Of a DNA stretch of 62,439 nt, positions 1-62,439 are shown in pieces; position 1 is the stretch's first letter; each line of letters begins with the position of its first letter. Below the pieces are notes generated by a model, which saw only the letters and a program-made list of their open reading frames with translations, had not been told where the DNA came from and ran no database searches. Source of the stretch: Gracilariopsis chorda (taxonomy: Eukaryota > Rhodophyta > Florideophyceae > Gracilariales > Gracilariaceae); contig NBIV01000354.1 in NCBI GenBank assembly GCA_003194525.1, positions 1 to 62,439 on the forward strand, in the 5' to 3' direction. A program made the translations under genes and the position numbers.

Positions 1-15
1 GCCTGTGATCGCGTA

Positions 16-29
16 CGAGACGCGTCTCG
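16..29. repeat. 14-bp perfect palindrome in Copia-A leader
   Basis: Perfect self-complementary CGAGACGCGTCTCG in the 5' leader of unit 1, identical to 6660-6673 in unit 2. Copia-B leaders carry CCAGACGCGTCTGG at the equivalent place. Confidence 0.7.
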
Positions 30-241
30 ACAAGCGTAGTAGACTTGGTTACACGGTCTCCGCTGAAGTTTTCGATGTTGAGTGTTTGAGATTCTTCTCC
101 GCTACAGTTTTTCTGGTTCTTTGTGTAACAGAACCCTGGAAATCCCTCTTTTAGCTTCAATACATTGCGTGGATATAACTACATTTGGCATCTACATAGT
201 TGCTTTTGTTGCTTTTCTTTGGTTCTAGTCCCGTAGGAACC

Positions 242-1983
242 ATGTCCGACTCCGAAGTTGAAACGGAATCCACATCTGGAATGAAAATTCCTCGTTTCCA
301 TGGTAAGCGTGGTGATGATTATATGCTGTGGCGTCACCGTCTCCGTGCTGCATGCCGTATTAATGGTGTCTGGAATGTCGCGAATCCCTCTGGGTTCAAT
401 CTACCACAGATATTTCAACTCAAGACACAACTACCGCAGGTAGTGGCACTGAAATAGCAACTCCCCGTATCATTGCGAAACGAGAAAAGGCTTGTGGTAT
501 CATCATCTGTGCTCTTGGTGATGCTCCATTACGCGTAGTCATGGACGTGGATGATGATCCTGCACGTATGTTGCAACTCTTGGATGGACGTTATGCCTCC
601 AATAGGACTGTATCTAGAATTGCAGTGCAGACACGATTGTTCCGAATGTCGTACAGCGGTGAGAACATGTCCAGCTATGTGGATCAATACACGGCATTGT
701 TCGCTCAGTTAGACCGTATGGGCAAGGATGCTGCTATACCGGAGTCTCACAAGGCACCTATGCTACTTGCTTCCATTGATCCGAACAGTTCGTTGGAGTC
801 CATGGCTGCTGCACTCCGTACCAAGGACATATCGGAACTGACTTGGGACTATGTGGCAACCACTTTGATCGATGAGTACAATGCTCGTCTGGTCAGTTCT
901 TCTAGTTCTGGACGTACGCGAAGACGAAAGAAGAACAGAAGCAAAGGTTCTGGGGTTCACGTGTGTCCCAATACTCCAGTCACACTCACATCAGGGATGG
1001 AAGTGACTCTGATGATCGGCCAAGTACAACTGGTAGAGCATACGTGGTGTCCAGTAACCGGACTTATCACTGTGAATTCTGTGATCGTGATGGTCACACA
1101 AAGGACAGATGCCATGTGAATCCCGATAACCCAGATAATCACTTACCCAAAAGCATCCTGGACAAGCTTAACATCAAATCGAAGAGCAAATCTGGGGCGT
1201 CCAAGTCTTGCAATAAACCGGCTGGTAGTTCATCAAAGATTGAGGTATGTGGTATGGCACTGGAAAAGTCTTCCATCGTACCTCCCGACAGTTGTGATAT
1301 GGACACCTATGCCGATAGTGGTGCTACATCACACTTTTTCGATTCGGTGTCTGCGTTTATTCCCGAGTCTTTGCACAACGTAGAAACTCGAACCATCATG
1401 CTTGCCGACAATACTGAAGTATGTGCAACGCAGCGGGGTGACATAGTATTGCCATTTGAGTACGCAAACCTACGATTGACTGATGTCCTGTTCGTTCCAG
1501 AACTGGAATACAATTTGGTGTCCATAGGATGCTTGGCGGACAAGGGCATTGAATCTTTCTTTCGCTCAAGTGAAGTTCGTCTCACCTTGGACAATGGGTT
1601 TGTAGTCGGCAGTGGCCATCGCGATCGACGCTCGGGGTTGTACACCTTACCCGATCCGATATTGCAAGGTACCAAACCAACCCATCCTCGTCACCAACTA
1701 GTGGAGATCATTGCATGAAGACATCGGAGTCCAGTATTGCTAATCTATGGCATCGGCGACTTGCCCACATCAATGCGCGCGACCTCCAGTCAGTTTACAA
1801 ACATGCTGAAGGGGTGCCGAAGATGTCGGGAATGGAGGAGATATGCCGCCCGTGTATGCTTGGTAAGGCACATAAACTTCCGTTCCCTGGCAAATACGAC
1901 CGAGCATCAGCCGTAGGTGAGGTGGTACACTCCGATATACTAGGGCCCCTTGTACCTTCATTCCCACAAAGTTTCAATATGCC
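242..1983 (+). pseudogene. gag-pol: Copia-A unit 1 gag-protease-integrase N-part, broken
   Basis: The start ATG at 242 begins MSDSEVETEST, as in unit 2. The recognisable parts are the Gag domain, a CX2CX4HX4C zinc knuckle (CEFCDRDGHTKDRC), the protease motif YADSGATS, and the integrase zinc-binding part (LWHRRLAHIN, CRPCMLGKAH). The frame breaks near 395 (one G missing), 952 (one T missing), 1681 (one C missing) and 1971 (one A missing), each compared with unit 2. It ends at the target site of the solo LTR. In unit 2 the same region is a single open frame, so these breaks are recent or are sequencing errors. Confidence 0.85.
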
Positions 1984-1988
1984 TCTAC

Positions 1989-2767
1989 TGTTGAGAGTTG
2001 AAAGGAAGTTGAGGGGATGGAAGGGAAGTTCGCCAGCTCTAGCTTGGATTTACTTGGAGGTCCTTCAGGCACATCTTATATACCACTCTAAACTCGAATT
2101 GCGCGGGAACACCAACTACAAGTAAAACCTAAACCACTAAGCAGGGACACTCAATACTACCAATCATCATCTAACATGACATAGCCAGCTCAGCACAACC
2201 TCATTACACCAACGCACACACAACGCACCAATGTTCTGTAATAGTTACGTGCATACACATGACCATGACAAGGCACAAATTCACGACTCCAACACACGCC
2301 AGCACATGCCAACACATCACGGTAAGTCAACACGTCACGGTAAGTCGGCACGTAACCTGTGGTGTTAGTGCCATGTCATCATGTGGCAATGCACACAACA
2401 CCCACGTCATCAATATACCGTGAATGTGTAAACCTGTTGACAGTGCATGCGCACCTTACCATTGTACCAACCACTGCTGTACCACTTGTACCAGGTGTCA
2501 ACCACCTCATCAGTATCCCCTGCACACAACGTACACTGTGACCACTGTAGTAGCTGGACACGTGGGTGTGTCCAACCGATCCAGTTATGCCATACCACTT
2601 GTACGCACCACGTTGCATATGTACACTTGCAGTAGCCAATCAGAAGCCAGTTTCACGTTGGGTTCGCGCACACGCGCATATGCCCTTTTGCAGAGGTACC
2701 CTCTAAAACAGCCCATGCTCCCCGGAACATTTGGTTTTCAGTGACAGCACAGGTACTACTGCCAACA
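1989..2767 (-). mobile_element. Solo LTR of Copia-C inserted in Copia-A unit 1
   Basis: A 779-bp LTR with TGTTG/CAACA ends, the same length as the LTRs of Copia-C. It is flanked by the 5-bp duplication TCTAC at 1984-1988 and 2768-2772. The antisense Copia-D carries the empty site with one TCTAC. Orientation is set from Copia-C, where the LTR start TGTTGGCAGTAG follows the polypurine tract. Open frames within it (for example 2424-2744) recur in every LTR copy and are not genes. Confidence 0.93.
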
Positions 2768-5308
2768 TCTACCTTCCTTGACGAGCATTCAAGGTATGCA
2801 CTCTTAGGCTTCATGACCCATAAAAGTGAAATTGCTGTTGTATTCGATGCAGTTGAGCACAAGTTCCAGCAGCTTGGAGGAGTGGCCATTGCGAAAGTGC
2901 ACTCGGATAATGCCCAGGAGTATATTGCGTTGCAGCTGAACCCTGCCAACAATCTTCAAGACACTTCTTTCTCTCCTCCGTATACTCCGGAACACAATGC
3001 AATAGCCGAGCGCATCAATCGCACTATGGAGGAAGCTGCTCGAGCTTTGCTCATACAGGCAAGTCTCCCAGAGTGCTTGTGGCCATACGCATTAAAGCAC
3101 GTCATACATGTTCGCAATAGGGTTTATCACTCAGCAACTGGAAGCAGCCCTTACCTTTTGATGACTGGTTCAAAACCATCCCTGAAGCATGTCAAAGTGT
3201 TTGGGTGTGCTGCGTTCGTGCTTAAGATGAAACCGGATACCAAGTTCGAGTCTCGTGCACTTGAGGGAGTGTACTTGCAGACTCTTGAGCATGGTGTGTA
3301 TGATGTTTTAGTCAATGACAGTGATGAGATTCCACGCATTGTAAAGTCTCGGCATGTGACATTTGACGAGTCCAAGTTCCCTGGGGCACCATTTCTGGAA
3401 CATGTTATGAGTGATGAAGGTGCATCAGATGATACTTATGAATGCACAGATCACTCTGAAATCGATACTGAGAGTGGTAGTATGGTTTCTGTGGACACCC
3501 CATTCGACATTGAGAGTGATACGGAACATATTGAATCCACTCCTATACCAACGGCACAGAGCATTGAAAGCGGTACCGATCATCCAGATGATAGCGAGCA
3601 TACTCCTGGTGACGATTCGGAACCCAGACAATTGTGGTGAGCATGCCCCAAGTGCTAGTCAACATACTTCGGACACTGATGTCTTACCGGAATCTGAGCC
3701 AGAACCACGGCTATCCTCGCCGTACACGACGTGCACCAGCTAAGTGGTGGTACATGGCCGGTAGTGCAACGTCACAAATGGATTATTACTACGCAGTGAT
3801 GAACCTACTCTGGCGAAGCACTGTCTGCCACACCACTTGAGCAGAGCCTTTGGAAGGGTGCCATTGATGAAAGAACTGACATCTTCTGGAGGAGAAGAAC
3901 ACTTGGGAGGAGGATGAATCACCTGCCTCTCAGCCTCTTCCTACTCATGTCATTCTAAACGTAAAGCGCGATGCCAAAGGATCAGTTTGAGAGTTCAAGG
4001 CTAGGGTTGTGGCTGGTGGCAATCACCAGACATACGGGCAGAACTACATGGAGACATATGCGCCAGTAGTGCATTTAGCCTGGTCCGCATGTTCCTGTAC
4101 GTCGCACTTTGTCTTCAGATGTATGTGGCTCAAGTAGATGTTAAGACTGCATTTCTCAACGGTGAGCTTAAAGAAGACGTGTGGGTGATGTCGCCGCGTG
4201 GTGTTCCTGGTCTGACAAAAAGTGCTATAAGCTACTCAAGGCTATGTACGGTTTGAAACAGGCTCATCTAGCATGGCACACCAAGTTCAAAGCAGACATG
4301 AAGAGGTTGGGTTTTGAGGAACTACCCAGCGCACCGTGCGTATTCAAAGCGAAAGGTTGGAGATGGCATGTATGCCTACATACTCGTATATGTGGACGAC
4401 ATTCTGGTGTTCACGCCAACGCTGGGGCAACGGACTACGGTGTTGGAGGAGCTCAAAACACTCTATGACCTCGCATTGAGAACCGAATCACTCTGTACCT
4501 TGGCGTGGAGCTGTCATGGAAGATAGGTACAGCCGGACAACTCCTTGGTGTCAAGCTGGGGACAGTCGCTGTATATTGAAAGTATACTTCGACGATTTGG
4601 TCTCCAGAACGCTAAGCAGTACCTAGCCCTATGGTGGAGTGCTTCTTCACATCTCTAGCAATGGAGGAGGACAAATCACCAATGGATGTGCAGTTTGTAC
4701 CAGCAGATGATCGGGTCTCTGCTGTACTTGGCACTACGTACTAGGTTGGATATACTTGCACCAGTTCTCATCCTGGCTCGTTTTCAGAGTGCTCCTACCG
4801 CTTGGTGTCACAAAGCAGTGAAGCGTGTGCTCAGGTACCTGTGTGGAAGCGACAGCATGGGCTATGCTACAGGCCTGGATCGCTAGATCTGCATGGTTTT
4901 GTGGACTCTGACTACGCTGGAGATACTACGAGTCGGAAGTCGATGTCCGGGTATATCGTTAAACTTGGGTCAGCAACCTGCTGGTATGGTGGTAGAAAAC
5001 AAGCGTCAGTTGCGCTATCCACTGGCGAGGCGGAGTACTATGCTCTGACTTTGGCTGCACAGGAAGTGGTATGGGTTGCTCGTGTGCTACGGGAATGCGG
5101 CTTCGACATGAAACCTTTGGTTCCTCTACACTCTGACAACCAGTGCGCATTGGAGTGGGCTGGTGGTGAAAGGTGTCCTTCTAGTCGTGCTAAACACATT
5201 GATGTAAAGGTTCACTTTATCCGAGATCTCATGAGAGACAATGTGATTAGTGTTCAATACGTCCCAAGTGAGCTGAATGATGCCGATTTACTCACCAAGC
5301 CATTGTGA
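2768..5308 (+). pseudogene. pol: Copia-A unit 1 integrase core-RT-RNase H, broken
   Basis: Contains the integrase core (KVHSDNAQEY, HNAIAERIN), the hinge, RT (VDVKTAFLNG, YVDDILVF) and RNase H (VDSDYAGDTTSRKS, SDNQCALEW), ending TKPL at 5308. The sequence is nearly the same as 9416-11953 of unit 2 but is interrupted by many one-base indels (for example near 3619, 3710, 3815, 3871, 3988, 4070, 4350, 4471, 4560, 4617, 4692 and 4848). No long frame survives. As it stands it cannot encode a working polymerase; unit 2 shows what the same region looks like when open. Confidence 0.88.
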
Positions 5309-5368
5309 CGTATGAGTGTTAATGCCATTCTCAAACGGCTTGGTCTTGGACAGGAACTCGAGGAGGAG

Positions 5369-6098
5369 TGTTGAAGTGTTGAACTCTACAAGTGGTCGAG
5401 TGCCTGGCCAACCCCCACAGAAGGTGTCAGCTTGGTCCAAAACCAAACCTTCAGGGACGATGGGCATTTTTGGAGCCCTCGCTCCAAAAGCGCATATGCG
5501 CCTCTGCTCAAACCCAACGTGAAACGGCAATGTGATTGGCTACTGCAAAATGCTATATGCATTGTATACCGTACAAGTGTTATGGAGTGTATGGTACTGG
5601 AATGCGGATATGCAGAAGTGGAGCAATGTGGTTGGTCCAAGTGTGCGCGCAGTAGACGGTTGTGCTGCAATGCCGAAGATGCGAATGGGAGCTGTATTGG
5701 GTGATTTGGGACAATGTGCGTTTGCGGGCTGCGCGGAGGGGTTGGAGTGCAAGGATGGTAATTGTTGATTTTTTAGAGCTGGTTCCAGATCAAGGGACTG
5801 GCAATGGATTTGCCGCATTGATTGATTTAGTTATTTGAAATTGTGACCCTCTAGATTGTGTGCGCGTTTCGTGTACACCTGCACACACGAATAACGTGTA
5901 GTGTAATGGTGCAACCACCGCCGTCGCTTGCTGCGACGACGGTGAAGTGTGTGCGGTAGGGTATATGTAGATTGGCTTTGCCTGCTGTCGAGTAAACTGG
6001 TCGACTAAGGCTGACAACCTTCCTTGTTTTATTTTCTTGTTTCTTCTTCCTCCCGTTGTTTCTTCCTTTTGTTTTCATAACCCGCGTGCGTTGCAACA
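5369..6098 (+). repeat. LTR of Copia-A shared by units 1 and 2
   Basis: This 730-bp LTR starts TGTTGAAGTG right after a purine-rich tract (GAGGAGGAG) and ends GTTGCAACA, immediately followed by the primer-binding site. It serves as 3' LTR of unit 1 and 5' LTR of unit 2. It differs from the 733-bp LTR at 12014 by single missing bases in three G/C runs. It holds the GCGCATATGCGC palindrome at 5490-5501 and a CCAAT box (TGATTGGCTACTGC, about 5533). Confidence 0.92.
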
Positions 6099-6116
6099 GG
6101 TTATGGGCCCAGAGCG
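6099..6116 (+). promoter_or_regulatory. Primer-binding site, initiator tRNA-Met anticodon arm
   Basis: GGTTATGGGCCCAGAGCG directly follows the LTR end CAACA. Its first 14 bases are complementary to the conserved anticodon stem-loop of eukaryotic initiator tRNA-Met (CUGGGCCCAUAACC, containing the CAU anticodon) rather than to the tRNA 3' end. This is the half-tRNA primer type known from Drosophila copia. Confidence 0.85.
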
Positions 6117-6485
6117 TCGACTTTTTGCAGACGTCGCGCTCTACTAATATCTCTTTGGATTCTACGAAGACTGGTTTTTCTTTCGCGCAGGTACGCGTTG
6201 CGTTGCGAGCGAGCGAATCTTGTGGAAGTCGAGTGGCAGTGGTGAAAGTAGGCAAAGCGTTCAGAGACACCTTCTCTGGTAAGCCGACCTGCGCCTGTTC
6301 CGATCCCTGCTTCTTTGCTTCAGCGCACAAGGAAGACCGCGCTATTTTCGGGCAAGCGACTAGAAGGGGTTAACTGGTGAAAGCTTATCGCGTCAGCTAC
6401 TAGCCTCCCTTGGACGTCTCGTACGGATTGTAAAGCCCCTCGCTCTGAAGTGCGCAGAGCAGGATTGGTCGCAGAATCCACATCT

Positions 6486-6563
6486 CACCTGGAGAGAGTT
6501 ACCAGGAACCAGAGGATTCGGACCTCTAGGGTAGCGGGGATAGTATCTCCTGCCAGTGCGCCC
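6486..6563 (+). ncRNA. Conserved structured leader element (Copia-A version)
   Basis: Three predicted hairpins are followed by a near-invariant tail. Hairpin I is CCTGG/CCAGG (6488-6492 with 6502-6506). Hairpin II is AGAGG/CCTCT (6511-6515 with 6523-6527). Hairpin III is GGGGATAGTATCTCC (6536-6550). The tail is CAGTGCGCCC (6554-6563). The same element in the same order occurs in Copia-B and Copia-C leaders with paired changes in the stems. It is a cis-acting RNA element of the retrotransposon, not a separate gene. Confidence 0.6.
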
Positions 6564-6659
6564 GTCTTAAGAAGTTTTATTTCTGTCCAGGCTCGTATCA
6601 GTACGTCCTGTGAGTAAACTCCGGGCGTTGAGTACCCGAACTCTGCCTGTGATCGCGTA

Positions 6660-6673
6660 CGAGACGCGTCTCG
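6660..6673. repeat. 14-bp perfect palindrome in Copia-A leader
   Basis: CGAGACGCGTCTCG, the unit 2 copy. In Copia-B leaders (13235-13248 and 33008-33021) the outer pairs change together, leaving CCAGACGCGTCTGG. Confidence 0.7.
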
Positions 6674-6885
6674 ACAAGCGTAGTAGACTTGGTTACACGG
6701 TCTCCGCTGAAGTTTTCGATGTTGAGTGTTTGAGATTCTTCTCCGCTACAGTTTTTCTGGTTCTTTGTGTAACAGAACCCTGGAAATCCCTCTTTTAGCT
6801 TCAATACATTGCGTGGATATAACTACATTTGGCATCTACATAGTTGCTTTTGTTGCTTTTCTTTGGTTCTAGTCCCGTAGGAACC

Positions 6886-8636
6886 ATGTCCGACTCCGAA
6901 GTTGAAACGGAATCCACATCTGGAATGAAAATTCCTCGTTTCCATGGTAAGCGTGGTGATGATTATATGCTGTGGCGTCACCGTCTCCGTGCTGCATGCC
7001 GTATTAATGGTGTCTGGAATGTCGCGAATCCCTCTGGGGTTCAATCTACCACAGATATTTCAACTCAAGACACAACTACCGCAGGTAGTGGCACTGAAAT
7101 AGCAACTCCCCGTATCATTGCGAAACGAGAAAAGGCTTGTGGTATCATCATCTGTGCTCTTGGTGATGCTCCATTACGCGTAGTCATGGACGTGGATGAT
7201 GATCCTGCACGTATGTTGCAACTCTTGGATGGACGTTATGCCTCCAATAGGACTGTATCTAGAATTGCAGTGCAGACACGATTGTTCCGAATGTCGTACA
7301 GCGGTGAGAACATGTCCAGCTATGTGGATCAATACACGGCATTGTTCGCTCAGTTAGACCGTATGGGCAAGGATGCTGCTATACCGGAGTCTCACAAGGC
7401 ACCTATGCTACTTGCTTCCATTGATCCGAACAGTTCGTTGGAGTCCATGGCTGCTGCACTCCGTACCAAGGACATATCGGAACTGACTTGGGACTATGTG
7501 GCAACCACTTTGATCGATGAGTACAATGCTCGTCTGGTCAGTTCTTCTAGTTCTGGACGTACGCGAAGACGAAAGAAGAACAGAAGCAAAGGTTCTGGTG
7601 GTTCACGTGTGTCCCAATACTCCAGTCACACTCACATCAGGGATGGAAGTGACTCTGATGATCGGCCAAGTACAACTGGTAGAGCATACGTGGTGTCCAG
7701 TAACCGGACTTATCACTGTGAATTCTGTGATCGTGATGGTCACACAAAGGACAGATGCCATGTGAATCCCGATAACCCAGATAATCACTTACCCAAAAGC
7801 ATCCTGGACAAGCTTAACATCAAATCGAAGAGCAAATCTGGGGCGTCCAAGTCTTGCAATAAACCGGCTGGTAGTTCATCAAAGATTGAGGTATGTGGTA
7901 TGGCACTGGAAAAGTCTTCCATCGTACCTCCCGACAGTTGTGATATGGACACCTATGCCGATAGTGGTGCTACATCACACTTTTTCGATTCGGTGTCTGC
8001 GTTTATTCCCGAGTCTTTGCACAACGTAGAAACTCGAACCATCATGCTTGCCGACAATACTGAAGTATGTGCAACGCAGCGGGGTGACATAGTATTGCCA
8101 TTTGAGTACGCAAACCTACGATTGACTGATGTCCTGTTCGTTCCAGAACTGGAATACAATTTGGTGTCCATAGGATGCTTGGCGGACAAGGGCATTGAAT
8201 CTTTCTTTCGCTCAAGTGAAGTTCGTCTCACCTTGGACAATGGGTTTGTAGTCGGCAGTGGCCATCGCGATCGACGCTCGGGGTTGTACACCTTACCCGA
8301 TCCGATATTGCAAGGTACCAAACCAACCCCATCCTCGTCACCAACTAGTGGAGATCATTGCATGAAGACATCGGAGTCCAGTATTGCTAATCTATGGCAT
8401 CGGCGACTTGCCCACATCAATGCGCGCGACCTCCAGTCAGTTTACAAACATGCTGAAGGGGTGCCGAAGATGTCGGGAATGGAGGAGATATGCCGCCCGT
8501 GTATGCTTGGTAAGGCACATAAACTTCCGTTCCCTGGCAAATACGACCGAGCATCAGCCGTAGGTGAGGTGGTACACTCCGATATACTAGGGCCCCTTGT
8601 ACCTTCATTCCCACAAAAGTTTCAATATGCCTCTAC
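6886..8636 (+). CDS. gag-pol: Copia-A unit 2 gag-protease-integrase N-part (cut by solo LTR)
   Basis: Start chosen at ATG 6886 (MSDSEVETEST), because both Copia-B gags begin the same way (MSDSEVESETTS); an ATG at 6844 in frame would only add leader residues. Order: Gag domain (about residues 1-200), basic stretch (225-236), zinc knuckle CX2CX4HX4C (C278-C291), aspartic protease motif DSGA (359-362), integrase zinc-binding region (LWHRRLAHIN ... CRPCMLGKAH) and the first integrase aspartate (VVHSDILGP). The frame is open throughout and is then interrupted by the solo LTR, reaching a stop at 8649 inside it. As it stands it can give Gag and protease but no complete integrase. Confidence 0.9.
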
Positions 8637-9415
8637 TGTTGAGAGTTGAAAGGAAGTTGAGGGGATGGAAGGGAAGTTCGCCAGCTCTAGCTTGGATTTA
8701 CTTGGAGGTCCTTCAGGCACATCTTATATACCACTCTAAACTCGAATTGCGCGGGAACACCAACTACAAGTAAAACCTAAACCACTAAGCAGGGACACTC
8801 AATACTACCAATCATCATCTAACATGACATAGCCAGCTCAGCACAACCTCATTACACCAACGCACACCAACGCACCAATGTTCTGTAATAGTTACGTGCA
8901 TACACATGACCATGACAAGGCACAAATTCACGACTCCAACACACGCCAGCACATGCCAACACATCACGGTAAGTCAACACGTCACGGTAAGTCGGCACGT
9001 AACCTGTGGTGTTAGTGCCATGTCATCATGTGGCAATGCACACAACACCCACGTCATCAATATACCCGTGAATGTGTAAACCTGTTGACAGTGCATGCGC
9101 ACCTTACCATTGTACCAACCACTGCTGTACCACTTGTACCAGGTGTCAACCACCTCATCAGTATCCCCTGCACACAACGTACACTGTGACCACTGTAGTA
9201 GCTGGACACGTGGGTGTGTCCAACCGATCCAGTTATGCCATACCACTTGTACGCACCACGTTGCATATGTACACTTGCAGTAGCCAATCAGAAGCCAGTT
9301 TCACGTTGGGTTCGCGCACACGCGCATATGCGCTTTTGCAGAGGTACCCTCTAAAACAGCCCATGCTCCCCGGAACATTTGGTTTTCAGTGACAGCACAG
9401 GTACTACTGCCAACA
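8637..9415 (-). mobile_element. Solo LTR of Copia-C inserted in Copia-A unit 2
   Basis: 779 bp, TGTTG...CAACA, flanked by TCTAC at 8632-8636 and 9416-9420. Same position and same duplication as in unit 1, so the insertion predates the duplication of Copia-A. It was left by LTR-LTR recombination of a full Copia-C. Confidence 0.95.
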
Positions 9416-11953
9416 TCTACCTTCCTTGACGAGCATTCAAGGTATGCACTCTTAGGCTTCATGACCCATAAAAGTGAAATTGCTGTTGTATTCGATGCAG
9501 TTGAGCACAAGTTCCAGCAGCTTGGAGGAGTGGCCATTGCGAAAGTGCACTCGGATAATGCCCAGGAGTATATTGCGTTGCAGCTGAACCCTGCCAACAA
9601 TCTTCAAGACACTTCTTTCTCTCCTCCGTATACTCCGGAACACAATGCAATAGCCGAGCGCATCAATCGCACTATGGAGGAAGCTGCTCGAGCTTTGCTC
9701 ATACAGGCAAGTCTCCCAGAGTGCTTGTGGCCATACGCATTAAAGCACGTCATACATGTTCGCAATAGGGTTTATCACTCAGCAACTGGAAGCAGCCCTT
9801 ACCTTTTGATGACTGGTTCAAAACCATCCCTGAAGCATGTCAAAGTGTTTGGGTGTGCTGCGTTCGTGCTTAAGATGAAACCGGATACCAAGTTCGAGTC
9901 TCGTGCACTTGAGGGAGTGTACTTGCAGACTCTTGAGCATGGTGTGTATGATGTTTTAGTCAATGACAGTGATGAGATTCCACGCATTGTAAAGTCTCGG
10001 CATGTGACATTTGACGAGTCCAAGTTCCCTGGGGCACCATTTCTGGAACATGTTATGAGTGATGAAGGTGCATCAGATGATACTTATGAATGCACAGATC
10101 ACTCTGAAATCGATACTGAGAGTGGTAGTATGGTTTCTGTGGACACCCCATTCGACATTGAGAGTGATACGGAACATATTGAATCCACTCCTATACCAAC
10201 GGCACAGAGCATTGAAAGCGGTACCGATCATCCAGATGATAGCGAGCATACTCCTGGTGACGATTCGGACCCAGACAATTGTGGTGAGCATGCCCCAAGT
10301 GCTAGTCAACATACTTCGGACACTGATGTCTTACCGGAATCTGAGCCAGAACCACGCTATCCTCGCCGTACACGACGTGCACCAGCTAAGTGGTGGTACA
10401 TGGCCGGTAGTGCAACGTCACAAATGGATATTGCTACCAGTGATGAACCTACTCTGGGCGAAGCACTGTCTGCCACACCACTTGAGCAGAGCCTTTGGAA
10501 GGGTGCCATTGATGAAGAACTGACATCTCTGGAGGAGAAGAACACTTGGGAGGAGGATGAATCACCTGCCTCTCAGCCTCTTCCTACTCATGTCATTCTA
10601 AACGTAAAGCGCGATGCCAAAGGATCAGTTGAGAGATTCAAGGCTAGGGTTGTGGCTGGTGGCAATCACCAGGCATACGGGCAGAACTACATGGAGACAT
10701 ATGCGCCAGTAGTGCCATTTAGCCTGGTCCGCATGTTCCTGTACGTCGCACTTTGTCTTCAGATGTATGTGGCTCAAGTAGATGTTAAGACTGCATTTCT
10801 CAACGGTGAGCTTAAAGAAGACGTGTGGGTGATGTCGCCGCGTGGTGTTCCTGGTCTGACCAAAAAGTGCTATAAGCTACTCAAGGCTATGTACGGTTTG
10901 AAACAGGCTCATCTAGCATGGCACACCAAGTTCAAAGCAGACATGAAGAGGTTGGGTTTTGAGGAACTACCCAGCGCACCGTGCGTATTCAAGCGAAAGG
11001 TTGGAGATGGCATGTATGCCTACATACTCGTATATGTGGACGACATTCTGGTGTTCACGCCAACGCTGGGGCAACGGACTACGGTGTTGGAGGAGCTCAA
11101 AACACTCTATGACCTCCGCATTGAGAACCGAATCACTCTGTACCTTGGCGTGGAGCTGTCATGGAAGATAGGTACAGCCGGACAACTCCTTGGTGTCAAG
11201 CTGGGACAGTCGCTGTATATTGAAAGTATACTTCGACGATTTGGTCTCCAGAACGCTAAGCCAGTACCTAGCCCTATGGTGGAGTGCTTCTTCACATCTC
11301 TAGCAATGGAGGAGGACAAATCACCAATGGATGTGCAGTTGTACCAGCAGATGATCGGGTCTCTGCTGTACTTGGCACTACGTACTAGGTTGGATATACT
11401 TGCACCAGTTCTCATCCTGGCTCGTTTTCAGAGTGCTCCTACCGCTTGGTGTCACAAAGCAGTGAAGCGTGTGCTCAGGTACCTGTGTGGAACGCGACAG
11501 CATGGGCTATGCTACAGGCCTGGATCGCTAGATCTGCATGGTTTTGTGGACTCTGACTACGCTGGAGATACTACGAGTCGGAAGTCGATGTCCGGGTATA
11601 TCGTTAAACTTGGGTCAGCAACCTGCTGGTATGGTGGTAGAAAACAAGTGTCAGTTGCGCTATCCACTGGCGAGGCGGAGTACTATGCTCTGACTTTGGC
11701 TGCACAGGAAGTGGTATGGGTTGCTCGTGTGCTACGGGAATGCGGCTTCGACATGAAACCTTTGGTTCCTCTACACTCTGACAACCAGTGCGCATTGGAG
11801 TGGGCTGGTGGTGAAAGGTGTCCTTCTAGTCGTGCTAAACACATTGATGTAAAGGTTCACTTTATCCGAGATCTCATGAGAGACAATGTGATTAGTGTTC
11901 AATACGTCCCAAGTGAGCTGAATGATGCCGATTTACTCACCAAGCCATTGTGA
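9416..11953 (+). CDS. pol: Copia-A unit 2 integrase core-RT-RNase H
   Basis: Continues the gag-pol frame after the solo LTR; the ATG at 9389 lies inside the LTR and is not a native start. It shows integrase second D (KVHSDNAQEY) and E (HNAIAERIN), then an acidic hinge with the chromodomain-less copia tail (YPRRTRRAPAKWW). RT follows with VDVKTAFLNG and YVDDILVF, then RNase H with VDSDYAGDTTSRKS, LSTGEAEYYAL and SDNQCALEW. It ends TKPL. All catalytic boxes are intact, so this would be an active polymerase if fused to its N-terminal half; the solo LTR separates them. Confidence 0.92.
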   Translation, partial: STFLDEHSRYALLGFMTHKSEIAVVFDAVEHKFQQLGGVAIAKVHSDNAQEYIALQLNPANNLQDTSFSPPYTPEHNAIAERINRTMEEAARALLIQASLPECLWPYALKHVIHVRNRVYHSATGSSPYLLMTGSKPSLKHVKVFGCAAFVLKMKPDTKFESRALEGVYLQTLEHGVYDVLVNDSDEIPRIVKSRHVTFDESKFPGAPFLEHVMSDEGASDDTYECTDHSEIDTESGSMVSVDTPFDIESDTEHIESTPIPTAQSIESGTDHPDDSEHTPGDDSDPDNCGEHAPSASQHTSDTDVLPESEPEPRYPRRTRRAPAKWWYMAGSATSQMDIATSDEPTLGEALSATPLEQSLWKGAIDEELTSLEEKNTWEEDESPASQPLPTHVILNVKRDAKGSVERFKARVVAGGNHQAYGQNYMETYAPVVPFSLVRMFLYVALCLQMYVAQVDVKTAFLNGELKEDVWVMSPRGVPGLTKKCYKLLKAMYGLKQAHLAWHTKFKADMKRLGFEELPSAPCVFKRKVGDGMYAYILVYVDDILVFTPTLGQRTTVLEELKTLYDLRIENRITLYLGVELSWKIGTAGQLLGVKLGQSLYIESILRRFGLQNAKPVPSPMVECFFTSLAMEEDKSPMDVQLYQQMIGSLLYLALRTRLDILAPVLILARFQSAPTAWCHKAVKRVLRYLCGTRQHGLCYRPGSLDLHGFVDSDYAGDTTSRKSMSGYIVKLGSATCWYGGRKQVSVALSTGEAEYYALTLAAQEVVWVARVLRECGFDMKPLVPLHSDNQCALEWAGGERCPSSRAKHIDVKVHFIRDLMRDNVISVQYVPSELNDADLLTKPL

Positions 11954-12013
11954 CGTATGAGTGTTAATGCCATTCTCAAACGGCTTGGTCTTGGACAGGA
12001 ACTCGAGGAGGAG

Positions 12014-12746
12014 TGTTGAAGTGTTGAACTCTACAAGTGGTCGAGTGCCTGGCCAACCCCCACAGAAGGTGTCAGCTTGGTCCAAAACCAAACCTTCAGG
12101 GGACGATGGGCATTTTTGGAGCCCCTCGCTCCAAAAGCGCATATGCGCCTCTGCTCAAACCCAACGTGAAACGGCAATGTGATTGGCTACTGCAAAATGC
12201 TATATGCATTGTATACCGTACAAGTGTTATGGAGTGTATGGTACTGGAATGCGGATATGCAGAAGTGGAGCAATGTGGTTGGTCCAAGTGTGCGCGCAGT
12301 AGACGGTTGTGCTGCAATGCCGAAGATGCGAATGGGAGCTGTATTGGGTGATTTGGGACAATGTGCGTTTGCGGGCTGCGCGGAGGGGTTGGAGTGCAAG
12401 GATGGTAATTGTTGATTTTTTAGAGCTGGTTCCAGATCAAGGGACTGGCAATGGATTTGCCGCATTGATTGATTTAGTTATTTGAAATTGTGACCCTCTA
12501 GATTGTGTGCGCGTTTCGTGTACACCTGCACACACGAATAACGTGTAGTGTAATGGTGCAACCACCGCCGTCGCTTGCTGCGACGACGGTGAAGTGTGTG
12601 CGGTAGGGTATATGTAGATTGGCTTTGCCTGCTGTCGAGTAAACTGGTCGACTAAGGCTGACAACCTTCCTTGTTTTATTTTCTTGTTTCTTCTTCCTCC
12701 CGTTGTTTCTTCCCTTTTGTTTTCATAACCCGCGTGCGTTGCAACA
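12014..12746 (+). repeat. 3' LTR of Copia-A unit 2
   Basis: 733 bp, TGTTGAAG...GTTGCAACA, preceded by GAGGAGGAG. Nearly identical to 5369-6098. The base after it (12747) is Copia-B gag sequence on the other strand. Confidence 0.92.
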
Positions 12747-12999
12747 TGATTGCACATGCCTTTTCGCGCTTTGCAAGTATACGGGAGGGTGTCTGGGTCG
12801 CACTAGAAACAGACCCTTGTGTCATTGTGGCACTAGATGACTCCTCCGAACTGGACATAACCACATTCCAGACACCTTTAATTCGACACGCGGCACGTAG
12901 ACGGTGTCGCCATAGGGTGTAATCTTCACCTCGCTTACCATGGAAGCGTGGGATCTTCACACCAGAGGTGGTTTCGGACTCAACTTCGGAGTCAGACAT
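12747..12999 (-). pseudogene. gag: Copia-B gag N-terminal fragment
   Basis: On the minus strand the ATG at 12999 starts MSDSEVESETTSGVKIPRFH, clearly related to Copia-A gag (MSDSEVETESTSGMKIPRFH) but a separate family. It includes the YTLWRHRLRAACRIKGVWN block and runs to KREKACA, where the 3' LTR of Copia-A interrupts it. Only about 84 residues remain; protease, integrase and RT of this element are not next to it. The target at the junction (ATGATTGC) is still readable in the other Copia-B gag near 32530. Confidence 0.85.
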
Positions 13000-13234
13000 T
13001 ATTCCGGAAGGAGATCAACCACCAAAAAATGAAACCAAATGAAATGAAAATGAAGCAGAGTGAGGGACTCGATGCTTAGAAAGTTGACCAGAAGCTAATA
13101 TGAATGCCTGATCGCGATACAGCTATTGACTTGCAGCTGATGTCACACTATGAGGAGGGAACTGGAGCGGAGTATCTCAAAACTCAACAGCGAGGGCGCC
13201 AGCGGAGACCGTGTAACCAAGTCTCAACGCTCGT

Positions 13235-13248
13235 CCAGACGCGTCTGG
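13235..13248. repeat. 14-bp perfect palindrome in Copia-B leader
   Basis: CCAGACGCGTCTGG, at the place of CGAGACGCGTCTCG in Copia-A. Confidence 0.7.
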
Positions 13249-13346
13249 TACGCGAATCACAGGCGGAGGTCGGGTCCTCTACGCCCGGAGTATAGTCACG
13301 AGTAGCTCTGAAGCAAACTCGGAAATGAAAATAACTTCGTAAAGGC

Positions 13347-13422
13347 GGGCGCACTGACGGGAGAAACTACCTCCGCCACCCTAAGGGTTGAACCCCTGGA
13401 CCCTGGTAACTCTCTCCAGGTG
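13347..13422 (-). ncRNA. Conserved structured leader element (Copia-B fragment 1)
   Basis: On the minus strand: CCTGG/CCAGG hairpin I, AGGG/CCCT hairpin II, the GGAGGTAGTTTCTCC hairpin III and the tail CAGTGCGCCC. It matches the Copia-A element in order and spacing. Confidence 0.6.
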
Positions 13423-13776
13423 AGGTACGAAATTCTTCTTGACCTACCCTGTTCTGCGCACTTCAGAACGAGGGGCTTTACAATCCGTACGTGTCGTCCC
13501 AGGGAGGTTAGTAGCTGTCGCGATAAGCGTTCACCAGTTAACCCCTGCTAGACACTTGCAGGAAAATAGCGCGGTCTTCCTTGTGCGCTGAAGCAATGGA
13601 GCCGAGATCGGAACAGGCGCAGGTCGGCTTACCAGAGAAGGTGTCTCTGAACGCTTTGCCTACTTTCACCACAGCACCAAGTACTTCCACAAGACTCGCA
13701 AATATGATCTGCGCAAGACGATGAATCGAACGAAAGAAAGTCAAAAGAGCGCGCGACGTCTGCAAAATATCGACGC

Positions 13777-13791
13777 TCTGGGCCCATAACC
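13777..13791 (-). promoter_or_regulatory. Copia-B primer-binding site
   Basis: Minus strand GGTTATGGGCCCAG, complementary to the initiator tRNA-Met anticodon arm, next to the inner LTR edge. The LTR end here is decayed (CATAA instead of CAACA). Confidence 0.8.
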
Positions 13792-14604
13792 TTATGATGT
13801 AAACGATAGTTGGGCTTCGGCGGAAATGAAAAAGGAAAGAAAGAAAGAAAATAAAGAGTGAAGGTTGCCAGCCTTCGGGCCGAGTTTACTTGGTACTGCG
13901 ACTTCAGAGTCTTATATAGCACATCTACTTCGCACTTCCACTACAAGAAAACCCTACAGCACTGAGTGGGGACACCCAATACTACCAATCATAATCAAAC
14001 ATAACACAATAAGGGTTGCACAAACTGATTACAGCTTAGTACAACCAGGCATAACAACATTACAACACATTGCAACCACGCACACCAAGTGAACCAAGCA
14101 GCCAACAACGCACAATAAGTGAACCGGCCATGCCAACAATGTGCCAGCATGCTGCAGCACTGTATACACACTTCCTCGCATCATCATGACAATGACAAAG
14201 CACAAATACACATGCCACCGCATCCATGTACATACCCTAGGTGTGTTGCGTGCATGGCACGTGCTTACTTGCACAAGCGCACACATGACACACTTCCATA
14301 TACCTGTAAACCACATGTAGCCACACATATTCTTCAGTACCATGCCCATTCACCTTATGCCAAGTGGCCAGTTCCGTGCCCAGTACCCATAAAATGCATA
14401 ATACTTGTAACCAATACGTTGCATATGATTATTTGCAGTAGCCAATCATATGCCCGTTTCACGTGGGGTTTGAGAACACACGCATATGCGCTTTTGTAGA
14501 GCAGGTCCCAAGAACAGCCCTCCGTTAGATCAAACTTTGGTTCCAAGTGTTGGTTTACGATGTCCCAGGACTACCAGGCACTCGACTATGTGCTAACATC
14601 AACA
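13792..14604 (-). repeat. Copia-B LTR (813 bp)
   Basis: Same family as 30302-31111 and 33433-34116. Outer end CAACA at 14600-14604. It contains the shared U3 block with GCGCATATGC, the AACCCCACGTGAAAC motif and the CCAAT box. No gene inside. Confidence 0.85.
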
Positions 14605-14852
14605 CTTTAGTGTGGGATCATCACTCGTGGTCACCTCAACCTCAGATTTGGCAGTGCCATCCATATGCCACCAGCGTTGTGGTGCACGCCTTGTGCGACG
14701 AGGATACCGTGATTGTGACTCAGAGTCAACATTTTCCTGTTCAATGTCACCTCCATCGTCATTTGACTACTCTTCATCACTCGAACTGTCCTCGGCAGTA
14801 TCAAAGTTTACTGTTGCAGGGTCAACCATAATGTCTGTTGGTGCCTCAGGGT
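14605..14852 (-). pseudogene. pol: Copia-B-like pol hinge fragment
   Basis: The minus strand encodes SRYPRRTRRAPQRWWHMDG ending in TTSDDPTL, homologous to the integrase-RT hinge of Copia-A. One stop (TAG) lies in the upstream part. This 248-bp piece is caught between the Copia-B LTR and the Copia-C LTR and was probably the host sequence for both insertions. Confidence 0.7.
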
Positions 14853-15631
14853 TGTTGAAAATTGAAAGGAAGTTGAGGGGATGGAAGGGAAGTTCGCCAG
14901 CTCTAGCTTGGATTTACTTGGAGGTCCTTCAGGCACATCTTATATACCACTCTAAACTCGAATTGCGCGGGAACACCAACTACAAGTAAAACCTAAACCA
15001 CTAAGCAGGGACACTCAATACTACCAATCATCATCTAACATGACATAGCCAGCTCAGCACAACCTCATTACACCAACGCACACCAACGCACCAATGTTCT
15101 GTAATAGTTACGTGCATACACATGACCATGACAAGGCACAAATTCACGACTCCAACACACGCCAGCACATGCCAACACATCACGGTAAGTCAACACGTCA
15201 CGGTAAGTCGGCACGTAACCTGTGGTGTTAGTGCCATGTCATCATGTGGCAATGCACACAACACCCACGTCATCAATATACCCGTGCATGTGTAAACCTG
15301 TTGACAGTGCATGCGCACCTTACCATTGTACCAACCACTGCTGTACCACTTGTACCAGGTGTCAACCACCTCATCAGTATCCCCTGCACACAACGTACAC
15401 TGTGACCACTGTAGTAGCTGGACACGTGGGTGTGTCCAACCGATCCAGTTATGCCATACCACTTGTACGCACCACGTTGCATATGTACATTTGCGGTAGC
15501 CAATCAGAAGCCAATTTCACGTTGGGTTCGCGCACACGCGCATATGCGCTTTTGCAGAGGTACCCTCTAAAACAGCCCATGCTCCCCGGAACATTTGGTT
15601 TTCAGTGACAGCACAGGTACTACTGCCAACA
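14853..15631 (-). repeat. 3' LTR of Copia-C element 1
   Basis: 779 bp, read on the minus strand from TGTTGGCAGTAG (15631) to CAACA (14853). The polypurine tract AGAGGGGGT lies just inside at 15632-15640. By eye it differs from the 5' LTR (20871-21649) at roughly fifteen positions, so this element is not a fresh insertion. Confidence 0.92.
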
Positions 15632-15650
15632 ACCCCCTCTGTCACTGACT

Positions 15651-18542
15651 TCAAAGGTCTAAGGGGAGCAAGCCACAGTCACCGCGGAACCTTGCCAGCT
15701 TAACTCGACCGAGCGCTTTCGTCAGCATATCGGCAACCATGTCTTCCTTAGAACAGTACTGCAACTGGACGGCTTTGTCGCGTAGAGCCTCTCTGGTGAA
15801 GTGAAAGCGAGTATCAATGTGTTTAGTACGCTTGTTCACAACTCCATTTCGAGCAAGGTCGATGCAACCTTGGTTGTCCACGTACACAGTTGTGGGCTCA
15901 ACCATTAGCGTCACTGACTCATCCACGTGTAGTCCACTTGCGTTGCCAATGCCACTCCACAGTCGTCTCAGCCAGATCGCTTCCTTCGTCCCACTGCACA
16001 GACTCACATACTCAACCTCAGCGCTAGACAATGCAACTACTTCCTGTTGGCGCGAGCTCCAAGACACAGGAGCACCGCACATCATGAACACATACCCACT
16101 GGTGGACTTGCGGTTGGATGTATCACCTGCCCAGTCAGAGTCTACGTATCCATACAGCTGAGTATCAGTCGTGGTGCCATAAGTAAGTCCGAGGGAGCGA
16201 GTGCCATTGAGGTAACGCAGAACACGCTTGACCGCTTTCCAATGAGTCTCTCCAGGTTTCTCGACATACTTGGCTAGCTTGGACACTGCTAACGAGATGT
16301 CCGGTCGAGTGCCAACAGAGAGATACATCAGACAACCGATCACCTGGCGATACGGGATGTTCGTCAGAGGCTCTTCTACCTTAGTGAGGTCAGCACCGGA
16401 GTCCATGGGAGTGTCCATTGGTTTGCACTGCAACATGCCAAAACGTTCTAAGACCTTACGCGTGTATGCAGACTGTGTCAGGTACAGCTGTCTTTTGGAT
16501 GGATCACGATGGATCTCGAACCCAAGTACCATGCGCGCTTCACTGAGATCCTTCATCTGAAAACGTTTTGACAGTTCACGCTTTACGCGAGTCATTGTCT
16601 CCTTACTTGGACTCGCAATGAGCAAATCGTCCACATAAAGAGCAATGATCACAAGCGCTCCCAGTACCTCTCCGGTGTAGACCCACTCGTCTGCGACGTT
16701 TGGCTTCAGACCCATCCAACCAACGAGGAACAAGTACATCTTTGCAAACCACTGCCTTGATGCCTGTCGTAGCCCATAGATGGCTTTCTTGAGAAGGCAT
16801 ACCAAGTCCTCGTTCCCAGGTTTGATGAATCCGTCCGGCTGCTCCATGTACACAGTCTCTTCCAGGTCGCCATTCAAGAATGCAGTCTTCACATCCATCT
16901 GGTGCAGATGATAGTTCTGCACTGCTACAATGGACAGAATCATTCTAATGGATGTGAATTTGACCACCGGTGCATACGTCTCAGAGAAGTCTACACCTTC
17001 GATCTGCAGAAACCCTCGAGCCACCACACGAGCCTTGTACCTCACTGTCGGTTCATCGTTGTCGCCAGCCTCATATTTTTGCACAAATACCCACTTGAAT
17101 GATATCACGTTGCTGTCAGCTGGCCTTGGCACTAACTCCCATGTGTCATGCTCCATCAGAGACTCGTACTCACTGTTCATGGCCTTGGTCCACGCTTTTG
17201 AATCAGGACGTGACACCGCATCGGAGTATGAGGATGGGACGTCATCACTGGCAGTGAGTAGGGCAGTGCCGCGCCACCACGAGGTAGGCGCTCTACGCTC
17301 ACGAGTGGATCTCCGAAGTGGTGGTGGATCTGGTACGTCTGGCTCAACTTCTGTCTCAGCTGTGGGCTCATCGTGGCCACTGCCTGAAGCTTCTTCTGGT
17401 GGAGTATCTGGTGCAGCGGGTTCAACTTGGGCAGCATCGGTGGGTGTAGTAGAGGTGGAGGTGATGTTTGATTTCGGCTTGTCCGAGATGTCGATCTCAG
17501 CATAGTCGTCATCATCAACGTGGTCAGTACCTTGATCTGAACCACTACATTCGTCAAACCTCACATCTCTCGACACAACCACCTTCTTCTTTTGCGCATC
17601 CCACAGTTTATAACTGTTCGATCCAGATGTGTACCCAATAAAGATCGCCTCCACGGCACGTTGCTCCAGCTTCTTCAGCTTGTGGTCCACCACTTTGTAC
17701 CAGCACCGGCTACCGAACACACGCAGATTGCTCAAGTCAGGTTCATATCCACTCCACATCTCTAGTGGTGTCACGTCACTTGGAAGGGCCTTGCAGGCGA
17801 CTCGATTGCACACATACATTGCAACGTTCAATGCTTCAGCCCAGAAGCTCTTTGGCAGTTTCTTGTGATGCAGTATCGATCTCACCAAGTCCATGAGTGT
17901 TCGGTTGAACCGTTCGGCCAGACCATTCTGATGTGGATTGTAAGGCACCGTTCGCTGATGTTCAATACCGTGACGTTCAAGCTCTTGTGAAAACTTCTTT
18001 GACACATATTCACCAGCATTGTCTGTGCGTAACGCATGTAGCACAGACGCACGTGCGGTGATGGTTTTCACATGTCGGTCACTCTGATTTTGAACCATCT
18101 TGAGCCACTTCACGAACACGTGGAACACCTCATCCTTGGTCTTGAGCATGTACAAGAAGCAAAAACGGGAGTGATCATCGATGAATGTGACGAAGTAGCG
18201 TGAACCTCCCAAGGAACCTACTTGGATTGGACCACAAATGTCCGAATGCACTAGGTCCAATGGGTGCAAAGCCCGTTCCCCCCCTTGCTTGGGAGTTGGA
18301 GCACGTGTAGATTTTCCCACTACACAAGAGTCACACACATCCATCGATTGATTCAAGTCCACATTCAGCCCTGACACAACACCGTTACGAGCCATATGTT
18401 TGATACCATCCACATTCACATGAGCCATTCGAGCATGCCATAGTGACAGGTCAGTCACAAGTGCGTTGTCCATGTCTTCTGGTACTTCAATCGCGGTACA
18501 TAGGTAGTACAGTCCTTTAATGCGACGGCCCTGGGCGATCAT
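15651..18542 (-). CDS. pol: Copia-C element 1 integrase-RT-RNase H
   Basis: 963 residues from an internal MIAQGRR that is not the native start, since the frame continues from gag-protease in element 3. Order: integrase zinc-binding region (LWHARMAHVN, CDSCVVGKSTR), core D (VHSDICGPI), D (LRTDNAGEY) and E (NGLAERFNRTL), serine/proline-rich hinge, RT (MDVKTAFLNGDL, ALYVDDLLIA) and RNase H (VDSDWAGDTSNRKSTSG, LSSAEVEYVSL, VDNQGCIDL). All catalytic boxes are intact. A one-base A deletion near 18565 separates it from the protease frame, so the element is one small lesion from an open pol. Confidence 0.93.
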   Translation of the reverse strand: MIAQGRRIKGLYYLCTAIEVPEDMDNALVTDLSLWHARMAHVNVDGIKHMARNGVVSGLNVDLNQSMDVCDSCVVGKSTRAPTPKQGGERALHPLDLVHSDICGPIQVGSLGGSRYFVTFIDDHSRFCFLYMLKTKDEVFHVFVKWLKMVQNQSDRHVKTITARASVLHALRTDNAGEYVSKKFSQELERHGIEHQRTVPYNPHQNGLAERFNRTLMDLVRSILHHKKLPKSFWAEALNVAMYVCNRVACKALPSDVTPLEMWSGYEPDLSNLRVFGSRCWYKVVDHKLKKLEQRAVEAIFIGYTSGSNSYKLWDAQKKKVVVSRDVRFDECSGSDQGTDHVDDDDYAEIDISDKPKSNITSTSTTPTDAAQVEPAAPDTPPEEASGSGHDEPTAETEVEPDVPDPPPLRRSTRERRAPTSWWRGTALLTASDDVPSSYSDAVSRPDSKAWTKAMNSEYESLMEHDTWELVPRPADSNVISFKWVFVQKYEAGDNDEPTVRYKARVVARGFLQIEGVDFSETYAPVVKFTSIRMILSIVAVQNYHLHQMDVKTAFLNGDLEETVYMEQPDGFIKPGNEDLVCLLKKAIYGLRQASRQWFAKMYLFLVGWMGLKPNVADEWVYTGEVLGALVIIALYVDDLLIASPSKETMTRVKRELSKRFQMKDLSEARMVLGFEIHRDPSKRQLYLTQSAYTRKVLERFGMLQCKPMDTPMDSGADLTKVEEPLTNIPYRQVIGCLMYLSVGTRPDISLAVSKLAKYVEKPGETHWKAVKRVLRYLNGTRSLGLTYGTTTDTQLYGYVDSDWAGDTSNRKSTSGYVFMMCGAPVSWSSRQQEVVALSSAEVEYVSLCSGTKEAIWLRRLWSGIGNASGLHVDESVTLMVEPTTVYVDNQGCIDLARNGVVNKRTKHIDTRFHFTREALRDKAVQLQYCSKEDMVADMLTKALGRVKLARFRGDCGLLPLDL

Positions 18543-19117
18543 GGTGTTGCCTTTGTATACACATACTTTGGTTTGTCCAACACCACTCGCGCACCCAGGT
18601 CACACATCGCAGATACTGACAGCAGATGATACCTTAAATTCGGTACGTGCACTACTTCACCCAACCGGCTCTTGCTCTTACGCCCTTCAACAGCGAGATC
18701 GAGGTGGACACTGCCATGACCAAGAGACTCCAGCTTCGAGTCATTGCCGATACTTACACCGGCAGACTCTCTTTTGCTATAACTGTCAAACATGGACTCG
18801 TCATACGTCATATGGGCGGTGGCACCAGAGTCAATGATCCAGTCACTGATACTTTCTTCCACAGAACCTGTCGCAATGAGACAAACAAAGTCAGAGTCAC
18901 TGTCACATCCTCGTTTCTCGTTGCCGAGATCGGTCTGCACAGCTGGGTTTGCGGCAGCACTCTGCTCTTTGCTAGCTTCGTCACGTTGTCTCTTGAAACA
19001 GTTTCTCTGGATATGCCCCTTCTTACCACAGTAGTAGCACACCATGGACTTCTTTCGTGACTGCGCACCGACCAAAGCCGTGTCACTTCCGGACTCCTCC
19101 CTGGCACGATCGTTCAT
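18539..19117 (-). pseudogene. gag-pol: Copia-C element 1 gag C-part and protease
   Basis: Contains the zinc knuckle CYYCGKKGHIQRNC (CX2CX4HX4C) and the aspartic protease motif WIIDSGATAHMTYD with the catalytic Asp intact. The frame is cut on both sides by one-base deletions compared with element 3: one G missing near 19127 (AAGAGAACAG against AAGAGGAACAG) and one A missing near 18565. It is part of one original gag-pol frame, not a separate gene. Confidence 0.88.
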
Positions 19118-19674
19118 TCGCTGTTCTCTTGCAGCAAACGACTCTTCATAAGCTCTAAATCGAGTGTACGATCACCAATCGTGGTGTCAATAGCGACAAT
19201 GAGGTGTTCGAAGCGGTCTGGTAGCCCACATAGGATTGCCATAGCGATGTCTTCTTCCTCAACCACTACGTCCATGCTCTTCAGATCCGATGCAAGATGA
19301 CGAAGACGATTGATGAAGTGTAACATTTTCTCATCATCTCGCATCTTGGCTGCGTAGAAGGCACGTCTTGCATTGATTCGGTTGAGCAGCGTTTTACGCT
19401 GGAACACATCGCAAATGGCTTTCCACATTTCTGCAGCATTCTCAGTATCCCTCACATGGTCCAAATGCTCATCACTGATGCTGAGACCAATAACAGCCCT
19501 GGCCTTGGCGTTTTTCTTCTTCCATGCTGACAACTCGTCATCGTCCGTAGGCCTGGTTGATTCAAGATGGTCATCGAGGTCCTTGAGTGCAAGCAACAAC
19601 TCAACCTTTTGCTTCCACACATGGAAGTTATCCTCGCCCAACTTTTCAATCTTGATGCCACCGAATGAATCCAT
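19114..19674 (-). pseudogene. gag: Copia-C element 1 gag N-part
   Basis: Starts MDSFGGIKIEKLGEDNFHVW at 19674 and matches the UBN2-type copia Gag (VWKQKVELLLALKDLDDHL, MLHFINRLRHLASDL, ILCGLPDRFEHLI). It ends after SRLLQE by a one-base deletion; element 3 reads through in the same place. As written it makes a 186-residue Gag lacking the zinc knuckle. Confidence 0.9.
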
Positions 19675-20856
19675 GCTTGGTAGATGTCAACAAACAGCAC
19701 AGGTGCGATGAAAGACCTACGGCACTTAAGTAGTACAAAAATGGCAACAACGACAACAATAACAACAAAAATTTCAAATTCGGGCGCACTGACGGGAGAC
19801 ACTACCTCCGCTACCCTATGGTGTCGGACCCCTGGCCCCCGGAGATGCTCCGGGTACAAGACGTCTTCTTCTGTCTTCCCTCTCCTACGTCTAAGGAGAA
19901 GATGCGTCGCTCTCTACGAGGCTTCCAGAGGATGGTTAATGACCCAAGATATGCCTTCACCAAGTATAACCCTTTCTGGCCTCTTGCAAGAACTTGCGCG
20001 ACCTCGAAACTGAAGCTACTATGGCAACCAAAGTACGCTGCTAACGCGCAACCACTTAAGGTCACACGCGGCCTGATCCTAAGAAGGAGGTCAGCCTACG
20101 CCACGTCGCCTCTTCGCACAAACGCCCAAGGGTCAGATGCACGGATCAAAAGCTCGTTATGGAATACCTTCGCAACAGCCCAAGAATCCCGACACGCAGT
20201 CAGGATCAAAACAAATAATTCAATCACCGGCACCAGCGCAGTACGCCACGGCACCCCGTCCACAGATACACCCGCTGAACATACCAGGTCTTAACGACCG
20301 TCACCGTTATCTGTCCAAATGGACCGGTGGGAAGCCGCTCGACAGTACACCCGCTTTGGTTCAAGCCGCCAGGCTCACGTCCCCGGATACCTGGAACCAC
20401 CCAAAGTAACCCGGATCAACCGCTCGTCGCACTGGACAACAGATGATGATTAAGAAACACGAAAAACAAACAACTGCTGAGCACACGATTGCGAAGCCCA
20501 GACTTCGAAAGTAGACCGACTCGACCTCACGGGTACGACCCGACAAACGACTCGGGGATCCCAAAACACAAGATAGAGGGAGTGTCACACACAAAGTACA
20601 TAGCGATCGACAACACGGGCAACAACGGAGGCCCAACTCAACAACGATAGGAAGTAAACGTCGAACCACTACCACCACAACGCCCTCAGGGAGGAACGCA
20701 AACCAAAGGAGAATGACCAACACCGACCAAAAATGGGATCAAGACACCCGACCCAACGACGAAAGAGGCAACAACAGCGAAACGGATGAACGGCGGTGAG
20801 GGAGAGCGGCGACAGACGAACGATACGGAAAGGGATAGCGGCAGCAGTCAGCGGGG
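19675..20856 (-). other. Copia-C element 1 leader
   Basis: About 1.2 kb between PBS and gag. I see no gene in it. It contains the structured element at 19782-19854 close to gag and is otherwise unrelated to the A and B leaders. Frames such as 19818-20294 and 20137-20409 recur in element 3 with the whole leader and are not credible genes. Confidence 0.6.
19782..19854 (-). ncRNA. Conserved structured leader element (Copia-C element 1)
   Basis: Minus strand: hairpin I CCCGGAG/CTCCGGG with a 3-base loop, hairpin II around GGTCCGACACC, the GGAGGTAGTGTCTCC hairpin III, then CAGTGCGCCC. Hairpin I keeps pairing although both strands of the stem differ from A and B (CCTGG/CCAGG). Confidence 0.62.
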
Positions 20857-20870
20857 CTGGGCCCATAACC
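20857..20870 (-). promoter_or_regulatory. Copia-C primer-binding site
   Basis: Minus strand GGTTATGGGCCCAG, directly after the LTR end TTCAACA. Same half-initiator-tRNA-Met type as Copia-A and B. Confidence 0.85.
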
Positions 20871-21649
20871 TGTTGAAGGTTGAAAGGAAGTTGAGGGGAT
20901 GGAAGGGAAGTTCGCCAGCTCTGGCTTGGATTTACTTGGAGGTCCTTCAGGCACATCTTATGTACCACTCTAAACTCGAATTGCGCGGGAACACCAACTG
21001 CAAGTAAAACCTAAACCACTAAGCAGGGACACTCAATACTACCAATCATCATCTAACATGACATAGCCAGCTCAGCACAACCTCATTACACCAACGCACA
21101 CCAACGCACCAATGTTCCGTAATAGTTACGTGCATACACATGACCATGACAAGGCACAAATTCACGACTCCAACACACGCCAGCGCATGCCAACACATCA
21201 CGGTAAGTCAACACGTCACAGTAAGTCGGCACGTAACCTGTGGTGTTAGTGCCATGTCATCATGTGGCAATGCACACAACACCCACGTCATCAATATACC
21301 CGTGCATGTGTAAACCTGTTGACAGTGCATGCGCACCTTACCATTGTACCAACCACTGCTGTACCACTTGTACCAGCTGTCAACCACTTCACCAGTATCC
21401 CCTGCACACAACGTACACTGTGACCACTGCAGTAGCTGGACACGTGGGTGTGTCCAACCGATCCAGTTATGCCATACCACTTGTACGCACCACGTTGCAT
21501 ATGTACATTTGCAGTAGCCAATCAGAAGCCAGTTTCACGTTGGGTTCGCGCACACGCGCATATGTGCTTTTGCAGAGGTACCCTCTAAAACAGCCCATGC
21601 TCCCCGGAACATTTGGTTTTCAGTGACAGCACAGGTACTACTGCCAACA
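20871..21649 (-). repeat. Copia-C LTR shared by elements 1 and 2
   Basis: 779 bp; 5' LTR of element 1 and, followed on its right by CCCCCCTCTGTCACTGAC and a pol end, also 3' LTR of element 2. Confidence 0.92.
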
Positions 21650-24298
21650 ACCCCCCTCTGTCACTGACTTCAAAGGTCTAAGGGGAGCAAGCCACAGTCA
21701 CCGCGGAACCTTGCCAGCTTAACTCGACCGAGCGCTTTCGTCAGCATATCGGCAACCATGTCTTCCGTGGAACAGTACTGCAACTGGACGGCTTTGTCGC
21801 GTAGAGCCTCTCTGGTGAAGTGAAAGCGAATATCAATGTGCTTAGTACGCTTGTTCACAACTCCATTTCGAGCAAGGTCAATGCAACCTTGGTTGTCCAC
21901 GTACACAGTTGTGGGCTCAACCATTAGCGTCACTGACTCATCCACGTGTAGTCCACTTGCGTTGCCAATGCCACTCCACAGTCGTCTCAGCCAGATCGCT
22001 TCCTTCGTCCCACTGCACAGACTCACATACTCAACCTCAGCGCTAGACAATGCAACTACTTCCTGTTGGCGCGAGCTCCAAGACACAGGAGCACCGCACA
22101 TCATGAACACATACCCACTGGTGGACTTGCGGTTGGATGTATCACCTGCCCAGTCAGAGTCTACGTATCCATACAGCTGAGTATCAGTCGTGGTGCCATA
22201 AGTAAGTCCGAGTGAGCGAGTGCCATTGAGGTAACGCAGAACACGCTTGACCGCTTTCCAATGAGTCTCTCCAGGTTTCTCGACATACTTGGCTAGCTTG
22301 GACACTGCAAAAGAGATGTCCGGTCGAGTGCCAACAGAGAGATACATCAGACAACCGATCACCTGGCGATACGGGATGTTCGTCAGAGGCTCTTCTACCT
22401 TAGTGAGGTTAGCACCGCAGTCCATGGGAGTGTTCATTGTTTTGCACTGCAACATGCAAAAACGTTCTAAGACCTTACGCGTGTATGCAGACTGTGTCAG
22501 GTACAGCTGTCTTTTGGATCGATCACGATGGATCTTGAACCCAAGTACCATGCGCGCTTCACTGAGATCCTTCATGTGAAAACGTTTTGACAGTTCACGC
22601 CTTACGCGATTCATTGTCTCCATACTTGGACTCGCAAGGAGCAAGTCGTCCACATAAATAGCAATGATCACAAGCGCTCCCAGTACCTCTCCGGTGTAGA
22701 CGCACTCGTCTGCGACGTTTGGCTTCAGACCCATCCAACCAACGAGGAACAAGTACATTTTTGCAAACCACTGCCTTGATGCCTGTCGTAGCCCATAGAT
22801 GGCTTTCTTGAGAAGGCATACCAAGTCCTCGTTCCCAGGTTTGATGAATCCGTCCGGCTGCTCCATGTACACAGTCTCTTCCAGGTCGCCATTCAAGAAT
22901 GCAGTCTTCACATCCATCTGGTGCAGATGATAGTTCTGCACTGCTACAATGGACAGAATCATTCTAATGGATGTGAGTTTGACCACTGGTGCATACGTCT
23001 CAGAGAAGTCTACACCTTCGATCTGCAGAAACCCTCGAGCCACCACACGAGCCTTGTACCTCACTGTCGGTTCATCGTTGTCGCCAGCCTCATATTTTTG
23101 CACAAATACCCACTTGGATGATATCACGTTGCTGTCAGCTGGCCTTGGCACTAACTCCCCTGTGTCATGCTCCATCAGAGACTCGTACTCACTGTTCATG
23201 GCCTTGGTCCACGCTTTTGAATCAGGACGTGGCACCGCATCCCAGTATGAGGATGGGATGTCATCACTGGCAGTGAGTAGGGCAGTTCCGCGCCACCACG
23301 AGGTAGGCGCTCTACGCTCACGAGTGGATCTCCGAAGTGGTTGTGGATCTGGTACGTCTGGCTCAACTTCTGTCTCAGCTGTGAGCTCATCGTGGCCACT
23401 TCCTGAAGCTTCTTCTGGTGGAGTATCTGGTGCAGCGGGTTCAACTTGGGCAGCATCGGTGGGTGTAGTAGAGGTGGAGGTGATGTTTGATTTCGGCTTG
23501 TCCGAGATGTCGATCTCAGCATAGTCGTCATCATCAACGTGGTCAGTACCTTGATCTGAACCACTACATTCGTCAAACCTCACATCTCTCGACACAACCA
23601 CCTTCTTCTTTTGCGCATCCCACAGTTTATAACTGTTCGATCCAGATGTGTACCCAATAAAGATCGCCTCCACGGCACGTTGCTCCAGCTTCTTCAGCTT
23701 GTGGTCCACCACTTTGTACCAGCACCGGCTACCGAACACACGCAGATTGCTCAAGTCAGGTTCATATCCACTCCACATCTTGAGTGGTGTCACGTCACTC
23801 GGAAGGACCTTGCAGGTGACTCGATTGCACACATACACTGCAACGTTCAATGCTTCAGCCCAGAAGCTCTTTGGCAGTTTCTTGTGATGCAGCATCGATC
23901 TCACCAAGTCCATGAGTGTTCGGTTGAACCGTTCGGCCAGACCATTCTGATGTGGATTGTAAGGCACCGTTCGCTGATGTTCAATACCGTGACGTTCAAG
24001 CTCTTGTGAAAACTTCTTTGACACATATTCACCAGCATTGTCTGTGCGTAACGCATGTAGCACAGACGCACGTGCGGTGATGGTTTTCACATGTCGGTCA
24101 CTCTGATTTTGAACCATCTTGAGCCACTTCACGAACACGTGGAACACCTCATCCTTGGTCTTGAGCATGTACAAGAAGCAAAAACGGGAGTGATCATCGA
24201 TGAATGTGACAGAGTAGCGTGAACCTCCCAAAGAACCGACTTGTATTAGACGACAAATGTCCAAATGCACTAGGTCCAATGCGTGCGAAGCCCGTTCC
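21650..24298 (-). mobile_element. Copia-C element 2, truncated internal region
   Basis: Only PPT and pol remain. It stops inside the integrase at CCCGTTCC, exactly where the LTR of the forward element 3 begins. Gag, leader and the far LTR are missing. Confidence 0.9.
21670..24279 (-). pseudogene. pol: Copia-C element 2 integrase-RT-RNase H
   Basis: An 869-residue open frame very similar to element 1: integrase core (LRTDNAGEY, NGLAERFNRTL), RT (MDVKTAFLNGDL, AIYVDDLLLA) and RNase H (VDSDWAGDTSNRKS, VDNQGCIDL). The N-terminal part is lost at the junction with element 3. The stretch around the first integrase aspartate is altered (HLDICRLIQVG against HSDICGPIQVG). It has no start of its own, so it is a fragment despite the long frame. 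Confidence 0.88.
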
Positions 24299-25077
24299 TG
24301 TTGGCAATAGTACCTGTGCTGTCACTGAAAACCAAATGCTCCGGGGAGCATGGGCTGTTTTGGAGGGTACCTCTGCAAAAGCGCATATGCGCGTGTGCGC
24401 GAACCCAACGTGAAACTGGCTTCTGATCAGCTACTGCAAATGTACATATGCAACGTGGTGCGTACAAGTGGTATGGCATAACTGGATCGGTTGGACACAC
24501 CCACGTGTCCAGCTACTACAGTGGTCACAGTGTACGTTGTGTGCAGGGGATACTGGTGAAGTCGTTGAAAGCTGGTACAAGTGGTACAGCAGTGGTTGGT
24601 ACAATGGTAGGGTGCGCATGCACTGTCAACAGGTTTACACATGCACGGGTATATTGATGACGTGGGTGTTGTGTGCATTGCCACATGATGACATGGCACT
24701 AACACCACAGGTTACGTGCCGACTTACTATGACGTGTTGACTTACCGTGATGTGTTGGCATGTGCTGGCGTATGTTGGAGTCGTGAATTTGTGCCTTGTC
24801 ATGGTCATGTGTATGCACGTAACTATTACGGAACGTTGGTGCGTTGGTGTGCGTTGATGTAATGAGGTTGTGCTGAGCTGGCTATGTCATGTTAGATGAT
24901 GATTGGTAGTATTGAGTGTCCCTGCTTAGTGGTTTAGGTTTTACTTGTAGTTGGTGTTCCCGCGCAATTCTAGTTTAGAGTGGTACATAAGATGTGCCTG
25001 AAGGACCTCCAAGTAAATCCAAGCTAGAGTTGGCGAACTTCCCTTCCATCCCCTCAACTTCCTCTCAACTATCAACA
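24299..25077 (+). repeat. 5' LTR of Copia-C element 3
   Basis: 779 bp from TGTTGGCAATAG to ATCAACA, forward strand. It abuts truncated element 2 on the left. Confidence 0.92.
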
Positions 25078-25091
25078 GGTTAAGGGCCCAG
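25078..25091 (+). promoter_or_regulatory. Copia-C element 3 primer-binding site
   Basis: GGTTAAGGGCCCAG, one mismatch (T to A) from the site in element 1. Confidence 0.75.
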
Positions 25092-26287
25092 CCCCGCTGA
25101 AGGCTGCCGCTATCTCTTTCCGTATCGTTCGTCTGTCGCCGCTCTCCCTCACCGCCGTTCATCCGTTTCGCTGTTGTTGCCTCTTTCGTCGTTGGGTCGG
25201 GTGTCTTGATCCCATTGTTGGTCGGTGTTGCTCATTCTCCTTTGGTTTGCGTTCCTCCCTGAGGGCGTTGTGGTGGTAGTGGTTCGACGTTTACTTCCTA
25301 TCGTTGTTGAGTTGGGCCTCTGTTGTTGCCCGTGTTGTCGATCGCTATCTACTTTGTGTGTGACACTCCCTCTATCTTGTGTTTTGGGATCCCCGAGTCG
25401 TTTGTTGGGTCGTATCCGTGAGGTCGAGTCGGTCTAGTTTCGAAGTCTGGGCTCCATGATCGTGTGCTCAGCAGTTGTTTGTATTTCATGTTTCTTAATC
25501 ATCATCTGGTGTCCAGTGCGACGAGCGATTGATCCGGGTTACTTTGGGTGATTCCAGGTATCCGGGGACGTGAGCCTGGCGGCTTGAACCAAAGCGGGTG
25601 TACTGTCGAGCGGCTTCCCACCGGTCCATTTGGACAGATAACGGTGACAGTCGTTAAGACCTGGTACGTTCAGCGTGTGCATCTGTGGACGGGGTGCCGT
25701 GGCGTACTGCGCTGGTGCGGGTGATTGAATTATTTGTTTTGATCCTGACTGCGTGTCGGGATTCTTGGGCTGTTGCGAAGGTATTCCATAACGAGCTTTT
25801 GATCCGTGCATCTGACCCTTGGGCGTTTGTGCGAAGAGGCGACGTGGCGTAGGCTGACCTCCTTCTTAGGATCAGGCCGCGTGTGACCTTAAGTGGTTGC
25901 GCGTTAGCAGCGTACTTTGGTTGCCATAGTAGCTTCAGTTTCGAGGTCGCGCAAGTTCTTGCAAGAGGCCAGAAAGGGTTATACTTGGTGAAGGCATATC
26001 TTGGGTCATTAACCATCCTCTGGAAGCCTCGTAGAGAGCGACGCATCTTCTCCTTAGACGTAGGAGAGGGAAGACAGAAGAAGACGTCTTGTACCCGGAG
26101 CATCTCCGGGGGCCAGGGGTCCGACACCCTAGGGTAGCGGAGGTAGTTTCTCCCGTCAGTGCGCCCGAATTTGAAGTTTTGTTGTTGTTGTTTTTGTTGT
26201 TATTGTTGTCATTGTTGCCATTTTTGTACTACTTAAGTGCCGTAGGTCTTTCATCGCACCTGTGCTGTTTGTTGACATCTACCAAGC
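25092..26287 (+). other. Copia-C element 3 leader
   Basis: About 1.2 kb, collinear with the leader of element 1. No gene seen. It contains the structured element at 26094-26166. Confidence 0.6.
26094..26166 (+). ncRNA. Conserved structured leader element (Copia-C element 3)
   Basis: Hairpin I CCCGGAG (26094-26100) with CTCCGGG (26104-26110). Hairpin II AGGGGT with ACCCT (26115-26130). Then hairpin III GGAGGTAGTTTCTCC and CAGTGCGCCC. Confidence 0.62.
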
Positions 26288-28921
26288 ATGGATTCATTGG
26301 GTGGCATCAAGATTGAAAAGTTGGGCGAGGATAACTTCCATGTATGGAAGCAAAAGGTTGAGTTGCTGCTTGCACTCAAGGACCTCGATGACCATCTTGA
26401 ATCAACCAGGCCTACGGACGATGACGAGTTGTCAGCATGGAAGAAGAAAGACGCCAAGGCCAGGGCTGTTATCGGTCTCAGCGTCAGTGATGAGCATTTG
26501 GACCATGTGAGGGATACCGAGAATGCTGCGGAAATGTGGAAAGCCATTCGCGATGTGTTCCAGCGTAAAACGCTGCTCAACCGAATCAATGCAAGACGTG
26601 CCTTCTACACAGCCAAGATGCGAGATGATGAGAAAATGTTACACTTCATCAATCGTGTTCGTCATCTTGCATCGGATCTGAAGAGCATGGACGTAGTGGT
26701 TGAGGAAGAAGACATCGCTATGGCAATCCTATGTGGGCTACCAGACCGCTTCGAACACCTCATTGTCGCTATTGACACCACGAGTGGTGATCGTAAACTC
26801 GATTTAGAGTTTGTGAAGAGTCGTTTGCTGCAAGAGGAACAGCGAATGAACGATCGTGCCAAGGAGGAGTCCGGAAGTGACACGGCTTTGGTCGGTGCGC
26901 AGTCACGAAAGAAGTCCATGGTGTGCTACTACTGTGGTAAGAAGGGGCATATCCAGAGAAACTGTTTCAAGAGACAACGTGACGAAGCTAGCAAAGAGCA
27001 GAGTGCTGCCGCAAACCCAGCTGTGCGGACCGATCTCGGCAACGAGAAACCAGAGTGTGACAGTGACTCTGACTTTGTTTGTCTCATTGCGACAGGTTCT
27101 GTGGAAGAAAGTATCAGTGACTGGATCATTGAATCTGGTGCCACCGCCCATATGACGTATGACGAGTCCATGTTTGACAGTTATAGAAAAAGAGAGTCTG
27201 CCGGTGTGAGTATCGGCAATGACTCGAAGCTGGAGTCTCTTGGTCATGGCAGTGTCCACCTCAATCTCGCTGTTGAAGGGCGTAAGAGCAAGTGCTGGTT
27301 GGGTGAAGTAGTGCACGTACCGAATTTAAGGTATCTTCTGCTGTCAGTATCTGCGATGTGTGACCTGGGTGCACGAGTGGTGTTTGACAAAACCAAAGTA
27401 TGTGTATACAAAGGCAACACCATGATCGCCCAGGGCCGTCACATCAAAAGACTGTACTACCTATGTACCGCGATTGAAGTACCAGAAGACATGGACAACG
27501 CACTTGTGACTGACCTGTCACTATGGCATGCTCGAATGGCTCATGTGAATGTGGATGGTATCAAACATATGGCTCGTAACGGTGTTGTGTCAGGGCTGAA
27601 TGTGGACTTGAATCAATCGATGGATGTGTGTGACTCTTGTGTAGTGGGAAAATCTACACGTGCTCCAATTCCCAAGCAAGGGGGGGAACGGGCTTTGCAC
27701 CCATTGGACCTAGTGCGTTCGGACATTTGTGGTCCAATCCAAGTAGGTTCCTTGGGAGGTTCACGCTACTTCGTCACAATCATCGATGATCACTCCCGTT
27801 TTTGCTTCTTGTACATGCTCAAGACCAAGGATGAGGTGTTCCACGTGTTCGTGAAGTGGCTCAAGATGGTTCAAAATCAGAGTGACCGACATGTGAAAAC
27901 CATCACCGCACGTGCGTCTGTGCTACATGCGTTACGCACAGACAATGCTGGTGAATATGTGTCAAAGAAGTTTTCACAAGAGCTTGAACGTCACGGTATT
28001 GAACATCAGCGAACGGTGCCTTACAATCCACATCAGAATGGTCTGGCCGAACGGTTCAACCGAACACTCATGGACTTGGTGAGATCGATGCTGCATCACA
28101 AGAAACTGCCAAAGAGCTTCTGGGCTGAAGCATTGAACGTTGCAGTGTATGTGTGCAATCGAGTCACCTGCAAGGTCCTTCCGAGTGACGTGACACCACT
28201 CGAGATGTGGAGTGGATATGAACCTGACTTGAGCAATCTGCGTGTGTTCGGTAGCCGGTGCTGGTACAAAGTGGTGGACCACAAGCTGAAGAAGCTGGAG
28301 CAACGTGCCGTGGAGGCGATCTTTATTGGGTACACATCTGGATCGAACAGTTATAAACTGTGGGATGCGCAAAAGAAGAAGGTGGTTGTGTCGAGAGATG
28401 TGAGGTTTGACGAATGTAGTGGTTCAGATCAAGGTACTGACCACGTTGATGATGACGACTATGCTGAGATCGACATCTCGGACAAGCCGAAATCAAACAT
28501 CACCTCCACCTCTACTACACCCACCGATGCTGCCCAAGTTGAACCCGCTGCACCAGATACTCCACCAGAAGAAGCTTCAGGAAGTGGCCACGATGAGCTC
28601 ACAGCTGAGACAGAAGTTGAGCCAGACGTACCAGATCCACAACCGCTTCGGAGATCCACTCGTGAGCGTAGAGCGCCTACCTCGTGGTGGCGCGGAACTG
28701 CCCTACTCACTGCCAGTGATGACATCCCATCCTCATACTCGGATGCGGTGTCACGTCCTGATTCAAAAGCGTGGACCAAGGCCATGAACAGTGAGTACGA
28801 GTCTCTGATGGAGCATGACACAGGGGAGTTAGTGCCAAGGCCAGCTGACAGCAACGTGATATCATCCAAGTGGGTATTTGTGCAAAAATATGAGGCTGGC
28901 GACAACGATTGTTGGCAGTAG
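26288..28921 (+). CDS. gag-pol: Copia-C element 3 gag-protease-integrase
   Basis: 877 residues from MDSLGGIKIEKLGEDNF. It shows that Copia-C gag and pol are one frame. Order: UBN2-type Gag (1-190), zinc knuckle C213-C226, protease-like segment, integrase zinc-binding region (LWHARMAHVN, CDSCVVGKSTR), integrase core D (VRSDICGPI), D (LRTDNAGEY), E (NGLAERFNRTL), hinge, and only the first residues of RT. The protease box reads ESGA (282-285) instead of DSGA as in element 1, so the catalytic Asp is replaced by Glu and the protease is probably dead. The frame ends three codons into the 3' LTR. An odd, long open frame for a defective element. Confidence 0.92.
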   Translation: MDSLGGIKIEKLGEDNFHVWKQKVELLLALKDLDDHLESTRPTDDDELSAWKKKDAKARAVIGLSVSDEHLDHVRDTENAAEMWKAIRDVFQRKTLLNRINARRAFYTAKMRDDEKMLHFINRVRHLASDLKSMDVVVEEEDIAMAILCGLPDRFEHLIVAIDTTSGDRKLDLEFVKSRLLQEEQRMNDRAKEESGSDTALVGAQSRKKSMVCYYCGKKGHIQRNCFKRQRDEASKEQSAAANPAVRTDLGNEKPECDSDSDFVCLIATGSVEESISDWIIESGATAHMTYDESMFDSYRKRESAGVSIGNDSKLESLGHGSVHLNLAVEGRKSKCWLGEVVHVPNLRYLLLSVSAMCDLGARVVFDKTKVCVYKGNTMIAQGRHIKRLYYLCTAIEVPEDMDNALVTDLSLWHARMAHVNVDGIKHMARNGVVSGLNVDLNQSMDVCDSCVVGKSTRAPIPKQGGERALHPLDLVRSDICGPIQVGSLGGSRYFVTIIDDHSRFCFLYMLKTKDEVFHVFVKWLKMVQNQSDRHVKTITARASVLHALRTDNAGEYVSKKFSQELERHGIEHQRTVPYNPHQNGLAERFNRTLMDLVRSMLHHKKLPKSFWAEALNVAVYVCNRVTCKVLPSDVTPLEMWSGYEPDLSNLRVFGSRCWYKVVDHKLKKLEQRAVEAIFIGYTSGSNSYKLWDAQKKKVVVSRDVRFDECSGSDQGTDHVDDDDYAEIDISDKPKSNITSTSTTPTDAAQVEPAAPDTPPEEASGSGHDELTAETEVEPDVPDPQPLRRSTRERRAPTSWWRGTALLTASDDIPSSYSDAVSRPDSKAWTKAMNSEYESLMEHDTGELVPRPADSNVISSKWVFVQKYEAGDNDCWQ

Positions 28922-29536
28922 TACCTGTGCTGTCACTGAAAACCAAATGTTCCGGGGAGCATGGGCTGTTTTAGAGGGTACCTCTGCAAAAGCGCATATG
29001 CGCGTGTGCGCGAACCCAACGTGAAACTGGCTTCTGATCGGCTACTGCAAATGTACATATGCAACGTGGTGCGTACAAGTGGTATGGCATAACTGGATCG
29101 GTTGGACACACCCACGTGTCCAGCTACTACAATGGTCACAGTGTACGTTGTGTGCAGGGGATACTGGTGAAGTCGTTGACAGCTGGTACAAGTGGTACAG
29201 CAGTGGTTGGTACAATGGTAAGGTGCGCATGCACTGTCAACAGGTTTACACATGCACGGGTATATTGATGACTTGGGTTTTGTGTGCATTGCCACATGAT
29301 GACATGGCACTAACACCACAGGTTACGTGCCGACTTACCGTGACGTGTTGACTTACCGTGATGTGTTGGCATGTGCTGGCGTGTGTTGGAGTCGTGAATT
29401 TGTGCCTTGTCATGGTCATGTGTATGCACGTAACTATTACGGAACGTTGGTGTGTTGGTGTGCGTTGATGTAATGAGGTTGTGTAGAGCTGGCGAACTTC
29501 CCTTCCATCCCCTCAACTTCCTTACAACTTTCAACA
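28910..29536 (+). repeat. 3' LTR of Copia-C element 3, internally deleted
   Basis: 627 bp; about 152 bp are missing near 29480 compared with the 779-bp LTRs. Both ends (TGTTGGCAGTAG, TTCAACA) are intact. Confidence 0.88.
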
Positions 29537-30307
29537 GAGCATAGCAAGCCTTCACGGAGCCCAATGGTGGAATCCTTTTTTTCTTCACTTGATGTGGAGG
29601 AGGACAAGTCACCGTATGAAGTCCAGTTGTATCAGCAGATGATCGGGTCTCTGCTGTATCTGGCATTACGCACCCGTTTGGACATATTGGCACCTGTACT
29701 TATCTTAGCACGCTTCCAGAAAGCACTAACTCGATATTGTCATCGAGCGGTGAAGCGCGTTCTGAGGTATTTTCGTGGCACTACTCACCATGGACTTGTG
29801 TATTACTCTGGGAACCTCCTGCTGAATGGTTATGTTGACTCTGATTACGCAGGTGATACCACTGATCGAAAGTCTTTGCCTGGCTTTATGATCAAACTTG
29901 GGTCATGTGTTTGTTTCTACGGTGCCCGTAAGCAGGCATCGGTGGCATTGTCTACAGGCGAGTCTGAGTACTACGCATTAGTGATGGCAAATCAAGAGCT
30001 AATGTGGATATCTCGAGTACTTGGAGGATGTGGATTATTTGTTAATGATAGTACTCCACTACGCTCAGACAACCAATGTGCGATTGAGTGTGCCATAGGT
30101 GAACGCTGCCCCTCTGGACGTGCCAAACACATTGACGTGAAGATACACTTTATCTGGGACTTGGTCAAAAGCAAGGTGATAAGTGTGGGGTATGTGCCAA
30201 GTGACGACAATGATGCTGACATACTCAATAAGCCACTTACTCCTGCTATGACGGAATTGATCATGGATCGAGTTGGTCTAAACCAGGAACTCAAGGAGGA
30301 GTGTTGA
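29537..30307 (+). pseudogene. pol: Copia-B pol 3' fragment (RT end and RNase H)
   Basis: Open from the RT thumb (SRSPMVESFFSSLDVEEDKSP) through RNase H (VDSDYAGDTTDRKSLPG, LSTGESEYYAL, SDNQCAIEC) to NQELKEEC, overlapping the start of the LTR. Relative to Copia-D it is the same domain with moderate divergence. Everything upstream is absent: the frame begins at the edge of the Copia-C LTR. The RNase H boxes look intact, but the fragment has no start and no RT active site. Confidence 0.85.
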
Positions 30308-31111
30308 TGTTAGCACATGGTCGAGTGCCTGGTAGTCCTGGGACATCATGGTGCAGCACTTGGAAATAAAGTTTTATATAACGGAGGGCTGTTTTTGAGA
30401 CCTGCTTTGCAAAAGCGCATATGCGTGTGTTCTCAAACCCACCGTGAAACGGGCATATGATTGGCTACTGCATATAATCATATGCAATGCATTGGTTACA
30501 AGTGTTGTGCATCGTATGGGTCATGGGCACGGAACCGGCCACTTGGCGTAACGTGAATGGGCATGATACTTAGGAATATGTGTGGCTACATCTGGTTTAC
30601 AGGTACATTCAGGTGTTGCATAGGTGCAGTTGTGCAAGTACGCACGTGCCATGCACTTAACACACTTAGGGTATGTACATGGACGCGGTGGCATGTGAAT
30701 TTGTGCTTTGTCATAATGATGATGATGCAAGTAAGTATTTATACAGTGCTGTCACATGCTGGCACATTGTTGGCATGTCTGGTTCACTTGTTGCGCAATG
30801 ATGGCTGCTTGGTTCACTTGGTGTGGGTGGTTGTAATGTGATGTAATGTTGTTATGCATGGTTAGACTAAGCTGTAATCAGTGTGCGCAACCCTTATTGT
30901 GTTATATTTGATTATGATTGGTAGTATTGGGTGTCCCTACTTAGTGGTGTAGGGTTTTTTGTATCGGTAGTGCGAACTAGAGGTGCTATGTAAGACTCAG
31001 AAGTTGCAGTACCAAGTAAACTCGTCCCCAAGCCTGGCAACGTTCACTCTTTATTTTCTTTCTTTCTTTCCCTTTCATTCCGTCGAAGCCCAACATTATT
31101 TCGTATCAACA
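30302..31111 (+). repeat. 3' LTR of Copia-B fragment 2 (810 bp)
   Basis: TGTTGATGTTAGCAC to GTATCAACA, preceded by the purine-rich AAGGAGGAG. The right flank AGGAC (31112-31116) lies in the pol of an antisense Copia-B, which was the insertion target. Confidence 0.9.
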
Positions 31112-32781
31112 AGGACCAATGATGTCCGAGTGCACAATGTCTCCAATCTTCTTTAATCGTTTGAACTTTCCCAAAAACGGAAGTTTATGCGCTTTACCAA
31201 GTCGGCATGGTCGACATATCTCGTCCATATCTTTCAGCTTTTACACTCCATCAACTTGGTCGTGTACCTTTTGAAGGTCTCGTGGGTTCATATGTGCAAT
31301 TCGGCGGTGCCACAGCTTTGTGACGTCTTAGTCTTTTGCCGATAGTAGCCTTGTGTCATCGGTGTGCTCGATGGAACATGGCAGCTTGTACAACCTAGAG
31401 CGTGTGTCTTGTTGACCATATCCAATTTCAAACCCCTCTTCGTCGGTAAGGCGAACCTGGCTTTCTCCGAACAGTGACTGTATTCCTTTATCGGCCATAT
31501 GACCAAGAGACACTAAGTTGTACCCAAGATATGGGAAATGTGTTACAACCGTCAATCGGATGTTAGCCTCGACGAAGGGCATTATAACATCCCCTTGTTG
31601 TGTGGCTGTGACCGTGGTATTGTCGGCAAGTTCAATACGCCTCGGAGGTATGTCAACCAATGTGTTGGGCACAAACGCGGAAGCAGAACAAAAGAAATGG
31701 GACTTGGCACCACTGCCCGCATACGTATCCATGCTCTTACACACAGATGGGAGCACTGTAGACTTCTCAACACCCATTCCCGCGATCTCAATCTTGGATC
31801 CGCTTCGTGGTGACTTGCCAGAGTGTTTAGACTTGTCACCTGAACCAGCTTTGAGTTGGTCCAAGATGACTTTGGGTAAACGGTTGTCCGGACTGTCAGC
31901 ATTCATGTGGCATTGGTTCTGCTTGTGGCCATCGTGTTTGCAGAAAGTGCAATGGTAATCGTTTTTGGTGGCAACAGCATAAGCACGCCCATTCGGCTCA
32001 ATGTTTGAGTTGGAATCTGATATATTACCATCATTTTCGCCCCCATTTGACAATTTTTTTACGTCCACTAGAACGGCTGTTACCTTTACCTCGGTTCTTT
32101 TTACGGTTATGACCACGAGTGGCACTGACAGAACCAAGTTGACGAGCATTGTACTCATCAATCAGGGTAGCTGCCACATAGTCTCATGTCAATTCCGAGA
32201 TCTGCTTAGTCCCAAGTGCCGCAGCCGTTGAATCCAGTGAGCAGTTGGGATCAGTAGAAGCTAACAGCATTGGCGCCTTGTGGCATTCGGGAATGGCAGC
32301 ATCCTTCCCCACTCGGTCTAGCTGAGAGAGTAGGGACGCAAACTGGTCGACATAGTTCGACATATTCTGACCATTATACGACATCCGGAATAGCTGGGTC
32401 TGTACGGCAATACGTGACAATGTCCTATTCGACGCATACCTCGCATCAAGAAGTTGGAGCATACGCCCAGGGTCATCATCGACGTCTATAACCACACGCA
32501 GAGGGGCATCTCCAAGTGCGCATATTATGATTGCGCATGCCTTTTCTCGTTTGTCAAGTACACAGAGATTGGTCTGCGAAGCGTTTGAAGCCGACGCCTG
32601 CGTTGTGGTAGCACTTTATGACCCCTCCGGGCCTGACATTACGTCATTCCAGACTCCTTTGATGCGACATAAAGCTCGTAGAGGATGTCGCCATAACGTA
32701 TAGTCCTCACCACGTTTACCATAGACGCGGGGGATTTTCACACCAAAAGGTGGTTTCGGACCGAACTTCAGAGTCAGACAT
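31112..32781 (-). pseudogene. gag-pol: Copia-B gag-protease, degenerate, antisense
   Basis: Reading from the ATG at 32781 (MSDSE), the parts are a Gag start (YTLWRHPLRALCRIKGVWN), the DVDDDPGRMLQLLDARYASNRT block, a zinc knuckle CTFCKHDGHKQNQC and a protease box with TYAGSGAKSHFF. The integrase zinc-binding start (CRPCRLGKAHKL) and VHSDIIGP follow. The protease has GSGA where DSGA is expected, removing the catalytic Asp. Several frameshifts and stops split it into three frames. It is cut at 31112 by the forward Copia-B LTR. A dead element, older than its neighbours. Confidence 0.82.
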
Positions 32782-33007
32782 TGTTCCGGAAGGAGTTCAA
32801 ATACCAAAGTAAATAATACAAATGTAGCAGAGTGAGGGACTCGATGCCTTGAATCGACAATCCGCTGGGACTAAAGAGAATGATCGCGGTACAGCCGCTG
32901 AATTGTAGCTGATGTCACAATAAGAAAGAGATACTGGAGTGGAGATTTGTCGACACTCAACAGCTCGGATGTCAGCGGAGACCATGTAAACAAGTCTCAA
33001 CGCTCGT

Positions 33008-33021
33008 CCAGACGCGTCTGG
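33008..33021. repeat. 14-bp perfect palindrome in Copia-B leader
   Basis: CCAGACGCGTCTGG, second Copia-B instance. Confidence 0.7.
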
Positions 33022-33128
33022 TACGCGAATCATAGGCAGATTTCGGGTCCTCGACGCCCAGAGTATACTCACAAGTGGATCTCAAGCGCACTCGGAAAAG
33101 AAAATAAAAGATGAAACTTGGTAAAAGT

Positions 33129-33203
33129 GGGCGCACTGACAGGAGAAACTACCTCCGCTACCGTAATGGTTAAACCCCTGGACCCTGGTGGCTCTCTCCA
33201 GGT
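33129..33203 (-). ncRNA. Conserved structured leader element (Copia-B fragment 3)
   Basis: Minus strand CCTGG/CCAGG hairpin I, a weakened hairpin II, GGAGGTAGTTTCTCC and CAGTGCGCCC. Confidence 0.58.
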
Positions 33204-33418
33204 GCGAGATGCGATTTTCTTCGACCTGCCCTACTCTGCGCACTTCAAGAGCAAGGTGCTCAATCCGTACGAAACGTCCCAGGGAGGTTACTAACAAGCG
33301 CGATATGCTTTCACCAGTTAACCCCTGCTGGTCTCTTGCGGGAGATCAGCTCGATCTTACGCGCGCACGGAAAAATAAAAGATATTGAAACGGAGCGACG
33401 TCTGCAAGTATCGACGCT

Positions 33419-33432
33419 CTGGGCCCGTAACC
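33419..33432 (-). promoter_or_regulatory. Copia-B primer-binding site
   Basis: Minus strand GGTTACGGGCCCAG, one change from the A and C sites. Confidence 0.75.
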
Positions 33433-34116
33433 TGTTGATACCAAATAATGTTGGGCTTTGACGGAATGAACGGGAAAGAAAGAAAGAAAATAAAGAGTGA
33501 ACGTTACCAGGCTTGAGGACGAGTTTACTTGGTACTGCAACTTCTGAGTCTTATATAGCATCTCTAGTTCGCACTACCGCTGCAAGAAAACCCTACACCA
33601 CTAAGTGGGGACACCCAATACTACCAATCACAATCAAACATAACACAATAAGGGTTGCACACACTGATTACAGCTTAGTCCAACCATGCATAACAACAAT
33701 ACATCACATTACAACCACCCACACCAAGTGAGCCAAGCAGCCAACAATGCCCAACAAGTGAACCAGACATGCCAACAATGTGGCAGCATGTGACAGCACT
33801 GAATAAACACTTACTTGCATCATCATCATTATGACAAAGCACAAATTCACATGTCACCGCATCCACGTACATACCCTAGGTGTGTTGCGTGCATGTCACG
33901 TGCTTACTTGCGCAACTACACCTATGCAACACCTGCATGTACCTGTAAACAAGATGTAGCCACACATATTCCTAAGTACCATGCCCATTCACCTCATGCC
34001 AAGTGGCCGGTTCCGTGCCCATGACCCATAGGATGCACAACACTTGTAACCAATGCATTGCATATGATTATATGCAGTCCCCAATCATATGCCCGTTTCA
34101 CGTTGGGTTTGAGAAC
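33433..34116 (-). repeat. Copia-B 5' LTR, outer end truncated
   Basis: 684 of about 810 bp remain, inner end TGTTGATACC at 33433. Used here as the intact reference for aligning the split Copia-D LTR. Confidence 0.85.
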
Positions 34117-34132
34117 TGAGGTTGATAACTGA

Positions 34133-34425
34133 TGTTGATGATAATGATAACTGAAGTTGGGCTTCGACAGAAGTCAAAGAAGAAGAATGAAACAATATCA
34201 AAAGTGAAGGTTCTCAGCCTTGGGGTGGTTTACTTGGAGAAGTCACATCTGCAACTTATATGGCATCACTAAAGTTCACTACAGCTACAAGAAAAACCCT
34301 AACCAATAAGTGCGGACAGCCATTACTACCAATCATATTCAAACATAACACAATCAGGGTTGCACAAACTGGTGACAGTTAACTACAACCCTGCATAACA
34401 TTATTCCAGCACATGCCAACGAACC
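34133..34425 (-). repeat. Copia-D 3' LTR, left part
   Basis: Starts TGTTGATGATAATG and follows the Copia-B LTR order (GTTGGGCTTCGACAG, AGAAAAACCCTA, CATAACACAAT) until the DNA transposon begins at 34426. It continues at 51624. Confidence 0.85.
34423..34425. repeat. Target site duplication ACC, left copy
   Basis: ACC immediately before CCCTA; the other copy is 51624-51626. Three-base duplications are typical of CACTA elements. The claim rests mainly on the LTR that becomes collinear when 34426-51626 is skipped. Confidence 0.8.
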
Positions 34426-34438
34426 CCCTAAAAGAAAT
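34426..34438 (+). repeat. Left terminal inverted repeat of copy 1
   Basis: CCCTAAAAGAAAT. A second inward motif TGAGTGCATT (34453-34462) also recurs inverted near the right end (51577-51586). Confidence 0.82.
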
Positions 34439-34554
34439 TTTGGATAGCAAAATGAGTGCATTGTGGACATTGGCAACCCACAAATCTGGCTTGGAAGTAG
34501 GGGTGAATTATTTCAAAAACCTGAGTTCAATTTGAGTGCAATTGGACTATGGGA

Positions 34555-35285
34555 CACTCCACGCGCACTCATCATGCGTTCAGGGGATTTTCCAAATGGG
34601 CACCCTTGGATGCCTCCAAAGCGCACTTTGAAAAACTTTACGCAGAATGCAATACATGGACACTCATATTTGCAGAACACTATGACATACGTATTGTCTA
34701 GGGCACCACCGTTTCGTCCAGGGCACTTCCTTAAGGACGTGCACCAGATACATCCAAGCGCACTCATACTACGCTTTTTCGTCTCGCTCTTCCACACTCC
34801 ACGCACACTCATCACGCCCTCATAACAAGCTCGAAATGAGCACCCTTGAATCCCATGAAAACGGGCAACGCTAAAACCGTTTCGCTGAATGCAGTCCATC
34901 GGCACTCACATTTACCGATACTCATCACATATACATGGTCGCTGACACCATATTCCCATCCAGAGCACTTCTCGGTCTGGCCGTGCGCCAGAGACATCCA
35001 AGCACACTCAAGTTTCCCCTTTCTCTCTCGACTCTCGTGCACACTCCATATACACTCATCGCGCCTTGAGAAGAAGCTCGAAATGAGCACCATTGAGATA
35101 CATTAAAGACGTAGCGATAAAACCACTTCGCAGAATGTAGTCCATCCACACTCCTAGTTACAGAAAGCCATCACTTACACATGGTTCTTGACAACACCGT
35201 CTAATCTCAAGCACTTCTGTACGGTCGCGCAGCATGTCCATCCAAGCGCTCTCAGGTACCTTTCTTAGTGTTCCTTCGCGTCTGA
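34555..35285 (+). repeat. Three diverged ~245-bp subterminal direct repeats
   Basis: Units start at 34555, 34795 and 35042, each with CACTCC followed by a [CG]CACTCATC motif. Each unit then shows, in the same order, GAGCACC or GGGCACCC, a GCAGAATG or GCTGAATGCAGTCCAT block, GAGCACTTC or GGGCACTTC, and CATCCAAGC[GA]C. The recurring GCACTC/GAGTGC words resemble subterminal transposase-binding arrays of CACTA elements. No gene here. Confidence 0.78.
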
Positions 35286-35753
35286 TCCTGCAAACATCCA
35301 GATGCATCGTTCGGACTTCTGACATCATGATTGTCCACGCCCGCTCAAGTTATTCTCCATTAATTTTCTCTTAGTTCATATTTCTAACAACCAAGATGCT
35401 CCAGTTAGAGCTCACCTCACAGCTCCAAGTGCACTTACGTAACCATGTATGATTCTGCTATCTTTGAGGATCTCATGCCGTTTTAGCCACTTTCCAAAGT
35501 CATATTCACATTCGCATCCATTAACACTCAGAACAGCCTTCTTCATTCTGCTCTGCATCCCCTACTTTCACCATGCTCTTTCAATACTTGGAACCAGTTT
35601 GACGTCACCTTCTTACTCAGTCCTGCTCCTGCACGCGCATTGGGTGTGACATAAAAGTGGTTTGGGCGTTTCCGCGCTGCATCACAAATGCACCATCTCG
35701 TACGCACGCAAAAGAAGAGCGGTGTTTCAGTTACTATGTAAACAGAAGGGATA
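35286..35753. other. Unassigned stretch between subterminal repeats and transposase end
   Basis: About 470 bp with no supported gene. It lies downstream of the transposase stop and probably holds its 3' untranslated region. Confidence 0.4.
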
Positions 35754-38700
35754 TCAGGTATGCCTGAAGGTTACGTTCTCACCCCTCATTCCTCGAAGAA
35801 CTTTCTGGGAGCCATTCAATGATTCCTGATCATTTCGAAGCAAGTTATCCGACAGTCTCCTTTCGTCAATAAAGTAGCATTGGTGCCGTCCCCGTGACTG
35901 TGAGCTTCCAGAAGGAACTACATGATCGACAACTGAAATCAATCGAGATATGATCGCAATATCTTCTACCGTCTTTAATCCAAATGCATCGACTGAGCGG
36001 CCTCTCTTGTACACTTGTCCTTGAGTGCCAGCTTCCAAACCAGAGACCCAATCAAGAAGTGCAACGTTGTATGATTGCTGCCAATGCTGCCATCTTTCTG
36101 AAAGGTTGGAGTCCACCTTGAAGTCAAAAAGCATCAAGAGACGTCCATAGTATACATCTACAGCTCTTCCATTCTCCATTTCGCAAGCAACATTCGAATT
36201 TTCGCGCCGTCGAGGAGCCATATTGTGCAAAGTGGCTGGAACTAGTTTAGTGGTGGCATTCTGGACCTTATTTTCACTGTAGAAGCAAAAACGCGATCTG
36301 AACCCTACTTCATGAACACTCTCCAGAACCTGAAGTGCCTGAGCGGATGGTAAACCATCGTACTTTCTGATTAGATAGCTTTTGAGGCAAGCTGAAAGTA
36401 TGTCGTCGAGGTTCGGATCTTCCCCCACAATGTATGGGTAGCATTGACCACGAAACTCATAGTCTCCAGTCATAGTTTGGTTCTCATCTGTTTCATGGGG
36501 GTCTCTTATGAGAAGCTTGTAAGCTTCAACGAACTTTGCGTTGTTGAACAAAGATGAGGAAGCGAGATTGCGGGCATTCATACGGCTCAAGACCCAGCCA
36601 ATGTATCTCTCCATCCAATATTGCGAGTAGTAAAGGGGGGGACTGCATTCTGCTACACACTCTGCAAGATGCAGGAGTAGGTGAAGAGTGTACTTGCACA
36701 TGTTCACACGGCCAACGTCTCCTCTAAAATAATACTGCTCAAAGTGTTCATAGAACCGAAGACATAACACATGAAGCTTCCCTACCTCAGCCTCGGTTAG
36801 TACTGTACGCCAGCAGATATCAACAACCTCCACAACGTCTCTCCATCCAGAGAGTAAAGCATCAGGAAGATATCCATCCAGAACAACCCGACTATAGGAA
36901 AGAATAAACTCTTTCACCTCAGCAGACTTCCATTCCGCAAAACGACTAAGTGGTCTCGGACAACAACCTAGTTTACTTGATACACCGTTTCTGTACTGTA
37001 CCAATTCTAAATCAATAGCACGAAGGGACATTTTGCTTATCGAGTAAAGTTCATCACGGCTGCTGATCCATGCACGGATGATGTTCTTACCAATGTTGTA
37101 GAAGAGATGCATTATGTCAATAGGAAAGGATCTGTATGGTACGATGTTTGGAAGGGCGAACAACAGACTTCCTTCGTTGATTCCTGTCTCAGTTTGGAGT
37201 TGTGCTTTCGGTTGCCCTCTCATCTGAGAAAGTTGGTAAATAGTTTCTCTGCTTTGACTTTCTGTGCGCAACGGAAGATTTGAAGGATCAAACACACGAC
37301 GATTACCTTCCGAGGTCCTGATATAGCTTGGGAAGTAGTAATGACGATGTGAAGCTGACCACACCTCAGGTACAACACAATACCTGCAGGGGAACTTTGC
37401 ATTGTGACCTTTGATACCTGATACTTTCTTCACAGCCGGAAGATCTCCGGTGAAGCACAACATATGCACCCTTACTCGTCTTCTCTTCCCATCGTAAAAC
37501 AGAATTTCTGTGCCCCTCCCGTCGTTCTCCAATTCCTTCAGCTCCTCGATCAGAGGACCAAGGAATGACTGAAGATCCGACGGCTCCGTCGGACCCGGTA
37601 CGAAAGTAAGAGGCATGACGTTTCGGACATGAAATCGTTCAGCGGGATGGAAGTTGCATATAATGGCTGCAATGGGCCAAATAGTGTGCGTTTGTTTGTC
37701 AAAGGCTTGAAAGCCGTCGTTGGAGACAGTAATAAATACGTCATACATCACCGCTTCAACTCCACCATACCTATTTGCTATTCTGCAGAACGAATCTGTA
37801 GAGAAAACGTCACACAGCCCACCATTGACCTCGTTAGGCGTCGAGTGAAAGTAATCATACATCCGTTTGCAAAGCGTTTTGTCACGTAAGATTGATTTCA
37901 GACGTCCACGGATAGTAAACCAAGATATAACAGAGGCCAATCGATCATCAGTTTTTGGCCGCATACTACCACAAACAGAACATTCTGTGAGGTCGTTTTT
38001 GTAGAAGCACATATGGCCTGGGCAAATTGGAATGTTGACCACTGCATCTTCAATTCCAGACTCACGACACATACGGGAGACAACGGTTTTCCAACACTTG
38101 TATGGAGAGTTGATGTTTCGGAGAATGTCGTTCATTACTACTTGAGTGACATTATGTTTGTAGAAAAGGTCAATCCATACCCTTTTTTCCTTTACCCATG
38201 ATGCGAAAATTGTCCTCACTGTCTCTCTTTCATCTTCTGTGCCGTGACAGTGTTCGTAAGACTCAAAGATAGACCGACCATGTTCAGATACATTCGTTTG
38301 GTCATCAACTAGGTCGAGGATGCTAGAAGCACTTCTGTCTGCGTCGGAATCGTTTCCATGTCCTATTGCGACGACTGACGGTGATCTACTCTCTATGGGC
38401 ATTAAATGATCGTGACTGAACTCACATTCTAGACGCAAACCACCCTCTGCCAGTTCTTTCTCTGGATCATCTTCGTGATCCAGTGCGATATCATCAAAAT
38501 GCACTTGTTTGCTGTTCACCGATTCGCAAAGATGACCACCAGAATCAATTCGTAGTTCAGAGTTTCTAGCTGTAGAGTCCTCTTCCGTTCTTGTCATCAA
38601 CGTATTTGTGTCAGAAATATCGGAACGGCAACGAGACGAATTCACGGTACCCACTCTGTTCGGAGTTTCCCCTTGAGGACAGTGAAGAGTGCTATCGCGT

Positions 38701-39257
38701 AAAGACTGATCTGCATCAGATGATACCCCAAATGGCAATGAATCAATTGCCATTGGCGGCCGAGCAGATGCCAATTCATTACATTCACCCGAAGGCTGGC
38801 TTTCCGCATCCTCGTAATTATCTTCTTCATTAGTAACAGCATGGGCTTGAGACTCTGCCTCTTGAAGATGTTCATGGTCGAGTACTTGTTCTCCAAAACT
38901 TAGATGCGAAGATCTAGTAATGACATTGCTTTGTGACCCTCCCTGACCTTGAAGAAGGCACTGAGACATTTCGTTGACGTTTTGTTGACTTTCTTCATTT
39001 GGTGTTTCAGTAGCAAGTCCTTCAGCTAAAGAGTTATGCAGTAATGCTTGAAAATGGGCTCTCACTGACATACTTTCAGTTTCACGAGGACCCCAAGGCA
39101 GATTTCCGCTCAATCCACGACGAAGACGATCTTCGTTTGCAGCTCTTCTATGTCTCAACATAGTATTTCGACTCACGGATTTTCCTTTTGGGTAGCAGAG
39201 ACAGTGATACTGAGGAAGACAGACATATTTAGATGTCATTCTAAACGTTAACGTCAC
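35754..39257 (-). CDS. tnp2-type (CACTA/EnSpm) transposase
   Basis: 1167 residues, uninterrupted. Residues 1-340 are low-complexity and acidic. A zinc-binding CX4CX8CX2C motif lies at C412-C429 (CPGHMC...CSVC). The tnp2 core follows: SNDGFQAF (Asp514), CFTGDLPAVKKVSGIKGHNAKFPCRYC-type block with Asp605 and C624/C627 (residues 601-627), and DIMHLFYNIGK (Asp714). A DUF4218-like region with WMERYIGWVLSRMNARN (about 881-897) comes next. These match the conserved order of the plant TNPD and fungal Plavaka transposases. It would cut and join the transposon ends in the nucleus. It faces away from the accessory ORF across a 0.3-0.4 kb shared promoter. It is the only large intact gene in the window, so the element may still be mobile. 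Confidence 0.88.
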   Translation of the reverse strand: MTLTFRMTSKYVCLPQYHCLCYPKGKSVSRNTMLRHRRAANEDRLRRGLSGNLPWGPRETESMSVRAHFQALLHNSLAEGLATETPNEESQQNVNEMSQCLLQGQGGSQSNVITRSSHLSFGEQVLDHEHLQEAESQAHAVTNEEDNYEDAESQPSGECNELASARPPMAIDSLPFGVSSDADQSLRDSTLHCPQGETPNRVGTVNSSRCRSDISDTNTLMTRTEEDSTARNSELRIDSGGHLCESVNSKQVHFDDIALDHEDDPEKELAEGGLRLECEFSHDHLMPIESRSPSVVAIGHGNDSDADRSASSILDLVDDQTNVSEHGRSIFESYEHCHGTEDERETVRTIFASWVKEKRVWIDLFYKHNVTQVVMNDILRNINSPYKCWKTVVSRMCRESGIEDAVVNIPICPGHMCFYKNDLTECSVCGSMRPKTDDRLASVISWFTIRGRLKSILRDKTLCKRMYDYFHSTPNEVNGGLCDVFSTDSFCRIANRYGGVEAVMYDVFITVSNDGFQAFDKQTHTIWPIAAIICNFHPAERFHVRNVMPLTFVPGPTEPSDLQSFLGPLIEELKELENDGRGTEILFYDGKRRRVRVHMLCFTGDLPAVKKVSGIKGHNAKFPCRYCVVPEVWSASHRHYYFPSYIRTSEGNRRVFDPSNLPLRTESQSRETIYQLSQMRGQPKAQLQTETGINEGSLLFALPNIVPYRSFPIDIMHLFYNIGKNIIRAWISSRDELYSISKMSLRAIDLELVQYRNGVSSKLGCCPRPLSRFAEWKSAEVKEFILSYSRVVLDGYLPDALLSGWRDVVEVVDICWRTVLTEAEVGKLHVLCLRFYEHFEQYYFRGDVGRVNMCKYTLHLLLHLAECVAECSPPLYYSQYWMERYIGWVLSRMNARNLASSSLFNNAKFVEAYKLLIRDPHETDENQTMTGDYEFRGQCYPYIVGEDPNLDDILSACLKSYLIRKYDGLPSAQALQVLESVHEVGFRSRFCFYSENKVQNATTKLVPATLHNMAPRRRENSNVACEMENGRAVDVYYGRLLMLFDFKVDSNLSERWQHWQQSYNVALLDWVSGLEAGTQGQVYKRGRSVDAFGLKTVEDIAIISRLISVVDHVVPSGSSQSRGRHQCYFIDERRLSDNLLRNDQESLNGSQKVLRGMRGENVTFRHT

Positions 39258-39660
39258 ACAAATGCAAGAGAATGACGCAAAAGCTCAACAGCATATCCAA
39301 AGACTTGAGAACAATGTGCCTATCCGCTGTATCAGCTGTCCCGTACGCTGTCGTGTAGAGATAGAGAGTACATTATCTTCATCACTGAGACAGTGAGCTT
39401 TCAGAAAAGGTTTGCCATTTTCGTTTCGGCAGTTCTGTTTGAATTGTTGTTTCTGGACCTTTTCCAATTTCGAATCATACTTGTATTGCCAACGTAAAAG
39501 ACAATACAAGAAAATAAAATGCATGACGCATTCTGAGGGTATCCGGTTCTCATAAGGCTTCTATGTGCCCTTCGCTGCTTCCGAACTTCGTTGTGAGCCC
39601 GAACATCTGGTCTTTCCTCGATCAAATATCCTGTTCCTCTGCAGCACAAAGAACACAGCA
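39258..39660. promoter_or_regulatory. Shared intergenic region between divergent transposon genes
   Basis: The transposase starts leftward at 39257 and the accessory ORF rightward at 39565 or 39661. No coding sequence is evident, so promoters for both must lie here. I see no clear TATA motif. Confidence 0.5.
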
Positions 39661-41097
39661 ATGGGGTCATCAATACCGAGTACAACTTTAGAGAGATTCC
39701 TACAGGTTACAAAAGAAGAAATTGTTCGCACATGGAAAGAGGATCTTACGAAGCTCAGTCGAAGATTAGAAGTTCTGGAGCCAACCTCAAGACTTCCGCC
39801 TATTCCAAGTCCTATGCGCGGAAAGGATTTTGTGAGGGAAGCTAACGTTTCATCATTGATGAGAGCGGCCATTGAGTATCACAATGCACTCATACCACCG
39901 GGGAAAGAGAGCTACATACAGTTTCCGGCTGGAGCTTCCGACAAGAAGCTCAACTCCGACGCCAAAGATGCCTTGGATATGATCATGATCGACAAGCTGG
40001 GCGAGAACTATGGCTCTCTTTCCTGGGCGACGGCTTCGAAGACAACACATTTTTCAGAATGTGAAGCTGTGATACAGACTGCAGCTGGATCAAGGGATTT
40101 CGTCGTTTTCAGACAGAGCAGTAACTTCTGGAGTATTCGGTGGTTAGCAGAACAGAAGATGAAGTCAAAGAGACGCCCCTCCAAGATGAGGGAACTAACA
40201 AGAGAGGTACAGAACACACTTAGACATCAACATGGAAACCTCGACGAGGACCGGCTGAATCGCAATCCAAATGATTCCCGTTCAGCAGTGAAAACGAGAA
40301 ATGCAGAAGGTGTTGCGCATCTGAGCTGCACATCTCCAGGTATTCATCATGGTAAAACAGACAACATTGAATGGGCAAAGAACAACCGTTCCCAACGAAA
40401 GACTCCCAAAGATGTAACTTCAAATTTTCTTGACATTACCAATTCAGGATTGAACGAAAGACGTGTTTGTGGTGAGAATAATCGTGACGCAGAAGTAGCT
40501 CCATCGCATAACGCAATCGTTCCCGCTTCAAACCTTTCCCATGTTAATTCAAACCCACGTACACCCGGTCCGAACGCGACAGTACAACCTTTCTCAGTTC
40601 TTCTACGGCTACGTATCAAGAGCCATAGAGCATCAGCAGCTCACAAATGCCTCGCACAGCCGGCCGATTTGCCAATAACTTACTCTTCTGCTGAACAACA
40701 TGCACAAATTGAAGAACAAAGTGCTACTGTTACAGCCCCATGTAGAGGGTATCGCAATCCACGTCTTACTCTTCGTGATAGTCACCTGAATGAAGGATCA
40801 AGTTTCAAAGTCGTCCGTCACAATCAGAAATCCATGAAACAGTCCATTCGGAAGGAAGGAAGAGGAACAGGAGTTAAGGACAGCTGGTCGACAAAACGTG
40901 GTACAGGGAGAGGTGGAAGCAGCAAACGCAGAGGGAAAGCAATGAAAACAGTTGTTAGCAACCGTGAGAGAGTAGGTTTAGGGGCTCAAAGAAAAACTAG
41001 AAGCATTGATAGGCCACCAAAGACTTGCCCATACATTCTCCTACAAGTCACTTCGTTAATTTCCATTCCATGGAATCCTTATCTGCATATGAAATAA
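39661..41097 (+). CDS. Accessory ORF of the transposon (TnpA-like position)
   Basis: 478 residues from MGSSIPSTTLERFL. An in-frame ATG at 39565 would add 32 cysteine-containing residues with less convincing composition. The N-terminal 170 residues are mixed and could fold (LERFLQVTKEEIVRTWKEDL, DALDMIMIDKLGENYGSLSW, FWSIRWLAEQ). The remainder is serine- and asparagine-rich and ends in a strongly basic tail (RGGSSKRRGKAMK). I do not recognise a family. Divergent pairing with the transposase and the basic C-terminus suggest a DNA-binding partner such as the TnpA proteins of plant CACTA elements; that is inference only. Confidence 0.65.
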   Translation: MGSSIPSTTLERFLQVTKEEIVRTWKEDLTKLSRRLEVLEPTSRLPPIPSPMRGKDFVREANVSSLMRAAIEYHNALIPPGKESYIQFPAGASDKKLNSDAKDALDMIMIDKLGENYGSLSWATASKTTHFSECEAVIQTAAGSRDFVVFRQSSNFWSIRWLAEQKMKSKRRPSKMRELTREVQNTLRHQHGNLDEDRLNRNPNDSRSAVKTRNAEGVAHLSCTSPGIHHGKTDNIEWAKNNRSQRKTPKDVTSNFLDITNSGLNERRVCGENNRDAEVAPSHNAIVPASNLSHVNSNPRTPGPNATVQPFSVLLRLRIKSHRASAAHKCLAQPADLPITYSSAEQHAQIEEQSATVTAPCRGYRNPRLTLRDSHLNEGSSFKVVRHNQKSMKQSIRKEGRGTGVKDSWSTKRGTGRGGSSKRRGKAMKTVVSNRERVGLGAQRKTRSIDRPPKTCPYILLQVTSLISIPWNPYLHMK

Positions 41098-41455
41098 AAT
41101 GTTGGGGTACCATGCAGTTTTGAGCGAAGAGTACCAGTTCGTGTCTCAGGGTGTACTTGATATGCATATAACGATACTTCATGTCATTTGTGGGAGAATG
41201 CACGAGAACAAGGGCCTTTTCTCTTGTAAAGAAACTTACGTCATGATCTGGCCCTAACCCGGAAGAGTTTCTTACCGAACGCAACGCAGCCGCAAAGTTG
41301 TCCGGATTGTGTCCATCGTTCGTGGGAAAATTGTAGAGCAGCCTTGTTGCGAGTCCGTGGCGTTCTATCGCGTTCTGCTCCACTCCACGCAGCTCAGTTT
41401 CTTGCATTGTCGCAAGGTGCAAAAGATAGTTCACTGTGACTTTCGTTGGTTCCAT
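41048..41455 (-). CDS. Small unknown ORF, 3' overlapping the accessory ORF
   Basis: 135 residues from MEPTKVTVNYLLHLATMQ to WKLTK, converging on and overlapping the 3' end of the accessory ORF by 50 bp. Composition is ordinary, with no membrane segment or signal peptide, and I recognise no domain. It could be a third transposon gene or a chance frame, since both strands are open over only a short distance. The region corresponding to it in copy 2 lies outside the window, so conservation cannot be checked here. Confidence 0.35.
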   Translation of the reverse strand: MEPTKVTVNYLLHLATMQETELRGVEQNAIERHGLATRLLYNFPTNDGHNPDNFAAALRSVRNSSGLGPDHDVSFFTREKALVLVHSPTNDMKYRYMHIKYTLRHELVLFAQNCMVPQHFISYADKDSMEWKLTK

Positions 41456-41904
41456 GTTGTGAAGTGTTGTTCTCGACGTAACTCATCCACTCTCGTACCA
41501 TTATGCAGTCAAACGGCACGGTCCAATGAAGGCGTCTAAGAGCCTCAACAACTACTTTGAGTTGCGAAGCGAGACTCGTACAGAGTACAGGAGGCTACGG
41601 TGGTTGCCAATAATACTCTTCCATGCAGTGAACAACGACAGAAAGATGTTGGTAAATTTTCTGTGGAAAATACCGTCTCAGAAAATTTGAGGGTGACGAG
41701 AATCCTCGAATATTATTGGTTGATTGTGGGGACGAGGTCATGAAATTTCGCTCAAGAAGCACTCTCTCTGACCAGCACCGAAATCTTCAGCAGTCTCGTC
41801 ATCTGTAATAATCTTTGAAGCCGCGTATACAATTAACTTGATTTCTTGAAGCGCCCTTTTCTCCCTGTTTTTCTTCTTTCTCACCAAAGGCGGAGTAATC
41901 AGCA
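41456..41904. other. No gene seen
   Basis: About 450 bp of AT-richer sequence between two small ORFs; nothing recognisable. Confidence 0.4.
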
Positions 41905-42276
41905 ATGCGGACGTATTATGGTGTCGAGAGTTTCAGAAACAAGTGTCGCGAGTCAAATGGATTAATTGGTTCCAGTCCGAGTCACTTTTGTCTGGCGTGC
42001 AAGCATCCAATTCATAGTACATGTGGAACTGTGCCCGAGCCATCAATTTCTCGTAGATATGCCTCTGGTTGCCCAGGTGAAGGTTCTGGCGCTCAAAAGG
42101 TTTGTAGTGAATGTCACCTCAAACCCTGTACAATCAATAAATCGGTGAATCGAAATGAAGCTTCTCATACTTATCTGGTTATGGATGATGTGCTTCCAAA
42201 GCATGTGCAAAGCTTCACATACAGTGTCAGTCAAGATCAACCCGTTAGGGGTCTTTCAATCACAGCGTTCATATAG
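41905..42276 (+). CDS. Small ORF with paired cysteine/histidine motifs
   Basis: 123 residues. Two zinc-binding-like clusters are visible: CLACKHPIHSTC and CSECHLKPC, about 35 residues apart, in an otherwise unremarkable sequence. The pattern resembles a small zinc finger of the kind found in transposon-encoded accessory proteins, but I cannot assign a family. Its position inside the transposon, between the accessory ORF and a transposase relic, leaves open that it is a piece of a decayed gene. No in-frame continuation beyond 42276 is evident. Confidence 0.35.
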   Translation: MRTYYGVESFRNKCRESNGLIGSSPSHFCLACKHPIHSTCGTVPEPSISRRYASGCPGEGSGAQKVCSECHLKPCTINKSVNRNEASHTYLVMDDVLPKHVQSFTYSVSQDQPVRGLSITAFI

Positions 42277-42497
42277 CTTGCACCACGAATTCAAACCCGT
42301 TTATGGAGGCGGAAATAATCAACAGGCAGAGTCTGATACTACCCGGAATCAAGCACCGCTCATTCTGTGCAGATCATGATCTACAAATTTCTCGAAAGCA
42401 AAGAAATGCCGCAAACGCTCGTCAGTATAGAGCGCGGCATTAGAAAGCAATCAATCAGAGGGCAAGAACACGATACAGCAAGGACAAAACTCAAGTT

Positions 42498-43131
42498 TCA
42501 ACACAAGCTTCCGAGCTCAGCAGCAACGGATCTCTTCCCAAAAACTCGAAAACAACTGAACACTCCGGAGATGCAGCGCATACAAGCATCGAATCTAAAC
42601 CGTGTTTTCTTAGTGTTCGTAACGATATGAACGCCAATGAAGAGAATGCTAGTGATGGCCAATACCATGTTCATACTGTGACTGACGTCTACGAAGTTAG
42701 ACGGTCGTTTCATATATTTAAACGCAGCTGCTCCATCACTCCAAGCCGTGGCGCCGTTTTTCGAGTACAGGTTGACAGCACAGGTGATAGAGTGTTGCTG
42801 CGGAGGTCTTTGGATGGCGGCAAAAACCAAGTTGACTTTGCCATCAAACACTCTATAAGTGGATTCATATCGAACCAAGTATGGTTCTCTTCGCTTCTCC
42901 GCAGCCCACCGTGCATCGATTTTTGGGCCCGTGCTGTTGAGAATAAAGCATCCTGTCGGTGATGGAGTACTCGTCAATGTAGCTGACCACAATTTCATTT
43001 GGGTCATTTTCCTTCTTGGTTAGATTATTGTAGATAGACCTCGGTGTTGTCCCGTGGTAGAAGCGGAACACCCCATGGTAACCAAGCTTGGAATTATTGC
43101 AACGCACGCCACTATGACCAAGCCTCTTCAT
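42498..43131 (-). pseudogene. Possible Merlin/IS1595-like DDE transposase relic
   Basis: Two overlapping minus-strand frames. The upstream frame (43131-42865) has VVSYIDEYSI, like the vEIDE box of ISXO2/Merlin transposases. The downstream frame (43007-42498) has AWSDGAAAFKYM, VSHSMN and GVHIVTNTKKT in the order of the SDxWxAY, VNHSxN and GVHTNTIE boxes of that family. A frameshift near 42950 joins them. If right, it is a small DNA transposon that landed inside the giant one and decayed. The match is by eye and short, so an alternative unknown origin remains possible. Confidence 0.4.
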
Positions 43132-44505
43132 GTGGGACGCGGAAGGGGCGTTGCATGTAGCGGTTCCAGCTCAGATGCTCTATAGTCTGACGGCAAAGGG
43201 ACTAATTCTGACTGTATGCAAATCTCCACTTTCCAGAAATGTCATCAGAAGAAGAGGCGGTGGTTGAATACGAGAAGAGAGGTTATTGACGTCAGCACAC
43301 TTTGTGCCCATGCCAACGTGCACACATAAGCCCACAGCGCCCAAGTAAGTGTCAGAGTTCGCATGATGCTTCCCAATAGGGCAGTGTACACAAGGAAACG
43401 AATTTGCTGTGATGACGCCAATAATGAAGCTGCTGAGAAATGTTGTCGGAAGCAGCTGTGATATATTCGGTGCAGCTAGATATCAGGGAGGAAGAAAGCG
43501 GAATATTGGCAAAAGAATGTCGATTGCAGTGACTTGTAACCAAGGCAGGGAACGTAAGACATGCCAAGCACCCGTTCATGACGATGTATATGCACTAACA
43601 CAACTTAGAGCACGTATTGTATCTTCATCACAGCAGAGAAAAACGAGGTAGTCTTGTAACGTAATGAAGTTGTTGCGATCGAAACACGACGTTGGCTATC
43701 TTCGTTCACCGACAATTTCTCACCGAGAAGCTTTCGGTCACAAGACCTGTACACTTAGAAGCGTACGCTGGCGGCTCCCAGCGAACGGTAGCGGACGGCG
43801 TGGAACGACCGTTTCCGCGAGTGTTAAGTGGCCGTTGGATGGCGACAGTTGCACATGGTCGATGACGTGCTTGTTTTCTCCTGGAAAGTAGCCTTGCCAA
43901 TGAGTTTCTAGTCCAAAAATCATCTTGATGATTGCCAAAAAGCCTCTTCTGACAAAACTCATGACACGTACTGGATCTTACGCAATGCTTCTCTCAATTG
44001 GCACTTTGCTCTCTCGGAGAGAGATTCTCTCGTGTGGCTCACTGACGTGCTTGCGTTCGACAGACAGGTGCTGTACCGAAGTAACAAGGGCGATTGCCAA
44101 CCCTTAAAGCCGTATGCCACGGCCATTATTCACAACTGTCACCAAGTAACCTTGCTAGAGGCTCGTGGCATGCCAGGGGAGCACGCAACGGATTCCTTGA
44201 ACAGATGTTGTCGCGGGTGCTCTTGCCATGATTAAAGAAGCTTCTCAAAACCTTTCATTTGTTCATGATTGTTTTTACCAAAACAAGGTGATCCGTTACA
44301 CCTACCATCCCACACAAGCGGACTGTCAACCAGAAATTCTTTGGACCTTGTGCTCGGAGGGAAGCACGGATGAATCAATACTCCGAATCGACTCATGTGA
44401 AAACCCGGAACGATTGCCTCGTGCGTACCAAGTTCTTTTCATCAGCCGATTGCGATCCAATTGGAAGGGGGGTGGAACAAGTTGTGCAACTTTGACAACA
44501 TCTTC
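43132..44505. other. No supported gene
   Basis: About 1.4 kb between the transposase relic and the PNPase relic. Only short frames (75 residues or fewer) with no recognisable similarity. The last part upstream of 44506 also opens the PNPase relic of copy 2 (62179-62439), so it belongs to the captured segment or its flank. Confidence 0.45.
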
Positions 44506-46740
44506 ATGTGGGGTCGCACCACTGCAGCGTGGGCCGCAAGCGCATCGGTGCAGCTCTCATCCCCACAATCGCCACTCTAGTCCAGCCTTTCTCTCTCTAC
44601 AAACCGTTTGGCACGCCTGGCTCCTTCATCAACGGTCCTCCGCTGTGCCTACGCTACTATTCTCGCCACTGCTGCCCCCAACTCCTACCTTACGATTGAC
44701 TTCCGCTCAAAAGCTGCAGCTGTCGGAGTTTTTCCCCTCACATCGAGCCGCAAAGAGCAACAACCAGCGCTTCGGGAAACGATCACAGCTCGACTGACTG
44801 ATCGTTCATTACGCCCTGCAACGCCAGGTGCACATGTATGCGTAAACGTTTTTGGCACCCGCCGCACTTCGGATCCATCTTTGGATGCACTTGCTGTCAT
44901 TGCTGCCTCGGCTGCTACTGGAGGTCTAACAAGCTGGAGTGGGCCCATTGCAGCTGCGCGCGTTTCGTACGTCGATGGTTGCTTCGTTCCGTTCCCAGCT
45001 GAGCCTGTTGCGTCAAAAGCAGAGCTTTCTACGTTTGTTGCCATTAATGAAAGACAACGAGTGCTCTGTCTTTCGATCCAGGCAGCTAATGCACCGGATT
45101 CTCTTGTGAACGATGCGGTAGCAGAGGCCATAGAAGCTGCTGTTCCACTTGTTCAGCTGCAGAAGGATTATCATCAAATGCTGTTAGATCTTCGAGAGCG
45201 AGAAGGCTTGTCCTCTTTTCCAAGATACCATCCACAACAGCAACAGCGGTCGGAAGCCTTGCCAGTCCCTGACGAAGCAATCACTGATGAAATACACCAC
45301 CACGTGATTGAGGAATACAACAAAGCTTTCGTTGAGTGCCAAGATCATCCCGGAAAAGCGCACCGAGCACATATCTTGACAAGCGCCCAGCAGCAGGTAC
45401 TCGATCAGTACAAAACATATAGTCTCTCTCATGTTTCTCGTATCATAGATACGGCGGCACGTGAAGCATTTCGATCCAGGATCTTTAATGATCGGTGTCG
45501 CCTTGATGGGCGTGTACCTTCTCAAGTACGCCCACTGAGAGCAGAAACTTCTGTATTGCCAGGTGATGTGCACGGCTCTGCTTTATGTGAGCGAGGCGAT
45601 ACGCAAGTGCTCGCTCATGCAACTATTGGCCTTCTCGCTCGGGTGGTAAAGGTGGAAGAATACATTGACGGAGCAGACCAGAGATCATTTTTTTTTCACT
45701 ACAGCTTTCCTTCTTACGCCACCGGAGAGCCCGGCGGTCCGTAAACGTTTTCGAGCAGGCGAGAAGTCGGCCATGGAGCGCTTGCTGAGGATGCGATTGC
45801 TCCTGTCTTGGAGTCCTGTCCGTATGCCCTTCGAGTATCAGCGGAGGTCTTAGCCTCTGATGGGAGTAGTTCTATGGCGGCAGTCTGTGCTGATTCCATG
45901 GCACTTCGCGACGCTGGAGCTCCTATTACGCAAGATGTTGCTGGGGTTGCTATGGGGCTGGTAACAGACGGCGATGAGGAAATTATTCTTACGGACATTC
46001 TGGGCGTGGAGGATCACTATGGTGAAATGGATATGAAAGTCAAAGGCACAAGGGAGGGTATAGCTGCATGTCAACTGTATACCAAGCATCCAGAGGGACT
46101 CTCTGAGCAAACTCTAAAGGAAGCTTCATCTCAGGCAAGAAAGGCACATGAGCATATTTTGGATCACATGCAGGGTCAGCAAGCGCAGTGTATGCCATAT
46201 CATGCACCAAGAGTTGCCGAAGTACAGGTAGAGAGAAATGGTGTGCGAACTTTGCTTAGGGACCGGGGTGCAATTTTGAGAGATATAGAAGAACGAACAG
46301 TCTCTAAGCTTTGGTACGACCCCAGGAAACAGGTGGTCTCTGTTGAGGCTCCAAACGAAGAAGCTGAACAGCGGGCTTGTAAACCAGTATCCGAAGCTGT
46401 TGGCGATTTGGAACTCGGCGTAAAGGTTGACCCAAATGTAGAAGAAGCTAGGCAGTCTTTTGCCGTGGTCTAAACTGATAATGGTGTCGAAGGAGTTTTG
46501 CATGATTCAAAAATGATGGTGAACTCAGTCTTTGGAGGTGACCGCTTTCCGGACGCACGACGAGATGTCTCAAAACGCGATCGATTACAAGTGGTCGTGC
46601 TTGAAGCAGACCAGGAGCGCAGAATCCTTCGATTTGGACTGACCAAACGAACTGAGCGCGCTACTCAGTTGGAGAATGGGATAGATGATGCTCTTGCAGC
46701 GATTGCGGTATCCGGGGACTCTCAACAAGGCAAAAGATGA
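44506..46740 (+). pseudogene. PNP: Polynucleotide phosphorylase relic (cargo, copy 1)
   Basis: A single frame of 745 codons, usual PNPase size, broken only by in-frame stops: TAG 44578-44580, TAA 45742-45744, TAA 46471-46473. The N-terminus MWGRTTAAWAASAS with a serine-rich stretch looks like an organelle transit peptide. RNase PH domain 1 follows (RETITARLTDRSLRP, ASAATGG, GPIAAARVSY). RNase PH domain 2 has FNDRCRLDGR, VLPGDVHGSALCERGDTQ, DGSSSMAAVC, and ILGVEDHYGEMDMKV with Glu where bacterial PNPase has one of the Asp residues. The KH region and an S1 domain end follow the last stop. PNPase degrades RNA phosphorolytically in organelles. The gene lies wholly inside the transposon. Confidence 0.9.
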
Positions 46741-48268
46741 GAACTGGAATTATATACTTTGTTTGAAAATGTGATCCAAACTGCGAACGCTTTGCACAGG
46801 CATCGAAGCTACTGTGGCAGGTTGTTCTTTAATCGTAAACATGATACTGTGTTTGTACGAAATCAAGCCCCATAGGTGTCATTTCTAAGCGTTACGTCTG
46901 CCCTCAACATCTCTACGACTTCCGTTGGAGGAAGGACTGTTTGGCTTTTTACTGCTACCCGTCTTACTGGATCTGTCCTTGTTCTCTTCTGCAATGGGGT
47001 GCCCCGTTGCCCAAGGATTTATCCATCGTGCCTAAAGATTTCCTCTACACTTGTCATGATAACGAATGTCCTACTCACCTGTCGCCATATATTGGCCTTC
47101 TAAATTGTGAGAAGCGAATGTTGATACTCTACCTCTTTGACTCGGCCACCACTTCATAATGCTTTTTCCCATTCGCTCTCATAATCATTTTCCTGCTATA
47201 GGCTAACTTCACTCTTGCAATTCGTCAGAATCTAATCGGACGGGAAACTCCTTTGCGGGTTTTTGGTTTCGATGAACAGCGCGTCGTCATTTTTTTCTCG
47301 CAGTGTCAATGTGTCTAAGAGCGAGGAGAGCAATTTTGTCTTCGCCTTTGGGTACCGACACAATCGGCCCGAGAACGGACGAGACCATTTGTTCCTCAAG
47401 TTTGATATTCGGACAGAGAAACAGTCGACAATGAAAACGTTAAGGAATGATGGTTCAGCGAAGCAAAATACGTTGCAATACGGCTTCACTTAGGACCTTC
47501 TCTCTCAGTTCTCGCTTTATGCTCCGTTGTATTGGAGTTTTTGATTCCACGTCAAGTAGCTGAGGACCAGAGCTTTGATAAGAACGCCTTCGAATTTACC
47601 TGCGCTCACAAAGGAACTAACAAGAAGTCCACATTTTGCAGTCCAAATGTGCTCGTCATTACAGAGCGTTGGAAAACGTTCAAGATTAAAGATGGGCATC
47701 GATACCTAGCGCAATGTAGACGCTCTTTCAAATGATAGCGACTGCAAAGCGGTAACTTCTGTTGCAGCTCAAGACTGAAGTCACACATACATCGAAAGAA
47801 ATGGAGCCCCAAACATTGTCATCAATCCATGATGGATTACTAAACGTTCTTCCTTGACGAGCCCGACATTGTACGTCGCTCCAATAATGACAAAATCGGA
47901 CATTGTGCCGCTCATATCACTCCTTGGCACTTTTCAGGGTTACAATCTGGTGAATGAGACTTCCACGGCTTTCACGCAAGGTGGTGTAGGGTAACATTCA
48001 AACACCGATGTCACAAAATGGTGAGTACACATTGTGCGTACGTACGTACAGATGATCCCTAAAGCGATTCCCCGAACCGACGTTTTCCCTGCAAAGAACC
48101 ACAAATGCTCGAGCTCTTGATATTCTCAGTCTCCAGCTTCTTTTGTGGATCTTTGAACAAGTTAGTAATGATTCAGTTTCATACGAACCAACGAAATGGC
48201 ATTTGATGGATTGTTTGTAGTAGCGAAGTTGCATTCTTAAGGCAACTTCTGTCCTTCAAGAAAAGACT
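46741..48268. other. Spacer between the two cargo relics (copy 1)
   Basis: About 1.5 kb also present in copy 2 (58413-59941). It contains the 118-bp repeat at 47121-47238 and several frames retained in both copies: a 133-residue frame in copy 2 (59923-59522, broken here at 46876-47159), and frames at 47263-47493 and 47532-47735. None is recognised. Conservation may only reflect recent common origin of the two copies. Confidence 0.5.
47121..47238 (+). repeat. 118-bp direct repeat, left copy (copy 1)
   Basis: Begins TTGATACTCTACCTCTTTGA and ends CAGAATCTAATCG. It matches 50945-51062 at roughly 88% by eye, without gaps in length. The two repeats bracket the eIF2B-epsilon segment. Confidence 0.85.
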
Positions 48269-50667
48269 TTAAGAAGTACAGTTGTTCCTGTATTCTTCAT
48301 CCTTCTCGTCTTCATCATCAGAACTCTCTAACCACACCAGAAAATCAGCCATTGTGTTCAGAAGCGAACCATCTTTATGTCCTGCTTCAACCTCGCGTCG
48401 TTCGTTAGCAGCCCAGTTGAGAATGCCACTGCCCTCCAGAAAGTCCTTATCAAACATGGCCTTGAACATGTACATCAACAAAGTTCCATTTGGTCCTAAC
48501 ATCCGTGCCATATGCGTCGCAGTTTGCGTACTATGCTCGGTGTCTTCATATGTGAATGATTCAATCAAGGATTTGAACCTATCAAGGCCATCAACGACAC
48601 GTCCCTAAAGTTCTGCCACAACTTCCTCCGATTTCTCCACTGCTTGAGCAAGTCCAATGTAAATTGCAGCCAGCGTCTCTGCAAAACAACTATGATACGC
48701 AAGCTTTAACGAGTTTACCTCCAGGGCTGTATTCTCCTCGTCAATATCTTCCTCAAAGGTACGACTGATTGTTTCAAACGCCTCCCTCACAAACTCCTCC
48801 ATTCTATTGTCATCGTTACTGGCATTGGCCTCTTTTTGAAGATTAACAGTATGCATGCCAGCCACAATTTCATCAATATCACCATTTGTACCTCTCTCAT
48901 CTCGTTCTAGGACTCTGTCGGCGGCATCTACGTACTCGTCTTCTTCATCCTCGTCCTCTTCTAGTTCGTGTCGTTCATCGCTTTTGTAATTCGGAGTTAC
49001 CGGGTGCTCGATAAAGAATGGATCCAGCGCAACAGCGTAGGAATAGTCAACCAGCCGTCCGTCACATACATTGCTCACATCACCTTCGCTCCATTCGTGA
49101 CTCAAATCAACCATATGTTTGAGTTCGGCGTCTAAGACCTCAGGAGCATCCGCTTCATGATCCATGACATCGGCGGCATTATCATTGTCAGGGGCTGCTC
49201 CATCGTTCTCCTCGCCAAATAAAACGCCCTCACCATCCGCGTCCTCTTCCTCATCGTCTTCGTGCTCTCCGTCTTCGCCTCCGCACTCCTCCACCTCATC
49301 TTCCTTAATGTGTTCTTCTTCGTTGTGCCCTTCCTCTCCGTCTTTGGCATCCTCTTGTTCCTTCACGTCCTCTTGTCCATGCTCAATCTCGTGCCCTTTC
49401 TCAACCTCGTGTCCTTCCCTGACCTCATGTCCTTCCTCATCAGTGTCTTGTCTTGTGGTTTGTCCTCATCATGCGCAAAAAAAGAATAGCTTTGTATGGT
49501 ACTGCATGCAGGACCAACACGTAACCCGCTTTTAAAATAGCAATTGTCGGGAATGATGGAGTCCATAAGGACCTTGCGCTCTTTCTCTACAATACTTCGA
49601 CGGACATAAGAACGGTCGGCAATCTCAGTACCATCCATTACAATACTGCGTACAATAGAGACGTCTTTGCCAATCTTGACGTTGTTACAGATACCGCTAT
49701 CAAAGATATGAGTGCCCATGTCAATAGTGAAGTTGTCTTCTACTGCGCAATTCTCAACGACGTATGCCGTCTGGAGTTGATGAGCTTGGCCGTTCTTAGC
49801 GTGATCATTGAAAACCTGCTCTTCATACGGTTGCATCCAGCGGTTAAGCACATCCAGCGTCGACTGTGCGAAAGATGCCAGCGAAGTAATACGCGACGCA
49901 TATTCTCGCTTCGCAGAATCGACAAAATGTGCATACATTCGGTTTCCAAACACTTCAGCTTCACCGCCGTCAAGCTTCTCCTTAATGTACGAACGCACTT
50001 GATCATAGTAAAAATTCTCTCTAAACTCTAGTAACAACTCTGGTGAACACACTTCAAGACCGCAGTCCAGCACATTCGACACGAAGTCGAATTGAGCGCC
50101 GCTTTGGAGCGCAGTCTTGTGCTCGAGAACATCGATGGATATGGCGGTTCGGTTGTTGGTGGTGTACTTTACCAACGTGCCAGTTCATCTCTCGACAACA
50201 GCAATGAGTCCCTTCCACGCCGTTCCAGCGCCGCGGCGAAACACCGTTGTGAGAAGCCAATTACGATCTTCATTGCGTGGCTTCTTATGCTGATCAACCA
50301 GCTTAGATACATCTACATTGAACACAGATCCAGCAGTGACCAATACGAAGTCATCGGTGGGGCGAAGATCGTCGCGACGGTCAAGATCTCTCAATGCATC
50401 GTCTTCGCCGTTCCACGATGAGGACGAAAGAGTGCTGACATGGAGCCGTTGCAACGGATAGAAGTAGTGATGAGACACGGGCTTTGAGGATAGGATGACG
50501 GCTTCCTTGACTCCGGATCGTGCGAGTACGGCGAGCTGCCATGTGAGAATTGACGTGTTGAGTACCTTCTTACCTGACGCGAAGTTGGGTGCTGCCTCGG
50601 CATTGCAGGAGTCAGCGAAGATAACGGCCTTCAACGGCTCGTCAGAGTTGTGGTTTGCAGACGTCAT
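48269..50667 (-). pseudogene. EIF2B5: eIF2B-epsilon relic (cargo, copy 1)
   Basis: Catalytic epsilon subunit of the guanine nucleotide exchange factor for eIF2, cytosolic. From MTSANHNSDEPLKAVIFADS the order is: nucleotidyltransferase-like domain, left-handed beta-helix hexapeptides (VENCAVEDNFTIDMGTHIFDS, SGICNNVKIG), a long acidic linker, and a C-terminal W2-type helical domain ending in the acidic WLESSDDEDEKDEE. Lesions: in-frame TGA at 50185-50187, a frameshift in the acidic linker near 49446, and in-frame TAG at 48605-48607. All three are also present in copy 2. No introns are visible, so the capture came from an intronless gene or a cDNA. Confidence 0.9.
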
Positions 50668-50944
50668 GTTGAAATGTTACGAGAACAATTGATCCAAAAA
50701 CCGGCAACGAAGTTTGAAATGAATGGGAAGCAAAACTGAAGCGCGGAAGGAAAAGAGGAACGATCTCAGTTGACCGGCACGAACAAGCAAAGCTCATGCC
50801 ATACTCGCCAGTGACAAGCGGCGTCCAACGCAAAAACGCACACGCACGGACCTGACGGACCTCAAACAGGCGCTAGACGCAGCCAGACTGTGGCACAACT
50901 GGGAGCGGGACGGCGGTGCGTCAGGCGCTTCCAAGTTTAGAATG

Positions 50945-51062
50945 GTGATACTCTACCTCTTTGACTCGGCCACTTCGTCATAATGCTTTTTCCCATGCGC
51001 TGTCAAGATCATTTTCCTCCTATACGCTAACTGCACTCTTGCAATTCTTCAGAATGTAATCG
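50945..51062 (+). repeat. 118-bp direct repeat, right copy (copy 1)
   Basis: Begins GTGATACTCTACCTCTTTGA and ends CAGAATGTAATCG. It lies 0.56 kb from the right transposon end. Confidence 0.85.
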
Positions 51063-51509
51063 AGGCAGAAGCAAAGCATTATCTCGTGACTGAAATCTAC
51101 GCGTGCTCAATGGAACAGCGCGACCACATCAGCGCTTTTCGGCCTTGGACACGCGGTGGTTGCCGCTCACGTGTCAAGTATCACAGTCATGATGAATCCA
51201 TCGGTGGGAAGAACGTTAAAGCGGGCTGGGCGTCAGCTTCGTCGTGATGCATTGCGCAACGTAGTTACCCAGTTCTTACACATACCAATTTTCTTAACTG
51301 TGAACATCGCGACCGACATTCACATGCGGTACTATGGCGCATTCTTAAGCAAAAGCGCATTTGGAAGCACGGGGATGTGTATAGTGCATTTGGAAGGCGA
51401 AAGGAGATCAAGTGTGTGCGCCGAGTTGCGACAGTTTTCATACCTTGACTCCTTCATGGAGCTGGTCTCCATTTGCATTCCGATTGAGCATGAAATGCTG
51501 ACGACAATC

Positions 51510-51532
51510 CTGTGCACCCCCAGGGTGCACAG
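51510..51532. repeat. Perfect hairpin near right end of copy 1
   Basis: Arms CTGTGCACCC (51510-51519) and GGGTGCACAG (51523-51532) with a 3-base loop. The loop is CCA here and its complement TGG when read in copy 2, so it is the same hairpin. Confidence 0.8.
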
Positions 51533-51610
51533 CCATTTGCACTCCACTTGAATTCACAGTAGCCAAAATTTGTCAAAATGCACTCACGGCACCCTCAGAA
51601 AATTGAAAAT

Positions 51611-51623
51611 ATTTCTTGTAGGG
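51611..51623 (-). repeat. Right terminal inverted repeat of copy 1
   Basis: ATTTCTTGTAGGG; on the minus strand CCCTACAAGAAAT, identical to the start of copy 2. Confidence 0.85.
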
Positions 51624-52118
51624 ACCACGGTAAGTGAAACAACCATGACAACAATATGCCAGCATATCACAGCCCTGTATAATGACTTACTTGCGTCATC
51701 ATCACCATGAAGATGCACAAAGTCGCATGACACTGTACCCATATCGATAACCTAAGTCCATTGCGTGCGTTGCACGTGCTGGCACACACAGTCACACGTC
51801 TGCCGCAACGTGATGTCTCTGTAAACCATTGTAGCCACACAGAATCTCATGTACGTTGTCCATTCGTATTATGCCAAGTGGCCCATTCTGTGCCTACGAC
51901 CCATACAATGAATACCACTTGTAAACCACGTAATGCATATGGGGAAACGCAGTACCCAATCATAAACCCGTTTCACGTTGGGTTCGAGCACACGCGCATA
52001 TGCGCTTTTGCAAAGGAGGTGCTCAAAAAGGCCCATCCTTATGTACAGCTTTGTTTCCAAGTAGTCTACCATGATGTCCTAGGGCTATCAGGCACTCGAC
52101 CACGTGCCAACATCAACA
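51624..52118 (-). repeat. Copia-D 3' LTR, right part (with ACC duplication)
   Basis: Continues the LTR from 34425 and is collinear with 33740-34110 of the Copia-B LTR. It includes GCGCATATGCGC and the CCAAT box and ends at CAACA (52114-52118). The two parts total about 785 bp, a normal LTR length here. Confidence 0.88.
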
Positions 52119-53504
52119 CTTCTCCTCGAGTTCCTGATGAAGTCCAGCTCGTTCCAATATTACCCGTGCAGCGGCAGGGCTAAGTGGCTTGGTGAGGATG
52201 TCGGCGTCATTGTCTTCACTCGGAACATAGTTCACAGTTATTAATGTGTCCTTGGCTAGTTGCCTAATGAATTGTACCTTGACGTCTATATGCTTTGCAC
52301 GCCCAGAGCGACAACGTTCACGAACAGCCCACTCAATAGCACATTGGTTGTCTGAGAGTATTGGAACATTCTTACCAACTGCTATTCCACACTCTCTCCG
52401 CACACGTGATATCCAGAGTATCTCCTGAGCAGCCATTACCAATGCATAGTATTCGGCCTCAATAGTGGACAGTGCAACTGAGGACTGCTTACGGGCACCA
52501 TACAAACATGAGCTGGAGACAAGTTTAATCAAATACCCAGACAAAGACTTGCGATCTGTGGTATCGCCAGCAAAATCATAGTCTACAAAAGCATTTAACT
52601 GTAGACTTCCTTGGCGGTACAGTAAACCATGATCACCAGTGCCAAGTAGATATCGTAATACACGGTTGGCTGCTCGATGACAGTATGCAGTAGGAGCATT
52701 CTGGAAGCGCGCCAGTATAAGAACAGGAGCCAGTATGTCCAAACGCGTACGCCATGCGAAGTACAGCAGAGACCCGATCATCTGCTGATATAATTGAACA
52801 TCACATGGGGATTTATGCTCCTCCACATCAAGTGAAGAAAAGAAAGATTGCACCATTGGGCTCGGTGCTGGTTTCGAACTCTGCAGTCCAAACCTGCGCA
52901 GTATCCCTTCGATATACATGGGTTGTGCAAGTTTTTCACCCAACAGCTGGCCATTGGAGTCCGTCTTCCAGGTAAAATCAACACCTAGATAGAGTCTGAA
53001 ACTATCCTCAACACGCAGATCATACAGTGCCTTGAGCTCCTCCAAGATTCGGGACCGTTCTTCAGCACTTGGCGTGAAGATGAGAAGGTCTTCCACGTAT
53101 AATAGGATATACGCATAGGTATTCGTGGTCAATTTGCGCAGGAACACGCATGGTGCACTAGGCCGTTCTTCAAATCCTAAGCCTTCAATATCAGTACTGA
53201 ACATGGTGTGCCACGCAATGTGAGCCTGTTTCAGTCCATATATGGCCTTTAGCAGTTTAAAACAACGCGACGTCAGCCCAGGTATACCACGCGGAGACAT
53301 TACCCAAACGTCTTCCTTTAGGTCACCATTGAGGAACGCGGTCTTGATGTCAACCTGTGCGACATACATTTGCATGCACAGCATAAGGTACGAGAACATG
53401 CGAACCAAGTTGAAAGATACAACCGGTGCATACGTCTCCATGTAATCCTGACCATATGTCTGGTGGTTCCCTCCTGCTACGATTCGAGCCCGGAATCGGT
53501 CCAC
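52113..53504 (-). pseudogene. pol: Copia-D RT-RNase H
   Basis: 463 residues open from an internal Met. RT boxes VDIKTAFLNGDLKEDVWV and LLYVEDLLIF are present; the active site reads YVED instead of YVDD, removing one catalytic Asp. RNase H has VDYDFAGDTTDRKS (Ser to Tyr next to the Asp), LSTIEAEYYAL and SDNQCAIEW, ending HQELEEKC just before the LTR. It is linked upstream to the integrase by a deletion junction near 53630-53668. Probably inactive. Confidence 0.87.
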
Positions 53505-53619
53505 TGAGGGGTCTGCATCACGTTTCAGTTCAAGAATGACATGTGTAGGTAAAGGCCGTGACTGCGGTGAGTCATCTGGAACCCAAGTAACTTTGTCCTT
53601 TAGTGATGTGAGCTCTTCA

Positions 53620-55056
53620 TCAATAGCGCTCTCCTATTGTACTCTTTCCGATGGAGTTGAAGATAAGTATGAGCAAAGCTCTAGCAGCTTCCTCCATAGT
53701 GAGATTGATGCGCTCGGCTATTGCATTGTGTTCCGGAGTATATGGAGGAGAGAAAGAAGTGTCTTGAAGATTGTTGGCAGGGTTCAGCTGCAACGCAATA
53801 TACTCTTCGGCATTATCCGAGTGCACTTTCGCAATGCACATTCCTCCAAGCTGCTTGAACTTGTGCTCGACTGCATCGAATACAACAGCAATTTCAATTT
53901 TATGGGTCACGAATCCTAAGAGTGCATACCTTGAATGCTCTTCAAGGAAGGTAGAGGCATATTGAAACCTTTGTGGGAATGAAGGTACAAGGGGTCCTAG
54001 TATATCGGAGTGTACCACCTCACCTACGGCTGATGCTCGGTCGTATTTGCCAGGAAACGGACGTTTATGCGCCGTACCAAGCATACACGGCGGCATATGT
54101 CCTCGATTTCCGACATCTTTGGCACCCCTTCAGCATATTTGTAAACTGACTGGAGGTCACGTGCATTGATGTGGGCAAGTCGCCGATGCCATAGATTAGC
54201 AATACTGGACTCCGATGTATTCATGCAATGATCTCCACTAGTTGGTGATGAGGGTGAGGTTGGGTTGGTACCTTGCAATATCGGATCGGATAAGGTGTAC
54301 AACCCCGAGCGTCGATCGCGATGGCCACTGCCGACTACAAACCCATTGTCCAAGTTGAGACGAACTTCACTTGAGTGAAAGAAGGATTCAATGCCCTTGT
54401 CCGTCAAGCATCCGACGGACACCAAATTGTGTTCGAGTTCTGGAACAAAGAGGACATCAGTCAATCGTAGGTTTGCGTACTCAAATGGCAAAACAATGTC
54501 ACCCCGTTGCGTTGCACATACTTCAGTGTTGTCCGCAAGCATGATGGTTCGAGTTTCTACGTTATGCAAGTACTCGGGAATAAACGCAGACAGCGAATGG
54601 AAAAAGTGTGACGTAGCACCACTATCGGCATAGGTCTCCATCTCGAAACTGTCGGGAGGTACGATCGAAGACTTTTCCAGTGCCATACCACATAACTCAA
54701 TCTTTGATGAACTACCAGCCGGCTTATTGCAAGACTTGGACGCCTCAGATTTGGTCTTCGATTTGATGTTAACGTCCAGGATGCTTTTGGGTAAGTGATT
54801 ATCTGGGTTATCTGGATTCACATGGCATATGTCCTTTGTGTGACCATCACGATCACAGAATTCACAGTGATAAGTGCGGTTACTGGACACCACGTATGCT
54901 CTACCAGCTGTACTTGGCCGGTCATCAGAGTCACTTCCGTCCCTGATGTGCGTATGACTAGAGTTTTGGGACACACGTGAACCACCAGAATCTTTGCTTC
55001 TGTTCTTCTTCCGACTTCGCGTACGTCCAGAACTAGAAGAACTGACCAGACGAGCA
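53620..55056 (-). pseudogene. gag-pol: Copia-D gag C-part, protease, integrase core
   Basis: Encodes SSHTHIRDGSDSDDRPS, zinc knuckle CEFCDRDGHTKDIC, protease YADSGATSHFF, integrase zinc-binding region, then in another frame (shift near 54050) the integrase core (VHSDILGP, KVHSDNAEEY, HNAIAERIN). It stops at ALLI, where about 270 residues of integrase C-terminus and hinge present in Copia-A are missing. Here the interval 53630-53668 is filler. It preserves the empty target site (CCTCTACCTTCC) used by the solo LTR in Copia-A. Cut at 55056 by copy 2. Confidence 0.87.
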
Positions 55057-55069
55057 CCCTACAAGAAAT
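55057..55069 (+). repeat. Terminal inverted repeat of copy 2
   Basis: CCCTACAAGAAAT. The preceding GCA is the candidate left target duplication. Confidence 0.85.
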
Positions 55070-55147
55070 ATGTTCAATTTTCTGAGGGTGCCGTGAGAGC
55101 ATTTTGACAAATTTAGGCTACTGTGAATTCAAGTGGAGTGCAAATGG

Positions 55148-55170
55148 CTGTGCACCCTGGGGGTGCACAG
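55148..55170. repeat. Perfect hairpin near the end of copy 2
   Basis: CTGTGCACCC / GGGTGCACAG, loop TGG; counterpart of 51510-51532. Confidence 0.8.
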
Positions 55171-55617
55171 GATTGTCGTCAGCATTTCATGCTCAATCGG
55201 AATGCAAATGGAGACCAGCTCCATGAAGAAGTCAAGGTATGAAAACTGTCGCAACTCGGCGCACACATTTGATCTCCTTTCGCCTTCCAAATGCACTATA
55301 CACATCCTCGTGCTTCCAAATGCGCTTTTGCTTAAGAATGCGCCATAGTACCGCATGTGAATGTCGGTCGCGATGTTCACAGTTAAGAAGATTGGTATGT
55401 TTACGAACTGGGTAACTACGTTGCGCAATGCATCACGACGAAGCTGACGCCCAGCCCGCTTTAACCTTCTTCCCACCGATGGAGTCATCATGACTGTGAT
55501 ACTTGACAGGTGAGCGGCAACCACCGTGTGTCAAAGGCCGAAAAGCGCTGATGTGGTCGCGCTGTTCCATTGAGCACGCGTAGGTTTCAGTCACGAGATA
55601 ATGCTTTGCTTCTGCCT

Positions 55618-55735
55618 CGATTACATTCTGAAGAACTGCAAGAGTGCAGTTAGCGTATAGGAGGAAAATGATCTTGACAGCGCATGGGAAAAAGCATTAT
55701 CACGTAGTGGCCGAGTCAAAGAGGTAGAGTATCAC
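55618..55735 (-). repeat. 118-bp direct repeat, outer copy (copy 2)
   Basis: Counterpart of 50945-51062; the partner is 59443-59560. Confidence 0.83.
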
Positions 55736-56012
55736 CATTCTAAATTTGGAAGCGCCTGACGCACCGCCGTCCCGCTCCCAATTGTGCCACAGTCTGGCTG
55801 CGTCTAGCGCCTGTTTGAGGTCCGTCAGGTCCGTGTGTGTGCGTTTTTGCGTTGGATGCCACTTGTCGCTGGCGAGTATGGCATGAGTTTTGCTTGTTCG
55901 TGCCGGTCAACTGAGATCGTTCCTCTTTTCCTTCCGCGCTTCAGTTTTGCTTCCCATTCATTTCAAACTTCGTTGCCGGTTTTCGGATCAATTGTTCTTG
56001 TAACATTTCAAC

Positions 56013-58412
56013 ATGACGTCTGCAAAGCACAACTCTGACGAGCCGTTGAAGGCCATTATCTTCGCTGACTCCTGCAATGCCGAGGCAGCACCCAACCTCG
56101 CGTCAGGTAAGAAGGTACTCAACACGTCAATTCTCACATGGCAGCTCGCCGTACTCGCACGATCCGGAGTCAAGGAAGCCGTCATCCTATCCTCAAAGCC
56201 CGTGTCTCATCACTACTCCTATCCGTTGCAACGGCTCCATGTCAGCACTCTTTCGTCCTCATCGTGGAACGGCGAAGACGATGCATTGAGAGATCTTGAC
56301 CGTCGCGACGATCTTCGCCCCACCGATGACTTCGTATTGGTCACTGCGGGATCTGTGTTCAATGTAGATGTATCTAAGCTGGTTGATCAGCATAAGAAGC
56401 CACGCAATGAAGATCGTAATTGGCTTCTCACAACGGTGTTTCGCCGCGGCGCTGGAACGGCGTGGAAGGGACTCATTGCTGTTGTCGAGAGATGAACTGG
56501 CACGTTGGTAAAGTACACCACCAACAACCGAACCGCCATATCCATCGATGTTCTCGAGCACAAGACTGCGCTCCAAAGCGGCGCTCAATTCGACTTCGTG
56601 TCGAATGTGCTGGACTGCGGTCTTGAGGTGTGTTCACCAGAGTTGTTACTAGAGTTTAGAGAGAATTTTTACTATGATCAAGTGCGTTCGTACATTAAGG
56701 AGAAGCTTGACGGCGGTGAAGCTGAAGTGTTTGGAAACCGTATGTATGCACATTTTGTCGATTCGGCGAAGCGAGAATATGCGTCGCGTATTACTTCGCT
56801 GGCATCTTTCGCACAGTCGACGCTGGATGTGCTTAACCGCTGGATGCAACCGTATGAAGAGCAGGTTTTCAATGATCACGCTAAGAACGGCCAGGCTCAT
56901 CAACTCCAGACGGCATACGTCGTTGAGAATTGCGCAGTAGAAGATAACTGCACTATTGACATGGGCACTCATATCTTTGATAGCGGTATCTGTAACAACG
57001 TCAAGATTGGCAAAGACCTCTCTATTGTACGCAGTATTGTAATGGATGGTACTGAGATTGCCGACCGTTCTTATGTCCGTCGAAGTATTGTAGAGAAAGA
57101 GCGCAAGGTCCTTATGGATTCCATCATTCCCGACAATTGCTGTTTTTAAAAGTGGGTTACGTGTTGGTCCTGCATGCAGTACCATACAAAGCTATTCTTT
57201 CTTTGCGCATGATGAGGACAAACCACAAGACAAGACACTGATGAGGAAGGACATGAGGTCAGGGAAGGACACGAGGTTGAGAAAGGGCACGAGATTGAGC
57301 ATGGACAAGAGGACGTGAAGGAACAAGAGGATGCCAAAGACGGAGAGGAAGGGCACAACGAAGAAGAACACATTAAGGAAGATGAGGTGGAGGAGTGCGG
57401 AGGCGAAGACGGAGAGCACGAAGACGATGAGGAAGAGGACGCGGATGGTGAGGGCGTTTTATTTGGCGAGGAGAACGATGGAGCAGCCCCTGACAATGAT
57501 AATGCCGCCGATGTCATGGATCATGAAGCGGATGCTCCTGAGGTCTTAGACGCCGAACTCAAACATATGGTTGATTTGAGTCACGAATGGAGCGAAGGTG
57601 ATGTGAGCAATGTATGTGACGGACGGCTGGTTGACTATTCCTACGCTGTTGCGCTGGATCCATTCTTCATCGAGCACCCGGTAACTCCGAATTACGAAAG
57701 CGATGACCGACACGAACTGGAAGAGGACGAGGATGAAGAAGACGAGTACGTAGATGCCGCCGACAGAGTCCTAGAACGAGATGAGAGAGGTGCAAATGGT
57801 GATATTGATGAAATTGTGGCTGGCATGCATACTGTTAATCTTCAAGAAGAGGCCAATGCCAGTAACGATGAAAATAGAATGGAGGAGTTTGTGAGGGAGG
57901 CGTTTGAAACAATCAGTCGTACCTTTGAGGAAGATATTGACGAGGAGAATACAGCCCTGGAGGTAAACTCGTTAAAGCTTGCGTATCATAGTTGTTTTGC
58001 AGAGACGCTGGCTGCAATTTACATTGGAATTGCTCAAGCAGTGGAGAAATCGGAGGAAGGTGTGGCAGAACTTTAGGGACGTGTCTTTGATGGCCTTGAT
58101 AGGTTCAAATCCTTGATTGACTCATTCACATATGAAGACACCGAGCATAGTACGCAAACTGCGACGCATATGGCACGGATGTTAGGGCCAAATGGAACTT
58201 TTTTGATGTACCTGTTCAAGGCCACGTTTGATAAGGACTTTCTGGAGGGCACTGACATTCTCAACTGGGCTGCTAACGAATGACGCGAGGTTGAAGCAGG
58301 ATATAAAGATGGTTCGCTTCTGAACACAATGGCTGATTTTCTGGTGTGGTTAGAGAGTTCTGATGATGAAGAGGAGAAGGATGAAGAATACAGGAACAAC
58401 TGTACTTCTTAA
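56013..58412 (+). pseudogene. EIF2B5: eIF2B-epsilon relic (cargo, copy 2)
   Basis: Same gene as 48269-50667 with a few percent difference. Lesions shared with copy 1: TGA at 56493-56495 after IAVVER, the frameshift in the acidic linker near 57233, and TAG at 58074-58076 after GVAEL. Private lesions: an extra T in a T-run near 57145 (GACAATTGCTGTTTTT) and TGA at 58281-58283 where copy 1 has CGA. Domain order is the same: nucleotidyltransferase-like, hexapeptide helix, acidic linker, W2 end. It cannot make the full subunit. The shared lesions date the death of the gene before the two insertions. Confidence 0.9.
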
Positions 58413-59941
58413 AGTCTTTTCTTGAAGGACAGAAGTTGCCTTAAGAATGCAACTTCGCTACTACAAACAATCCATCAAATGCCATTTCGTTGGTTCGTAT
58501 GAAACTGAATCATTACTAACTTGTTCAAAGATCCACAAAAGAAGCTGGAGACTGTGAATATCAAGAGCTCGAGCATTTGTGGTTCTTTGCAGGGAAAACG
58601 TCGGTTCGGGGAATCGCTTTAGGGATCATCTGTACGTACGTACGCACCATGTGTACTCACCATTTTGTGACATCGGTGTTTGAATGTTACCCTACACCAC
58701 CTTGCGTGAAAGCCGTGGAAGTCTCATTCACCAGATTGTAACCCTGAAAAGTGCCAAGGAGTGATATGAGCGGCACAATGTCCGATTTTGTCATTATTGG
58801 AGCGACGTACAATGTCGGGCTCGTCAAGGAAGAACGTTTAGTAATCCATCATGGATTGATGACAATGTTTGGGGCTCCATTTCTTTCGATTTATGTATGA
58901 CTTCAGTCTTGAGCTGCAACAGAAGTTACCACTTCGCAGTCGCTATCATTTGAAAGAGCGTCTAAATTGCGCTAGGTATCGATGCCCATCTTTAATCTTG
59001 AACGTTTTCCAACGCTCTGTAATGACGAGCACATTTGGACTGCAAAACGTGGACTTCTTGTTAGTTCCTTTGTGAGCGCAGGTAAATTCGAAGGCGTTCT
59101 TATCAAAGCTCTGGTCCTCAGCTACTTGACGTGGAATCAAAAACTCCAATACACCGGAGCATAAAGCGAGAACTGAGAGAGAAGGTCCTAAGTGAAGCCG
59201 TATTGCAACGTATTTTGCTTCGCTGAACCATCATTCCTTAACGTTTTCATTGTGGACTGTTGCTCTGTCCGAATATCAAACTTGAGGAACAAATGGTCTC
59301 GTCCGTTCTCGGACCGATTGTGTCGGTACCCAAAGGCGAAGACAAAATTGCTCTCCTCGCTCTTAGACACATTGACACTGCGAGAAAAAAATGACGACGC
59401 GCTGTTCATCGAAACCAAAAACCCGCAAAGGAGTTTCCCGTCCGATTAGATTCTGACGAATTGCAAGAGTGAAGTTAGCCTATAGCAGGAAAATGATTAT
59501 GAGAGCGAATGGGAAAAAGCATTATGAAGTGGTGGCCGAGTCAAAGAGGTAGAGTATCAACATTCGCTTCTCACAATTTAGAAGGCCAATATATGGCGAC
59601 AGGTGAGTAGGACATTCGTTATCATGACAAGTGTAGAGGAAATCTTTAGGCACGATGGATAAATCCTTGGGCAACGGGGCACCCCATTGCAGAAGGGAAC
59701 AAGGACGGATCCAGTAAGACGGGTAGCAGTCAAAAGCCAAACAGTCCTTCCTCCAACGGAAGTCGTAGAGATGTTGAGGGCAGACGGAACGCTTAGAAAT
59801 GACACCTATGGGGCTTGATTTCGTAACAAACACAGTACCATGTTCACGATTAAAGAACAACCTGCCACAGTAGCTTCGATGCCTGTGCAAAGCGTTCGCA
59901 GTTCGGATCACATTTTCAAACAAAGTATAGAATTCCAGTTC
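58413..59941. other. Spacer between cargo relics (copy 2)
   Basis: Counterpart of 46741-48268. It contains a 133-residue minus-strand frame (59923-59522), cysteine-bearing and without a recognised domain, longer here than in copy 1. Confidence 0.5.
59443..59560 (-). repeat. 118-bp direct repeat, inner copy (copy 2)
   Basis: Counterpart of 47121-47238. Confidence 0.83.
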
Positions 59942-62178
59942 TCATCCTTTGCCTTGTTGAGAGTCCCCGGATACCTCAATCGCTGCAAGAGCATCATCTA
60001 TCCCATTCTCCAACTGAGTAGCGCGCTCAGTTCGTTTGGTCAGTCCAAATCGAAGGATTCTGCGCTCCTGATCTGCTTCAAGAACGACCACTTGTAATCG
60101 ATCGCGTTTTGAGACATCTCGTCGTGCGTCCGGAAAGCGGTCACCTCCAAAGACTGAGTTCACCATCATTTTTGAATCATGCAAAACTCCTTCGACACCA
60201 TTATCAGTTTAGACCACGGCAAAAGACTGCCTAGCTTTTTCTACATTTGGGTCAACCTTTACGCCGAGTTTCAAAACGCCAACAGCTTCGGATACTGGTT
60301 TACAAGCCAGCTGTTCAGCTTCTTCGTTTGGCGCCTCAACAGAGACCACTTGTTTCCTGCGGTCGTACCAAAGCTTAGAGACTGTTCGTTCCTCTATATC
60401 TCTCAAAATTGCACCCCGGTCCCTAAGCAAAGTTCGCACACCATTTCTCTCTACCTGTACTTCGGCAACTCTTGGTGCATGATATGGCATACACTGCGCT
60501 CGCTGACCCTGCATGTGATCCAAAATATGCTCATGTGCCTTTCTTGCCTGAGATAAAGCTTCCTTTAGAGTTTGCTCAGAGAGTCCCTTTGGATGCTTGG
60601 TGTACAGTTGACATGCAGCTATACCCTCCCTTGTGCCTTTGACTTTCATATCCATTTCACCATAGTGATCCTCCACGCCCAGAATGTCCGTAAGAATAAT
60701 TTCCTCATCGCCGTCTGTTACCAGCCCCATAGCAACCCCAGCAACATCTTGCGTAATAGGAGCTCCAGCGTCGCGAAAGTGCCATGGAATCAGCACAGAC
60801 TGCCGCCATAGAACTACTCCCATCAGAGGCTAAGACCTCCGCTGATACTCGAAGGGCATACGGACAGGACTCCAAGACAGGAGCAATCGCATCCTCAGCA
60901 AGCGCTCCATGGCCGAGTTCTCGCCCGCTCGAAAACTTTGACGGACCGCCGCGCTCTCCGTTGGCGTAAGAAGGAAAGCTGTAGTGAACAAAAAATGGTC
61001 TCTGGTCTGCTCCGTCAATGTATTCTTCCGCCTTTGCCGCCCGAGCAAGAAGGCCAATAGTTGCATGAGCGAGCACTTGCGTATCGCCTCGCTCACATAA
61101 AGCAGAGCCGTGCACATCACCTGGCAATACAGAAGTTTCTGCTCTCAGTGAGCGTACTTGAGAAGGTACACGCCCATCAAGGCGACACCGATCATTAAAG
61201 ATCCTGGATCGAAATGCTTCACGTGCCGCCGTATCTATGATACGAGAAACATGAGAGAGACTATATGTTTTGTACTGATCGAGTACCTGCCGCTGGGCGC
61301 TTGTCAAGATATGTGCTCGGTGCGCTTTTCCGGGATGATCTTGGCACTCAACGAAAGCTTTGTTGTATTCCTCAATCACGTGGTGGTGTATTTCATCAGT
61401 GATTGCTTCGTCAGGGACTGGCAAGGCTTCCGACCGCTGTTGCTGTTGTGGATGGTATCTTGGAAAATAGGACAAGCCTTCTCGCTCTCGAAGATCTAAC
61501 AACATTTGATGATAATCCTTCTGCAGCTGAACAAGTGGAACAGCAGCTTCTATGGCCTCTGCTACCGGCATCGTTCACAAGAGAATCCGGTGCATTAGCT
61601 GCCTGGATCGAAAGACAGAGCACTCGTTGTCTTTCATTAATGGCAACAAACGTAGAAAGCTCTGCTTTTGACGCAAACAGGCTCAGCTGGGAACGGAACG
61701 AAGCAACCATCGACGTACGAAACGCGCGCAGCTGCAATGGGCCCACTCCTGCTTGTTAGACCTCCAGTAGCAGCCGAGGCAGCAATGACAGCAAGTGCAT
61801 CCAAATGTGGATCCGAAGTGCGGCGGGTGCCAAAAACGTTTACGCATACATGTGCACCTGGCGTTGCAGGGCGTAATGAACGATCAGTCAGTCGAGCTGT
61901 CATCGTTTCCCGAAGCGCTGGTTGTTGCTCTTTGCGGCTCGATGTGAGGGGAAAAAACTCCGACAGCTGCAGCTTTTGAGCGGAAGTCATCGTAAGGTAG
62001 GAGTTGGGGCAGCAGTGGCGAGAATAGTAGCGTCGGCACAGCGGAGGACCGTTGATGAAGGAGCTAGGCTTGCCAAACGGTTTGTAGAGAGAGAAAGGCT
62101 AGACGAGAGTGGCGATTGTGGGGATGAGAGCTGCAACGATGCGCTTGCGGCCCACGCTGCAGTGGTGCGACCCCACAT
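59942..62178 (-). pseudogene. PNP: Polynucleotide phosphorylase relic (cargo, copy 2)
   Basis: Starts MWGRTTAAWAASASLQL at 62178. It shares with copy 1 the TAA before the S1 part (60209-60211). At the other two copy 1 stops it has sense codons (TCG and TCA). It has its own one-base frameshifts near 61990, 61675 (extra T), 61567 (extra C) and 60775 (extra T). Motifs still readable are TARLTDRSLRP, GRVPSQVRSLRAETSVLPG, GSALCERGDTQ and DGSSSMAAVC. The substitution-only decay of copy 1 against indel decay here is notable. Some of the indels could be sequencing errors. Confidence 0.88.
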
Positions 62179-62439
62179 GAAGATGTTGTCAAAGTTGCAC
62201 AACTTGTTCCACCCCCCTTCCAATTGGATCGCAATCGGCTGATGAAAAGAACTTGGTACGCACGAGGCAATCGTTCCGGGTTTTCACATGAGTCTAGTCG
62301 GAGTATTGATTCATCCGTGCCTCCTCCGAGCACAAGGTCCAAAGGATTTCTGGTTGACAGTCCGCTTGTGTGGGATGGTAGGCGTAACGGATCACCTTGT
62401 TTTGGGTAAAAACAATCATGAACAAATGAAAGGTTTTGA
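62179..62439. other. Upstream flank of PNPase relic, to window end
   Basis: Collinear with 44240-44505 of copy 1. No separate gene seen. Confidence 0.5.

Follow-up and report, generated by a model that had tools for sequence, protein, structure and literature searches.

Two housekeeping genes, PNPase and eIF2B-epsilon, lie decayed within a transposon of the red alga Gracilariopsis chorda, raising the question of whose genes they were and how they came to be there. The evidence below suggests that a chromosome segment of one seaweed was carried into another by a transposon. We examined this reading on a 62,439-bp stretch of contig NBIV01000354.1, hereafter the window.

Structure and copies of the element

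The element spans positions 34426–51623 of the window (17,198 bp) and is assigned to the CACTA/EnSpm type on the basis of its inverted ends, 3-bp duplication, and tnp2 transposase. The left and right terminal inverted repeats, CCCTAAAAGAAAT (34426–34438, forward strand) and CCCTACAAGAAAT (51611–51623, reverse strand, read 51623–51611; sequence inspection), correspond to inverted CCCTA(A/C)AAGAAAT ends flanked by ACC (34423–34425 and 51624–51626). CCCTA is counted as a CACTA-type end, and a 3-bp target-site duplication is the rule for CACTA/EnSpm elements. Across the 91.3-Mb genome, exact matches to this 13-mer, with A or C allowed at base 6, number 10, and its reversed control gives 5; the ends alone are thus weak evidence, and the copies carry the case. 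Equal 3-bp flanks were present in four of the five candidate end pairs examined, namely ACC (window), GGA (contig C60), ATT (C156), and CAA (C6, 408 bp), while those of the fifth (C91, 169636 with 156096) were unequal; an end-like match also occurs on C16.

Three subterminal direct repeats of ~240 bp (34547–35257, forward strand; 66–78% alike), identified by repeat search (family D3) and self-blast, are followed by the tnp2-type transposase (35754–39257, reverse strand; 1167 aa, without internal stop in the window copy) and an accessory element gene, ORF2 (39565–41097, forward strand; 510 aa). The transposase, also covered by the genome search, matched Transposase_21 (PF02992; E = 7.3e-12, 45.4 bits versus a cut-off of 28.6). 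ORF2 showed no match in Pfam and PHROGs searches; a stretch of ~460 bases had a ~71% DNA match in a sister family (C156 and C116), at the same position relative to the transposase. Regarding a second, TnpA-like protein that would bind the subterminal repeats, ORF2 is partly conserved in this sister family and subterminal repeats are present, while a profile match is absent. The C156 member ends in CCCTAAAAGAAAT and CCCTAATAGAAAT. The stretch after ORF2 in the window copy (41098–44505) has no assigned gene, and all four of its genome matches lie inside copies of the window element; somewhere within this stretch the captured segment begins on its left side.

A second complete copy with the same cargo was found at C60:303168–320369, with GGA on both sides and the same inverted ends except for one substitution on the left (CCCTG); blast gave 98.0% identity over 17,191 columns (window 34435–51623 versus C60 303186–320369). 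The left end of the window copy recurs unchanged in C91 and C224. For the window and C60 insertions, empty sites in which the duplicated 3 bp stand only once were recovered on C224 (~12896–12898, a single ACC) and C295, respectively. An earlier note on this DNA, made from the sequence alone, had described the inverted ends with ACC on both sides, a full tnp2 transposase, and an accessory ORF, and had proposed a search for further copies, duplications, and empty sites; all of these descriptions hold, and further copies sharing these ends came to light.

The window also contains an inverted second copy consisting of the right-hand 7.4 kb only (55057–62439, reverse strand; 98.1% to 44245–51623), which is ended by the contig end and adjoins another copia-type element, whose matches stop at 55056. 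A partial copy at C224:1–7702 (97.9% to 34426–42131) is ended by the contig start. Overall, at least four sites in G. chorda carry the element, with 3-bp duplications demonstrated for two; the copies differ by 1.7–1.9%, and their flanks are repeats dispersed across the G. chorda genome.

C91 and C190 match only 34425–39280 and 35078–39280, respectively, and right ends were not found within C91:140001–180000 and C190:125001–145000. Since the outer flank is partly common to both (C91 171043–172212 versus C190 131005–132171, 96.9%) and the right end was not found in these stretches, a second cargo subfamily was dropped as an explanation, and the two look like one broken, duplicated copy. The earlier note had named a transposase always lacking the cargo-side end as evidence against the element; that arrangement does occur in part, in these two broken-looking copies. 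Beside both lies a tyrosine-recombinase-like ORF with a weak match to phrog_216 (E = 0.0035–0.0054) and none in Pfam, nor, for the C190 ORF, in the PDB.

The captured gene pair and its affinity

The first cargo gene is a near-full-length PNPase pseudogene (44506–46734, forward strand; tblastn with Agarophyton chilense P0007; RNase_PH, E = 2.5e-13), which aligns in a single frame to the 746-aa A. chilense protein over residues 1–745 (window) and 1–746 (C60), with 3 and 2 in-frame stops, respectively. The second is a near-full-length eIF2B-epsilon pseudogene (48329–50667, reverse strand; tblastn with Gracilaria domingensis P0043; LbH_EIF2B, E = 1.2e-13, 51.4 bits, slightly below the curated cut-off of 54), which covers residues 1–756 of the 768-aa G. 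domingensis protein, has stops, and shows frame changes in both the window and C60 copies. Between these convergent genes lies an intergenic segment (46735–48328), and all six genome matches to 46740–48300 fall inside element copies. It includes one copy of a 123-bp repeat (47116–47238), the other (89%) lying upstream of the cargo eIF2B-epsilon (50940–51062; both on the forward strand, found by repeat search). In the second window copy, tblastn recovered relics of eIF2B-epsilon (56013–58352, forward strand; 6 stops) and PNPase (59945–62178, reverse strand; 1 stop, in five pieces that differ in frame).

The native genes of G. chorda form a convergent pair on C7 (eIF2B-epsilon, 118721–~120940, forward strand; PNPase, 122041–124278, reverse strand), in the same order and orientation as the cargo. 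Because the two genes adjoin each other at the host locus, one segment was captured, and two separate captures were rejected. In A. chilense, the contigs listed for PNPase and eIF2B-epsilon are both 61,695 bp long, and synteny there is read from the equal sizes only.

Over residues 1–403, the window cargo eIF2B-epsilon is 89.1% identical to G. domingensis, 80.1% to A. chilense, and 69.8% to the native protein (the last over 6–402), and the cargo PNPase is 74.2 and 64.7% identical to A. chilense and native, respectively. The eIF2B-epsilon tree comprised 17 of 33 database matches and 3 cargo rows; P0045 and P0063, publicly deposited as G. chorda eIF2B-epsilon proteins, were omitted because they are models of the decaying transposon cargo. 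In this tree, the cargo is sister to G. domingensis (100/98), with A. chilense next (100/99), and its placement with the native gene and the nearest relative of that gene, P0041, was rejected (dlnL 75.5, p-AU 0.00014). The PNPase tree (14 of 34 matches, 3 cargo rows, and a PNPase piece on C152) placed the cargo with A. chilense (98/96), the one Gracilaria/Agarophyton sequence among those found, and rejected its grouping with the native gene (p-AU 0.005). By sequence, the affinity of both cargo genes is to Gracilaria/Agarophyton and not to the host copies, both pointing away from the host towards one common group of relatives. For both genes, the cargo phylogeny conflicts with that of the host, as expected of transfer, and the cargo is very probably foreign to G. 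chorda.

The earlier note had seen host-gene cargo made up of two unrelated housekeeping genes. Near-full-length gene cargo in an alga and the identity of the two relics are borne out; the genes are neighbours rather than unrelated, and the host assignment is contradicted. If the element had captured genes of its host that then decayed, the identical order of the host's gene pair would be accounted for. Against this, pS between cargo and native genes is 0.79 for PNPase and 0.745 for eIF2B-epsilon (the latter from the part ahead of the C-terminal part; the native frame breaks at 462 aa), versus pN of 0.22 and 0.166; i.e., synonymous sites are saturated and amino acids conserved, yet the copies are only 1.7–1.9% apart. 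Because of this saturation and the trees, own-gene capture is contradicted, unless the outgroup proteins are mislabelled, and we rejected it as exceedingly improbable.

Saturated synonymous sites would also be expected if an ancient duplicate pair had persisted in Gracilariopsis, been captured, and afterwards been lost. However, in the eIF2B-epsilon tree the cargo falls between G. domingensis and A. chilense rather than outside them, and a grouping of these two that excludes the cargo, the arrangement expected from a single ancient duplication, was rejected (p-AU 0.0007; hypothesis named after seeing the tree). Extra duplications and losses would be required; simple hidden paralogy was rejected, and we regard paralogy as very unlikely. 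Gracilaria DNA contaminating the assembly might be suspected in a draft genome of 1081 contigs, but the copies lie within repeats present on many G. chorda contigs, empty sites are found on other contigs, and an intact foreign-type locus was not found in the genome. Contamination was thus likewise rejected as highly improbable.

Among copies, most comparisons show little sign of constraint on the cargo, with 18 synonymous and 70 nonsynonymous changes between the window and C60. Residues 1–403 of eIF2B-epsilon do not look neutral between the two window copies, although the counts are small (9 synonymous versus 7 nonsynonymous changes; ratio 0.22). For the transposase, the ratio among copies is 0.48–0.72, so the cargo contrasts with it only modestly.

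Transposase relatives and the proposed route of entry

A genome search gave 143 transposase candidates, of which 40 were scored; among these, the element's own copies were 95–97% identical to its transposase, and the next transposases reached at most 60% in short stretches and at most 54% over more than 400 residues; the older relatives read were those on C1, C58, C116, and C156. A protein search gave five transposase relatives, the best with 60% identity over residues 380–1000. In the transposase tree, the path to the resident G. chorda C116 sequence (1.01) was about as long as that to an outside protein, P0001 (1.02), whose placement had support of 59/0 and 61/35. This tree does not settle the nearest relative or the element's origin, and the phylogenetic conflict with the host is one of the cargo genes rather than of the transposase as so far placed.

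We propose that a CACTA-type cut-and-paste transposon with a tnp2 transposase and an accessory ORF captured, in a single event, one chromosome segment with the adjacent convergent PNPase and eIF2B-epsilon genes. The capture would have taken place in a Gracilaria-lineage alga closer to G. domingensis than to A. chilense; the cargo-bearing element would then have entered G. chorda horizontally and come to occupy at least four sites, its cargo genes being decaying passengers. Judging from these comparisons, element and cargo probably arrived together from a Gracilaria-lineage donor (probability roughly 0.64); we infer capture before transfer, a foreign origin of the element, and an interspecies route.

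In the main rival explanation, Gracilaria chromosomal DNA entered G. chorda otherwise (e.g., by cell fusion or from a parasite nucleus), and a resident CACTA element captured it later. Related transposases are indeed resident in G. chorda, one being no more distant in the tree than any protein from other sources, and the acetyl-CoA-carboxylase (ACC) piece of the sister CACTA family is about equally distant from its native gene. The C152 PNPase piece has a similar affinity to the cargo, and the 12 kb read on C152 was free of element sequence; the piece counts against joint arrival and fits a separate entry of foreign DNA. On the other hand, beyond the recent copies, no transposase relative above 60% was seen among those scored, and a search of the genome gave no intact PNPase/eIF2B-epsilon locus of foreign type, the C152 piece being the only such sequence outside elements. 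We consider this sequence of events unlikely compared with the joint arrival of element and cargo.

Known elements and further foreign-looking pieces

Pack elements mostly carry gene fragments of their own hosts. In plant Pack-CACTA and Pack-TYPE elements, as in the present one, CACTA ends enclose captured host gene DNA (PMC8903248, PMC13317346), and the capture mechanism proposed for Pack-TYPE elements involves neighbouring copies with complementary terminal deletions that give a hybrid element (PMC13317346). As characterised in the passages cited, Pack-TYPE elements are non-autonomous, whereas the G. chorda element encodes a 1167-aa transposase of its own and carries a nearly complete pair of genes from a different genus. 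The fungal ToxhAT and Starship elements are likewise transposons that serve as gene vehicles between eukaryote species (PMC6737239, PMC11623301); in those passages, they are other transposon kinds in fungal hosts with adaptation-linked cargo, while the G. chorda cargo is apparently inert and decaying.

The red alga Chondrus crispus has CACTA-type En/Spm families of similar size (16–20 kb) and with several ORFs (Kojima et al. 2013, as cited in PMC6431247); the citing passage mentions 4–5 ORFs, not foreign host genes. The earlier note's impression of an undescribed element is incomplete in this respect, since red-algal CACTA elements of large size are already known. The element was not described in the literature searched on Gracilariopsis transposons, red-algal CACTA elements, and red-algal transfer, as judged by title and the start of the abstract, with most subscription papers outside the search. 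The passage of nuclear genes between complex eukaryotes is poorly documented, and here one sequence links transfer, vehicle, and donor group, in a cut-and-paste transposon with ends, duplications, empty sites, and two neighbouring genes with their intergenic DNA.

Two further pieces, the one on C152 and the ACC cargo in the C156/C116 family, hint that transfer occurred repeatedly. The C152 piece differs from the element's PNPase with pS 0.44 and pN 0.13, a pattern of two genes under constraint, and would thus derive from another donor; the ACC cargo, possibly also foreign, differs from the native gene with pS 0.76 and pN 0.14. With the element itself, these pieces make it conceivable, as a tentative proposal, that Gracilaria nuclear DNA reached G. 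chorda repeatedly, borne by CACTA elements loaded with genes. If true, this would amount to a standing route by which transposons pass whole genes from one multicellular algal genus to another.

Copies and insertion sites of the element

The CACTA-type element at 34426-51623 was bounded by the inverted ends CCCTAAAAGAAAT and CCCTACAAGAAAT with ACC at either side, as the earlier note had described. Searching the genome (91.3 Mb in 1081 contigs, the window being contig C354 in its entirety) with each end, as that note had proposed, retrieved a second complete copy on contig C60 (303168-320369; 98.0% identity over 17,191 columns) with GGA duplicated at its target site, as well as a copy on C224 (1-7702) truncated by the contig start. 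The terminal 13-mer occurred 10 times in the genome, compared with five for the reversed control. A self-BLAST of the window revealed that 44245-51623 recurs inverted at 55057-62439 (copy 2; 98.1% identity), reaching the contig end. The window copy differed from C60 at 332 of 17,191 sites (1.93%), and the differences were 1.76% between copies 1 and 2 and 1.72 and 1.85% between the window and C224 and C91, respectively.

Empty sites were recovered for both complete insertions, demonstrating that the element was inserted: copia-type sequence on C224 lacks the element and carries one ACC where the insertion would lie (243 of 274 aligned bases identical, with 72 additional C224 bases right of that junction), and C295 lacks it and carries one GGA. 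The element flanks are repeats dispersed through numerous contigs (first-look candidates, 1253 and 1572; 40 scored per search), and the copies therefore belong to the genome; these flanks and the empty sites together made a contaminant origin very unlikely. The window flank gave a copia-type RVT_2 match, and that of C60 was read by eye as a retroelement from its ORFs.

The minus-strand ORF of 1167 aa matched Transposase_21; its frame was unbroken in the window copy, contained 1-2 stops in C91, C190, and C224, and was split over two matches in C60. ORF2 (510 aa) had no match in Pfam, and approximately 460 of its bases were repeated at 71% identity adjoining the related transposase of a sister CACTA family (contigs C156 and C116).

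Ancestry of the cargo genes

The cargo consists of pseudogenes of PNPase (44506-46734, plus strand) and eIF2B-epsilon (48329-50667, minus strand), which the earlier note had taken for two unrelated genes captured from the host; neither description held. The genome search matched both on C7 (PNPase, 123040-124170, minus; eIF2B-epsilon, 119210-119932, plus), where the native genes (122041-124278, minus, and 118721 to ~120940, plus, respectively) are convergent neighbors with about 1.1 kb between them. Because the two genes also converge in the cargo, the cargo was regarded as a single segment. It is near-complete, with eIF2B-epsilon covering residues 1-756 of 768 and an LbH_EIF2B match slightly below its cut-off. 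For A. chilense, 61,695 bp is listed for the contig of each gene, and five further pairs were likewise size-matched; judged solely from equal contig sizes, the neighborhood looks old in red algae.

In tblastn comparisons, residues 1-403 of the window's cargo eIF2B-epsilon shared 89.1% identity with G. domingensis, against 80.1% with A. chilense and 69.8% with the native protein, and the cargo PNPase shared 74.2% with A. chilense compared with 64.7% with the native protein. In the eIF2B-epsilon tree, the cargo grouped with G. domingensis (100/98) and A. chilense joined at 100/99; in the PNPase tree, the cargo and a lone N-terminal PNPase piece on C152 grouped with A. chilense (98/96). Topology tests fixed before the trees were seen rejected the eIF2B-epsilon cargo with the native gene and its nearest relative P0041 (p-AU 0.00014), the PNPase cargo with the native gene (0.005), and, more weakly, the PNPase cargo plus the C152 piece with the native gene (0.0175). 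Among those framed afterwards, the eIF2B-epsilon topology expected under one ancient duplication was rejected (0.0007), as was the C152 piece with the native gene (0.0015), and PNPase of A. chilense with the native gene gave 0.021. Divergence from the native genes was saturated at synonymous sites and low at nonsynonymous ones (PNPase, pS 0.79 and pN 0.22; eIF2B-epsilon, pS 0.745 and pN 0.166); thus, the two lines split long ago and were constrained for most of the interval. Overall, we estimate a probability of nearly nine in ten that the cargo is foreign to G. chorda.

One stop per cargo gene was common to all three copies read, so cargo decay started before they separated. Between the window and C60, the cargo had 18 synonymous and 70 nonsynonymous changes, with ratios of 1.7, 1.05, and 0.7 in three segments, values in line with little constraint. 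The ratios between copies 1 and 2 were 0.95, 0.22, and 1.32, of which 0.22 (eIF2B-epsilon 1-403; 9 synonymous and 7 nonsynonymous) is not neutral-looking. As the transposase ratio among copies was 0.48-0.72, the contrast between cargo and transposase is modest.

Two public G. chorda eIF2B-epsilon records, P0045 (contig of 341264, the size of C60) and P0063 (62439, the size of the window), model the decaying cargo. The native model (L047:1012-2400, C7) breaks off within an acidic repeat after 462 aa, with the continuation in a different frame; an error of annotation or assembly is the likely cause. A 123-bp repeat flanking the cargo eIF2B-epsilon (47116-47238 and 50940-51062) had genome matches solely within element copies (6 of 6 candidates scored) and is perhaps a donor repeat.

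Proposed arrival of element and cargo

Transposase identity was 95-97% among copies of the element, whereas in more distant relatives it did not exceed 60% in short stretches or 54% over >400 residues (40 of 143 candidates scored), a gap that suits recent arrival and a small burst. The transposase tree left the nearest relative ambiguous, with the resident C116 copy and the outside protein P0001 equally near. The C152 piece (162505-163672; 76% DNA identity to the cargo) had no element sequence, ends, or transposase within the 12 kb read, and apart from it no foreign-type PNPase or eIF2B-epsilon gene was found outside elements. It grouped with the cargo (97/94), and their divergence (pS 0.44, pN 0.13) is as for two genes that separated under constraint. 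We consider that element and cargo probably arrived together, a reading held less firmly than foreign ancestry because the transposase gap (60 and 54%) and the C152 exception bear on another sequence of events, in which foreign DNA entered separately and was later captured by a resident CACTA element.

One proposal for how CACTA elements capture genes starts from adjoining copies that bear complementary terminal deletions (PMC13317346). The two inverted copies in the window, 3.4 kb apart, show that insertions can be close and are no proof of that mechanism. Parasitic red algae of the Gracilariaceae are described as transforming host cells and able to grow on hosts not closely related (PMC4018324); as speculation, such contact might have let DNA pass between algae. 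Transposon-borne gene transfer between eukaryotes is reported in fungi (PMC6737239; PMC11623301), gene capture by CACTA elements in plants (PMC13317346), and CACTA elements of 16-20 kb in a red alga (PMC6431247). The present element is a CACTA element that both encodes its transposase and carries two near-complete genes of another genus; no such combination was apparent in the titles and abstract openings searched.

Related elements and further foreign-looking cargo

The sister family includes a complete 10.9-kb element (C156:136638-147565; duplication ATT), 90% alike across two matched stretches to that at C116:118500-134300, which has a 6.2-kb insertion and outer ends beyond the stretch read. 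The cargo of both is the biotin-carboxylase portion of an acetyl-CoA carboxylase gene, in broken form (Pfam Biotin_carb_N, CPSase_L_D2, and Biotin_carb_C), with PDB matches to the eukaryotic enzyme. It was 70-72% identical in DNA to the native C14 gene, with pS of 0.757 and 0.767 and pN of 0.142 and 0.157 for C156 and C116, respectively, and pS 0.110 and pN 0.082 between the two. This cargo is possibly foreign too, and together with the C152 piece gives signs of more than one transfer.

The element's transposase side (up to window 39280) was fused to other DNA at C91:159624-169636 and C190:132169-142365, seemingly a duplicated broken copy since part of the outer flank is common to both loci; the adjoined DNA contains a weakly supported tyrosine-recombinase-like ORF. 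At C6:193836-194243, a 408-bp element has similar ends (CCATA/CCCTA) and a CAA duplication and is likely a non-autonomous derivative. Outside the CACTA copies, window 1-12746 contains two 6.1-kb direct stretches (1-6098 and 6645-12746; 99.5% identical) among nested copia-type elements.
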